Assembly: GCA_910589415.1 (NCBI GenBank)
Contig: OU342639.1
Coordinates: 16,624,268-16,688,267, forward strand
DNA length: 64,000 nt
Direction of reading: 5' to 3'
DNA from: Malachius bipustulatus
Lineage: Eukaryota; Arthropoda; Insecta; Coleoptera; Melyridae
The translations under genes and the position numbers were made by a program. A model generated the notes under the pieces. The model had not been told where the DNA came from and did not search any database. It worked only from the letters and a program-made list of their open reading frames with translations. Below are positions 1 through 64,000 of the stretch, in pieces. Within the stretch, counting starts at the first letter, position 1. Every line of letters starts with the position of its first letter.

Positions 1-1609
1 ACATTTCTGTCCCTTTCTCTCCCATATTTTTGATCATTTCAGCTGTTATCTTATCACATCCTGGCGTTTTTCCCGTTTTTATTTCCCTTATTACATTCTT
101 TAATTCTTCTAGTTTTATATTGTCTTCTATTTGTTCTTCATGTTTCTCCTCTTCTAGATCTTTCTCTTCTTCTATTAGTTCTGTGGCTCCTAGTAGTTCT
201 ACGAAGTATTCTCTCCATCTGTTAATTACCTCTTTCTCTTCTGTTAACAGGTCTCCGTTTCTGTTTTTAATTTTTGTTTCATTATATGTTTTCTCGTTTC
301 TTAGTGATTTCAGTACTCTATAGAATAATTTTTGGTTTGTTTTACTATCGTTTTCCATTCTCTCTCCGAATTCTCTCCAATTGTTTCTCTTTGCTTCTAC
401 TATCATATTTTTTACCTTCTTTCTTTCTTCTTTGTATCTTTCGTAGTTTTCTTGCGTTTTATTACCTATGTATATTCTCCATCTATTCTTCTTCTCTTTT
501 ACTTGATTCCTTATTTCGTCGTTCCACCATGCCGTCTGTTTGGTTCTCGGTTTCTTCCTTGCGTACCCACATACTTCTTTCGCTGTCTCTATTATTATAT
601 TTCTAAATTTAATCCACTGTTCTTCTATGCCTTCTTTCTGGTCAGTTTGTTTTTTCATGTTTCCTATTTTCTTCTCTATTACTTGCTCATATCTCTCTGC
701 TATCTCTTTTTCTTTTAATCTATATGATTTTATAACTTCATTCCCTCGTTTTTCTATTGTCTTCTCTTTATTTTCTCTTTCTTTTTTATCTCCTCTTTTC
801 ACTTTTGTTACCACCATATAGTGGTCACTACCTATTTCTGGTCCTCTTCTCACTCTTGTATCTATAATCTCTCTCCTGTTTTCCCTACTCACCACTACGT
901 AGTCAATTATTGATTTTTCATTCCTACTCTTCATTTCTCTAGTGTATTTATGTATATCTTTATGTTTGAATATCGTGTTCGTTATTATCATATTCTGTAT
1001 CATGCAGAAATCTAGCATTCTCCTTCCATTGTTGTTTCTTACATTTTCCCCATATTTCCCTATCACAGTTCTGTACCTGTCATCTCTCTTCCCTACTCTA
1101 CTGTTGAAATCTCCCATTATATATATCACTCCTTTTGCTTCCTCTACTGCTGTTGTTAGCTCCTCCCAGAATCTGTCTTTATTTCGTGCTTCGTCATCTT
1201 CATTGGGTCCATAAACTACAATAATTGTTCTTTCCTTCTTGTCTTCATCCCGAAATTCGACCGATAGTATCCTCTCTGTATATCCCTTCCATTTGTACAC
1301 CCCATCTTTCACCTTTCTGTGTATCATACATCCTACTCCTGCTGCTGCTCTCTTTTCTTTGTTAACTCCACTGTATATCAACATATGCTGGTTGTCCGTT
1401 ATTATAACACCCTTTTCCTTCTTCTTGGTTTCTGTTATTGCCAGTATCTCCATATCTATTTTTTCAAATTCGTTTTCCAGTTCTTTTACTTTTCCTTGTA
1501 TGCTTTTTACATTCCATGTACCTATTTTCCCAATATTTTTCGATTCTTTTCTTCCTTTTTTTATTCTATCCGTATTCTTGTCCCTTTCCATTGCCTGTGT
1601 CTTTGTCAT
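1..1609 (-). CDS. RTE-type retrotransposon ORF2 (endonuclease + start of RT), partial
   Basis: Read on the minus strand from an ATG at 1609, the frame stays open for 536 codons to the left window edge. The N-terminus is an apurinic-type endonuclease: GTWNVKSIQGK, then ITETKKK (catalytic Glu), IVVYGPNEDD, MGDFNSRVG (Asp/Asn pair), the DYVVV block and GSDHYMV (the SDH triad). A lysine- and glutamate-rich linker follows, then GKTPGCDKITAEMIK, which opens the reverse transcriptase domain just before the edge. The motif set and spacing resemble RTE-clade LINEs; the clade is inferred from style, not from a tree. The start lies 27 bp past the ORF1 stop. No stop or frameshift is visible, so this copy may be young. 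The coding strand is strongly purine-rich, leaving a C/T-only look on the plus strand. Confidence 0.85.
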   Translation of the reverse strand, partial: MTKTQAMERDKNTDRIKKGRKESKNIGKIGTWNVKSIQGKVKELENEFEKIDMEILAITETKKKEKGVIITDNQHMLIYSGVNKEKRAAAGVGCMIHRKVKDGVYKWKGYTERILSVEFRDEDKKERTIIVVYGPNEDDEARNKDRFWEELTTAVEEAKGVIYIMGDFNSRVGKRDDRYRTVIGKYGENVRNNNGRRMLDFCMIQNMIITNTIFKHKDIHKYTREMKSRNEKSIIDYVVVSRENRREIIDTRVRRGPEIGSDHYMVVTKVKRGDKKERENKEKTIEKRGNEVIKSYRLKEKEIAERYEQVIEKKIGNMKKQTDQKEGIEEQWIKFRNIIIETAKEVCGYARKKPRTKQTAWWNDEIRNQVKEKKNRWRIYIGNKTQENYERYKEERKKVKNMIVEAKRNNWREFGERMENDSKTNQKLFYRVLKSLRNEKTYNETKIKNRNGDLLTEEKEVINRWREYFVELLGATELIEEEKDLEEEKHEEQIEDNIKLEELKNVIREIKTGKTPGCDKITAEMIKNMGEKGTEM

Positions 1610-1635
1610 TTGTTTCCGTTCCTTTTCATGATCTG

Positions 1636-2376
1636 CTAGTTTTTTGATCGCTCTTCCTCCCTCTCTAGCCTTCCCTTCTCCTTATTCCATCTCCATACCT
1701 CTCCGTCAACTATTACTTTATTGTATCCTGTCTTTACTTCTTTCCCCTCTCGTTTTTCCTCCTTTGCCATTTTTCTAATTTGTCTTCCCTTCTCTCTTTG
1801 CTCTTTTGTTTCATCATGATTTATATATATTCTCTCATTCTCCAGTTTCTTTAGTTTATGTTTATTCTTCATAACTTCATCCTTATCTTTCTCTTTTTCC
1901 ATCTCAATCAAGTACATTTGTCTTCCTATCTGTGCTACATTTTTAACTTTTACCTCAATTCCCATTTTCTTTCTAAAATCTCCTTCCATTTTTTCATTTA
2001 TTTTTGCCTTATCCTGTTTCATCCCTCCTGTCTCAATTTCCATGCCTTGTATTACTATGTTGTTCTTTCGTTTTTCTATTTCTAGCCTTTCCACTCTTTC
2101 ATTTACTTCCTTTATTTTCTCTTTCATCGTGTTATTTTCTGCCATTATTTTTTTATTTTCCCCTCTTAGCTTCTTTATCTCCTCTTTGCATGCTTCCTGC
2201 TCCTTTCTGACTGTGTCAATGCTTTCTTTCAATTCCTTCATTCTTGCTTCATTTATCTTCATCATCCCTATTATTACATCCAATTTTTCCTCTCCATCAT
2301 TGCCATGTTTTTGCGGCGACCTAATTATTCTCCTTCTTTTATTTCCTTCCGAAACTGACCCGTCGTCACTAGACAT
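1636..2376 (-). CDS. LINE ORF1 protein, coiled coil with nucleic-acid binding region
   Basis: A 246-residue, very basic and acidic protein encoded just upstream of the ORF2 endonuclease on the same strand. Residues about 30-105 form a long heptad-rich coiled coil dense in Lys and Glu. It runs into a block containing NNIVIQGME, typical of the RRM-like domain of LINE ORF1 proteins, and then a basic tail ending EEERSKN. ORF1 proteins of this kind trimerise and coat the element RNA. There is no CCHC zinc knuckle. The start at 2376 (MSSDDGSVSEGNKRRR) gives the full coiled coil. The frame is intact, in line with the open ORF2 behind it. About 100 bp of presumed 5' UTR lies between this start and ordinary sequence near 2480. 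Confidence 0.8.
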   Translation of the reverse strand: MSSDDGSVSEGNKRRRIIRSPQKHGNDGEEKLDVIIGMMKINEARMKELKESIDTVRKEQEACKEEIKKLRGENKKIMAENNTMKEKIKEVNERVERLEIEKRKNNIVIQGMEIETGGMKQDKAKINEKMEGDFRKKMGIEVKVKNVAQIGRQMYLIEMEKEKDKDEVMKNKHKLKKLENERIYINHDETKEQREKGRQIRKMAKEEKREGKEVKTGYNKVIVDGEVWRWNKEKGRLEREEERSKN

Positions 2377-2829
2377 TATTATCTATTTTATTCTTCTTTA
2401 TACTTTCTTCTATTTAACTATTACGAATTTTCCTACCCGAACGTACCGCCTCTGTTCTTAATTTTGGAATATCTATATTATTGTCGCACTCACTTATATT
2501 TGTTTTGGTTGTTATCTGCATTTATCAGCGGGCGCCGGAGATAACTCGCAAGTCGACCTTTCGGACGAGCTATACCCACCTCGCTTTTAATCCACCTTCA
2601 ATATTTACACTTGTATTCTATCTATTATTATTCAACTTTCTCACCTTTATTCTTCTTGATTTCCGCACACGATTTTACCAACTATTTGATCACTTTCTAT
2701 TTAACACCTTCAGCATTCTTAATTTTATTTACCGCTTATTATCTCCCGATAAACGAGTTAAATAATGGAGCACTAAATTCTTCTTGTTTCCTCTGCACTG
2801 TCCAGTGGCCTTAACAAAATAAAAAAAAA

Positions 2830-4080
2830 TTGGCAAATTTAATTTTTTTTCCTTTTCCTGTGTCCGCCACTGGCTAACTTTACTTAAAAAATATTATTCT
2901 TTACACTGCCTTTAATAAATTCGCAAAAAGTGAAAGGGGAATTTTGAAAACCGAAAATTTGAAATTTTAGAGGAATAAACATCATGTTAAAACTGTCTAC
3001 TGGAAAAACTTCAGCTCAACTCCTTCAAAAAAGGCTAATAAACGGTTATAGAAATTTAGCCATTTTTACCCTTTTCCTACCCACGCCACTGGCTTATTAA
3101 TGAAAAATATGCAAATTTTACTGCATTAACTCAAATTTAAAATAATTTTCTTCCAATCGTGTTAATTTGTTTTTCTAACTTGCTTATAGGTAGGTAGGTA
3201 TAGGGGTTCAAATTTTGGCAATTTTTTCTAAAATTGAAAAGGCCGCCATTTTGAAACGGCTCGATTTTACTCAAATACAGAACCAGACGCTCCTTGCGGC
3301 TATCTCATAAAAAAATTTCAGCCCCCTAGATTGAAAACTGCGATCAGAAACCGTGCCTCATAGACAGTTTTTGTTTTTAATTTGGAGGGACACCCTGTAG
3401 AAGTAACGCAGCTTTAGGAAATTTTTTTTACGAAAATCAAATGTCATTTCGAAGTTTCACAAGGGTAAAAAATTTCGTTCACTAATCCTTAAATATGATG
3501 CTACAGCAGCGGTTTTAAAATTTTAAAGAAATAAACATCATATGAAAAAAAATATTTATATCTCCGTCATTTTTCTTATTTACTTCTTGAAACTTTTAAG
3601 GGTTAAAGGATATTAGTGTACTTACCTACTGTGAAAATTTCAGTTCAATTTCTTTAAAAATGAACTCATAAACGGTTATAGAAATTTAGACATTTTTACC
3701 CTTTTCCTACCCACGCCACTGGCTTATTAATATAAATAATGCCAATTTTAGTGCTTTAATTCAAATTTCAAATAGTTTTCTTCCAATCTTGTTAATTTTA
3801 TTTCAAAGTTTTATTGCCATCTTGCTCATACAGGGGCTCAAAAAATAGCAAATTTTCAAAAAATTCAAATGGCTGCCATTTTGAAACGGCTTGGCCGATT
3901 TTGCTCAAGTGCAATACCAGACCACTCCTTGTGGATATCTTACTCCCACAAAAATTTCAGCCTCCTAGATTGAAAACTGCGACCTGAAATGATACCACAA
4001 GAACCGGCTTGCGGGAATTTTGAAGGGACACCCTGTAGAAGTGACTCGACTTTTGGAAATTTTTTCAACGAAAATCTAAC
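2830..4080. repeat. Duplicated dispersed non-coding repeat
   Basis: Two diverged direct copies about 640 bp apart share ACCCACGCCACTGGCTTATT (near 3080 and 3710), a block around GCCGCCATTTTGAAACGGCT (near 3240 and 3875) and GGGACACCCTGTAGAAGT (near 3390 and 4025). Related pieces recur at 12640-12770, 20870-21240 (inverted) and 37640-38150 (inverted). No coding capacity is visible. The TACAGGG-like ends hint at an old transposon family. Confidence 0.6.
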
Positions 4081-4213
4081 ATCATTCCAACGTTTTGAAA
4101 GGATCCAAAATTTCGTTCACTAATCTTTAAAGATAAAGCTACAGGAGCGTTTTGAAAATCGAAATTTCGCGTTTTTGGAGAAATATATAAATATATATAT
4201 AAATATATATATA

Positions 4214-4356
4214 TCGTGGGCAGGTGAATTTTGGAAAACCACTTTTTCGTGATCTGGGGGTCATGATCGGTGGACATTTGATGAGTTTGGGTGATTTTCG
4301 AAAAGTGATGTCGTCCTCAATAGTGTATTTTTTTATTAAAAAATACACTAATATAT
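4214..4356. repeat. 140-bp repeat ending in a hairpin, copy A
   Basis: The block starting CGTGGGCAGGTGAATTTTGG is repeated almost exactly at 5409-5552. It ends in a dyad, AGTGTATTTTTTTATT followed by its complement AAAAAATACACT. The two copies flank the nested palindromes at 4523-5403. Degraded relatives lie at 37622-37770 (inverted) and 62455-62612. Confidence 0.6.
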
Positions 4357-4522
4357 AAAGTAGACAATTACGATTGTTGATATGACATGCCGAAGAGCTC
4401 TAATAAGAGCGAAATGGCCATCCATGTCTTCAACATTGTTTTTGTCTGCTTTTGCCTTAAAGATCAGTATTATCTATGAGCCCTAGAACCCAAAAAAACG
4501 TCTTCTTTTTACTAAATATATA

Positions 4523-5403
4523 CAGGGTGGGCCACGGTATACGAAACGGAAGATTATGGCCGTGTCTCTGGATTTTAGGATCTTTTTATTTTTGGAGTGG
4601 ATAGAGACCCGGCAGAGGTACGTTCTAAAATTATATTCATAATGTACAGGGTGTCCCAAAAGCATAAAACATATCAAAGTTATGTTTTTTTTTAATGGAA
4701 TGCTCCTATGTTATTGCATTTTTAGATTGTCTGAGAAGAGGAAATAAGATTGGCTTTTACGGTTGGTGTTTAAATTCAGAAGTTTTTGAGTTATAAACAA
4801 ATGAAAATCGTCATTTTTCAAGTCCAAGGCCCTGTACAACGAAAACGGCTGAAGATAGAGAAAAACGGCTTACATGTCCCTATTTTAACCTTTTATGTAC
4901 TATCCTATTGTATAGAAACATTTGTGTTTTCTTTGATTTTTTTATTTTGGCGACGCGTGGAGAAATCTCAGAATTTTTCAAATTTTTTATCACCCTGTAT
5001 AAACATTTCATCTACATCGTAGGATAGTACATGAAAAGTTAAAATAGGGACATGTAAGCCGTTTTCCTCTATCTTTAGCCGTTTTCGTTGTACAGGGCCA
5101 TGAACTTGAAAAATGACGATTTTCACTTGTTTATAACTCAAAAACTTCTGAATTTAAGCACCAACTGTAAAAGCCAATCTTATTTTCTCTTTTCAGACAA
5201 TCTAAAAATGCAATAACATAGGAGCATTCCATTTAAAAAAACATAACTTTGATATTTTTTATGCTTTTGGGACACCCTGTACATTATGAATATAATTTTA
5301 AAACGTACCTCTGCCGGGTCTCTATCCACTCCAAAAATAAAAAGATCCTAAAATCCAGAGACACGGCCATAATCTTCCGTTTCGTATACCGTGGCCCACC
5401 CTG
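4523..5403. mobile_element. Palindromic MITE (outer of a nested pair), TA target site
   Basis: The left arm begins CAGGGTGGGCCACGGTATAC after TA (4521-4522). The right arm ends with its near-exact complement before TA (5404-5405). Each arm is about 123 bp. The arms meet at 4646/5280, where another palindrome is inserted. There is no coding content; this looks like a non-autonomous foldback element of a TA-targeting (Tc1/mariner-like) system. Confidence 0.75.
4647..5279. mobile_element. Palindromic MITE inserted at the centre of the outer palindrome
   Basis: The ends are CAGGGTGTCCCAAAAGCATA and its complement, flanked by TA at 4645-4646 and 5280-5281. The arms of about 300 bp include the mirrored blocks TTGTACAGGGCC / GGCCCTGTACAA. 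The short unpaired centre is around 4930-5010. Decayed pieces of the same family occur at 13600-13660, 20580-20800 and 59040-59125. Confidence 0.75.
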
Positions 5404-5549
5404 TATATATCGTGGGCAGATGAATTTTGGAAAACCACTTTTTCGTGATCTGGGGGTCATGATCGGTGGACATTTGATGAGTTTGGGTGATTTTCGAAAA
5501 GTGATGTCGTCCTCAATAGTGTATTTTTTTATTAAAGAATACACTAATA

Positions 5550-5810
5550 TGGACCTGTCTAAAGCCTTTGATAGGGTTGATCATAGTCTATTAGTTGCTA
5601 AGCTTCCTTTTGGATGCTTTCATAAGTTTTTTCTCTAACTATTTTACTAATCGACCTTTTTATGCTTCTCACTTTGGTTGAAAATCGTCAGAATACCCAT
5701 CAGTTACTTCTGATGTCTTCAAAAATCTTAACTCGATAATCTTTTTTTTCAATCTGTTTTTTAATGATCTCGCTGTTGTATTTATATCAGCCACCAGTTG
5801 TATGCTGGTC
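5550..5810 (+). pseudogene. LINE reverse transcriptase fragment
   Basis: The plus strand reads MDLSKAFDRVDHSLLVAKL, the conserved 'DLSKAFD.VDH' block of LINE reverse transcriptases. After a frame break it reads a decayed counterpart of the 'GVPQGS..GPLLF..F.NDL' block as FNLFFNDLAVVF (about 5745-5780). It is a short, frameshifted relic without endonuclease or 3' end. Confidence 0.6.
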
Positions 5811-6459
5811 ACCTGATTTATTATTATGCCTTGCCATGCTTTTATCTCATGTTATTACATATTCGATCTTTATTCTTATTTATCCTGCCGCTTATTTAAC
5901 CGCTTACTTAATAGATGCCATTTATTTAAGATTAGGATATTGACAAGATTTTTGAGGTGGATATTTTGAACATCTCCTAAACTAGATTCACGATTATTTA
6001 ATGCAGACACCTAGAGCACTCTAGCTACTTATAGTCTACGCAACTGCTCTAGGCATGTCTAACTATACTAAAATTGGTCTAGACGCTAGAGAAGTATAGG
6101 ACAAAATGTCGAAACTTTAGTGTCTAGTGTCTCGTGTATACGTAGCTTTAACTTTAAAGAATCACGATCCTGATTGTAATTCCTGAAAGCAATCTTATTG
6201 GTATCCGTATCCTATTTCCATCCCTATCAGACTTCTCAATGCATGCATAATCAACGCTTGGAGTACTAATTGTGACTGATCTAATATGGTGGAAATGGAA
6301 ACGAAACATGGAGATGAGTGTAAGGAATAAAAAACATGTGTATCTAGTACCTAACCGTTACCTATATCTTTTTTTAAGGAACTGTTTCACAGTCTCTGCC
6401 AATTCAAATTATACCACATAAGTATTAATAGGTGAGTCTCAATTCGAGCTACATCATTG

Positions 6460-7035
6460 GGATCTCGGAAAGTAGAAGAGATACGGACTCGGTTAAATTG
6501 GGAAAAAACTGCTAAATTTTATCCTTAATAAGAATCTGAAAAAAAATTCAGGATATTTTCAGTCGTTGCTGAAATATCCTGAGAAAACTAATAATCAAAA
6601 TTTCTTATTTTAGTCATATCTTTTTTATTATAGGAAATTAATATTTTTTTTTTTTTTTTTGGCTAACATAAGTCATTAATTCGACATTACAAAAATTTTC
6701 AAAGCCGACTAAATTCCAGAGTTTTCATAGATAGCTTTTGTTTTTCTTATGGCCACCATATTGTTTTTTTTTATGTCGTTCGATATAAAAAAGTCATGGA
6801 AACCAAAAATTTATCACAATAAAAAAAATAAAAAAATTTTAGTTTTCTTTATTCGAAAAAATAAACAAAAATTTCTTCATTGAAATTACGTCAATATGAA
6901 GTCATTTTACTTGCCTTATGGTTTCTCAATTTTTATATGATATTCGGTATAAAAAGTTGTCATTTTTTTTGAAAAAAGAAGTAGGTATAAAATTTTTGAA
7001 ATTTTTTTGTTGTCAATTTTTAGTTTTCTCATATA
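6460..7035. mobile_element. Degraded copy of the CAGGGTGCACC palindromic family
   Basis: The stretch parallels the arms of the better copies at 21633, 29649 and 42045: ATACGGACTCGGTTAAATTG, then AAATATCCTGA, TTTCTTATTTTAGTCATATC and CTTATGGCCACCATATTG. The terminal CAGGGTGCACC motif and most of the second arm are lost. It lies directly upstream of the PK1 promoter. Confidence 0.55.
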
Positions 7036-7297
7036 TTTGATTCTCATATCTCTGTCCTGTTATCTATCCTGTTATAACACTCTAGCATCAGGTAATATCA
7101 ATATCATAACTCGAATAACGTAACTGGAACTGATACCTGTTGAACTCCAGAAGACGGCACTTACCTTTCCTGTTTTCTCAATCAAAGGTGTTGATGTTTG
7201 CGAGGGATGGCTAAATTGAAGGGAGATTTACTGGAACGGCAGGGGATGTTATCACGGTGGACTCCCCATGCAGGAGTGTGACGCACAGCTTTACTTG

Positions 7298-7306
7298 GTA
7301 TATAAA
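7298..7306 (+). promoter_or_regulatory. TATA box of the PK1 gene
   Basis: GTATATAAA lies 47-55 bp ahead of the PK1 start codon. This spacing puts transcription start near 7330 and leaves a very short 5' UTR, as is common for neuropeptide genes. The position was read from sequence; the promoter role is inferred. Confidence 0.6.
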
Positions 7307-7352
7307 CGAGAGTCGGGCGACAGGACTACGTAATTCAAGATCAGAAACTGAA

Positions 7353-8482
7353 ATGGAGAGACTAGCACTGATTTTATATTTGTTCTTCATCGCCACTATT
7401 TGCACGAATGTAGCGTATTCACGAACAGCGGTAGCGGTAAATATTTATTGCAGTCAAATCAAATATTATAAATATCTCCGATGTAATTTATTTCATGTTT
7501 CTATATTTTTCAGGATAACTCGGACTCTGAACAGCAGACCTTATGGATTGGGCCAAGAGTAGGTAGGAAGAAGAGGGACCCTTACAGGGATATCATTCTC
7601 AGCTTACCTGCATATCAAGATGAAGGTATCCGAATGCTAGGGCTTTTAAATCCACCAAATGGCGACGACTTATTCATTGAAGAACCCAATATGTGGGAAG
7701 TGTTCTCAGATAATCCGAGACAAACTCCATTTAGCCAAACTGAAACGAATTTAATAGGACCTTTATTGACTGAAAAAGATGGAGATGGTGTGCTGTACAA
7801 CTACAATAAGAAAAGTTTTCCGAAGAACCTTAGCGGTTATAATTCTGGATTATCAGGCCAACAGAATAAATTGCTGCAAACCGTCTCAAACTATGATTGG
7901 GAAGTTTTTCTACCAGACAAAGGTAAATTTAAGTTCTATATCTCCTTAAGTGTGTCTAAAGTTCTAATTTCTATGTCAGAGTCAGAAGGTTTGATTCTGG
8001 TAGACTTTTGTAGAGAAATTCCTATCCTAGTCTTTAGTAAGTCTATCTGATTTATTCTTTGACGCAATTACTTCTTATAATTCTTGTTGTTGCTTAGATA
8101 TTAATTTAAGTTGTAATAATTGTTTTAATCTACACCTCATGTCCGAAATAATGTGCAGTAACTGACATTATTTAAAAAAAAAACAATTTCGGAGCAGGAG
8201 CAAGCAGAAACTTTCGTTTCGAGTAAAATTTTCTGCGTGTCACTTCACTAAAGTTGCTTTTTTCTAAGTTGAAGAGATAAGATGTTAATACAATGAATGT
8301 TATTTTCAGGCGACAAGAACCCAAATCTTTCACCAGCATTGACAAAAATTGGAAGCCAGTCTTATGCATCAAGAAAGGAAGCTCCTACTGGAATAGACGA
8401 CGGTTCCCCCATACTTTTGAGGTCTCCTCCGTTTGCTCCTAGATTGGGCAGGGTGGTTCCTACAGCTCTAGGCAAGGTTTAA
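7353..8482 (+). CDS. PBAN/pyrokinin-type neuropeptide precursor (PK1)
   Basis: Exons 7353-7436, 7514-7922 and 8310-8482 (phases 0 and 1, GT/AG sites) give a 221-residue preprohormone. Residues 1-23 are a signal peptide (MERLALILYLFFIATICTNV core). Exon 2 opens with DNSDSEQQTLWIGPRVGRKKR: the GRKKR site would release an amidated peptide ending WIGPRVamide. Exon 3 carries SPPFAPRLGR after an Arg, giving SPPFAPRLamide, a classic FXPRLamide pyrokinin. About 150 residues between them have no further amidation cores. In insects these peptides act on pyrokinin-type GPCRs from neurosecretory cells (muscle, pheromone gland, diapause, feeding); the role here is unknown. The order W-peptide first, FXPRL last matches moth PBAN/diapause-hormone precursors. 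A capa gene is less likely because no FPRVamide periviscerokinins are present. Reading through exon 2 into intron 2 extends the frame to 8050. Confidence 0.88.
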
Positions 8483-8829
8483 GTTTTAAGAAAATGCAAC
8501 GTGTGCATAAACAGGGTCAGCTAGTGGTCCATGTTCTAGCTGATTCAAAATATTTATTCTGCTCTACCTCAACTTAATACACACATACATAAACTTATCT
8601 AAAATCCAGAGCTTCTGCGTTGTTTTAAAATTTATGTTTATGCTATGAGTGTCCTCTTCCCCCTACCACCCAGTGATTTATATGTATTGTGCGTACCTAT
8701 ATCCTTCATTAAAATGTATATCACCGTTCAATATTGGTTGTACTTTTGTAGTATTTGGTGTCTAGTATTTGGTAAATAATAATCTAATCTAGAGTAGGTA
8801 GTAATTTTGTTTCTGTAATATGCGAAAAT

Positions 8830-8835
8830 AATAAA
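8830..8835 (+). promoter_or_regulatory. Poly(A) signal of PK1
   Basis: AATAAA about 350 bp past the PK1 stop codon, the first canonical hexamer downstream on the plus strand. The 3' UTR holds nothing else recognisable. Confidence 0.5.
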
Positions 8836-8839
8836 GAAA

Positions 8840-9525
8840 TTCTTCTTCTCTATATTGTTTCATTGTAACGGAGTACTGTAATCGAATAGACCGCAGGAGG
8901 GGAGGCACAGAGAGATCCCCTTCTCTGTTAATGAACAGGTTGATTTTTTAAATAAAAAAACAAATCATTTGGCTATAATATCTACACAGATCATTAGAAT
9001 TTTCTAATTTTTTGATGCAACTGCATCCTGTTTGTTATCTAGTATTCGATCTGCATTTTCTAAACTTTGAAATTCCAGGACGGGTTTAAGAAAAATAAAT
9101 TGGGAGAGTTTGTACTAAGAAGTTCACCCTGTATGCGATGTTTAAAAATATAATTATTGATTTTCAAAGTGCACAACTAGGCAATGAATATGAAAACTGT
9201 GTAGGTATGTGAAATTTTTGTCACACTTTCGTGGCATTTTTTATAAACGATTCAATCTGACCAAAACTGATATGTCATCATGTCGTATCACATAATATTG
9301 TTATAATTTAAAATGAACATAAAAAATTGCAGATATTTTAACTAAAATAAGTACAGCCTAAGCAACGTGTGTGTCGGATGTTTTGGCTACAGAAACTACT
9401 TCCATCCGCCTATTTCCCAATAGTTTATGGTATAATTTTAATTGAAAATTATATTTTAAAATACTTTAACTGAACAAATTTCTTTTGATTGTCTGCTACT
9501 TGTGTTTTAATATCCATTTTGTTCT
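8840..9525. other. Intergenic, no gene seen
   Basis: AT-rich stretch after PK1. It contains a lone CACCCTGTATG end motif near 9126, probably a decayed MITE terminus. No open frame, RNA gene or clear repeat boundary was found. Confidence 0.4.
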
Positions 9526-9528
9526 TAA

Positions 9529-10345
9529 CTACTGTTCTTCAAATTTATGTGAGATTGAAATGTAGAGCCATGGTGTTATTATAATACATGCGTTTCGTGT
9601 ATCTGTTTCGTGAGAGTTCAGTCTGCAACTCAGAATCACGTTTTTCGCATAAATACCGCTTGACATCCTCGAACAAACCTGATCTACATGATCAGTCCAA
9701 GTAAGCCTTTGATAAATTCTTATTCCTAACATCACAATAGGATCCTCAGCAGGCACATTCCGACTTGTTGACAATGTAATATTCTGTGTCTTAGAATGAT
9801 TTAGCGATAATTTATTTCTGGCAAACCAGGAAGATGCCTGATCAATAGCATCCTTCATACTTCTCCTTGCCACCTGTATATAGTGTAGTGTCAACAGCAA
9901 ATAAACAGTCTGGCAAGTCATTTATATAGACCAAAAACAGGACAGGTCAAATGACGGATCCCTGCGGAACACCATGGACCTGAGGCTATCAGACAAGTAG
10001 GACTGCACCAGTCCATGAGCTCCTCTCTTAACTTCATAGGCCTCCAGCTTGCCAAGCAAAACAGATGACGAGACGCAATAATCAAAAGCCTTTGAAAGGT
10101 CGCACAAAGTCACCTTTGTGCTCCGTCCTCCATCGATCCTAGCTGCAACATCCTCAATGAGCCTCAATACCGCATGAACACCGAACAGTGGAAAAACCCC
10201 TTCGGAATCCAAACTGATAATGGTGACTAAATATCGAATTCTTTTCAAAAAAAGCCAGCAACCTTAGCTTAAGCGCACTCTCAAAGACCCCCGACAAAAC
10301 AGGAGATATAGCAATTGGACGATAGTTTCCGATCTCTTGCACATT
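9529..10345 (-). pseudogene. Decayed LINE reverse transcriptase
   Basis: On the minus strand, in pieces and shifting frame: KKGNVQEIGNYRPIAISPVL near 10340, QFGFRRGFSTV near 10220, CDLSKAFDYCVSS near 10090, GVPQGSVI followed by a stop then PVLFLVYINDLPDC near 9960, and the thumb-side block ARNKLSLNHSKTQ near 9800. The order is that of a CR1/jockey-like RT. The FADD box is reduced to FAVDTT, and stops and shifts make it non-functional. Its upstream end is cut at the foldback element that begins at about 10356. Confidence 0.75.
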
Positions 10346-10355
10346 CCCTTTCTTC

Positions 10356-12525
10356 AGGGTGATTCATGAGTGACCTTACATAGACCAATGGTGATAAGCG
10401 GACTTCAAGGCGGGTCGAAAACCACAAAAGAAATTTTTTTTGTGTGATTGGTTAAGAAGTTACAGGGTGTTTTATGTCTCAGATACAAAACTTTGATAGG
10501 CGATATTTCTGAAACTGCTGGAGATATTTTGTAGAAATTTACTAGGAATGGTGCATTCCGGAAACTCATCAAAACCGCATTCTGAGTTAATTAAAAATCC
10601 AGGACCGGACTTGAAAATTTTTGCCCCCATGGTCTTTGTTGAAAAAGTTTATTTTCTGACCGTGCTACTGAAAAACTGTCATCGAATTTGAAAGGATAAG
10701 AAAAAACTCTATTGAAATCATTCCTCAATTTGAACGGCACACCCAAACCGTCTCGAAAAAAAAATGTCAAAGTAAAACTTCTCAGTAAATTATCGTTTTC
10801 GAGTAGACATATTTTCCTTAATGTTCGTCTGAATTCCTTCAAATTTATTTTTTGACTTGTTTCTGTGGAAAAAATGTTTGACAGAAGGCCAAGCTTTATT
10901 ACTGGGAAATCAGGTGTCAACTACAAAATTTTCAGATTTCACTAATAATCACAAATCATTTCACTAATAACGAATACGCAGATATTATATATTTGTGTAT
11001 GGTTTCTGCAATGGAAATTCAAGAGCAGCTGCGAGAGAATACCATAGAAGATTCCCCAATCGAAGAACACCGGCCCATGTAACGTTTCGCGTGTGTTTTC
11101 CAATTTTCTCGAAACCACGGCATATTTCCCATAGTTCAAAGGAATGCTGAACCTCAATTGGAAATGAGGTCTGAGCCATCAAAACATCGTGGAGATGGTG
11201 GCAGTAAATCCAAGTACAAGTACGCGAAGAATTGGGCAAGCACTGAGAATTTCTCAATCAAGAGTATGGCGAACCTTGAAAAAAAGAAGAGCGGATGCAT
11301 CCCTGTCACGTACAAAGCGTACAGAGGCTTCAACCATTCAATGAAGTTCCATTGAATGGACTGCGTAGAATTTTGTGTACTGATCGAAGCTCAGTTCACG
11401 CGGGATGGTGTAACGAATAAAAAAAACTCCCACCTATGGGCATATGAAAATCCGCGCTCTGTTGTTCAGAAGAACTCGCAACAGATTTTCTATAAATGTG
11501 CAGTGTGGCATTGAAAATGATACCCTAATAGGACCCAATTTTTTGCTGGGCGGCTCACGGGGGAAATTTATTTACTTTTCCTGCAAGTCATTTTGTCCAG
11601 CTTGCTTGCAGAGGCGAACGTGAACAGGCGTGCTCTTTCCTTCCAGCAAGATTTTTCCACCGCATTTTTCTCGACAAGTCAGAGAACATCTCCACAATGA
11701 GTACCCCAATCGTTGGTTCGGGCGCGGCGGCCCTCATTCCTGACCACCTAGGTCCCCCAACCTCACTGTTTTAGACTATTACCTATGGGTCCATATGAAG
11801 CAGGAAGTCTAAAAAACGGAAGTAAGTACCAGAGAGGAGCTCAGGACGCGAATACTGGTAGTTGCTGATGAAATTAGAAACAACAGGCAAATAATTCAAA
11901 AAGCAAACCAAAATTTATGGAAACGCTGCAGGAAATGTATTGAAGTTGGTAAAGGACATTTTGAGAACCGTTTATAACATTAATATTGATAACATTTAAT
12001 TTACACTGACATTTTTCCCACAGAAACAAGTCAAAAAATAAATTTGAAGGAATTCAGACGAACATTAAGTAAAATATGTCTGCTCGAAAACGATAATTTA
12101 CTGAGAAGTTTTACTTTTTTTTTTCGAGACGGTTTGGGTGTGCCGTTCAAATTGAGGAATGATTTCTATAGAGTTTTTTCTTATCTTTTCAAATTCGATG
12201 ACAGTTTTTCAGTAGCACGGTCAGAAAATTAACTTTTTCAACAAAGACCATGGGGGCAAAAATTTTCAAGTCCGGTCCTGGATTTTTAATTAACTCAGAA
12301 TGCGGTTTTGATGAGTTTCCGGAATGCACCATTCCTAGTAAATTTCTACAAAATATCTCCAGCCATATCAGAAATATCGCCTATCAAAGTTTTGTACCTG
12401 AGACATAAAACACCCTGTAACTTCTTAACCAATCACTAAAAAAAATTTCTTTTGTGGTTTTCGACCCGCCTTGAATTCCGCTTATCACCATTGGTCTATG
12501 TAAGGTCACTCATGAATCACCCTGT
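10356..12525. mobile_element. Foldback element with relics of a Tc1/mariner-type transposase
   Basis: Arms of about 510 bp (10356-10870 and 12019-12525) are inverted copies. The ends read CAGGGTGATTCATGAGTGAC and its complement; the right end is followed by TA. The right arm repeats the left-arm block that translates on the opposite strand as KINLKEFRRTLRKICLLEND. Between the arms lies about 1.15 kb of unique sequence holding a broken transposase (11370-11980). This is the only palindromic family in the window with an internal transposase trace. Confidence 0.75.
11370..11980 (+). pseudogene. Broken IS630/Tc1/mariner-type DDE transposase
   Basis: In order on the plus strand: EAQFTRDGVTNKKNSHLWAY and ENPRSVVQ (region of the first catalytic Asp, where the expected WTDEA core is degraded), a GPNFLLGG block near 11530, HFSRQVREHLHNEYPNRW then FGRGG near 11675-11735, PRSPNLTVLDYYLWVHMKQE near 11750 (the PDLTPLDYxLWG block with the last catalytic acid), and ELRTRILVVADE ... 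RRCRKCIEV style C-terminus as NLWKRCRKCIEVGKGHFEN near 11915-11965. Stops at TGA (near 11743) and TAA (near 11813) and several frame breaks disable it. Family assignment follows from the block order known for Tc1/mariner-like transposases of insects. Confidence 0.72.
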
Positions 12526-12887
12526 ATGTAGGTAAAATTTTATTTATTTGAAGTGAACTAGGAAAGAGGGCCTCTGAAATACACTTACATATTTAGTAGG
12601 TATTACAGTTAAAGGTTGAACTATTTCATTGCACACATAGCCAATGACCGCCATTGGCTAACTTTACTTGAAAAATGTTATTTTTTACATTACCTTTAAT
12701 ACATTCAAAAAAATTTACAGGGAAGTTTTGAAAAGCATATTCTTAAAGGAATTAATTTGAAATTTTCACAGTAGGCTATTAAAATAAATTTATACTTATT
12801 ATATCCAATTCATTGTGATATTTATTGAGAAATAAATTGTTATATTTTACATCAGTCTTATCTCACCCCCTCACTAAGTATGTAACG

Positions 12888-12912
12888 ATTATTATTATTA
12901 TTATTATTATAT
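12888..12912. repeat. (TTA)n microsatellite
   Basis: Uninterrupted ATT/TTA trinucleotide run in an AT-rich intergenic stretch between the foldback element and the next LINE piece. Confidence 0.8.
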
Positions 12913-13329
12913 TAAAAGCTTTTTTCGGTATGTTTTGATAGTAGGAATGTCACGTATGTGGAATTATTTCGTAGGGGTAAGATAAGACATTCAATATTTA
13001 TTAAATTACTGGTAGATTATTATAGGACTGCCCACAACATTTCTCTTATATAATGAAGAAATTCTTTCTCATAAACATAAATGACCACATATGTGTTAAT
13101 TTACATCAACTGATCAGGAAAATGAATTATTATTCTACAGAGTGCTCAAAAAAATTAGATTCAAAATATGAACTGTATGGCTATTACACCTAAGTATCTA
13201 AGTATTTGTAACCAGATGAGCTGACCAGTATTTGAAATAAAAGTAATTGGAAATTATTTCAAATACTTTTGGTATTTAAACGATATCAATTTGTTGTTGG
13301 AATATTAAGCAATCTTTAGTATTCCTTAT

Positions 13330-13460
13330 CGACATATAGATGTTTATATCATCCGCCTAAAGCAGTATAGGGCATTTTTACGAATTTAGTGACATCATCG
13401 ACGAAGAGTACAAAAAGCAACGGACTTAAGTTGCTTCCCTGTGGTATACCTGAGCAGTTT
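13330..13460 (-). pseudogene. LINE reverse transcriptase fragment
   Basis: The minus strand reads SGIPQGSNLSPLLFVLFVDD followed by VTKFVK. After a frame break comes ADDINIY, the remains of the catalytic FADD box. The piece covers only the RT palm and is isolated by AT-rich sequence. It may belong with other LINE scraps in this stretch, but no joint is visible. Confidence 0.65.
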
Positions 13461-14010
13461 ACGAATAAGCGTTACGTTAATACGACTTAATTGTAGACTT
13501 TTCGGTTAAAAATAGGATTCCCCTGTAGAGTATTATAACAGTTAGTAATAATCAATTAAAACTTCTGTCTAACTAAGTTCATAGATTAAAAAAATAAGAG
13601 GATTCCATTAAAAGAAAAAACAACTTTAATATGTCACTCTCATTGTGGGAGACTCCGCCGTATAAATATAATAATAATTCTAAATTATGGACATTGTGAC
13701 CCTGTATTTGAATTTGTAAAAAAAAAATTGAAAAAATCCATCACTTGGCCCGCAGAAACTGACTCGGATGAGCTGATCGGCTGATCCATTCATTATAATG
13801 CTTAGCATTAGCATTACCTCCCTCTTTGCAACCACCAAAAACATCAGTAAGAACCTACCATTTTCATTCTTAAGTAAAAAATTATCATTGAGCGACAATA
13901 TCAAGAGCCATATGACAATAAAACTAAATCAAGACAAGAAAATACACAAAAAAAAATGAAACCAACAGAGAACAAGAAAAATCAGAATTCAACGACCCAT
14001 GGATATTGCG

Positions 14011-14265
14011 TCATTGCAGACTAAGATAATGATCATGAACTGCTCTTTTGAAGCTGCTGCTTTTTAATTTCTTAATACATTCAGGCAGTTCATTATACAC
14101 TTTATAAACATTGAATGTAAAAGACCTTTCGAAAATCGCCAGTCTGTATTTTGGGAGCGATATAACATGTCTTCTACGTATATTAATGTTGTGAATGTCT
14201 GTTCTGTATTTAATTCTGTCACTCAAATATGCGGGTGTTTGAGCATCAATTATTCTGTGATAAAA
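14011..14265 (-). pseudogene. 3' end of a CR1/jockey-like LINE ORF2, separated by an insertion
   Basis: The minus strand reads FYHRIIDAQTPAYLSDRIKY, then RTDIHNINIRRRH, and ends KLKSSSFKRAVHDHYLSLQ with a stop. This is the usual C-terminal tail of CR1/jockey-type RT proteins (the 'LP..I......FK..L..YL' pattern appears as LPECIKKL). It continues directly from the RT that breaks off at 17069, once the insertion at 14271-17063 is ignored. Confidence 0.75.
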
Positions 14266-14270
14266 ACAAG

Positions 14271-17063
14271 GTCTCTTCCGAGACCTTGGCCTACCGGCGG
14301 CGTCGGGCCTTCGGCCCTCCATTACGGGCCTTCGGCCCGGAGTTTCAGTAGATCCCCGTCAAAGTTATAATTTTTCATGTTTTTTTCGTGTTAGCTTTTT
14401 TTCTAGATCGCTTTACAGCACCGTGATCAGTAGATTCCGCGTCATAGTTAAAATCTGCCATTCATCTCTTTTTGTGTTATTTTTTTCTATATCTCTCCTC
14501 GAAGGACCAATATGGGAACTTCCGAGACCGCGCGTAAAAGTTAGATTGGCGTAAAAGTTAGTCACGCGTTAATTTGACAGTTCAAGTTGGTCGTGAAAGA
14601 AAGAACAGGTCGCGAGAAGCGAGGATTTTTTTTTTAACAGCTGTCAAATATGTTAATGCGGTCTATGGAATCAACAAAATGCCTAAATGAGTTTTGTTGA
14701 AAAGAGAAACGATTTTTTTAAATGCTCTTGAATTTGACATTTAAAAAATGACACTTTAAATTTTAATTTCGCAATTTTCTCAAAAGACAGTCGTAACCTA
14801 AAGTCTCTTCGTTACGTCAAAAATAAAAAAATGCCGCCATTTTGATTCTCAGAATCCAAAAAAAATTATTACCATTGTTCGAGACACCCATTTCCCCTTT
14901 TATTACCATATAATTTGATATTTGGACGCCCATTTTCTTCGAAACTATGCAAGAAAACAAAAAAAGCGAAGGGTTGGTCTGTCGGAATTTTAAATTTTTG
15001 TCGCTTAAATTTCAAAAATGGCGGCGTTATGATTTTTAGAAAATGGCCCATTTTTTGCTCGCGATTTCTCGACTTTGGCGTTTAAAAAGTCTCAGCTTAG
15101 ATTTTTTTTCGAGTGTTTTTCAAAACGTCACTGCGATTTTTTTGTTGGAAAAAAACTACTCTTTTTCGGGTTTTTCAAGTTTGATATTTTTTAAGTGACA
15201 TTTTCGAATTCGCTGTCATATTTTCATCATAGCCAGAAGAGAATCGCAAGTAATGCCTTTATTTTGATACCGCCAAAAATAATTCAATCACGATTTATAC
15301 CGTCACTATAATGACATTTGGTAAAAAGAAAAACTTTTTTTTCTCAATATTCTTGAATTTGACGTTTAAAAAAATAACAGTTGCAGCTATCCGGGATAGC
15401 TCTTGCACCAATATGTTATTGCAGCACATTTCACCTTTACGACGATACCATAATTATGCCGCCATCTTGATTCTTCGAATCGGAAAAACTTATTTCCTTC
15501 GGTGGCATTTACGGAATTTCCGCATACGTAATATGACAATACGTTCTTTACTCTATTTTTCACGGTGAATTTTTCAAATTTTGAAAATAATAATCACTCC
15601 AAATTATTAGTGAAAGACTAATAGTACATCGCAATTAATTGTAAAAACAATTATTTACAAAATGCATAAGAAAAAACAGAAATTAAGGCATTTCCCGAAC
15701 AGGAACCGCGTATTTATTATCGTTACATAGTAATAATTATTACCATTATAATAATAATATAGCGGGGGAACGGAGCGACCGAGCCCGGCTTCGACGCGTC
15801 GCGATCACGATCGCGCCCGGGAACAGCCGTTGGATTATTATTGACATTTCTTAAAATTGTCATATCTTCGTTATTAAAAGACCAATGTGGATAATTTTTT
15901 CACAATCATTTACGTTAATTAATTGTCGTTGCGACTGTCTTTCTAATTTTCCCAATCGTGCATAAAAAATATGACAAAAAAAAATAAAAAAGCATTAATT
16001 TATCGATTTTTTAATAAAAATAAAAGTGTAAGGTAATTTTCGAGCAGCGAGGAAATTTTTTATTTTTCGTTTAAAGTACCAACATAATCGACACGAAATG
16101 AAGCCAAAACTTCAAATTATGTGTTGAAGAAAAAAAATTTGACAAAAGTGTACCTGTGTCGTCGATCGAAGATGTTATATTTGAAACACGCCTGAACAGT
16201 TTCAATGACCTGCCGAAGTTTTTCCGAATTTTGATAGATTTTCCAACGGTTTAGGAAAAAAACTATATCTATATTTTTTGTAGGTAAAGAACGTCTCTAT
16301 CATACAGTTTTATTATTTTTTCGATCGGTCGACAATATTTCGAAAAAAATTCGAAAGCATGCGATAAAGAGTAGCATTTGGTCAATTGTTATTATTGAAG
16401 AAACAATTGCCGCTCCCAAACAGGGAATTTTTCGGGAAAATGTTTCAAATAAAAAAAATAGCACTTGAAGAACGATTAAAAAAAAGGTCTGATTTGATTT
16501 TTCGCTAGGATGCACCGTTTTCGTTAAAAAAAAATTTTGTTATTTTTTTAAGCCATTCGTGATTTTTTTGTTTTTTTTTTAATTAGTCACTTTTCCCGAC
16601 TTTTCACAAAAAAATCATTATCATGTTTTTAGTAGGTAACTAATGGCTCTATCTCACTGTTTTGTTATTTTTTGGATCGGTCAAATAAATTTTGAAAAAA
16701 ATTCGAAATAGTCGAAAAATCATGCGAAAACGGTGTACTCAATAGGTCGTATTTGGGGGTCCCGAGCTTCGTCCCTACCGAGTTTCATCCCGATCGGTGC
16801 AACTTTCGGACACTTAGAGTGTTTCCTAGGTCGTTCCCGAAAAAAAGTCACTTCCCGGTAACGTATCCCGCTCAATTTCAATAGGCATCGTGGGACCGTG
16901 CGCCTCTTCAATAGAGCCAAATTTCAACTTCCTACGATGAAAAATGGCGCCTCTAGAGTGTTTCCTAGCAAAAGTCACAGAACTTGCGACCTACTGACGG
17001 ACAAAAATCGGGCACAAGGCTTAGGATACTTCCTCGATTTACGATTTCATCGATCTCGGAAGA
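14271..17063. mobile_element. 2.8-kb unclassified insertion splitting a LINE RT
   Basis: The flanking RT reads ...KYYQAC up to 17069 and resumes FYHRII at 14265, so the block between is foreign to it. ACAAG occurs on both sides (14266-14270 and 17064-17068), a candidate 5-bp target duplication. The ends carry inverted TCTTCCGAGA (14273-14282; complement 17054-17063). Inside are GC-rich dyads near 14300-14340, a GC-rich island at 15762-15835, long AT-rich stretches, and a diverged internal duplication around GATCGGTC (16320 and 16675). No protein is recognisable, so it is presumably non-autonomous. The superfamily is not identifiable. Confidence 0.6.
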
Positions 17064-17068
17064 ACAAG

Positions 17069-18175
17069 CCTGGTAGTACTTAGAGCGATACTTCATGTTA
17101 AGCCATCCCGCCTCTCTCAGTTTTGGTGATATATGCTGATATTTTCTGACTCCATAGGAAAAGCGCAAGCAAGCATTTTGAACCCTTTGTATTTTATACA
17201 TAGTTTTCGAATCCAGGCAGGGAGAAAACACTGGCGAGCAATACATAAACTGCGACAGAACTAAAGTTTCGCAGAGCTGTAACTTTAACTTTTGCGGTAT
17301 GAAAGACCTATGAGGATATAATAAACGGATATTCGCATATGCCTTACGCAGGCAAATGTCAACATGTTTCCTGTATCTAAATGAGTTATCCATTATTAAT
17401 CCCAGATTTCTCGCTTCCGTGCTAATTTTTAATACAGTATCATCAACTGTGAGTTTAACATTGTTTCTAATTCTCTCACAGTAGACCCCACTCCCAAACA
17501 GCAACAATGTCGATTTATCTGGATTGAGTCCAAGGCAATGAGTCGCGGAAAATCGAAAGATAGAGTCCAAATCGGAATTGAGTTTTTCAACAGCCACATG
17601 AATTTCTGATGGATCACAGGACAAGTACAATTGTGGGTCGTCAGCATACATGTGAATTTTACAGTACTTCACTATGTCGCACATTCCAGAGGTATAGATC
17701 GTGAGCAACAGTGGTCCAAGTATGGAACCCTGGGGGACACCACTCTCAAGATAACGAGGCGTGGACGTATCTTCGCCCAGCCTTACCCTCTGTGAACGTC
17801 CCCGTAAATAGCTTTCTATTAATCCACAAGCATCGTTAAACGACATATGTCCGAGTATTCTAATCATAATATCATGATTAATTGTATCGAATGCCCTGGA
17901 ATAATCAAGCAGCACCAGTATGGTCACTTAACCCTCCTCCGTAGCACGCAATATGTCGTCACTAACACTACTTAAGTAAGGCAGTCAGGCAACTGTGATT
18001 AGGTCTAAAACCAGACTGCACCTCAGGAAGCAAAATATTCTCTTCTAGATACGTCCGTATTTGGTTGTAGGTACATATTCCTCTCCAGGACTTTCGAGAG
18101 AACTGGGAGAATACTAATTGGTCTGAGATGAGTGTATTCAGTCGGCTGTGATATCTTGGGCAAGGGCAGCACAAG
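17069..18175 (-). pseudogene. CR1/jockey-like LINE reverse transcriptase
   Basis: The minus strand carries a long RT, largely open from 17927 to 17069. From its N-terminus: LPLPKISQPTEYTHLRPISI near 18150, then LPEVQSGFRPNHSCLTALLK near 18000 after a frame change, VLLDYSRAFDTINHDIM (17910), LESGVPQGSILGPLLLTIY (17745), MYADDPQLYLS with both catalytic Asp (17650), then the thumb and connection to KYRSKYYQAC at 17069. One to two frameshifts and loss of the endonuclease make it defective. Upstream it is cut by the nested palindromes at 18192. Its missing C-terminus lies at 14011-14265. Confidence 0.85.
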
Positions 18176-18191
18176 AGCACAATATTTATAC

Positions 18192-18953
18192 AGTGCGCGA
18201 GAAAAGTAAGGAATAAATTCGATAAAACGGAGAGGGCTGTTTTTTTGAAAAAATAAAAAAACAGGTCGATTTTGTTTTTGAGTTGTTCAACTTTTAACAT
18301 AATATTGGGGTATACAGGGTGATGCGCGAAAAAGTGGTGGCGTCATCGGTATTTTTTTTAAATGGCAACCCTTATTTTTTATTCCATTTTTTGATACTTC
18401 ATTCAATTGCCAGTATGGTAATGTAATCAATTTGTAACCTTAAATAAGGAAAATTCTGAGAAAACAGCTTGTGAGTCGAAATTGTGCACTTTTTACTGAT
18501 ATGAAAATCGGAACATTAGCGATAAAAATAAAAAAATATCAAATAAAAATGACTGTTTCCATGGTAATTTTATAAGATATGTCTATTAAATTAAGTCTAT
18601 TAAATTAAATCTGTTAAATTAAATTAAATTAAATCTATTAAATCTGTCTATTGAATTGAATGTCTCCAAATTAAGTTATTTTCACAGAAATTTCGTCGTT
18701 TAAGGTTACAAAATGATTACATTACCGTATTGGAAATTGAATGAAGTATTAAACAATGGAATAAAAAATAAGGGTTGCCATTTAAAAAAAATACCGATGA
18801 CGTCACCACTTTTTCGCGCATCACCCTGTATACACAAATATTATGTCAAAAGTTGAACAACTCAAAAACAAAATCGACCTGTTTTTTATTTTTTCAAAAA
18901 AACCGCCCTCTTCGTTTTATCGAATTTATTCCTTACTTTTCTCGCGCACTGTA
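18192..18953. mobile_element. Palindromic MITE (outer of a second nested pair)
   Basis: The arms (about 115 bp) begin CAGTGCGCGAGAAAAGTAAG after TA and end with the complement before TA. The mirrored inner edges AACATAATATT / AATATTATGT meet at an AT-rich centre where another palindrome is inserted. There is no coding content. It interrupts the LINE RT at 17069-18175 on its upstream side. Confidence 0.75.
18316..18831. mobile_element. Palindromic MITE inserted at the dyad centre of 18192-18953
   Basis: The ends CAGGGTGATGCGCGAAAAAG and complement are each flanked by TA. The mirrored arms include AATGGCAACCCTTATTTTTT and its complement. The middle (about 18440-18700) is AT-rich with a short AAATTAAATT/ATTAAATC stutter. 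Confidence 0.72.
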
Positions 18954-18959
18954 TAAAAT

Positions 18960-19745
18960 GAAATAATAAGAAATCAAAAGTAAAAATAGCTGCATGTAAA
19001 CCGCTTTAAGGTATTTTGAGCTGTTTTTAAAATGAAAAATTCCGATTTTCATTTGTTTGTAGCAAAAAAATTCTTATTGATTTTTTTTTAGACAACATGA
19101 AAATGTAATAATATTATACAGGGTGTTTCATGGGTAATAAGAAAGGTAATGGTAACTTCCGATTTAGCCGGATATTCCTCGAGAACAAAAATCTTCTTCT
19201 TCTTTCGATTCATCCTCATATGAAAACCATTATACTTACACAAATTTTTAAGTTTTTGTCATGAATAGTTTTCCATAGACGGCTGACACACGCTCCGCTT
19301 GGGAAACCCTCCACACTATGTAACAAACTGCGACCTTGATAAATTTCAGAAAGCACCAAAGAAACTCTCATTTAGCGATTTATGAGCGAGAAGTTTTTTT
19401 TTAATTTTATTATTAATTCATTTGTATATTTAATGTTGTTTTATGTAATTTTTTACTTTGTGTAATATGTATTTTTGTGCCATGTTAATAAATTAAATTA
19501 AACATAATGCTAGATCTTTTAGTTTAAGAAAAAAAAAAATTAAAACTCAGGCCTACTCGAAGGTACTTACGTAGGTTCTAACAAGGAAATTTGTGCATAT
19601 GCATGAGATTTGAAACAAAAATAAATGGCATGTCAATTGTGTTTATCAGGGATAATGTTAATTGCTCTTTGGGATGTGAATTGATGGTCTTGGAGGATTT
19701 ACCCAATCAGCAGGGTGGATGCTTGTTTCCCAGTCCACTCCTAGT
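18960..19745. other. Intergenic upstream of PK2, no gene seen
   Basis: AT-rich. It contains a lone TACAGGGTGTTTCATGGGTA end motif near 19118 (probable MITE relic). The last 100 bp before 19745 are less AT-rich and form the PK2 promoter region. No open frame of interest. Confidence 0.4.
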
Positions 19746-19754
19746 TTCCTTGCA

Positions 19755-19762
19755 TATATAAG
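19755..19762 (+). promoter_or_regulatory. TATA box of the PK2 gene
   Basis: TATATAAG lies 34-41 bp before the PK2 start codon, close to the spacing seen at PK1. It supports PK2 as a separate transcription unit rather than extra exons of PK1. Confidence 0.6.
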
Positions 19763-19795
19763 GGTGAGTCGCCAGAAGAGAAATTAGTCTAGAAA

Positions 19796-22700
19796 ATGGA
19801 TCGCGCAATACAGCTTTGTTGGACATTGCTATTTTTCTCTGCTCTTATATTGCATAAATCATGTCAAGCCTACGAAGTAAGTTTACTTATTCCTATTTTA
19901 TTTTTAATTCTTACTACTTGTAATATATTATATATAGGTACTAATTTAAATTTAAATGTAAGCTTTTCTCATCTTGTCGTGATTTTAGGATTCTGCACCT
20001 AGCTACATTATTTCTGCTTAATTAATTACCTGCTAGTGATCTAATTAAAATCACCTAAATTATTATCAAAAGAAGTGAAGAATTAGATTTTTTTTACATT
20101 TTCAGTGTTTTAAATGTAATTTTTTTAAATTTCAACTTTTAAACTTTTTATTAAAACATATTTATTTAAAAAAAAGATAATGCAAACTTTATTTCTAATA
20201 ATTCTGATTAACAAGGATTATAAGGAATTGTCTTAGAAAATAATAATAAACCTAATGTTTTTATTTCTTTTCATGACTTGATTGCTAGAAAATATTCATT
20301 ATCTTATTCATTGAAATTTTAAAATTGGGTTTGTGAAATTATACATTTTTCTTGACATATTGGTAGGTATTTCATGTATTTATAGAGTACAACTAACGGA
20401 TCATCCATGGGAACACTTTGAATTATTCTTCTTGCTTTTTTCTCAAATACAGTGTGTCTCACTTAAGCACGAATATACAAGGTGTGTTCCACGTAATTCT
20501 CGTGGATCTCTGTGTGCCAAGCGATGCATTTTTTCCAAATTTGATGCCCATAATTTTAAATAATTTTGAGCTATACTAAGTAAGACTATATGAGAGTGGC
20601 ATATCAAAGTTATGTATTTTTAATGGCATGCTCCAATGTTATTGCATTTATTGCTCCTATGTTATTGCATTGTATGAGAAGAAAAAAATAAGAATGATTT
20701 TTACAGTTGAAGTTTAAATAAAGTAATTTTTGAGTTATAAACAAATGGAAACAAGTTTCAAAGTTCAAGGCAGCTTACAGGTTGATTTAATTTCGATGTT
20801 TTAATAGAAAATCTCCATAGCTATACGGGATGCAGATAAATGCATCGCGCATCCTGAAATATTAGCACGTTATGAATAAAACCCTGTATAATTTATTTCT
20901 CAAAAATCACAATATATCAATTTTCAAAACGCCCCTGTAGCTTCATCGTTCAAGATGAGTAAACGAAATTGTGAACTCTTATAGAACTTATGGAGGACTT
21001 GGAACTTTCGTTTAAAAAGTCGCGTGATGGTTTCTACCAGGCGTCCCTTTAAATTTCTAAATAAAACACCCGTTTTTGTCTCAGGTCTCAGTTTTAAATA
21101 AACGGGATTGAAGATTTTTGAGCAGTCAGATATCCATCATAAGGAGCGGTCTCATATTGGTTTTTAGCAAAATCGGTTGAGTCGTTTCACAATGACGGCC
21201 ATTTAAATGTATTTTTTGAGCCCCTGTATATGCAAAATAAAATAAAAACTTTCAAGCTAAATTGCGGTATCAAAAGAACGTTTTTCGAACTTAACGATGA
21301 CGTAAAAAAATTTGCAATTTTTTCATCAGTAGCCAATGACGTATGTCTACAGGTTGTCCTAGTTTATAATAAAGTGACTTCAGAATTCGATAAAGAAAAA
21401 ATTCATTTAAAGGGAGAAAGTTTTACACAACATGCATCGAAAAGTTCTTAATTCTCGAAAAGGGTGTTGAGTTTTCTGAAATAAAGTTAATTTTTTGAAT
21501 ATATCAAAATTGTCTCAATGGAATTTCCCAATTTTTTTCGCAGTAGCTGTATTGCTACTTTGTATTGCATAACTGTATTTCATAATTACGTAACTAAAGA
21601 ATTAGGCCAAAATTGCTAAGATTCACTATCTACAGGGTGCACCATGTATCCTTCTCTACATATATTGCTATCTCCTGAACGCTAAGAGATACAGGGTCGG
21701 TTAAATTAGAGAAAAGATGCGCAGTTTTGTGGCCATGTCGAATCCGTCAAGACATGCAAGATATCTGTGACCGTTCCTGAAATATCCTGAAAAAACTGAA
21801 AAATCGAGATTTCTTATTTTTTCCATATCTTTTTTATTATTGGAGATTAATGAATAATTTTTTGTGGGCTTACATAAGTCGTCAAGAGCTATCCATCTGA
21901 CATTTCAAAAATTTTCAAGGCCTACTAGATCCAAGATTTTTCACAGTTAACTTTCGTTTTTCTTATGGCCGCCATATTATTTTTTTATATCGTTCGATTT
22001 GAAAAAAATAATGGAAACCAAAAATTAATAAACTTCAAAAAAAAATTTCAAATTTTTATTCTTCTTTTTTCAAAGAAAAACCTTAAAAAAATCGTCGAAA
22101 AACGTCAACATTTGTCAAATACGCCGATATAGTGCTTGCCTTATGCTTTTTTAATTTATCTATGAAATTCGGTCTAAAAATGTGTCTTTTGTAAAGAAAA
22201 AAGAAGAATAAAAAAAATTTTAATTTATTTTTTGAAGTTTAACAATTTTTAGTTTTTATGATTTTTTTATACCGAACAACATAAAAAAACAATATGGTGG
22301 CAATAAGAAAAACGAAAGTTGACTATGAAAATTCTGGGATCTAGTCGGCTTTGAAAACTTTTGAAATGTCAGATGGGTAGCTCTTGACGACTTATGTAAG
22401 CCCACAAAAAATTATTCATTAATCTCCAATAATAAAAAAGATATGGAAAAAATAAGAAATCTCGATTTTTCAGTTTTTTCAGGATATTTCAGGAACGGAC
22501 ACAGATATCTTGTATGTCTCGACTTGTTTAACCGACCCTGTATCTGTTAGCGTTAGGAGATAGCAATATAGAGAAGGATGCACCCTGTATAATGTATGAA
22601 ATATTTTCAAATAACGGACTGTGGATGACTGAAATGACTAATGTGATAGCACCATTAATAATTTCAGAAAGCGAATTAAAAAACGGCGAAAATATTCAGA

Positions 22701-24242
22701 ATTGAATTAATACATAAAAATAAATTTTTTATGAGATTGATGCTAAAATGTGTTTTTTTACTTGTAAGCGATTTTCACAAATGTCAATCATAATTCACTA
22801 TGTATATGTATTTTTACCTATTTGTGATTAGCATTGTCGAGTGTTTCGCATCAAAACTGATTTATATCGAAAACCGCCATTTTTATAAAAAAAATTAAGA
22901 GTATACCTTTTTTCAAGGTAAATGGTCAGAGTATTTAAAAGATCAGCTCTGTAACATGATACCGCTGTCAAAAATAAACCAAGAGTCTGGTGGCAAGATC
23001 GTTCCCGACCACGTAAAACATCTACAGACTGTAATACACTATACTATAGTGTATGGTTTTTAAGGTTCAAAAGTTAGAGCCAAAGAAGTAAATCACTGGG
23101 CACCATTTTGGGGCTTTATATCTCTTATAAGGAATTTTTTAGGTGAAAAATCTTCTTTTTTGTTATTTCACTTACATTTAAAAAAATTTACAGACTAGTT
23201 CGTTTTGAAAAAGAATTAATATTCCTCCTGTTATTTTTTAAACACAAAGAACTACAAATTTGTATGACAAAAGTACGAAAAAAAAATGAAAAAACATACG
23301 GCACCCTTGTGTATGAAAGATGAAAGTAAACTTTGAAGCAACATTAACAGGATCGGAAGAATTTTTTCAGGATTTTACTTTAGTGTAAAAAATTGCATTT
23401 TTTTTAGCTGGCATGTAACATAGGTAGGAAAGGGAGCGAAGTTGCTTAGTTCATCCTTTGACCTTGAAAAATATTCAAAATTGTTCAAAAAAAATACACT
23501 CGTTTAGCGATTGATGCGCAAGTTGTTCCACGTAAGATCAGCATTTGCTCTAAGTAATATTTTATCGAGACTTAGTACTAAAAGTGTACCTTAGATTAAA
23601 AAATAATTATAAATTTATTCATTGGTTGAGGTTAGCAGAAGTTTTAGGTAGCTGCACAGTTTTCCTTTTAGGCAGAAGCCTGAAGTTACTTTGGACCGCG
23701 GGTCATAACCCAGAGGTCCTATAGTTTCTAATTCCAAAAAAAAAACTTGAAAAATCCTATAATTAAAAATACATTTCAGTAGGTGTGAATAAAATGCATA
23801 TTGTTTTAGGATGGCGATAATGATCAATCTTCTGAATCTTCCAGAATAGCTAATGACCCTAATGGAGATTATATTTCTGATGATGAATATGATGGTAATG
23901 AATACGAGGAACCTTTCTATTTAGGTATTTATCATAGACATAATTATAATCCATAAGTGTGCCTTTAAATCTTATAAATCTTATAATATTTTTGCAGAAT
24001 TGAAGAGGGGGCAACTATTGGTGCCACGACTTGGTAGGTCACCATTTGTACCACGTCTTGGTAGGTCAGCTCCTCTTACACCACGTCTTGGTAGGTCACC
24101 ATTTACACCTAGACTTGGTAGATCGGCTTTCACCCCACGGTTGGGTCGTGCGTTCTTCGCACCACGTCTAGGAAGCATAATGCATGGTGAAGATGATGTC
24201 TGGATGCAGAAGAAGAGGGCATTTATTCCAAGATTGGGATAA
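19796..24242 (+). CDS. Multi-copy pyrokinin (FXPRLamide) precursor (PK2)
   Basis: Exons 19796-19876, 23810-23924 and 23998-24242 (phases 0 and 1) give 146 residues. Residues 1-25 are a signal peptide (MDRAIQLCWTLLFFSALILH core). Exon 2 is an acidic spacer, DGDNDQSSES to EEPFYL, without peptides. Exon 3 is almost all peptide array: after a KR site come GQLLVPRL, SPFVPRL, SAPLTPRL, SPFTPRL and SAFTPRL, each followed by GR (amidation plus cleavage). Next is AFFAPRL followed by GS (no basic residue), then a KKR site and AFIPRLG at the very C-terminus. So up to six amidated peptides are predicted. Ligands of this kind act on pyrokinin receptors. Structure and phases match PK1, so a tandem paralogue is likely. 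Intron 1 (3.9 kb) holds a repeat and a palindromic MITE. Confidence 0.9.
20870..21240 (-). repeat. Inverted copy of the 2.8-4.0 kb dispersed repeat
   Basis: Within PK2 intron 1. It shares the GCGTCCCTTTAAA, TTTTTAGCAAAATCGGTTGA and CAATGACGGCCATTT blocks, reversed, with the repeat at 2830-4080. Non-coding. Confidence 0.5.
21633..22587. mobile_element. Palindromic MITE, CAGGGTGCACC family, copy 1
   Basis: TA-flanked ends CAGGGTGCACCATGTATCCT and a slightly shortened complement. Arms of about 450 bp mirror each other throughout (for example TTATGGCCGCCATATTATT against AATATGGTGGCAATAAG). It lies inside PK2 intron 1, about 1.2 kb before exon 2. Sister copies: 29649-30639 and 42045-43060. Confidence 0.82.
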
Positions 24243-24317
24243 AATTATATATCTCTTTAATGGATATGATGTTTTGTTATATATTTTATGTAAATTTATT
24301 CTGGAGATGAAATAACG

Positions 24318-24323
24318 AATAAA
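24318..24323 (+). promoter_or_regulatory. Poly(A) signal of PK2
   Basis: AATAAA 76 bp past the PK2 stop, giving a short 3' UTR. It lies only about 25 bp from the likely minus-strand signal of the convergent sarcalumenin gene. Confidence 0.6.
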
Positions 24324-24346
24324 AGACAAAATGGAAAATAAATTAT

Positions 24347-24352
24347 TTTATT
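24347..24352 (-). promoter_or_regulatory. Candidate poly(A) signal of the sarcalumenin gene
   Basis: TTTATT on the plus strand (AATAAA on the minus strand), about 730 bp past the sarcalumenin stop. Closer AT-rich variants could also serve. If it is used, the two convergent transcripts end against each other or overlap. Confidence 0.4.
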
Positions 24353-25080
24353 TACTTAACCTATAAATATGTCTTCTCACATACGTACAGCTCTACAGTC
24401 TACATGTTTTATGTATAATCAATTGAAAATAAAAACAGCTAAGAAAAGTTATAAAGTATAACAAGGTGTCATGTCTATACATACATATAGTTAGGTATAT
24501 TTACATAAAACCTAAAATGATTGCAAACATTATTGTTACTTCATTTTATATAGGTAGGTACTTAGCGAAGCTGGAAAGAAATTATACATCTGGAGATAAA
24601 AGCATACAGCATGATAGAATACAAATAAACCGGCTTTGATTTTTAAACACTCCGTATGCAACAATTGTTTAATAAATGCGATTCGCACATGTAGGAAACT
24701 ACTTTTTAAAAGGCATATATTATGAGATTATGGTCCGAAACGAATCACCAACGTTATTAATAAATAGAAAATCAGGAAAAAAAAAATTGCTCATCTAATA
24801 ATTAAATAGAAAAAGACATACTTAGTCATGTTGGTTATTCTCTTGGGACGTTCAATTTTCAAGCAACTCAGACTGATCGTGATTTTTGATGAGAAAGCAT
24901 CCGAAATGAAAATAGCGCAAATTCAATGATGATAGGAATAAATAAAATGTACAAAACGAGGGCTAGTATTGCAGTTCATTCTGCACTGACCAGTCACATG
25001 GTCCAGTCTTGGGAACACTTGGCATGCCATTGAGCATTGAGTATCACTCTCTCTTCTGGCATTACTCTCGCTTAATCTGT

Positions 25081-28000
25081 TCAACTCCCCGGGGCTGTCT
25101 GCTGCTGATTTACTTCCCCCAAAGCGCTTTCAACGAGCTTTCTATGCTTTCCAATTAGCTCAGGGAGATCATAAGCGATGGCCACGTCTAGCCTATTGAT
25201 CGGACAACCTCTAAAGTAGGTGCATGTGGCGGAGAGTTGTTGGAACTCATACAAAGGATTCAGCTTGAAAAAGTCTCGATAGACATCTGGATCGGGTAAA
25301 TCGTAACGCGAAATGTTGGTCAATGTAGAAAGGCCTTCATAGATGTGATAATCTTGGGGATGCTCAGTTATTTGGTCGGCTACTTGTTTCTTGTTACCGA
25401 ATACCGATTTGTGATTGTAATAGGTTGTTAAATAGCAGTCGACCATTTTTGCATGGTTACGTACACGGACCTAAAAAATATAGCAAAATATAGGAAACAT
25501 TTTCTACTCAGATTATTGAGATATACTTACGGCGAATCTTCGCGCACTGGCAATTTTATTCTCGATGCGTTTGTCGACGGCATGTCTGAGATCTCTAAGA
25601 AAGGCTCTCTCTTGCGCTTGGAGTAGTCTGACAGGTGCCCAAGATTCAAAAGGTCTTGACCAAAGCGATGTCGTGTACATAACTGGTGGTTGTGCACTTG
25701 ACATCAATGGTGAAATATTCCAAATTAAAGCACCTTGTACTCGCATCAGTTCTTCTGGTTTTACTTGGTCAGCCTTATTCAATATAATCCTTGTCTGAAA
25801 TTGAACAATTTCGTGTTTTATGGAATTCTTCATCGATTTTAAAAGTTTATTTATATTTACTTGGTGTTCCCGTCCTTTTAATTGATCGAGTATTGCTTCA
25901 GTTTCAGGTCCCACGTCGAGTTTAGAAGGGTCATAAACCAGGAATATAATGTCAGCCCTGTCAATAAACCATTGACAAGCATCATTGAATGGGAACACTC
26001 TGGAAATAATTTTTCGCACTTCCAAGATTCCAGGTATCTCAACTATATTCACCTGTTATGAAAAATAATTATTAGAATTTTTAATTTGAACGAGTTTCAA
26101 TAAAAACCTTCTCTAGTAATTTCGAATTAATTTTAATTCCCCTCAGACGTTCTTCTAGACCTTGTCCAAATTTCTGCAAGCCCGAAAATGTAAAATCAGC
26201 TGCCAGTTGAGTTCCATCAATGACTTCAAACTCCTCACCGTACATAAGAATATTGAAATAAGCTGGAGATGGTTCGGCACCTGTGAAATTAAAGGATAAT
26301 TTAAATTTGTTCGCTAATGCATTGTACCTCACCTGTTCTCAATGATGTTTCGCTGTATTCGTTATCCAACAAGTAGTTAATAATTGAAGATTTTCCGCCA
26401 CTCCATGGTCCCATGAATAAAATGAGAGGCTTGGAGAAGATTTCAGCGTCACCAAAGTGCCTGTTACTCAGATCCCTGTACTTGTACAACGTTTCTAGAG
26501 GCTTAATAGCGCTTTCATAGAGCTTCTTTAGTTCCCTTAAAGTGATTTCGCTGACCTTGTTCAATATATTCTCAGTTTCAGATGATTCTTCGTCCAATTT
26601 CAATAATTGCTCTACATGATCTCTAACACGGACTTCATCTGGTTTTTCATCAGCTTGAGTTAATTCTTCTTCTGGTGCCTCTTCACCAGTTTCGTCACTT
26701 TCATTCTTCTCTTCACTACCAACCTCTTTAGATTCTGATTCTGGAGCCCCTTCTACACTTGCGTCATCGCCTTCTTTGCTTGATGCTTCTTCTTGTGCTG
26801 CGTCTTCTTTAGATCCTTCTTTTTGGTCTTTCTCTTTACTGTCTATCAAAAATAAATAAAAATGATATCTGCATGATCAGAATTAAATGTAACTAGCCTT
26901 ACCTTTATCAGCTTCTTCATGAGTTTCTTCAGATCGGTCGACAATTGGAATACTTCTTACAATTCGAGACAAAGTTTCACCGTCAGCTTCTTCGTCGGAT
27001 TTAGTCTCTTCACTAACATCAACAGACTCAGTTTCCTGTTTATTTTCATCTTCTTGCTTGCTACCATCTTCTTCTTCTGATTTATTATCGTCTTTTTTAT
27101 CATCTTCTTGTTTGCTGCCGTCTTCTTCTGATTTACTGTCATCTTTTCTATCGTCTTCTTGTCTACTGTCCTCTTCTTGTTTACTATTTTCTTCATCAGT
27201 TTCTGTAACTATTTCTTCTTTGCTTTCTTCTTGAACCTCTTTGCTTTCTTCTTGAGCCTCCGTGCTTTCTTCTTGGTCCTCTTTCCTTTCTTCTTCGCCT
27301 TGCTTGCTTTCGTCCTCTTGTTGGACTTCTAATTCTTCTACAATTTCTTCAAATACTGCCTCCTCGACAGAGTGCCCAGCATCCTCACTTTGAGCATTTT
27401 CTTCACTTTCTTCAGTTTCTGTTTCAGTCAATTCAAGCACATCTTCACTCTTTTGTTCATCACTGCTTTCCTTGTCAGTTTCATCAGTTTCTTCCTTGGA
27501 TTGATCACCATCGATTTGTTCAGCACTTTGAGTCTCCCCTGTATCTGCTTCCGCTTCTTGTTCTTGAGCTTCACGACTTTCTTGTGGTGCTTCGACACTT
27601 TCTTCTGCTTTGTCTTCGGTGGATTGCGTTTCACTGTCAGTGTCTTTCTCTATCGATTCGTTTTCGTTCTTTCCTTCGGTTGATTCATCGTGATCTTCTG
27701 CTTCCTTGCTGCTTACATCTTTAGTGTCTTCTTCTGTGTGAGCTTCTTCTTCTGCATTAGATTCTTCTTCTTCTGCATGAGCTTCTTCTTCTGAGTGAAC
27801 TTCTTCTGTATTATCCTGTTAAAATTTGTTTTAATAGAGTTAATTGATTTTTTTCGAAAATCTTACCGAAGGTTCTTCGATTATTTCTTGAGAAATAGAG
27901 TGATCTTCGTTTTGTTGTGCTTCTTGACTTTCTTTTCCCTCTGTACTATCCTGGAATATATTATTGTGTTTTGTTTTGAATTATTGGAAAGATACTTTTA

Positions 28001-31000
28001 GAACATAAAATACTGACCTCAGTCTGAGCATCCAATTCTGATACTAATTCTTCTACAATTTCGGAAGCTTCTACGCTATTCTGAAAAGATGCCTGTGTTT
28101 TAACTTATACCCAACCAATAAATATTATTCACATGTTATGGTTTTTTTTATAACTGTCAAACATTTACGAATTAAAATCAATTTCTAAGAAATTGTATCT
28201 ATTATGAAATTATCCGGCGAGCAAATTCCTTCCACGTCCGACTGAGGGTTACAGAAAAAAATGATGACTCGTTGGAAAAATTTTTGTCGGATTTCGATCA
28301 AATTTCATTGTAAAGCTAAATCAAACTGTTCTTTCGATTTCCAATCTAGTCTAGAAGCTAAAGCAAAAAACATGATTTCACGGTATTTTTTTTTTTTTTT
28401 GGTTTCTTCATTTTTTTTAATTTTTGCATTGGGCAAAACGGAAACATTCATTGAAAGAAGTTATATGACCAGATTTTAATGAAAATCTTTTTCTGGTGGT
28501 TTTTTTTTCAGGGAACCAATAATTATTAAGACTCGTTGAAAAAAAATTATTTGAAATTTTTTTCTGCTTCTAATTCAGCCTATTCTTTAACTTGCTTTTA
28601 GTTTTGGAGGTAACGAGACTTATTCCTTCAATTACTGATATCAGATCTAGTGTAGAAGAGGCAGTCATGACTAGTTGAAAAAAATGAATTGGATTACAGT
28701 GAAACATTCTTCTCTGTGAGGGTGACCCATTCCCATAATTTTTGAGATCAAATCTAGTCTAGAAAATGCAGTTATGACTCCTTGTAAATAGAAGTGTTTG
28801 GTTGCTCGTCGCAACCAAACTTTCTTTCTGGAGGTATTTAGCTTAAATTTTGGTATGAATTTAGCGGCTCCAGGGAAAGGAAATTATAACTCTTTGAATA
28901 AATAGTTATAGTTGAGCTATTTGTTTTTGGACATTATTTGAACTGTGATTTTAATTATTCGATTTCCATTTCGATTATATTTAGTTTCTAAGTGACGGTG
29001 GCTTAAATCGATCTGTTTTTTTTTTATTATTTCTTGTACCTCTTTTATTTTCAATTGTATGTATACAGGCTGATCCTGCATTTTTGGCGGACTGGGATAC
29101 TACCACAGCATTAGGGATTCTATGTTCATTTACTTTTTTCTCCAGTATGGCTTCCTTAAGAAGATATGACCACTTATGTGAAAAAAGAAGTGACAACACT
29201 CTACTGAATACACTTTATTAGGAAGAAAAATAGTGTTTAGGTTTACCCAGATTAGAATGTAGGTAGCAATTATCGTTGCATGGATCCAATAATAAAATTG
29301 TCCAAAATCTATTTTTGTACCATTATTGAGTCCCAACTTGAACAACGATGCCACATTGACAAATTTTATTGAACTCAAGGAATGGGTAGATTTTGAATGC
29401 CTTTAATTCCGTTTCCGATAATTAAAAACAAACATTATTGTAATTGATGTGTGAAACCATGTGTTTTGCCAGGGGTAGTTGTTTAAATTTGACTGCCATG
29501 CTGATTTTTTTTTTTTAAAGGAAACCTAATGTCTCGGAAACGAAACCGAGGAACTATGTACTTGCAACACTCTGTACACCGTATCCGCCAATTCGGGACC
29601 ACCCTGTGTATTCTGGAGGCGACTCACTTTTTTTTATCAGATATTATACAGGGTGCACCATGTATCCTTCTCTATATTGCTATCTCCTGAACGCTAAGAG
29701 ATACAGGGTCGGTTAAATTAGAGAAAAGTTGCGCTATTTTGTGGCCATCTTGAATCCGTCAAAACATGCGAGATATATGAGACCGTTCCTAAAATATCCT
29801 GAAAAAACGGAAAAATCGAGATTTCTTATTTTCGTCATATCTTTTTTATTATTGGAAATTAATAAATAATTTTTCGTAGGCTTACATAAGCCGTTAAGAT
29901 CTATCTATCTGTCATTACAAAGATTTTCAAGGCCGACTAGAACCAAAAGTTTTCACAGTCAACTTTCGTTTTTCTTATGGCCGGCATATTATTTTTTATG
30001 TCGTTGGATATGAAAAAAATAATGGAAACCAAAAATTAATAAACTTCAAAAAAAAAAATTTTTATTCTTCTTTTTTCAAAGAAAAACCAAAAAAAATCGT
30101 CGAAAAACGTCAACATTTGTAAAATACGCCGAAATAGTGCTTGCCTTATGGTTTTTTAATTTATCTATGAAATTCGGTCTTAAAAGTTGTCATTTTTGTA
30201 AAGAAAAAAGAAGAATAAAAAATTTTTTAATTTATTTTTTGAAGTTTAACAATTTTTAGTTTTTATGATTTTTTTTATACCGAACAACATAAAAAAACAA
30301 TATGGTGGCGATAAGAAAAACGAAAGTTGACTATGAAAATCCTGAGATCTAGTCGGCCTTGAAAATTTTTGAAATGTCAGATGGGTAGCTCTTGCCGACT
30401 TATGTAAACCCACAAAAAATTATTTATTAATCTCCAATAATAAAAAAGATATGACAAAAATAAGAAATCTCGATTTTTCAGTTTTTTCAGGATATTTCAG
30501 GAACGGTCACAGATATTTTGCATGTCTTGACTGATTCGAGATGGCTACAAAATTGCGCTTCTTTGGACTTGTTTAACCGACCCTGTATCTGTTAGCGTTA
30601 AGAGATAGCAATATAGAGAAAAATACATGGTGCACCCTGTAGTTTAGGAACAAAAATTATGACTCGTTCAAACCATATTATGCGGTCGAGTTTCGATTAA
30701 ATTAAGTTTCCGGGGATAACTCGAACTTCTCTTTTCAATTTTTCGATTCTATCTCATCTAGATGCTTCGAAAGCAAAAACTCAAAAAAATTCTTATAAAG
30801 CTTTGAAACAAAATTATAGTCATTTTTATAGTCAATATTTATAGCCATATAGATCAAATTTGTGGTGTAGTGGATAGCGCGTTGGTCCCCGAGTTGATAG
30901 ACCTTGGTTCGAAACTCACCAGCAGCTACTTGGCGTGCTTCTCGAACGAAGATCGGGATCCACCTTGCGGAAGGCAATGGCAAACCACCGCATAGTACCT

Positions 31001-34000
31001 TACCTAGTAAAACATCTCAAATAGTGCCGTTCGGACTGCCGCAATAAAAAAGGAGGTCTCATAACCCTGATGACGAAAACTGTTTCTCTTCAGTGTGCCT
31101 CTCAAATTCATCAGTGGCGTAAATACATTTTTTGCTCAACAACTTCTACGAGCATGGACTTACAAGACCTTAATTATCAGCGTTGAATACTAAAAATGTA
31201 GGTATACCTATAAATATTCGAAATTCCCCATATTTTTCAAGTAAATTGAGTCTAAACTACCTTAAAAGCTATACAAAATTATTGATTTTTTAAATTATTA
31301 TTTTATATCCAAAAATATCAATTAATATTGAAAAATGAGCTTATTTTCGCGGTATGATGCAGTTTAGACTCAAATTACTAAAAATATATGTTTTTTTGTA
31401 AGGAAACTCCCAGGAATTCAACGCTGATAAGCAAGATCTTGAAGTCCATGGGCTTAGAAGTTGTTGAGAAAAAAAAAGTATCATATACCCTATATCTACG
31501 CCGCTGATGAATTTTTTCATCCGTGTTTTTCTTCGTTTAGTGTGCTCTAAATTATAATAAATAACCTCTCGGTATAAAATTAAAAAATGCCAAAGTTATG
31601 CCTTAGGCATTTTAAGTTATCAACTTAAAAACATGACTGCTTAAAATACTATGATCAAAATTTTTCGCAGGACTGGTCGAAAGTTGAATGAAACAATCGA
31701 CTTTTCCGGAATAATCTATCAAATAAATATTATGAGATTTTTGATAGTAGAAATCCAGGTTGTAAATTTTATGTTTCAATTTTGATAGCCTCGAAGAGCA
31801 ACCTTCTTAGCCTCGAAGATCTTTTTTGATGAGATTTTGATGAGATTGGGATGATATATTATGTCTTGGAGCCGTTGTGCTATCTTAATATGACCTTCAA
31901 AGTCAAAAAGTAAGTTAGAAGCGAGGCACCTTCATCCAGGAAGGTGAAAGAATTGCGTATTAATTATTTTCCCGGATTTATGAGTAACATTAAGGCTCAC
32001 ATTTTCGTCAGACTGTAGGGCTTCTACTTCGGATTCCGCTTGTTCGTTGCGGTCGTCTTCGGCTGAAGGAACTTCTATCTCCTCTGGTCCCTGCCCAGTG
32101 GCGTCCGTTTCAGTACTGTCACTGTTGTCGTGTTCTGTGTCAACCGGTGCTTGTGTTTCCTGGCTGTCAGCGGCGTGCGTTCCTTCCACACCGGCCTCGA
32201 GCTCCTTCAGCGCTTTTTCTATGTAAGGCCGACATTCTGATTCGCTTGGGCCTTCTTGCTCTGCCTCTCCTTGCACACCTCAAAAAAATAATAATTTCTA
32301 AGTCGAAGAGCAATTTTTTCGAGACTACATAGTGATGAAGAATGCGTAAATAGGTACAAGACTTTGGCCAAATTATTATTTTTCAAAAGTCTTGTGTATA
32401 CAGATTGATATAGATTGATACAGAAAAATATTTAGAGGTCAAAACTTGACCTAAATCAAAATCTAAATGATGCAAAGAATAATTTCGGATTTTTGGCTAG
32501 CCCTGTATATTCTGATTTAACACAAATCATTTTGGATTGAATCCAAGGAAACAGCTGGCGCGTTATATATTACAAAATTGTGTATTATTACATCTTTTTT
32601 TAATGGATGAAGCTACATTCTGTATCCCAATTTTCTAAAGCAAAAATCGCATCTGCAGCATCGCATGTTAGAAACTAAAATTTTATTTGCAACAATTTAC
32701 CTAATGAATATTTTTAAGCATTAATATCTTTGTGCTGTCAGAATTGAGTTAAAAGAGCGACATGACTAAATTCAAAAATAAATCTGCAAATTACTGGAAT
32801 ATATCGCAGCCAATAAATAAATTTATTGATGATGAATAAATTTTCGTTTCGTTGTAGCAATAAAATGTTTCCAAGTAATGTTGCGAAATAAAAATTAGCC
32901 TGAAACAAAAGATGTCTTAAAATAATCGTTAAGCTATATTAGTAGCGCCGCTTAAGTACGAATTCTTTTGATGCTATATTAATAATAATTAAATAAATAA
33001 GCCTTTAATAATTTGTGTAAATATTAATTGATCTGCCGTGATCTCAGTTCTAAAATTTCTAAATTTCCACGGTAATAAAAACGATGTAAAATGCCAGCCA
33101 ATATTTACGTTATTAACGCCAACGTCATTAATGTGTTACCGACGATTATCGTCAACGTCCACGTACGAATTATCAGGGAATAAGCGAAATATTTACTACT
33201 ACAAGTACATAGCAAAAAGTTATTTAATCCATATCACTGTGGATTCCCAAGCACCAATATGTGCATGAGTTTGGACGCAGAAGCTAAATCTGTAACTTCA
33301 GGACTAGGTAGCCTAACCTGGCTCTATGCCTAACTTCTTTAGATATATTGTCTATAGATACCTACTATATTATACTAGAATCATTTATTTTACGATTATT
33401 TATTTAATATCATTTAATCGAGCTTGATAATAATTATTACTATTACAAACTATATCATTAAAAAAAAAGAATTGTAAGATTCTGAACGAAACAGCTTCAT
33501 TTTTATTGTTGCTGTTATTGATATTATATAAAATAATGATCATTAATGATCATCTCAATCATCTCAAAAACAAAATGTCTTTACCTAGAGAGCCGTTTTA
33601 TTTTTATAGGTACACCCTTACAAGTTTTGGGGTATATTTTTGCTTAATTGATTTATTCTTAGAACATGTGGTTTATTTATAGGTAAATCGCTAGAAATAG
33701 TATCTACATAATGTCAATATAATCATAAAATTTTTAAATAATTTATCTGGAAATACAATCTATTATATAAGCGATTTTTTTCATATAGGTAATAAAGAGG
33801 AAAATCTCTGTCGCGTTGATAATAATGCATTAAAATAAAAGTATTGTAAGACCACAAAGGTCTAATGGTTAAATCGATTAAGAAAATTATTTCGAAAATA
33901 TGTATGGCACCTGCGAAATAAAAGAAGTAATTCGGTGTCATTTATAATAAGAGATATAAAGAACCGAGTCTAAATCTGTTTCCCAATTTAGGTTCGACTC

Positions 34001-34802
34001 ACTCTCGGACGACTGATGAGACATCATATTAAATAATCTTATTTATAATTTTTTATTCAATAACTGTAATAATTATTCGATGATATATGCTTCATACTTG
34101 TTTGAACATTTTATTGCAATAAATAAATAGTTAATTTCACCATCAAAATATTGAACAAAAAACTCTCATCCGACTAAACCAAATTAATAACTGTCTCTTG
34201 AATATCCTCCTGACTCTGGGGGTCTCAAATTTTACCTTCATATTTTACTAATTTTAATTTTTGAAACAAAAATCTCATATCTCGAATAAATACACACAAA
34301 TGCATATCGATCTACTTTTTAGAGTCATGTTAATTACGCTCCTTCTTTTATTGTTTTAATAATAAATAATAGTAATAAAATAAACAAATTTTATTTCATG
34401 GAAAACCTAGTTCCAAGTACAAACTACAATACAATACAAGTGGGTCTAACTTAAACAATCGTCAAAAATTGTTATTGCCCTATTATCCAGCATCGAACCT
34501 GTGAACCAGATATTCGTTTACTGAATAGGGTTCTATTTTTAAGAGCAATCTGAAGATTTCACTTTTGAACTTTTTCAAAGTCAACTCCTTTTAGCTTAAG
34601 AAACTATGTATTATGTATATTATAATCCTTGAGCATATAAAATCAGAAATGATCGAAATTTAAGGGATCCCTATCGGTTTTTCTGTTCTCTAATGAGATT
34701 CTTAAGGGATAACTTACCTTGCAAGGTAACGGCGAGAAGGGCCACCCCCAACACCAGCAGCGTCCACGTGCTTGACGCGCTCAGGGGTGAATAGGTCCGC
34801 AT
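25081..34802 (-). CDS. Srl: Sarcalumenin (ER/SR-lumen GTPase-fold protein with acidic N-terminus)
   Basis: Ten exons: 34802-34718, 32278-32001, 28080-28018, 27950-27867, 27815-26903, 26842-26333, 26280-26108, 26052-25861, 25794-25531, 25470-25081. All join in frame, giving 983 residues. Exon 1 is a signal peptide (STWTLLVLGVALLAVTL core). Residues about 30-560 are extremely acidic, with Glu/Ser/Asp repeats such as EESKQED, fitting low-affinity Ca2+ binding. The C-terminal 400 residues are the sarcalumenin/EHD-type dynamin fold: KPLILFMGPWSGGKSS (P-loop, about 619-627), VNIVEIPGIL (G3, Glu in place of the usual Asp), [20 protein letters not shown], and RIILNKAD (G4, about 772). Vertebrate sarcalumenin buffers Ca2+ and supports SERCA. 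The exon 7 donor (AAG/GTTTTT) is weak. It runs tail to tail with PK2. Confidence 0.93.
28100..29640. other. Intronic, diverged short repeats, no gene
   Basis: Part of sarcalumenin intron 2. GACTCGTTG-A/G-AAAAAT and CTAGTCTAGAA motifs recur every 100-200 bp (28264, 28530, 28670, 28770), suggesting an old tandem repeat. No exon-like open frame was seen. Confidence 0.4.
29649..30639. mobile_element. Palindromic MITE, CAGGGTGCACC family, copy 2
   Basis: TA-flanked, with mirrored arms like copy 1. The right arm has a 35-bp extension in the ...CTGATTCGAGATGGCTAC region that copy 1 lacks. It lies in sarcalumenin intron 2 (31998-28083). Confidence 0.82.
30858..31080 (+). mobile_element. tRNA-derived SINE
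   Basis: The head carries a pol III A box (TAGTGGATAGCG, 30868-30879) and a B box (GGTTCGAAACT, 30906-30916) at tRNA-like spacing. The body contains GGAAGGCAATGGCAAACCAC (30970-30989), a block widespread in insect SINEs. It is not a working tRNA gene: acceptor and T stems do not pair. It sits in sarcalumenin intron 2, directly beside a palindromic MITE. Confidence 0.75.
31104..31514. mobile_element. Palindromic MITE with CATCAGTGGCGTA ends
   Basis: Inverted arms start AAATTCATCAGTGGCGTAAA and end with the near complement. Inside them CAACAACTTCTA and TTATCAGCGTTGAAT are mirrored. About 410 bp, AT-rich centre, no coding content. It lies in sarcalumenin intron 2 just after the SINE. Unlike the other palindromes here it lacks CAGGGTG ends. 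Confidence 0.65.
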
Positions 34803-36697
34803 AGCGGCGGCTAGAGGGATGAGATCACTTCACAGCACCCTGTCTGGATGTCGCGGCACATACAGGAGGCCGCCTGAGCCACTGGCAGTTGGCACTGGGC
34901 GCGAGAGAGAGCCCAGATAGTCGTGGACTAACACACTAACACAGTTATTAACGGCGCATCGTTCCAGCGCCGAGGAAGCTTAGCGGCGCTGTGTGACGCC
35001 AGGACTTGTGCAAGCTGTTGCCAGACAGGACCAGATATCCTGATGCAATTTTTAAAGAATTTAAGTGTCTGCTTGAAAAGATATAACTCAGCTCGACATG
35101 AAACTTGCTCACCAAGCACACCAAGGTACTTGTTCACTGAGGGCCATTTTCGCCATTTATATAACCATGGTTGGACTCGTTACTCGAACCTTCCCAACTG
35201 ATCCAGAGATGTTGAGTCTCAGGCGTTCTCATACCTCGTGTACACCCATGACTCGTTACTGGAACCTCCCCGATCTTTTGCGGAGGCCAGCGACGCTCTT
35301 TCCTGTGACTTAAAGGTGTTGAGTCTGGAACTAAGGAGTCCTCGTCATCTGCTCAACATAGGTACTATGTTTAACAGACACTTACTTCAAATCATTAGCG
35401 ACCATTCTTCGAAGACGAAGAATCCAGACGTTTGAAGATCGAAGGTGATGTTGCCAATCAAATCAGATCACTACCTACTCGACAATTGAACGTATTTTGA
35501 GATAGACGTAGATGGGTAATGGCATTTGGTGGAACTAACTTGGTAGTTTCATTTCACCAATCTCGGCGATGGTATCAGCGGGAAAAAGTGGAGAATTGAG
35601 TGATAGAAACTATTTTTTGAGAGTTCCATCATGCACAATGCCAGATATCTATCTAGATATTCTAGATAGAATCTAGACTCTAGATGGTAGAAATGAAACT
35701 GCATTCCAAATATGGAGGGTAATGCGCCTCAGTTAGATTAGTTTAGGCACCGGGTGTCTGGTCGCAGTCCTTTTAGTTCTCTGAGCCCTTCACTTGGGCA
35801 AGCGCTAACATGAATTATTCACGCATATTCACCGACACACGTGTGCTCATGTGTTCCAATTTTATTAATATTCAAATGGTTTCATCGCATCAACTCCTAC
35901 AATTAGACACAACAAACTTTATACCCATTTTTGCTTATCACTTATTCAGAAAATAAAATAAAATAGAGTAGCATGACATCCTGATAGTGGTAATTTTCAC
36001 GTGTAAGAGCAATAGGTCATAGGTCAGAGCCCGGTTGCCGTGACTCTCTCATGCACTGACGTTGTGACGTTGAGGTTTTCATCCCTTCTCTTATTGTTAA
36101 AATACATGTTCATTCTGGGGAGACTGGCTGGTAAATAGTAACAAAAGTCTAAGGAAAAAGGCGTCTTTTTGTTATGGTGGACTTACAGACACAGGTTATA
36201 TTTGTGAGACTTAGATCACCAACGATTTGAATTTTACATGCATGATTCTGGATATAGTACAAAAGCTTGATGTTCGTTAAACCTTAGAAATATGACAGCA
36301 ATAGATTTAATGAAAAATTTTATCGAGATAAAAAACTGAATTTTCTGTATTAAATGAAACCAAGGTGCTTAAATGAGGATTTTGTGACGCTTGGCTGGAG
36401 TCATGAGAATGACAATTAAGATTTTTACCATGCTTCAAATATCAAGGTGGCTGTGAAATAAATAAATTATTATTCATTTCAATGGGATAATATCCAAGAT
36501 TTTGTGTTATTTCGTAGGATGCAAGACATTCAAAGAGCCCCGATTGATTATTTATCCGACAGAGACCATCATTTGATTATCAAGTTTTGTATCCACTCAC
36601 AGAACTGAATCTCTCAACAGCCAGATTATTAGAGAGTAAAACGGGCATAAGGTGTTATTCAAGCTATGGCTATAATAGTTATCTACAAAATGTAAAT
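34803..36697. other. Upstream region of sarcalumenin, no gene seen
   Basis: The first 250 bp are GC-richer (probable promoter and 5' UTR). Around 35160-35290 a degenerate ACTCGTTACTSGAACCTYCC block occurs twice about 85 bp apart. The remainder is AT-rich and without convincing open frames. Confidence 0.4.
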
Positions 36698-36705
36698 AAT
36701 GTAAT

Positions 36706-37027
36706 CAGGGCCGGATTTAGAGTAGTGGCGGCTCTAAGCTAAAATATAAATGCGGCCTATTGAATGTTTTTATTTTTATTATTGTAAAAAAAAAACTACA
36801 AACTACAAATCTAATTTCCTATAGTAGCTGAAAGGAAGGGGTGTGTAGCGCCGCAGGCAAATTTTTTTGGATTTTCAAGGTCACGCAATTTCCCAGTAGT
36901 TGAAGGTTTACTCGGATATTAAGTAATAAAAATATTATGGCATACGACTACCAATTTTGCGGCCTAAATAATTTTGCGGCCTAAAGCTTTAGCTTATTTA
37001 GCTTGTACCTACGTAAATCCAGCACTG
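36706..37027. mobile_element. hAT-type MITE with 8-bp target duplication
   Basis: Terminal inverted repeats CAGGGCCGGATTTA and TAAATCCAGCACTG. Exact 8-bp duplications AATGTAAT lie at 36698-36705 and 37028-37035. The internal 290 bp are non-coding with GCGGCCTA repeats. The TSD length and CAG-type ends fit hAT. Confidence 0.82.
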
Positions 37028-37621
37028 AATGTAATGGAAGAAGAGATTAGGCTGCATGAGAGAATCCTGGGAACATCTGCATCGACTTTTTTTTATAAAT
37101 GGTCTAAAATTATTTTTAAAATTATTTTGGCAAATGATAAATTATACACAATCATTTAATTTAATTTAGTTTAATTTAATTAGTTAATGTTTATGTCAAA
37201 TTCTTCCAACAAACACAGCTTCACAGTTTATTTTAAAGCTTTCTAATGTAATCAGAGATGCACTTGTTACTCAAAATTAAGTGAAGAGAAGTCTGCGTTC
37301 TTTTCTTAGCGACTTGTACTGCACAGATTTTCTTTGATCGGTTGAATTCATTCAAACACTTCAGTACAATAAATGGCGGAATTGTAAGTGAGAAGGATCA
37401 ATAATTGCATCTATAGACCAACTGACAAAAGTATAGTTTGGGAAACTTGGAACGATAAGAACAGTATTCAAATCAACAGCATATGGTGTGAAAAAACAGC
37501 AGAAAATAGACTAAGAAATATGACGTACATCCTTGAAACGAAAAAGTCTTTCAAATTTCCTATTATTAGAATTTTTCACTCTTCAGTGACCAAAATAGGT
37601 ATACTCCAATCGAGTTTTTGA

Positions 37622-38150
37622 GTGTATTTTTTAATTAAAAAAAAAACACTATTGAGGACGACACCACTTTACGGAAATCACCCAAACTCCACCGATCCTG
37701 ACCCACCGATCCTGACCCCCAGATTACGAAAAAGTGCTTTTCCAAAATTCACCTGCCTACGATATACATAATTATATTAGGTATCCACTTGCCCCTTCAA
37801 ATTTCCAAAAATCCGGTCCATGAGGACGGTTTCTGGTCGCAGTTTTCAATGTAGTGGGCTGAAATTTTTGTGATAGTAAGATGTGATCAAGGAGTGGCCA
37901 GGTATTTGATTTCAGCAAAATCGGTCGGGTCGTTCCAAAATGGCGTTCTTTTGAATTTTATGAAAAATTACTATTTTTGAACCCGTGTATAAGCAAAATA
38001 GAAAAAAAATTTAAACCAAATTACCTAATAGAATTGGACGAAAATTATTTTAAATTTGAGTTAATGCAATAAATCTAGTGGCGTGGGTAGGAAAAGGGTA
38101 AAAAAGGCTAAATTTCTAAAACCTTTTATGAGCACATTTTTGAAGGAATC
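37622..38150 (-). repeat. Inverted composite of the 4.2-kb and 2.8-kb repeats
   Basis: It opens with the hairpin block (AAAAACACTATTGAGGACGA, complement of the unit at 4214-4356), followed by the reverse of the 2830-4080 repeat (AGTGGCGTGGGTAGGAAAAG near 38080). This is the same order as at 2.8-4.36 kb, so the two parts form one larger dispersed element. Confidence 0.6.
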
Positions 38151-41100
38151 GATCTGAATTTTTTAGAATAGATAACTCTACGAAGAACCCTTAACCTTGA
38201 TGTTTATCTCTCTAAAATTTCAAATAACGCTAATATGACCTGACTATGGAAAATTACCGAAAGCCAGTTTAAAAAGCGGTGAAAATATTCAAAATTGAAT
38301 CGCATAAAAATACACTATTTATGCGATTGATGCGCAAGAAGGTTTTTTTATTTCCACACGAATTAAAAATTATCTGAAGAACAAATCTACCTACGTGAGT
38401 GAGGCAAGGATATCAACATGTCCGCGTATCTGTGATGACAACGAAACAACGAAAACGGCTACATTGAGATACCCAAAACATACTTATTAAGGACTGTCTC
38501 TCAATTATATTCAAAGGTATAAAAGTGATCTAATTCCAGTTTAACCTTCCTCTCTCGCATCCATTTCCAATCTCAGAAACACTAGAATTGATTAGTATTT
38601 CTTCACCTTTTAACCCAGCTATAATAAATTTTTCTTTTATTTCTACTAAATTTGCAGTTCTCAGAATATTACACTTTTCGTTCACCTATTCTATAGAAAG
38701 ATTTTTTTTTTTTTTACTTCCAAGATAGTTACATTTTCCTATTCACTTTATTCAGTTAAATACTTTTTTGAAATAAATTGAAAAATTATTTTAAAAAGAT
38801 GCTTGCAAACCCGGCAACAACGGTTAGACGGTGTTGGTGCTAGGTCTCTGGTCGACAATCGCCAGCTGAAGTCAGGAGTCACAAATAAAAATCCGTAGGT
38901 AATGCAAATCTTACGTGTATTGCCAAAAATATCTTGGGATTTGTTGTTAGATCGTGCATAACTAACGGACTCTGATATGTGTGTGCGTACCCGTGTATGT
39001 GGTAATGTGCCGAATGACTGGGCTAACGTTATACGGCTGTCCACTTTATCATCGGACAAGGACAAGTCAAAAGATTATTTTTGAAATTATGTACTTATTT
39101 TTTTTTTCTATTTCTTGTCGTAGGTCATCCCTGGTAGATTTCTTATAAACATACATTTTGAATACAAGGAACCTCCAAGAAACTCTGAAATCTTCGGTTA
39201 AATGCAAGCGGTAAATAAAGACAATTTCTTTTTGGAAAGAAATATGATTGGTAACAACTGCTTGCATTATAACTTTCAGAAAACATCTTCATCTGAGCGG
39301 CCTTCTTCTTGGATACAGAAATTCAAACTTCTGATCGTCGATTGGGAAAATGATGCAGCCATCATTTCGCAACCCCTCTGCGAATCATCACCAAATTCTG
39401 CGAAAACACGCCACTTTTCTAAAAATTCACAAAATGATAAAAACGAGAGTCAGAAAAGACAATTCGTCCTACTGAAGTTAATACACAAGATGAAGAAAAT
39501 GTAAGAGATGCTGTCCGAAAGCTGGTAACCTTTATGTATCACCGAATTTTGTATAGCATGCATCGGACAGAGAAATGTTACATGAGTTTCAGCACCAAAA
39601 TGTAAAAGCGTTAGACGAAGATTTTTTTATAAGTGAGGGAACATCGGTCTTAACTGTGTAGATAAGATATAGTCGCTCCACTCTGGTAATTTGACTTCGA
39701 GATCGAGCTCATTTTACTAGACAAAAATTTTAATTTTAGAAATATTCCCAAAAAAGCAATTTTGGACTTCATAGCTCCAATAGCTAACAATAAAGAAAAA
39801 AATAGAGAATAGGCGATTGTTCATCACCCTGTATACATATTCACTTCACGCTCATGGAGACTTCTGAACGCCAATTTCGGCAATTTTAACCGTGGGATTA
39901 TTTCCATTTTTTGATCCGTGCAGAAGACAAACTCTAAAAATTCATATAAAATCAACTTTTCTGGCAGATATCTATACTTACAGTTGGGCGAAAAATATTC
40001 AGCTGAGATTTTTATAACACCTTAAGAATTTAATTCTCTTTTCCACTATGTGAAAATAAATATACCTACCATTCCGTTTAGTTTCTTTTTTTTTTTAGAA
40101 AAATCGCAATATTGCCGGTCTCTCTTCAGCAATTACCACGGATATTTTAATATTCAAGGGTGATACATGAAAGGTCATTCTAGTCGCGTAAAATCAATTT
40201 AACGAAAAGCCTGTCATTCACTCTGCTAGTAAATAATGATTATTGAGTTTCTTAAGCCACAAGTCAGTCAGAGTTTTCGCTTTGGGCGACTAATATCTTT
40301 CAAGTAGGTAGGCTTAGTTTACTGCATATTAGAACAGGTGGCTGTTACTTCAATAAATTTTAGGATTTAACTTCAATTATTAGCGAAGTACAGTGAAGTT
40401 AGGTACATGAAGAGGTGTGTAAAGAAATTACAAATTAAAAGTAAATTATTTTTATTAAAAATAACTATACAGAAAAAAATCATCAAAACAATAATTTCGT
40501 ATGGCAACTTTACCATTTATTTAAATTTGTTTTAGTCGGAGTACTTATAATAAAATAATAATGGTAATACACATTCGATACGCAATGTCAAAATAAATAC
40601 AAAATAATAAAATGCATTTTAAAATAAAGTTTCACAATTATTGACCTTAGAAGCAAGGTTGAAATAAATAATTTATAATCAGCCTAATAAAATCAATTAA
40701 AGTAACATTTAGAAAATTTCAAAGTCGGAGCAACTATATGTTGTTCAATTTTGAAATGAATGGTTTGCAGTGTTTATAATTATAATACGTAATTGCATTT
40801 ACGTTTATCATAATGAATGTTGCATAATATTCATTGAATTATTTTTATTTTTCATAATTTAATCAAACAGTCCTAGATAGATAAAATGTTTTCTTCCCGA
40901 CAATGACATTATTATTATTGTATGGTTATTTTCCCAAATATCTTTTAACAGAAATAAGTCATTAAAATATTATTAAATACACAAACTGGCAACAATACAA
41001 ATAATTGATGGCACTACCTTAAACACTTTATACTACCTTATAGATTATATAAAGCTTACAGCAGCAATCAATTAAAAATTAAATCGACTATAATGTTTAG

Positions 41101-41700
41101 GAATTAACTTATTGAAAAAACCATAATCCGAAAGGTATTATTTATCGAACTGTAAATTAATCGACAACATATACAAGGCCAAAGTGTAGTAACTGAAAGG
41201 GAAACATTTCTCGTCCTAAAATAACATTTTTGGATGTTTTATACTTTCTTAATTAGGGCGAGGTCGAGAAATCTTTACAAGAATAATAATTCCTCAATTA
41301 CTCAACTGGTGAACTTACACAATTCACCCAGCCAATCAATTATCATTTTTCGAAATATTTTTGAATAATTTTTGAAATAAAATTGAACTTAAAGAAAAAT
41401 TTTGACAATTTGAAAATGAGCCGTGCGTTTTTTTTACTTGCGAACTTTCGACCTTCTTTAATAAAGTGAAGCTGATAAGATATAACTTCACTCCATAAGT
41501 AAAATATTGTTTTAATTTTCAAAACAGTTTGAACTCATAAAGAAGTTTATTTGGCTTTAAAATATTAATCTTTCACAGAAAAAAATGCTTTGATGGCATT
41601 TCAATTAAGTAATACGTCGTTTAATTGAATGAAAATTTTGTGTTTTTATGAATCGAATAACGACTGGAATAAAAAACCTTAAACAGGAACCTAGTAAGTT
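38150..41700. other. Intergenic, no gene seen
   Basis: AT-rich stretch. Short open frames near 38750-39065 (-) and 39202-39504 (+) have no recognisable motif or splice context. A CATCACCCTGTATACATATT MITE end relic lies near 39820. Confidence 0.35.
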
Positions 41701-41709
41701 TATAGCTCT

Positions 41710-42040
41710 TTATAAGGTAAATACATATTTAGAATACGAAAATGAGCAGATATTACTAAGTAGATAGGCTATTAACAATTCGATGCTCGCCAGTGGGATC
41801 TCGAAATAGATAGGATAGGAGGTAGGTATGAGGTCGGTTAAACTAGTGAAAAGTGGAACAGAGGGCATAAGAGATTTGAGAAAAGATTGGTTGGGGTTAG
41901 AATTTTCTTGCCTGATTTGAAAAATATTCGTCCTATTGCGATTTTTCAGGTCACTTGAGGAATAAAACGTTGCGTTTCGGAGAGATCCGGATGAGGCCGC
42001 TGCCTTTGCCAATTACCTTCGATTCCAACATGGAAGGGGG
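41710..42040 (-). pseudogene. RNase H-type LINE, C-terminal piece
   Basis: The minus strand reads FHVGIEGN just inside the left end of the MITE at 42045 (RNase H GHxGIxGN-like block). Then, in the next frame, come SDLKNRNRTNIFQIRQEN and SFLKSLMPSV, a linker common after RNase H in I-like LINEs. It ends in stops near 41710. Confidence 0.65.
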
Positions 42041-42044
42041 TATA

Positions 42045-43060
42045 CAGGGTGCAACATGTATCCTTCTCTATATTGCTATCTCCTAACGCTAACGGATACA
42101 GGGTCGGTTAAACAAGTCCAAAGGAGCGTAATTTTGTGGCCATCTCGATTCCGTCGAGACATACAAGATATCTGTAACCGTTCCTGAAATATCCTGAAAA
42201 AACTGAAAAATCGAGATTTCTTATTTTTGCCATATCTTTTTTATTATTGGAGATTAATGAATATTTTTTGTGGGCTTATACATAAGTCGTCAAGAGCTAC
42301 CCATCTGACATTTCAAAAATTTTCAAAGCCGACTAGATCCCAGAATTTTCATAGTCAACTTTCGTTTTTCTTATGGCCACCATATTGTTTTTTTATGTTG
42401 TTCGATATAAAAAAATCATAAAAACTAAAAATTGGTAGTAAAGTTCAAAAAATAAATTTAAAAATTTTCTATTCTTCTTTTTTCTTTACAAAAAAGGCAC
42501 ATTTTTAGACCGAATTTCATAAATAAATTAAAAAACCATAAGGCAAGCACTATTTCGTCGTATTTTACAAATGTTGACGTTTTTCGACGATTTTTTATTA
42601 GATTTTTCTTTGAAAAATTAAGAATAAAAATTTAAATTTTTTTTTTTAATTTTTTTTTGAAGTATTAATTTTTGGTTTCCATTATTTTTTTCATATCGAA
42701 CGACATAAAAAAATAATATGGCGGCCATAAGAAAAACCAAAGTTGACTGTGAAAACTCTTGGATCTAGTAGGCCTTGAAAATTTTTGAAATGTCAGGTGG
42801 ATAGCTCTTAACGGCTTATGTAAGCCTACAAAAAATTATTTATTAATTTCCAATAATAAAAGAGATATGAGGATAATAAGAAATCTCGATTTTTCAGTTT
42901 TTTTCAGGATATTTCAGGAACGGTCACAGATATCTTATTGCATGTTTTGACGAATTCGAGATGGCCACAAAACTGCGCATCTTTTCTCTAATTTAACCGA
43001 CCCTGTATCTCTTAGCGTTCAGGAGATAGCAATATAGAGAAGGATACATGGTGCACCCTG
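42045..43060. mobile_element. Palindromic MITE, CAGGGTGCACC family, copy 3
   Basis: TA on both sides. The arms mirror each other for about 450 bp and match copies 1 and 2. It is inserted into the RNase H domain of an I-like LINE, separating VLLY from the FHVGIEGN block. Confidence 0.82.
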
Positions 43061-43062
43061 TA

Positions 43063-45076
43063 TAAAAGGACGATTCTATTTGGACATTCACTAAGTTTAG
43101 ATCTAATCTGTCTAAAAAATGGGTTTTTGAGAAAGATAAGGTTGAGAGTTTGGAGAGCACCAAGTGAATCGGAACAGATAATGAATTGATTCTCGGGGGC
43201 GGAGATAACAGTTCAATGGCAAGAAGGATGGCGTAGGACTATGAATAGGCTGAGGAGGCGAACAACCAAATGGTTAGAAAAAGTAATCACGGAGTATGAG
43301 ACTTTGTCATCGGACTTACATCCGTCTGTATAGATAGGCGCAGAGAGCTGGGAGGCTGGAGAGATGGATTATGACCTAGGGATGCGAGAATTTGTCTCAG
43401 ATTCAATTCTACATATACGTTGGTAGAAAGGGGGGATGATGTGTGGATTTGAATCGAAGAAGGTTTTGGAAACTATTGGAAAAATAAACTATTGGAAGAT
43501 AAGAGGGGTTAATTGAAACAATTGGGATTTGTTGGGATATATTGGAGACGTAGTTAAGCGATAGGAGTTTGGGGGTGGTAGGGGGGTGATATGACTGCGG
43601 TAGTGATAGGAGATCCTGGAGGAAGAGTAAGCAATGATTCCGTAATCGATTCTGGATCGGATGAGAGATTTGTAGATTAAAAGAGGCGTGTTGGTATCAG
43701 CCCCCCCAGGAGTTACCCGACAAGGCTCTCATAGGGTCGAGGCCGCAAATGCATAATAGATTTAATAATGCATAGATTTTGTTTGCCAGGACGCAGTTAG
43801 ATGCTTAATTAACTAAAATACAATACTATCATTATAATAGCATTATAATAGCAAAAATTATCATTTTTATTTCCTGAATTATTATTATCATTATTATTAT
43901 GCACTGTATTTCGTGCTGACGGTCGTGGTAGGGGGCTGAATGAATTTTTCACTTTGTCTCCATATTATGTCGTATGAGCAGAATTTGGATTTATAGTGGG
44001 GTATTGCTATATGATTTGCTCTGATATTATTTCATGTTCTCGGATGTTGCTATTTATTAAAATCTTTGTATAGTACCTACATCCTCTATAATTTGCAGAT
44101 TTTTACAATAGCTTTGGAGATGGATTTTTTTTTAATCCTCTGATTCTTGGGTATTATTGAGCTCGAGAACACATATCGGGATAGTTTTTTTTTCTTTGAT
44201 GTATAGCCTAGATACCTTTTTTTACAGGGAGTTTGTAATCATCTATTAGTTCGGTTTTGATCTCTTCTTCCGTGAGAAATCTAGGTACATTTCTTAGTAT
44301 CACTGACAATGGTTTTTCGCTGGATTTTTGGTAAGTATGAAATTGTAAATTGTGTTCACTGTAACTAATAGGTACTTAGTTACAGTAATCTTCTTGGCTG
44401 GTTAAGTTTATTTTAAGATATTTATTTTTGTAAGTTGTGTTAAATTCAGTAGTTGTTAACGCTTGAAGATTATTTATTATTGTCTTCTGGTTGTCGCAGT
44501 TGTGGAGAAAAATGGATGGTATTTTCGTTTTCTTTCTATTTATTTTCGAATGATTCACTATTGGTGGTGATTGGGTAGTTTCCCGCATTTGCCAGGTTGT
44601 TGCATCATGTTGCATTCCTAGTTCATCTTCAAGGTTTGATGGAACATGGTACTTCACGTGTTCTCAAGCTATTTTGTATAAATCTGTTATTGGGGGTAAT
44701 AGATTTTGATGGGTGTTTTGATTCTTACGACCGATTATCGCTTCACTTTATCGGATTGTAATTAATCGCGTCCGCACTGCTTCGATACTCGAGGTAAACT
44801 GATATGGTTAGTAAATTCAATGCTTTTGCCTAGGAGCTTGCGAAGTGGAGACTGTGTAACCCTTCCCTTGCTAAAACATATATACAACGTGTTTTTGCTG
44901 CTGGAGATCGGAGACTGCAGAGTTTTTTGCACGAGTTTGGGATTTTTGCCTTTAATGTAAATGAGGAGATCATCTGCATACAGGCAACATCAAACCAGCG
45001 GCTTCAGACTATCGACTGAGTTGTTGATAGCGATGAGAAACAGCGTGGCGCTAATAGTGGAGCCCTGAGGGATGCC
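43063..45076 (-). pseudogene. RNase H-type (I-like) LINE, middle part
   Basis: The minus strand reads GIPQGSTISATLFLIAINNS and then, after a stop, CLYADDLLIYIKGKN at 45075-44950 (RT with both catalytic Asp). Decayed thumb sequence follows, and near 43330-43090 IYTDGCKSDDKVSYSVI and ICSDSLGALQTLN, the first two catalytic blocks of RNase H. Multiple stops and shifts. Together with 46907-47410 and 41710-42040 it forms one element cut by two insertions. Confidence 0.78.
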
Positions 45077-45081
45077 ATTAT

Positions 45082-46901
45082 AGTGGAGAGGGTCTGTCAA
45101 AAAAAAAGGCTCCATCCGCCGAGGACTCGAGAATTTTTTTTGATTTTTTTTTCATAAAGTTGGACCCCCTCTTCATTTTGATGGCATTTTCAAAAAGTTA
45201 ATCGACGCCCTGGCGGAGAAATGTGCATGCGAAGACATCGGCAATGGGTTTTTTGCACATAACTCGCCTAATTCAACTCTGAGCATAGTAAATTGTCGAA
45301 AAATGAAGAGCTCTTGAAGACGCGTAATTTGAACTATGACTGGTCCAAATCGGTCAAACGGTTCTCGAGATATCGCATTTTCAATTTTAAGGCCCTTTCT
45401 TCAGGGTTCCGCCGCGGTTCGAATACACCGCTGTCCGTGTTCGCGTGTTTTGCATGGAAAAAATCGACTTAGGGACTTAATTTTCTTTTCATCGACAGAC
45501 AGCAGTGTCCTCAATGATGCCTGAAATTTTGAAGTCGCTATCTCGATTAGAGGGGGAGGGGGAGGGGAAATCATAATTAAAATTCAAATTGCTATAACTT
45601 TCGCTAATATTGGGGCCTCGGGCCCAACCAATGGGAGATGACACTTTGGAATGCCTACTTTAAAATGTTTTTTTTTCGATTCCGCCAATATTGGCAAGAT
45701 GCCCGCAGAAAAACCGATTTCCCTCCCCCCTTTTTTTTCTTAAAACTGTTTTTTTGCCATGAAAGAAGGGGGTGGGGGTAAAAAAAATTTGTGTCTAAGT
45801 GTCCCCTTTCAAGATTTTCTTACCCCATGTCGCTATCTCAATTAGGGCCTGCACGCGGACGTGATTAATCTAGCCGCGGAGCAGCGAGAGCCGGGGGCGG
45901 AGCCTAGCGCTCCCTCTCCTTTCTCTCTTCTCTCACAGACACACACGCTAGATTAATTGGTTTACATATCACGTCCGCGTGCAGGCCCTAATTGAGATAG
46001 CGACATGGGGTAAGAAAATCTTGAAAGGGGACACTTAGCCCTAAAAAATGCCGGGTAGCGGAACCCGCTAACCCTAATCCTTGCCATTCTACAGGACCAA
46101 ACGCGTTTTGTGACCCTTTGACCTTAATAATGGTCCGATCGAGGTCTACTGGGGCTCAAATCAAAGATAAAAAAAATTCCCGTCTGATGACGAAAAAATT
46201 TTTACCCCCACCCCCTTCTTTCATGGCAAAAAACAGTTTTAAGAAAAAAAAGGGGGGGAAGAAGGGAAATCGGTTTTTCTGCGGGCATCTTGCCAATATT
46301 GGCGGAATCGAAAAAAAAATACCATTTTAAAGTAGGCATTCCAAAGTGTCATCTCCCATTGGTTGGGCCCGAGGCCCCAATATTAGCGAAAGTTATAGCA
46401 ATTTGAATTTTAATTATGATTTCCCCTCCCCCTCCCCCTCTAATCGAGATAGCGACTTCAAAATTTCAGGCATCATTGAGGACACTGCTGTCTGTCGATG
46501 AAAAAAAAATTAAGTCCCTAAGTCGATTTTTTCCATGCAAAACACGCGAACACGGATGGCGGTGTATTCGCACCGCGGCGGACCCCTGAAGAAAGGGCCT
46601 TAAAATTGAAAATGCGATATCTCCAGAACCGTTTGACCGATTTGGACCAGTCAAAGTTCAAATTACGCGTCTTCGAGAGCTCTTCATTTTTCGACACGAT
46701 ATTTACTATGCTCAGAGTTGAATTATGTTGAGTTATGTGCAAAAAACCCATTGCCGATGTCTTCGCATGCACATTTCTCCGCCAGGGCGTCGATTAAAAT
46801 TTTGAAAATGCCGCCAAAATGAAGAGGGGGTCCAACTTTATGAAAAAAATCAAAAAAAATTCTCGAGTCCAAGGCGGTTCGAAAATTAGACCCTCTCTAC
46901 T
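45082..46901. mobile_element. 1.8-kb foldback element with 5-bp target duplication
   Basis: Near-perfect inverted arms of about 800-900 bp start AGTRGAGAGGGTCT. ATTAT is duplicated at 45077-45081 and 46902-46906. The unpaired centre near 45880-45960 is GC-rich then CT-rich, bordered by ATTAATCTAGC / GCTAGATTAAT. The right arm has about 160 bp (46040-46200) that the left arm lacks. Short mirrored frames occur in both arms but no transposase is recognised. It lies between the LDN and GIPQGS blocks of the host LINE RT. Confidence 0.8.
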
Positions 46902-46906
46902 ATTAT

Positions 46907-47410
46907 CAAGTGTTTTGCTTTGAGCTAATGTCTTGTTGATCTTAACTCTGAAGGTTCTATTTATGAGGAAATGTATGAAAGCTATATACCTTTTCTTTAT
47001 CAAAAAAGACTGCGATAAAATCTTGTTTGTTGGCGAATGCCTCATGGACCTTAGACTTTAGCTTTAACAATGCAATCGTTGGTTTCGTAGATCGGTTTCG
47101 TCTAAAGCCGTTTTGGGTAGGATGCAGCAGGTTGAACTCATCAAAGTGACAGGAAAGTCGGTTGTTGATTTTTTTCATTGTACACGTTAAAGAAATGGGT
47201 CGACAAGAGTTTATTTGGTTGGTTGGTTAGTTTATTGGGCTTAGGAATTGGAACAATGTGCGATTCAGGCCAAGCAAGGGGGAACTCATGTTTGTGCAAA
47301 ATTTTATTATACAAAACGGCAATGTTTTCTGGGCCTTGAAATACAAATATTTCAAGAAGCTATACGGAATCTCATCGGGTCTAGAACATTTTGTCTTTAG
47401 TAGAAGCGAG
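46907..47410 (-). pseudogene. RNase H-type (I-like) LINE, RT N-terminal part
   Basis: The minus strand reads KTKCSRPDEIPYSFLK near 47390, PLAWPESHIVPIPKPNK near 47260 (in frame pieces), FNLLHPTQNGFRRNRSTKPT near 47110, and FLINRTFRVKINKTL ... LDN ending at 46907. These are the fingers and early palm of a LINE RT. The sequence continues across the foldback element at 45082-46901. The end nearest 47410 is only 280 bp from the leprecan stop codon. Confidence 0.75.
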
Positions 47411-47688
47411 AGGGCATTTTTTTTGTTTTTATAATGAATTACAATCTCTAAACGGTGAACGTTAATCCCTCAATTATATAATCAGACCTCTGCATTACTT
47501 GGTATTATAAAACTGTCGTCGATTAATTTTTTGATTATTTTTTTGATAAATTTTTGCCTAAATTTCAATCAATTGCTTTCCGATTAATCCACTATAATAG
47601 CAGAAGACTTTAATAATATCACTGGGTAATCGATAATAATATTGGCCATCTTTTTTGTTATGATACCTAATACTAAGAGATCCCTGCG

Positions 47689-50600
47689 TTACATAAATTT
47701 TTCCAACAAGCGATACGCTCCATTTCTATCAGTTTCAAAATAATTTCGATCAAATGTAAACCATAAACCAATAGCGCATCTGGTGCCATTTCTCACGCTT
47801 TTCACACCATGCAAATTTTCATTTCCTGATGAAAAGGCTATCATTCTACCACATTGAGGATTTATAGATTTCTGTAAATAAAATTAAGTAATTGATAGTT
47901 CTTGGGTACCTATGTGGTTTCGCTAACTCACTTGCACAGAATTGCCAAATGGATCGGCGGAGAAAATAAATTCCCCACCTTCGAAATCATCATTTAGATA
48001 TAAAATTGCACTATAGTCTCGCCACGTATAAGAAGGAGATGTTTTGATACATAAACCATTTGGTAATATATTACAATTATCAGCGTGAACGGCGTGACTA
48101 AAATCTGTGCGATTCGGGTATGAACCTGAAAATATCTCCTACTATTATCATGTATAATATTAATGTTATGAATTACACACCTGGTATTGCAGATCTACAA
48201 ACAAGATGGGTGAAAGTGATATATAAAATTTTGCTCAATCTAAAATACTCCTGTACTTTAACTCTCACTTCTTCAGTCATTTTCATAAACATTTCTAAAT
48301 ACTTGTGATCTAGAATTCCTAAATAAACAAGAAAAGCCATCCGTTTAATCGTAAATCCTTTAAATATTTCTTTATCTGTATGGGGTGACTCCCCTTTGCC
48401 GTGAAAATAACCATCACCTAGAACAGCGAACATTTTCGCCAAATTTACGAATATTCTACAATCCCATTCTGAAATAAGACCGTCTGAAACAAATCTCTCC
48501 TTGCTTTCAAAATCCCGGCTATTCCAAGTTATGCGGTATTTTGGGAGTACGTCCTGCGGAAAATTATTATGTACAGAGGAAATAATGAAAGAAAGGTGAA
48601 GCGTCACAAACGCGCAAAGCAATACCATTCAGCTTGCATGGTTTTGTCAAATAAGGAAATACAAACAAAACATATAAAGAATGATTGTTTATTTAATACA
48701 ATTATTAAATAATTATATAAAAAACAAATATTAGTTTTACCCAAGAGTTAATTGCAAAAAAAGGAACAATAATGATGGATGAAATCCATTAGGTATAAGC
48801 ACAAATGCGAAGTCAGGCAGTGGTGTCAGTTGTTACTGAAGAAATTTCTCCCTGCAAGTTAAAGTGAACTTTACTATACTTAGAATCATGCAATTACCGT
48901 GAATATTAATTATATTTTATTTTTATTAAAACACGGCACACTGGGCTAGAAATAAAATTACCCCGTTATTTTTTTTACGATTTTTCATCTGACACAATCA
49001 TGCTATGTCAAAAAAAAGAAGGCAAATAACATAACCAGGAAAAGTCTCAGATGAAAAATAGCAATTTCTACATGAAAGATACCTGAATATGTGTGATACC
49101 TTTGGTTTTTCTATTTCTTCTGGTGTTTCTATTTTTTCTTCGCTGCTTGGTTCAGGATTATTATTAAATTCAGTCTTGATGAATTTCTTGATTCTCTCTT
49201 CATATCTTTGCCTTTGTAAGTACTCTACTGCTTCCTGGGGATTAGATTTTTTGTATTATAGAATTAAATGAAAAATAATTACTGTGAAGTAAAAAAAAAC
49301 TTACAGGTCTTGGTGTGAAGTAATTATCTTGAACTTTTGGTAACGTAAGATAATATTTCATGTTAGCAGTCATTGTGTCGTCGTTCGGGTAAAACAATAA
49401 ATAACTAGCAACTGCTTCACATGCTGCTTTTAAATTTTTGGCTTAAAATAAACAAACAGCTCGTGATTATATTCCAAATTAATTCTGGTAAGTACTTACT
49501 TTTAAAGTAAGCGTACTGTAAGTAATGATAATGACTAGGAAGTAGATCTTCATGCTTTTCTCCGTTTAGGGATGTTAATTTTTTCCTACACTTCGTCTTG
49601 CAGTTAAGGCAATTGGTAAAATGATCTGAAAATTATTTAAAAAGTTATTGTTTCTAGAAATGTTCGTTGCGTCATTTTAGGAAGTTTCAGAGGGCTCATA
49701 TTATAAACGTTTGATAAAAATACGATTTGTCTAGAAAAATGTTTGCAAGAGGAAACACATATCAATCAACACTCGTAAAACTGTCATAGTACCATTTTCC
49801 AGAAAGGAAAGTTAGGCGCTTTAACGCCCCCAACTCTTCTGGAAGAAACCATTACATTTTCAGAGGAAGCTAAGTACCTAGGAGTCATCCTGGATAGGAA
49901 GCGTAATTGGAACTCCTATCTGGAAAGAGTAGTACACAGAGCCAAACTCTCCTTGTGGACATGTAAAAGGATCTGTGGCAAAACATGGGGAATTGGACCC
50001 GAACAAATATACTGACTTTACGTAACGGTCATCAGACCGATGATTGCGTATGGCAGTACCGCTTGGTGGTCAAAAGACCAGCAGGCCATGACCAAAACAA
50101 AGCTCTCTAACTTACAGAGACAAGCTTGTCTGGCGATCTGTGGTTCTATGAACACCACAACGTCGGCGGCTATGGAAATCCTACTGGACTTACCACCTTT
50201 CAATATTTTTTTGGAGAGAGAATCTACATATAGAATGCTGGACATCTTGGATCTAAAAATCTGAACTAGAATGCAAGAATCTTGCCAAAGGCTTTTACCT
50301 TGGAGCGAACCAGGTTACTGGATGACATAGAAGTCATAGTCTACTGGGTATGCCCACGTATAAAAAGACCATCATGAACCACTCTGCTTGTAAGGTCCTT
50401 CTCCCGGGAAGAGACGTGTGGGAGGACAACAGAAATGAACTCCTAACAGCAGTAAGGACAGCCTCTTCAGACTGTCAAGTGTCAAGCGGCCCTAAAAGCC
50501 CTTAACACCAGCCACTGCAAGTCAAGTTGGTCTGGAACTATATCAATTAACTTTGAATGCCCTATAGCAACGAAGTAACCCTGATCTGGATTCCTTGTTG

Positions 50601-53600
50601 GATATGGAGATAACGAACTTGCCGACTTTATGGCCAGGAAAGGTGCCGAATCCTAATTTATTGGACCAGAACTAACATTTGGAATTTGGCACTATATCAC
50701 CGAATATTTCCGATACAACAATACGTAACTGGGCTGAGACGCTGAGAGGGAAGTCTTCCAGCACTGGTAAAACTTACCAAGATCAGGCCACTTCTGGGCC
50801 TTTGTACAGGGGATGTTGAAAAAAAAGAAACACAGAACTATTGGAGCTTAACAGGAAATAACTGAAAGCCTTAATAGGCATATATACTGGGCACTGGAAG
50901 CTGAACCATCGTCTGCACAGGATGGGTTTAGCGAACAGCGCTGAATGCCGTCTGTGCTTTGAGGATGATAAAACAGCAAAACACATCCTATGCGAGTGTC
51001 CCGCTATGGGAAGGACCAGATTACAAACCTTCGGGAGAGACTTTCTCGCACACCGGCACCGGAGGACCTGGATACATTAGCAATAATCAAGATAGTCAGC
51101 TTCCTCAAAGAAGCTGACCTGATGGCGTTAATGTAGCACGACACAATGGCCCACTCACTATAAATCTAATCTAAGAAATTAAGCAGAAGAAAGAGACAAC
51201 AAGACGGTATTCAAAATTTCTCAAGAGCGGAAGCGTTCTTTTTCACGATTTTCCGGCGTTTAATAAATCGCCGCTGTGGTCGGTGATCAAGGCTCGCGAA
51301 AACAAAAGGCGAAACCAACAGGTGATCTGAACAAAGTACCTCAAATTTTAATCCTCGCTATGAAAATGGAAGCGAGAGTAAGGTTTACCAATCCAAAACA
51401 ATTGTTTTTTAAAACTTCATTAAAACTGACGACGTCATGAGCTATGTCGACACTTTTCCTCATTTTATCCACGGAAATTTAATGTTCTTCTTTGGCAGGA
51501 TGAAGTTGAAGACTTTTTGTAGTGGGTGATAGGTAGATTTGGAATTAAGGTAGGCGAAAATTTGTAGCAATCAAACGGAGAAGGCGATAAATAATGTCTC
51601 AAGTATTTTTCAGGAAATTCAATCATCACAATGAGAGAGGCAAAAGTTCTAAAAACAAAAAAAAAAGCAGTTCATCAAAATTTCTCTGCTACTACACGTC
51701 TTAAAAAGGCACATTTTCCACTTTTCTCCGGCATTCTATTAAAGGAAATTTAATATTTTTTAAATTTGGGATCAGGATCGAGTTGAAGACGTTTTTGTGC
51801 CAGTATGAGGTAGATAAAAACTCTAAAATCTGAAATAGTTATTCTTCAAAAATTTTTTGGAAGACTTGTTCCAACGTTTCCCGGCGTCCAATAAAATGGC
51901 AGTTTTTTTAATATCGTCCTGATCGAATCTCTTAACAAAATAAATGAGTAAAGGTGATAGCCGGGGGTCATACCTATGTCTAAATTATTACAAAAGGGAA
52001 TTTAAGAAAGCGACATAAAATGGGTAGGATTGAGTTGATGACGATTTCTTCACGCTGAGTGAAAGGGGAGTAGAAAAGGTTGAAAATTCGTCAACCTAAA
52101 ATCTTTCAGGTAAATTTTGATCCATTTATGATCCTCATGAAAGCTTAATTCATTTTCTCAAGTTGTCAAAAGCGGTTGTAATCGCATTTTTTACTTTATG
52201 ACATGACCATCATGCTAGACGTAGGATCGAAAGGTAATAGGTATATGTTAAAAAAAATTCGGTCTACCTTTCTGTCTTTCTCTGTGCTAGTTTGTCTGTA
52301 GTTCTACCTATGACTCGTAGGCCAAACAAGTACTGAATCGATTTCGTTCAAATTTGGCAAAAACTTGTGTAAAGTAATGACAGCTCGGAACCGGAATTCC
52401 AAGTTTTCTGTGTAATTAATATAAAAAGAGCCGATAGGCTTCAAAAAACCTTAAAAGAACTTTGATAAAATTTTTCAGAACTAGTGTGAATTCCTATCTT
52501 TCCAATTAGTGATATCACCGAAAAAAATCGATTTTTTTTATGAAAAAAAAAGGAACGAACTTTCAGTGTTTTGATTTGAATGAATTTTCCAAGATTATAA
52601 TGAGAAACGCCTAAATAGAAAAACACAAACTGTTTTTTTTTTAAGGTAGGTAATAAATAAGCTTCTCCGCGAAAAATGTATGTATATGAGTAATCGGCAT
52701 CCTTTGCTGTAGATCCGTCAACGTTAATAATTATTGTCTCATATTATTTGAAAAAAAAAAAAAAAATTAAATATCATAAAATCTAGTTATTATTGTGATT
52801 ATAGTTTATTTTTATTATTATTTAAGAGACTATCATTTGGAAATTACATCCACATTCGTAGACATAAATAAGGAAATGCGATTTTAGATTTATTATTATT
52901 ATTATTATCAAAGATAACATATGCTTGCAGCAAGAAATATAGAAACGAAAGTTATTAGTTTATCTATTCTTAGCAACAACGACATACATCATACTCAAAT
53001 ACTGCTCATATTAACTAACAACCATCATAAAAATATTTTTGCAAGTGCATTGTAAAATATATCATTTGTAACACTAACACTAACACTGTTGATTATATAA
53101 TTTATTGGTCAGAGATGTCGTCAATGTTTTAAATTTAACCCAATTTTATCATTTGTCATAAAATATGAATACCTCCTATTATGATTATACCTACTACAGC
53201 TATGAAAATTTCAAAGACGTCTGAAAATTGAAAATGAAGCAAAGATCTTACTTATTCACGTAAAGGACCTATCTATAATTCAAATACCAAAATACGGCGA
53301 AGTAGAAAAAATACATTTCTGCGTATGAGGGGTGAATCCCTTATTCAGCGGAGGATTTGGTGTCCCGCGTTACGTCAGACCCAAATGAGTCATCGTATGA
53401 CTCAGGAATCCATTAAATCATCGGAGAGACCGGCCGTTGCGGTGTTAGAGATGCCAGTGGAGGGGGTATGACGTCACCAGATAATCACCCTATAAATAGG
53501 AGCGCTCTCTCAGCTGTGCAGTAAACTCCAAGCAACACACACCCACACCACCCCAAAATACAGCAACAAAACAAAACTCCCACAATACTTGAAAAACCTC

Positions 53601-56600
53601 ATCACACACAAAAACAAAGCACTCAGAAAAGCCAGGCAAACCCGAGACCCTTTTTACAAGGCCATCGCAAACCACCTGGTCAACAAAGTCAAAACAAAAA
53701 TACACGAACACAGAAACGAAGAGTGGCGAAAGACACTCGAAACACTCGACACAAGTGACGGCTCTCTCTGGAAAATGACGAAAGCACTCACAAAAACAAA
53801 ACACACAGAAATCCCCCCATCACACACAAAAACAAAACCGCACACACACTCGCAGAGAAAGTGGAACTCTTCGCAGACTCCCTCCAAGAGCAGTTCGAAA
53901 TCAACCACTTCCCAAACAGCGAAACACAAGACACAGCCACAAAAGCCTCAGTCCAAAAAATCACCAACACACCCACACAAAACCACATGACTATCACCGA
54001 CTCGACGAAGTCAAAAACATCATAACACACCTCAAAAACAAAAAAGCCCCGGGAAAAGACGAAATTGGCAATATCCTTTTGAAACTACTCCCGGACTCAT
54101 ACACCCAACACATCACACAAATCTTCAACGCCTGCCTCACACAAAACTTTTTTCCACAACAATGGAAAAACGCCACAATCATACTCATACACAAGGCAGG
54201 AAAACCAAAAAAACACGCAGACAGTTACAGACCTCTCCTGCCTCGGCAAAACACTCGAAACCATCATCCTCACACGACTCAAAGAAACACTCGACGAGAA
54301 AAACACACTCCCCCCCCCCTCCCCCCGGAACAATTCGGTTTCAGGGAGGGATACTCCACCACACACCAAGCCGCAAGGCTCACATCACAAATCACCACGG
54401 GTCTCAAGCCTCAAAAACCACACTACACGGGCGCCGTCATGCTAGACATTTCGAAGGCATTCGACAAGATTCTGGCACGACGGGCTGTTGTTCAAAATGA
54501 GAGAACTCGGCCTGCCCACACACATCATCAAACTCACACACTCCTTCCTAAACAACAGATCCTTCCAAATCCGAATCAAAAACCAACACACAACCCAAAG
54601 AACCGCGAAAGCGGGAGTCCCTCAAGGTTCCCCACTATCCCCACACCTCTTCAACATCTACACAGCTGACATACCAAAACACCCAAACACACAACTCTAG
54701 GTACATGTACGCCGATGACACAGCCATCGCGTACACACGACAAAAAACAGAACACATCGCAAAACACATCACAAAACACCTCGAATACATTTCCGACTGG
54801 GCGACCAGATGGAAAATCAAAGTCAACCCCGACAAAACACAAGCCATCCTCTTCGGAGTAAGCAAACACAAACAACTCCTACACAGAGTGGAGTTCGAGC
54901 ACAAGATGCTCCCGTGGGCCCCAACGGTTAAATACCTGGGGCTCACATACGACAAACAACTGGTCTGGAAAGACCACACACAACACAAAATCAGACAAGC
55001 CAGAGCCGCCCTCGGGCGCCTCTACCCACTTCTCAACAAACACAGCACACTAAACACAAAAAACCAACTCCTCATCTACACACAGGTAATCAGACCCGCC
55101 ATCACATACGCCGCCTCCGCTTGGCACACACTCCCCAACCACACACTACACAAACTCCAAGTTATCCAAAACAAAACACTCAGAATCATCACAAACGCCC
55201 CGCTCACAATGAGCAACGAGCAACTCCACACAGAACTCAACATACCCACACTCAAAACATACATGGAAAACATCACCAACACATTCAAACAAAACACACC
55301 GCTCCACGATAGCGAACTCATACAAAACATAGTCATTGACTAACACACCACTCAAAAACCACACCTCACATACATACAGCAAACACAAAAAACCCACCTC
55401 AAGAAAGACACACATCCCACACAACATGAGTAATAGTAAATTTACTAACTCAATTTTCATTAATGTTCACAGCAGCTGTGCAGTCAGTTATCAGTGAACA
55501 TGATCAGTGGAAGTATCGTAGCTGTAACGAAACGTTAGGAGCAAATTTCCATGGACCACGACACAACAGTCCGGAATTAATTATGATGTTAAGATCAAGG
55601 AAGTGTGTCGTTAATAGTCGCGATTTTTCTAATCAATAAATCCAGAAAAAAATGCCTGAAGATCTTATTTTAGATCATCATTTGTTTTGTTTGTTGAACT
55701 GGCAATCTGCTCTCTTTGCTATCGGTAACCAGAAATGATCAGTGGAAAACAAAAAGTAACATATCACTCATATCAGGATTCACTCCATTACAGTTTGTAC
55801 TCTGTTTCCAAATTGTTTCAAATTTCAAACCAGCTAACTTTCTTTCCTCCTCCAAGTTTTTACCTGACCACCTCAACTGGCTTAAAATTATAAGCGGTTT
55901 ATATTTAATATAGCTGAGTGAGAGAGATCTGGACCAGTGGCAAGGAAGACGGTTAGCCCTCTTTCACACCTACGGTTTTTAACCGTGGCCGTGTACGGCT
56001 ACGGAGCCGTGCTTAATAGAAACACGTTATCATAAACGCAAGCTTTCACACAAGACGGTTTGTTGCCGGAGCCGTACACGGCTGCCGTCGCAGCACGGCT
56101 AGTTGACTGCTACGGCACGGTGCCGGAGCCGCTTACGGCAACAGAAAAACACACAAGTGTATACACCCATCCACACGTGCCGTGTGTTGATACTGTTTCG
56201 TACGATACGGTATCGTACGAACGTTAATAACATTTTCTAAATTTAAGAAATTATAATAACGAAATTATGGTTATTGAAATAGATCATGAACTACTAATTA
56301 CACTAGTTGAAGACCCTTTCGTATCTCGCGAAACAATGTTGCAAATTCCCCCATCGACTGTCTGTTTTCAAGAAGTGGATCAATCCAAAATTTTCTTGCT
56401 TTTCGCGACTGTCTACGATGATGCCAAAGCATTATTAACAATATGCGTCTTTTTCGTTCATCCATCGTAGGTGCAACTGACAAAAATACTTTAAAAAAAA
56501 CATCCAGTGCCGCGTTGTCTACTAAAAACCGTGTGCCGTGTGAACACAAGTCAAATTAAATTACGGCACGGCTACGGCACGGTTACCGTTAGAAAACCGT

Positions 56601-59600
56601 ATGTGTGAAAGAGACCTTAGATGCGGCCAATCATCTCAAATCAAACAGTTGAAGTGAATTAACAAAAATTTAGGTAACGTAAATTTCGAAATTCACGCAT
56701 CGGCTTGCGTGAATGTTGTGCGTCTTCAGTAAAAACTGAACGATTTGTTCAGCTTCCCTTGAAATCAATAAGGAAACCTGATTAAGTTTGGAAATAATCA
56801 TACCCAACTTATTGTGTTGCATGAAAAATTAACTGTGTCATGCTGCGTTTTATCCGGTATTTTTCAATAAGTACCTATAAATATAATACAACAAATTTTT
56901 GACAAGTGGTTGAAAGTAACTGTTGCCAGTTGACACTCAGTTTCAACCTCTTTTAAATAGACAGTACTAGACGGGCCTAGAGTTACATACCGGAGGTGCT
57001 GTGGGTGTTTTAAAATGTGAAAATTCACCCGCCATTTGAAGGATTGAATATTAGGACTAAACAGGACGACGTCTGCAGGGAAAAGCTTCCATAAACCTGG
57101 AAATTTTTGTTCCCCCTTGATAATATCTCTGGAAGATCAACAAGCACGAGCAAGGTTGTGAGTCAGTAAAGGACTACTTTGTCTAGGATTGCGTCGTTCA
57201 TTGAGTCGTCAGTTTTAATCTTCTTTTGGATAGGGTCAAGGTCTTATTTGAGAAATTTGGAAAGTACACAAATTGAAGGGGGGAACCGAAACAACTTATT
57301 TATGCCTTGTAGCGGAATTCAGAATCAGAAGAGACTCCGACAAGATCGATTTCTTTGTTATGTAACGACAGGCTTTTCCTAAGGGTAGGATGATTATTCT
57401 TGGAATTTTTATATTTTGGAGGGGTTAAACTGGCAAAATTTTTGGTACCCCAAAAATTATTTCAGGATCCTTTGAAACAGGTAAATGTATAGATTGCGTC
57501 TTATTAGACATTTCAGAGATCAATACTAATTGGGGAAAATTTATATGGCAGTGAGCAGTACCATCGTCTACATAGCTGTGAATGGTGGTGGCAGAGCTAG
57601 AGAGTGAACAAAAAACAAATTATGTCAGAACCGAGCTATGATGTACACCAAAATGAAGAAGAGAAAACGTCGTATGATAGAAGCTTATTGATAAATACGG
57701 CGTATCACACTATTAGGTTTTTGGATTGCAGAGACGAGTAATTCAAGTGATAGTAGCGGGCATTGGGTACAGAGATGGCTGTAGATGAGCTTTTGTTGGG
57801 CTAAATGTTTTGAGTATGTCATCCATGTTAGCTTGGAGTGTTTGATGCATGCTTATTATAATGTTGACAATTTGGTAAAAGGCCTGGATATTCATAGTTA
57901 TAATACCAAAAAAAAAACCTAAGTTTCCGGCCCAATCTATACTAATTGGAAAAATCAAAAAATTGTACTTATTTTTTTAACAAGCTTTCCATTGATATAA
58001 TGAGGACTGCGTGAGGGGAGGTTTCAAGGTTTCCACTAGGTAATACATTTTATTATGTAGACGGGTTACTGTTTGCCAAGATCAACTTTTGTTTCGCACT
58101 TTGAAGTTTATTCTTGTGAATACTTTATATTTTCTGATGATTGACTATGTACTTTATTGGTGACGTACGACGCAATGTATGTTTCATATCATAGCTTGAA
58201 TAAGGACTTATGACTTATGAATTATGACTTATGACTCACTCGCAATTGAAGGGATGAAATCGGGATACCATCCGTGATCAAAAGCACCTTCGCAAAGAGC
58301 TCTACAATCGTTTTCTGCTTGTAAGTAAGAGCTGAGCGACTCCTCCATATAATTGTGGACAGCTGTCCAATCTTCATTGGTATACGCATCAGCGCCATGA
58401 ACGTACAAATAAACGTACTCCTAAAACAAAAACCTTAGAGAAAAACTTAATGCAATTTCATTACTTACTTTGGCAAGATAGTTGACAATTTTCTTCATAT
58501 CCACCTCTTCGAGAGAGGAGTAATATTTTAAGTTCTCTTGCATCATTTTATCATCTGGATTATAAACCAGGTACGTGAAAGCGGATGAGGCAGCTTTTTG
58601 AGGTTCTTTTGTCTGAAATTTATTATATTAGTATAGTAGCTAATTCGCTTATTGCGAATATCGCAAATGGTTAAAATATGGTTGTAACATCGGATTTTGT
58701 GAGTAAAAACCTTTTCTTGCTTGTCCGTTAGGTATATTGATTAATTAAGAATTTTGCTCGTTGATTTAGAATATTGTTACGGGTCTTACACTTTATCAAT
58801 AGCAAATTAAAAGTCTTACAAAATTCTTTATTCCCTAACACAACTATATAACTTATTAACAATAATCTCCAAATCTAAATAATCAGCTGTTCTCTTATTT
58901 ACACACAGATATTACTAGAACAACTATATTATTTCACTTCACTTGTCTTTACTTTACTTATTTTTTACTTCACTCTGTTATCTACTTCAGTCTCTTCCAC
59001 TTCTAATCACAACTGACTCCTAGACAATCTTATTTTTCCTTCTCAGACAATCTAAAAATGCAGTTTCCATTAAAAAAAAGCATAGCTTTGATATGCCACT
59101 CTCATATGGGACACTCTGTATAGTTCAAAACAATTTTAAAGATAAATATTATTTGTATCCACGTCTCCTAAGTTTCATCAATTTTTTCTGGACCTAGGAG
59201 CGAAATAGGGGTGCTGGGTGGGTAAGAAGCTAAAAACAGCCATTGCAAACTAATATTAAAGTCACAACTAAGGCCTCTTCGACACTACGGTCGAATTGCT
59301 ATTTTTTCTTCGCCTTCAGGGCAAGGAATTATCTTCGAAATTAACAGTAGCACGATTATTATTATGATATTTGCATTTATTTTGCATTTGCATTCCAAAA
59401 AGCGTGACATCAGTCCCTATAGCCTGGATACGACATGAGAAAGCGGATATAGTGCGGATCCTGCTCTGTATACCTACCGTGTCCGTCGCATCCGTCAGTT
59501 CCACCACGCTATACGACGCAGTGAATTCAACACTACTAGAGCTTGTTTAATATGTGTATATGTGCGGTGGTAACCAGGACCGGACTCCCTAGACCGATTT

Positions 59601-60485
59601 TTTGTGCCTTTTTTTGCTAACCATGAATTTGCAAAGCAAATGAATACCTTCCTGGTGTTACTATAGGTATGTTCTCCACCCCTATATAGGTGCCATAGTG
59701 AAACTGCAGGATACCCAGGTGTAAATAATGACCAAATATAATTATTATAGGTATGTATATTATAAATCAATAATATTTATTAGAATGAAAAAATCAAATT
59801 AGACGTTTTTGCTACAACACTTTTACAAAAAATTTGAATAGCTACCTATTATAGGTATTTGCAACAGCAACTCGGGTAAAATGTTTGCAGTGTGGACATT
59901 TCATAAAAGATTATAGGGGTAGATGCGGGTAAATGTAATGAGAATGCCCCAGTGTATGAAGTAATTATTCTAATTTTCAATAAAAAATGTCAATTAATAA
60001 AAATCTAAAAAGTTTCTAAGCATACAATAAACAATAAAAGTTGGAAATCTTACCTGGTAATAACAAATATGTAGATATTCGTACGGTTTAGCATTTTCAA
60101 AAATTTCTTGAACATTCGGCGTTAGAAGTAAATTATTAAACATTTGTTTACTTTCCTCCGTGCCCTCTTTGCATTTTATTATACACAAAGTAGCTCTGAT
60201 GACTTTTTCGAAAAACAGCAAATTTTCAACATCGACCGGAAAGAGCGGTTCGGCGAATTCGGCCTGATTCTGGCACTTCAACCGACAATGCTTTAATTTT
60301 GTCACGTATTTATCGTATCTTTTAATCGCGCTCTCAAAATAATCCACACAAGAGACAAAATTATTTTCTAGGTAAGCTTCAACCCCCTTTTCGTACAGAC
60401 TGACGCATGTCTCGGTGTCGTTAAATTCTGTACAGTTCAAAGACGAAATGAGGCACAACAGTAAGGCAGCAGTTAGTAAGAACAT
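47689..60485 (-). CDS. Leprecan / prolyl 3-hydroxylase (ER collagen-modifying enzyme)
   Basis: Nine exons: 60485-60054, 58612-58469, 58420-58240, 49625-49500, 49441-49305, 49234-49100, 48553-48181, 48125-47932, 47871-47689. All phases agree, giving 634 residues. A signal peptide (MFLLTAALLLCLISSLNC) leads a helical TPR-like region with the four family-typical CXXXC motifs: C67-C71, C101-C105, C231-C235 and C261-C265. The C-terminal Fe(II)/2-oxoglutarate dioxygenase carries HAD (H523, D525), H595 in NLHGVKSV, and R605 in TRCAIGLWFT for 2-oxoglutarate. Also conserved: YFRLSKILYITFTHLVCR and YSAILYLNDDFEGGEF. The family 3-hydroxylates collagen prolines. There is no KDEL-type end; it stops at LLEKFM. 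The exon 6 donor (AAG/GTATCA) is the least certain, and a micro-exon between exons 6 and 7 cannot be excluded. Intron 3 (8.6 kb) is full of transposons. Confidence 0.92.
49806..51175 (+). pseudogene. RNase H-bearing LINE fragment in leprecan intron 3
   Basis: The plus strand reads AKYLGVILDRKRNWNSYLER near 49872 (post-palm RT), VIRPMIAYGSTAWWS (50025), then RNase H scraps including TLIWIP and GDNELADFMARKGAES (50575-50655, the last catalytic block). It ends with HRLHRMGLANSAECRLC and KTAKHILCECPAM (50910-51010), the zinc-finger-like tail usual in I/R1-type LINEs. 5' truncated, several stops and shifts. It lies antisense to the leprecan gene. Confidence 0.8.
51180..53330. other. Intronic, no gene seen
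   Basis: Part of leprecan intron 3. It contains a TCTACCTTTCTGTCTTTCTC region (52260 on) of the type often found in old dispersed repeats, and AT-rich sequence after 52700. A (TTA)n run lies at 52892-52910. Confidence 0.35.
53340..53522 (+). promoter_or_regulatory. TATA-bearing, LTR-like sequence interrupted by a LINE
   Basis: CCCTATAAATAGGAGCG (TATA at 53491) is followed by TCAGCTGTGCAGT, where a jockey-like LINE enters. The sequence resumes at 55473 as CAGCTGTGCAGTCAGTTATC and reaches AATAAA near 55637. TATA, a TCAGT initiator and a downstream AATAAA in one short stretch resemble a retroviral-type LTR, but no terminal TG..CA pair could be fixed. A host promoter is the alternative. Confidence 0.35.
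53523..55472 (+). pseudogene. Jockey-like LINE, 5' truncated, frameshifted
   Basis: The RT is recognisable on the plus strand: KNKKAPGKDEIGN-like entry near 54040 in shifting frames, EQFGFREGYSTTHQAARL (54330), GAVMLDISKAFDKI (54430), AGVPQGSPLSPHLFNIYTAD (54610), and MYADDTAIAY (54705, both Asp). It is then open to the stop at 55341 through KVNPDKTQAILFG and AITYAASAWHTLPN. The endonuclease and the start of ORF2 are missing, and at least four shifts or stops occur before 54705. Twelve bases, CAGCTGTGCAGT, are duplicated at 53511-53522 and 55473-55484. The composition is A/C-rich, very unlike its surroundings. No RNase H, as in the jockey clade. No poly(A) tail is seen. Confidence 0.82.
55956..56616. 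mobile_element. PIF/Harbinger-type element with TTA target duplication
   Basis: Inverted ends GCCCTCTTTCACACCTACGG and GGTCTCTTTCACACATACGG (complement of the right end), flanked by TTA at 55953-55955 and 56617-56619. The subterminal ends hold many GGCTACGG/GCACGG-type repeats. A fragment of the transposase N-terminus lies inside. An internally deleted, non-autonomous copy in leprecan intron 3. Confidence 0.83.
56298..56549 (-). pseudogene. Harbinger transposase N-terminal fragment
   Basis: The minus-strand frame ends in RRQSRKARKFWIDPLLENRQ then SMGEFATLFREIRKGLQL. This is the 'R.FW..P....R...GE...L..EL' signature at the start of PIF/Harbinger (HARBI1/ALP1-like) transposases. The DDE core is absent. 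It lies inside the TTA-flanked element at 55956-56616. Confidence 0.7.
56620..58239. other. Intronic, no gene seen
   Basis: Last part of leprecan intron 3 before exon 3 (the exon lies at higher coordinates). Short open frames near 57179-57382 and 57743-57958 show no family features. Low-complexity TTATGACTTATGACTTATGA lies near 58207-58233. Confidence 0.35.
58775..59035 (-). mobile_element. Possible LTR fragment
   Basis: On the minus strand the stretch is purine-rich. It contains GGAATAAAGAATTTTG (a poly(A)-signal-like block) and ends GACCCGTAACA, a terminus typical of gypsy-type LTRs. The other end is missing or replaced by a MITE relic at 59040-59125. It lies in leprecan intron 1. No internal retrotransposon genes were seen. 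Confidence 0.35.
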
Positions 60486-60599
60486 GTCCTCTTCAGCGTC
60501 TACACTCTGACTCTATCTACTAAAACCACATCCAGCTCCAGGCTCCAGCGTCTGAGCCCGCACACACTAGCCACGAGTCGAGTATAGCATAGCATTACG

Positions 60600-60632
60600 T
60601 CATGTTATTATTATTATTATTATTATTACTTA
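60600..60632. repeat. (TTA)n microsatellite upstream of leprecan
   Basis: A run of ATT/TTA triplets about 120 bp upstream of the leprecan start codon, just beyond the GC-richer presumed promoter and 5' UTR (60490-60600). Confidence 0.8.
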
Positions 60633-60639
60633 AATCAAC

Positions 60640-63600
60640 TCTTAGGAATTCATTTTAGCGGTCCTGATATCAAAGTTTTATTATCAAATTATTTACTGAT
60701 ATTAACAATCTTAAACGTTGAATGGTTTTCGGTGGAAGACTTTCTACAGTGAGTTCAGATGAGTTCCTAGAACAGATGTTCGGTAATAGCATAAACAATG
60801 AGTAAAAATAAGTCTTATTAATATGTCAATTACCTACCAATCATATAGCGAGATTATGCGGTTCACCCACCTAATTTTTTATGGGAGGTATCCCACGCAT
60901 TTATGTTATTATTTTATGTGTTTTAGGTACCTATTTAGAGACTGCAGATAAAAAAAAATGCAAAAGCGAACGATTTATTAGAACAGTTATGTAGTGGTGT
61001 ATATGATGATGAAATAATAATATTTATCAGCAATATTATGACGTTTGATTTAATGATTTAATTTAATTTAATTTGCTATTATAATATCTTTGGAAGAATT
61101 CTTTTTTGTCCATCAGTTGGTAGGTAGGGGTAGGTATATAACTAATTTGTATTTTTATAATCTTTTGGACAATAAATAAGGAATATTATTATTATGTTAT
61201 TGTTATAATTAAGAACGTAATTACACTAATCGTGGGCCCTATTATAATACGGTACCACTAAAGAGATATAATAAACCCTATTTAAGGGATAATGGGAAGG
61301 ATAGGATAATAAATTTTCCTATCAAGGAAAACCCCTTATGAAACTGAAGCTTATCAAAGACAAGTTCAACACAAATTCAAATAATTTCAAAAATCCTGGT
61401 CAAGTCAAAACACAGTGCCAAAAAATTTAGAACCTTATTTAAAAAATAATATATCAGCAGAATCTAAACTTTTTGATTAATAATTATATTAATTATTATA
61501 TAAAACGATGAAAGCAGATTTTCATTCTATTCGAGATATACGTACCTAATAGCCGTAGATGAGTATAATAATTGCGGAACGAAAAACCGACAATGAAATT
61601 TAACTCTGCTGACTTATCTTTCTAGGTAGAATCTTATACATATTTATCAATTTAATAACAATAATTAACAAAGTAAAAAGCATGTGTGTATCTATACCAA
61701 CAGTGTGTCATTCAATTTATATAAAAAGTAAAAAAAAAATGATTGAAACCTTTTCTGTTTATCACTAAATTTACGTTTACTAGAGTCCAGCCTGTACCGA
61801 CAAAATTTGCAATTGCAATTGTCATTGAAATTTGAACTCGAACTCGCAGGGATCGCTGATGGGTTGTGTTAATGGGTCAAGCACATTCGTGATGAGCTAT
61901 CCAACTGCATGCATGTACGGTGTTCCTTCCTACCGAGTACTGAGATGTGTTTATGTCGCAGCTCTCTGGTGAAATTGACCATTTCATGAAATGGTCGAAC
62001 TTTTTGGCCATTTTAAATAAATAGGCATATTCAAATTTCAAATTTGGAGTAACCTGTGTTATATGTCGCTGGGTATGCGCATGCGGAAACAATAAATTCG
62101 ACTGTTATTACATTCACCTGAATTAAAGAATGACCGTTTTGATCAGCCAATAGCGTTAAGGAATGCCGAATTCGTGCTTGTAGTCTTTTGTATAGGAAAT
62201 ATTTCAATTATAATATTTGTATCTCAATACTTCATACCTTATTACAAAGTTTATACATAGAAATAAATAACAAAATAGCTATCATGTTTAATTTCATCAT
62301 CATATTCCCTTCTAACAGAAATAATGCATGGCAGAATTTGAATTTAAATAACTCTGTCCAACTAATACTATTCTGATTGGTTACATAAATAGCGATGCTT
62401 CAACTCATGTGGATATGAATCGATGCGCTCTGTTGCCATTATATAATTTTGTATGGAATTGGTGGACATTATTTTGAGTTTGGGTGATTTTCGTAGTGAT
62501 ATGTCGTGTATTTTTAATAAAATTTTTATAATTTTTTTTTATTTATATTATAATTTTTGTAAAATTTTTGATTTTATAGTGTATTTTTTTTTATTAAAAA
62601 TACACTAAAATAGAAAAACAGAAAAAAAATTAATATCGCCATTTCAACTTCCATTTCATTATTATTTCAAGTTTTTAGGTACACTTTTCTAGTTGAGTTA
62701 TTTTTATTTATGGTGTTTTTTATTACCAATGCTAAAAATAAAATATCAATATTAAGTACTTACTATTTTCTACTTTTATTTTCAAGTCTATGTTTATGTG
62801 TAGAGGTATAACTAGTACCTACCTAGGTATACAGGCAATAAATGTGTTTAAAAATGTGTAAAGAAAACGGGGCTTTAATGCCCATTAAATATAACAAGGT
62901 CGTTTATTATTGTTAGTTAGCTCTTATTGTTACTTATTTTCCTTTGAATTTATAATGTAAGTTTATTTATTAGCACTTAATAAAAAACATTTAACTTACG
63001 TATTTATTTAAGTAAATAAAAAGCAGTCTGTCAACACCGTAGACCAACACTGCATGATAAGGAAAATGGGACGCATGCGCATTCCCAGCGACGTATAACA
63101 CAGGATTACCAGTTTGAGTTTTGCGAATTAACTAAATAAGTGAACAAATTTTTGATTTTGATTTATTTCCTCCATAAAAACAAGAAGTTTTTATTTTTAA
63201 AATAATTTATAATATTGACCGTAACAACGTGACAACGTCGCAAAACATTATATTTTATTGAAGTGTCCATGAATGGCATTGAGACTAAAATTTGTTGCCA
63301 ATCAAAGTTAGACAACCATACATACAAGTAAGGGCAAAGAGACGTATTCAATTCAACAATACAAATTCAAACAGAGAATAATAAAAAATTCCGCATTCTT
63401 GGTGTTTTTGAGCGATAGAACAATTAATGTTAATATTATTATCTGACATTAGTATAAATAAATAAATATTTATTATTGGCCTTGTATGGAAATTGTAGGT
63501 GTATAACAAATACTTAGATCTGATTTTAATATCCATAATACTTACTGGTTAGCAGCATTATTTATATTTTACTCTAAATATCTTCTCTGTCGATTTAAAA
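60640..63600. other. Intergenic between leprecan and the THAP gene, no other gene seen
   Basis: AT-rich sequence; the divergent genes on either side share it. It contains an inverted pair, CCTGTGTTATATGTCGCTGG (62053) and its near complement ending at 63105, and a degraded copy of the 140-bp hairpin repeat at 62455-62612. Open frames are short and featureless. Confidence 0.4.
62455..62612 (+). repeat. Degraded copy of the 140-bp hairpin repeat
   Basis: GAGTTTGGGTGATTTTCG and the terminal dyad AGTGTATTTTTTTTTATT / AAAAATACACT match the repeat at 4214-4356; the middle is replaced by AT-rich filler. Confidence 0.5.
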
Positions 63601-63612
63601 TTTAATATAATA

Positions 63613-63683
63613 ATGGTCCAGTCTTGTGCAGCTTATAATTGTGTAAATCATGTATCAAAATTAACAGATATATCTTTTCATAG
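63613..63683 (+). CDS. First exon of a THAP-domain protein (partial)
   Basis: From the ATG at 63613 the frame reads MVQSCAAYNCVNHVSKL and then TDISFHR, broken after two bases of the last codon by a strong donor, AG/GTGAGT. The pattern (M-x-x-x-C-A-A-x-x-C, then I-S-F-H-R-F-P expected) is the N-terminus of THAP zinc fingers, which bind DNA through a C2CH site. The next exon lies beyond the window edge or was not recognised. THAP domains occur both in host regulators and in P-element-type transposases, and 24 residues cannot separate these. Confidence 0.72.
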
Positions 63684-64000
63684 GTGAGTGAAACATTTTA
63701 TCTCTGTAATTGTAATAAATAGTTATTCTATTATTCTATTAGAATTACCCTTTAAAAACAAATAATAAAGTCGTGTTATTATAATTTTTATGCATTTATT
63801 TTCTTAATCTTTAAAAATAACCATGTTCTTCCTATAAAATATGTGTAATAAAAACAAAAAATTTGAATTTCGTATTATTTCTCCATATTTAGTAGTTTTT
63901 GCCCTTACAAGAAATGTTGGTTGCCTACCTTACACTGGCAACAAACTTAGTACAGTAAAGCCACAGAATAGAAAGCATTGACAACTATCAGTCCATTATA

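Follow-up and report, generated by a model that had tools for sequence, protein, structure and literature searches.

Two intact neuropeptide precursor genes, PK1 and PK2, were found on the forward strand of the 64-kb stretch of DNA analyzed (hereafter, the window). Each consisted of three exons, and 11,313 nt lay between the two coding regions (Table 1). Translation and splice-site inspection placed GT/AG borders at all four introns, and the intron phases were 0 then 1 in both genes; the introns were 77 and 387 nt long in PK1, and 3933 and 73 nt long in PK2. The first AATAAA past the stop codon occurred at +347 nt in PK1 and +75 nt in PK2. Each predicted product had a hydrophobic N-terminal core, LALILYLFFIA in PK1 (mean 2.92) and WTLLFFSALIL in PK2 (mean 2.25), as judged by the Kyte-Doolittle scale alone. 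The probability of an exon being open by chance was 1.4e-4 for PK1 exon 2, 0.005 for PK2 exon 3, 0.024 for PK1 exon 3, and 0.083 for PK2 exon 2, for which openness alone was no evidence. These results agreed with the sequence-only reading, which had described two complete neuropeptide genes about 11 kb apart on the same strand, with three exons and phases 0 then 1 in both, an acidic start of exon 2, and a TATA box and poly(A) signal belonging to each.

Table 1. Features of the window, with positions counted from its first nucleotide.
Feature	Position	Strand	Remarks
PK1 TATA box (TATATAA)	7299-7305	+	54 nt 5' of ATG
PK1 coding region	7353-8482	+	product of 221 aa
PK1 exon 1	7353-7436	+	signal-peptide-like N-terminus; phase 0 at end
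PK1 exon 2	7514-7922	+	acidic DNSDSEQQ; TLWIGPRVG-RKKR (tryptopyrokinin slot); long spacer; phase 1 at end
PK1 exon 3	8310-8482	+	SPPFAPRLG-R; degenerate-looking tail VVPTALGKV; stop
PK1 candidate poly(A) signal (AATAAA)	8830-8835	+	
ORF between PK1 and PK2	9529-9921	-	no Pfam family at E 0.01
Reverse transcriptase ORF, retrotransposon	16965-17927	-	Pfam RVT_1, 3.4e-18
PK2 TATA box (TATATAA)	19755-19761	+	41 nt 5' of ATG
PK2 coding region	19796-24242	+	product of 146 aa
PK2 exon 1	19796-19876	+	signal-peptide-like N-terminus; phase 0 at end
PK2 exon 2	23810-23924	+	acidic spacer DGDNDQSSESS..., without tryptophan peptide; phase 1 at end
PK2 exon 3	23998-24242	+	seven PRLG motifs, six amidatable
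PK2 candidate poly(A) signal (AATAAA)	24318-24323	+	
Sarcalumenin gene, 3' part	25081-27815	-	tail-to-tail with PK2; borders by eye; high-coordinate end is where reading stopped, not the gene start
Reverse transcriptase ORFs, retrotransposon	54079-55343	+	Pfam RVT_1; ORF at 54079-54669 just under gathering score
Leprecan TPR-like region ORF	59994-60485	-	Pfam PF23557, 1.2e-14

Exon 2 of PK1 encoded the peptide DNSDSEQQTLWIGPRVG-RKKR, whose tryptophan-containing end is predicted to yield TLWIGPRV-amide, an unusual sequence rather than WFGPRL, and exon 3 encoded a predicted SPPFAPRL-amide. The VVPTALGKV sequence at the end of PK1 looks like a decayed copy. In PK2 the motifs followed one another in the order GQLLVPRLG-R, SPFVPRLG-R, SAPLTPRLG-R, SPFTPRLG-R, SAFTPRLG-R, AFFAPRLGS, KKR and a final AFIPRLG, and no tryptophan peptide was present. 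The sixth motif, AFFAPRLGS, was not amidatable because no basic residue follows the glycine; the six predicted amides were therefore GQLLVPRL, SPFVPRL, SAPLTPRL, SPFTPRL, SAFTPRL, and AFIPRL. The last coding exon thus held one amidatable FXPRL motif in PK1 (FAPRL) and four in PK2, with two LXPRL motifs and the one nonamidatable FAPRL motif in addition. The divergence in content between a W-peptide/single-PRL gene and a PRL-array gene, as first proposed, was borne out, except that the W-peptide is a WIGPRV-amide and not a PRL peptide. FXPRLamide cores were likewise present in exon 3 of both genes as described, but two of the seven PK2 motifs were LxPRL and the sixth would not be amidated.

To scan the window in six frames, we used the strict motif [FLIMVW]xPR[LVIM]G[RK*], that is, PRxG followed by R, K, or a stop. 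All eight matches in the whole 64 kb lay inside PK1 or PK2 exons, whereas 60 simulated Markov-1 windows gave a mean of 0.12 matches and a maximum of 1. By this motif scan of the whole window, there was neither a third pyrokinin gene nor a capa gene.

The best Pfam family for both precursors was PBAN (PF05874), yet both scored under its gathering cut-off of 22.7: PK1 reached 17 bits (E 0.0057, residues 4-51), and PK2 reached 15 bits (E 0.023) with no single stretch passing. A profile score is an aid and not a defining trait, and the assignment rested mainly on gene structure and peptides. In a protein search with PK2, 21 proteins among 4569 candidates were found at E ≤10, only four of them at ≤0.005. 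The best matches were from Tuta absoluta (6.1e-8) and then Petrolisthes (2.6e-3); Grapholita, Cydia, Trichoplusia, Locusta, and others matched at E 0.06 or worse. PF05874 occurred in 11 of the 21, from moths and butterflies, Locusta, a crab, and one unnamed source, and the other 10 were from spiders, a scorpion, a millipede, or unnamed sources; no beetle was named among the 21, several of which were nameless. The T. absoluta PBAN-domain protein (P0001) likewise carried a multi-copy SPRLGR array, but it combined this array with an upstream WFGPRLG in one protein, whereas PK2 had no tryptophan peptide. Since T. absoluta is a moth, its array is likely to be an independent expansion. None of the 101 candidates from the search with PK1 reached E ≤10; because the same database holds insects, as the search with the neighboring sarcalumenin gene indicated, this suggested either fast evolution with short motifs or missing relatives. 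The PK1 region had no match in a megablast against plasmids, which was an uninformative comparison. A PDB match of PK2 (24018-24179) to coagulation factor V, with a whole-sequence E of 3e-6, was rejected as chance periodicity; its single stretches had E values of 1.8 to 60, and repeat aligned on repeat in four registers.

According to the parts of Veenstra (2019, PMC6585902) that treat these genes, the basic pk gene of beetles comprises three coding exons and two introns, one of phase 1 and the other of phase 0; exon 1 encodes a signal peptide, exon 2 a tryptopyrokinin, and exon 3 three pyrokinins. Beetle capa genes, in contrast, comprise 4-7 coding exons, of which the last is usually acidic, and all their introns are of phase 1. 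With three exons and phases 0 and 1, both PK1 and PK2 follow the basic pyrokinin gene and not capa. The tryptopyrokinin slot of exon 2 contained WIGPRVG in PK1, with a core altered relative to WFGPRL, and no such peptide in PK2. Two details differed from the published account, as far as it goes: the phases there are named 1 before 0, with the order unexplained, whereas they were 0 then 1 here, and the introns are described as small, whereas PK2 intron 1 measured 3.9 kb with a foldback repeat.

We also considered that PK1 might be the capa (periviscerokinin) gene, leaving PK2 alone as the pyrokinin gene. The PRV-amide end of the W-peptide would fit a periviscerokinin, and beetle capa likewise has a tryptopyrokinin (PMC6585902), but the exon number, the phase-0 intron, and the SPPFAPRL-amide in PK1 exon 3 argue against a beetle capa gene of the structure given above. 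The sequence FPR(V/L/I)G had 0 matches in six frames of the window, a result that is not decisive because some beetle periviscerokinins lack this ending according to the same source. Taken together, we regard a capa identity of PK1 as very unlikely.

The gene lying tail-to-tail with PK2 encoded sarcalumenin with a long acidic N-terminal region. Among the 120 of its 589 database matches that were listed, the best 19 included 15 named ones, all 15 from beetle genera (two Tribolium, Brassicogethes, Aethina, Exocentrus, Agrilus, Onthophagus, Anoplophora, Gonioctena, Leptinotarsa, Ignelater, Nicrophorus, Atheta, Abscondita, and Photinus), and the match at rank 20 was the sawfly Cephus; the DNA is of beetle origin. 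The ORF with the leprecan TPR-like region probably represents one of the first exons of a gene of the prolyl 3-hydroxylase type. Between PK1 and PK2, the ORF list contained two ORFs of at least 120 aa, one of them a reverse transcriptase. This interval was read as sequence at 8483-14500 and 17500-19795, and a small gene of short exons may lie in the remainder, 14501-17499. An element at 10344-12535 had long inverted arms (345 nt at 96%) and two shorter arm pairs, and enclosed broken short readings; we take it to resemble a mariner-type relic. Shortly 5' of PK2, at 18185-18957, there was a foldback/MITE-like inverted repeat with 230-nt arms at 91% (outer 76 nt at 97%). The foldback repeat in PK2 intron 1 occupied 21746-22523, and an incomplete member of its family was located at 6532-6774, just 5' of PK1.

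The similarity between the whole PK1 and PK2 proteins was weak, with a local score of 50 that was reached by 3 of 500 shuffles. Little protein sequence was common to them outside the motifs, far beyond an allelic difference, no repeat of at least 40 nt linked their exons, and the window contained no N. Draft assemblies can carry false duplications, as is generally known, but with these observations we consider it of almost negligible probability that two alleles or misplaced copies were placed side by side by the assembly. Because the protein sequence outside the motifs was almost unrecognizable, the duplication was probably not recent. When the 130 nt upstream of each gene were aligned with the TATA box as anchor, in a test designed after the likeness had already been seen by eye, the score was 65; of 202 control TATA sites in the window, 0 attained this value for PK1 and 1 attained it for PK2. 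The unanchored promoter alignment was weaker, being reached by 2 of 500 shuffles and, among real 300-mers, by 0 of 409 from the PK1 side and 11 of 409 from the PK2 side. This likeness is suggestive of a segmental copy that took the promoter along, and the introns retained in both genes disfavor retroposition.

It might be supposed that the two genes form one transcription complex, in which a read-through RNA would join PK1 exons 1-2 to PK2 exon 3 and so produce an ancestral precursor with a tryptopyrokinin plus an array. All boundaries are phase-matched, and such chimeras would be in frame, but a phase match is also expected from common descent; moreover, separate TATA boxes and poly(A) signals are present at the two genes, and the coding regions are 11.3 kb apart. 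We consider such joined transcripts highly improbable. The best explanation, and in our judgment a very probable one, is that PK1 and PK2 are two functional paralogous beetle pyrokinin (pk/PBAN/hugin-type) genes that arose when a pk gene with three coding exons was duplicated segmentally, the promoter probably included, and that have since diverged.

The repeat units of PK2 were spaced by 27, 30, and 27 nt, and in the 12-nt PRLG core the PK2 units shared 8.9 nt with one another on average (21 pairs) versus 7.4 nt with the PK1 unit (7 pairs), a modest difference. These values fit an array that would have been enlarged within PK2 by in-frame duplication of units of 27-30 nt.

The presence of two genes had been taken as unusual, insects often carrying one PBAN/hugin-type gene. 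The pair is real, but it is no surprise in a beetle, since amplification of the pyrokinin gene, mostly segmental, has been reported in five beetle species, and loss of the tryptopyrokinin from a copy is described as well (Veenstra 2019, PMC6585902). The passages concerned attribute the loss from one of two precursors to at least Nicrophorus and, on our reading, to Dendroctonus, Hypothenemus, Anoplophora, and Leptinotarsa, although "one of two" may fit Nicrophorus only. Aethina, with five precursors, and Oryctes are also named there as having several precursors; the species named exceed the stated five, and the exact list is uncertain. PK1 and PK2 resemble these amplified genes in having three coding exons separated by an intron of phase 0 and an intron of phase 1. 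They differ from the basic gene with its three paracopies in that PK1 has one PRL peptide, PK2 has seven motifs, and the W-peptide is WIGPRV-amide; PK1 and PK2 are linked, whereas adjacency of the copies is unstated in those passages.

The red palm weevil likewise has two pyrokinin precursors, known as PK1 and PK2 transcripts, beside one capa (PMC7058690). Both of these incomplete transcripts are reported to encode a tryptoPK, with three and two pyrokinins, and linkage is not mentioned in the account of them. One PK/PBAN-like precursor is described for the ladybird Henosepilachna (PMC12194362), and a review gives a three-peptide pattern for most beetles in its treatment of the family (PMC10755894). 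Possession of two pk genes thus appears recurrent in beetles and not universal.

Of six peptide strings used in a literature search, SPPFAPRL was found in three papers and the other five in none. According to the relevant part of PMC3016957, SPPFAPRL-amide, identical to the PK1 peptide, was detected by mass spectrometry in Zophobas, and the same peptide is named there for Tenebrio and for Tribolium; the further Tenebrio pyrokinins given there, HVVNFTPRLa and H(L/I)SPFSPRLa, had no counterpart in the motif scan of the window. The peptide is also reported from several hemipterans (PMC8541414), and hence it is no beetle marker.

From what is known of the family, each gene would be transcribed from its own TATA promoter, and the prepropeptides would be secreted, cleaved at basic sites (RKKR, KKR, or KR, and the lone Arg in R-L-G-R), and amidated at the exposed Gly. 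PK1 would then give one W-peptide (...TLWIGPRV-amide) and SPPFAPRL-amide, and PK2 up to six PRL-amides, presumably neurohormones from the suboesophageal ganglion with pyrokinin receptors as their targets. Subfunctionalization of the pair, as suggested in the sequence-only reading, is plausible, but the pair could equally reflect decay of the tryptopyrokinin slot combined with growth of the PK2 array. What is least ordinary about the pair is the PRV-amide end of the W-peptide, whose core departs from WFGPRL at two places. This peptide may be a weak or redirected ligand, which would favor decay or a shift over a neat split of subfunctions; the changed core agrees with slot decay or with an altered receptor preference as well as it does with a clean division of labor. 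PRV-amide is a typical capa ending, and it is conceivable, although unlikely, that PK1 is changing its function: with its tryptopyrokinin turned into a WIGPRV-amide, it may have moved from the pyrokinin receptors to that of capa, leaving the pyrokinin output to PK2. If this were true, a pk paralog would have acquired a capa-like ligand.

Reasons discussed for keeping amplified copies include neo- or subspecialization and a need for large amounts of peptide (among those raised in PMC6585902). Our knowledge of the pyrokinin family is unchanged by the pair, a tidy but ordinary example that adds one linked and easily read case to the beetle pattern of pk amplification and tryptopyrokinin loss from a copy. 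Because the peptide sets of the two precursors are nearly separate, one could test directly in this species whether tryptopyrokinin-type output has to be controlled separately from pyrokinin output.
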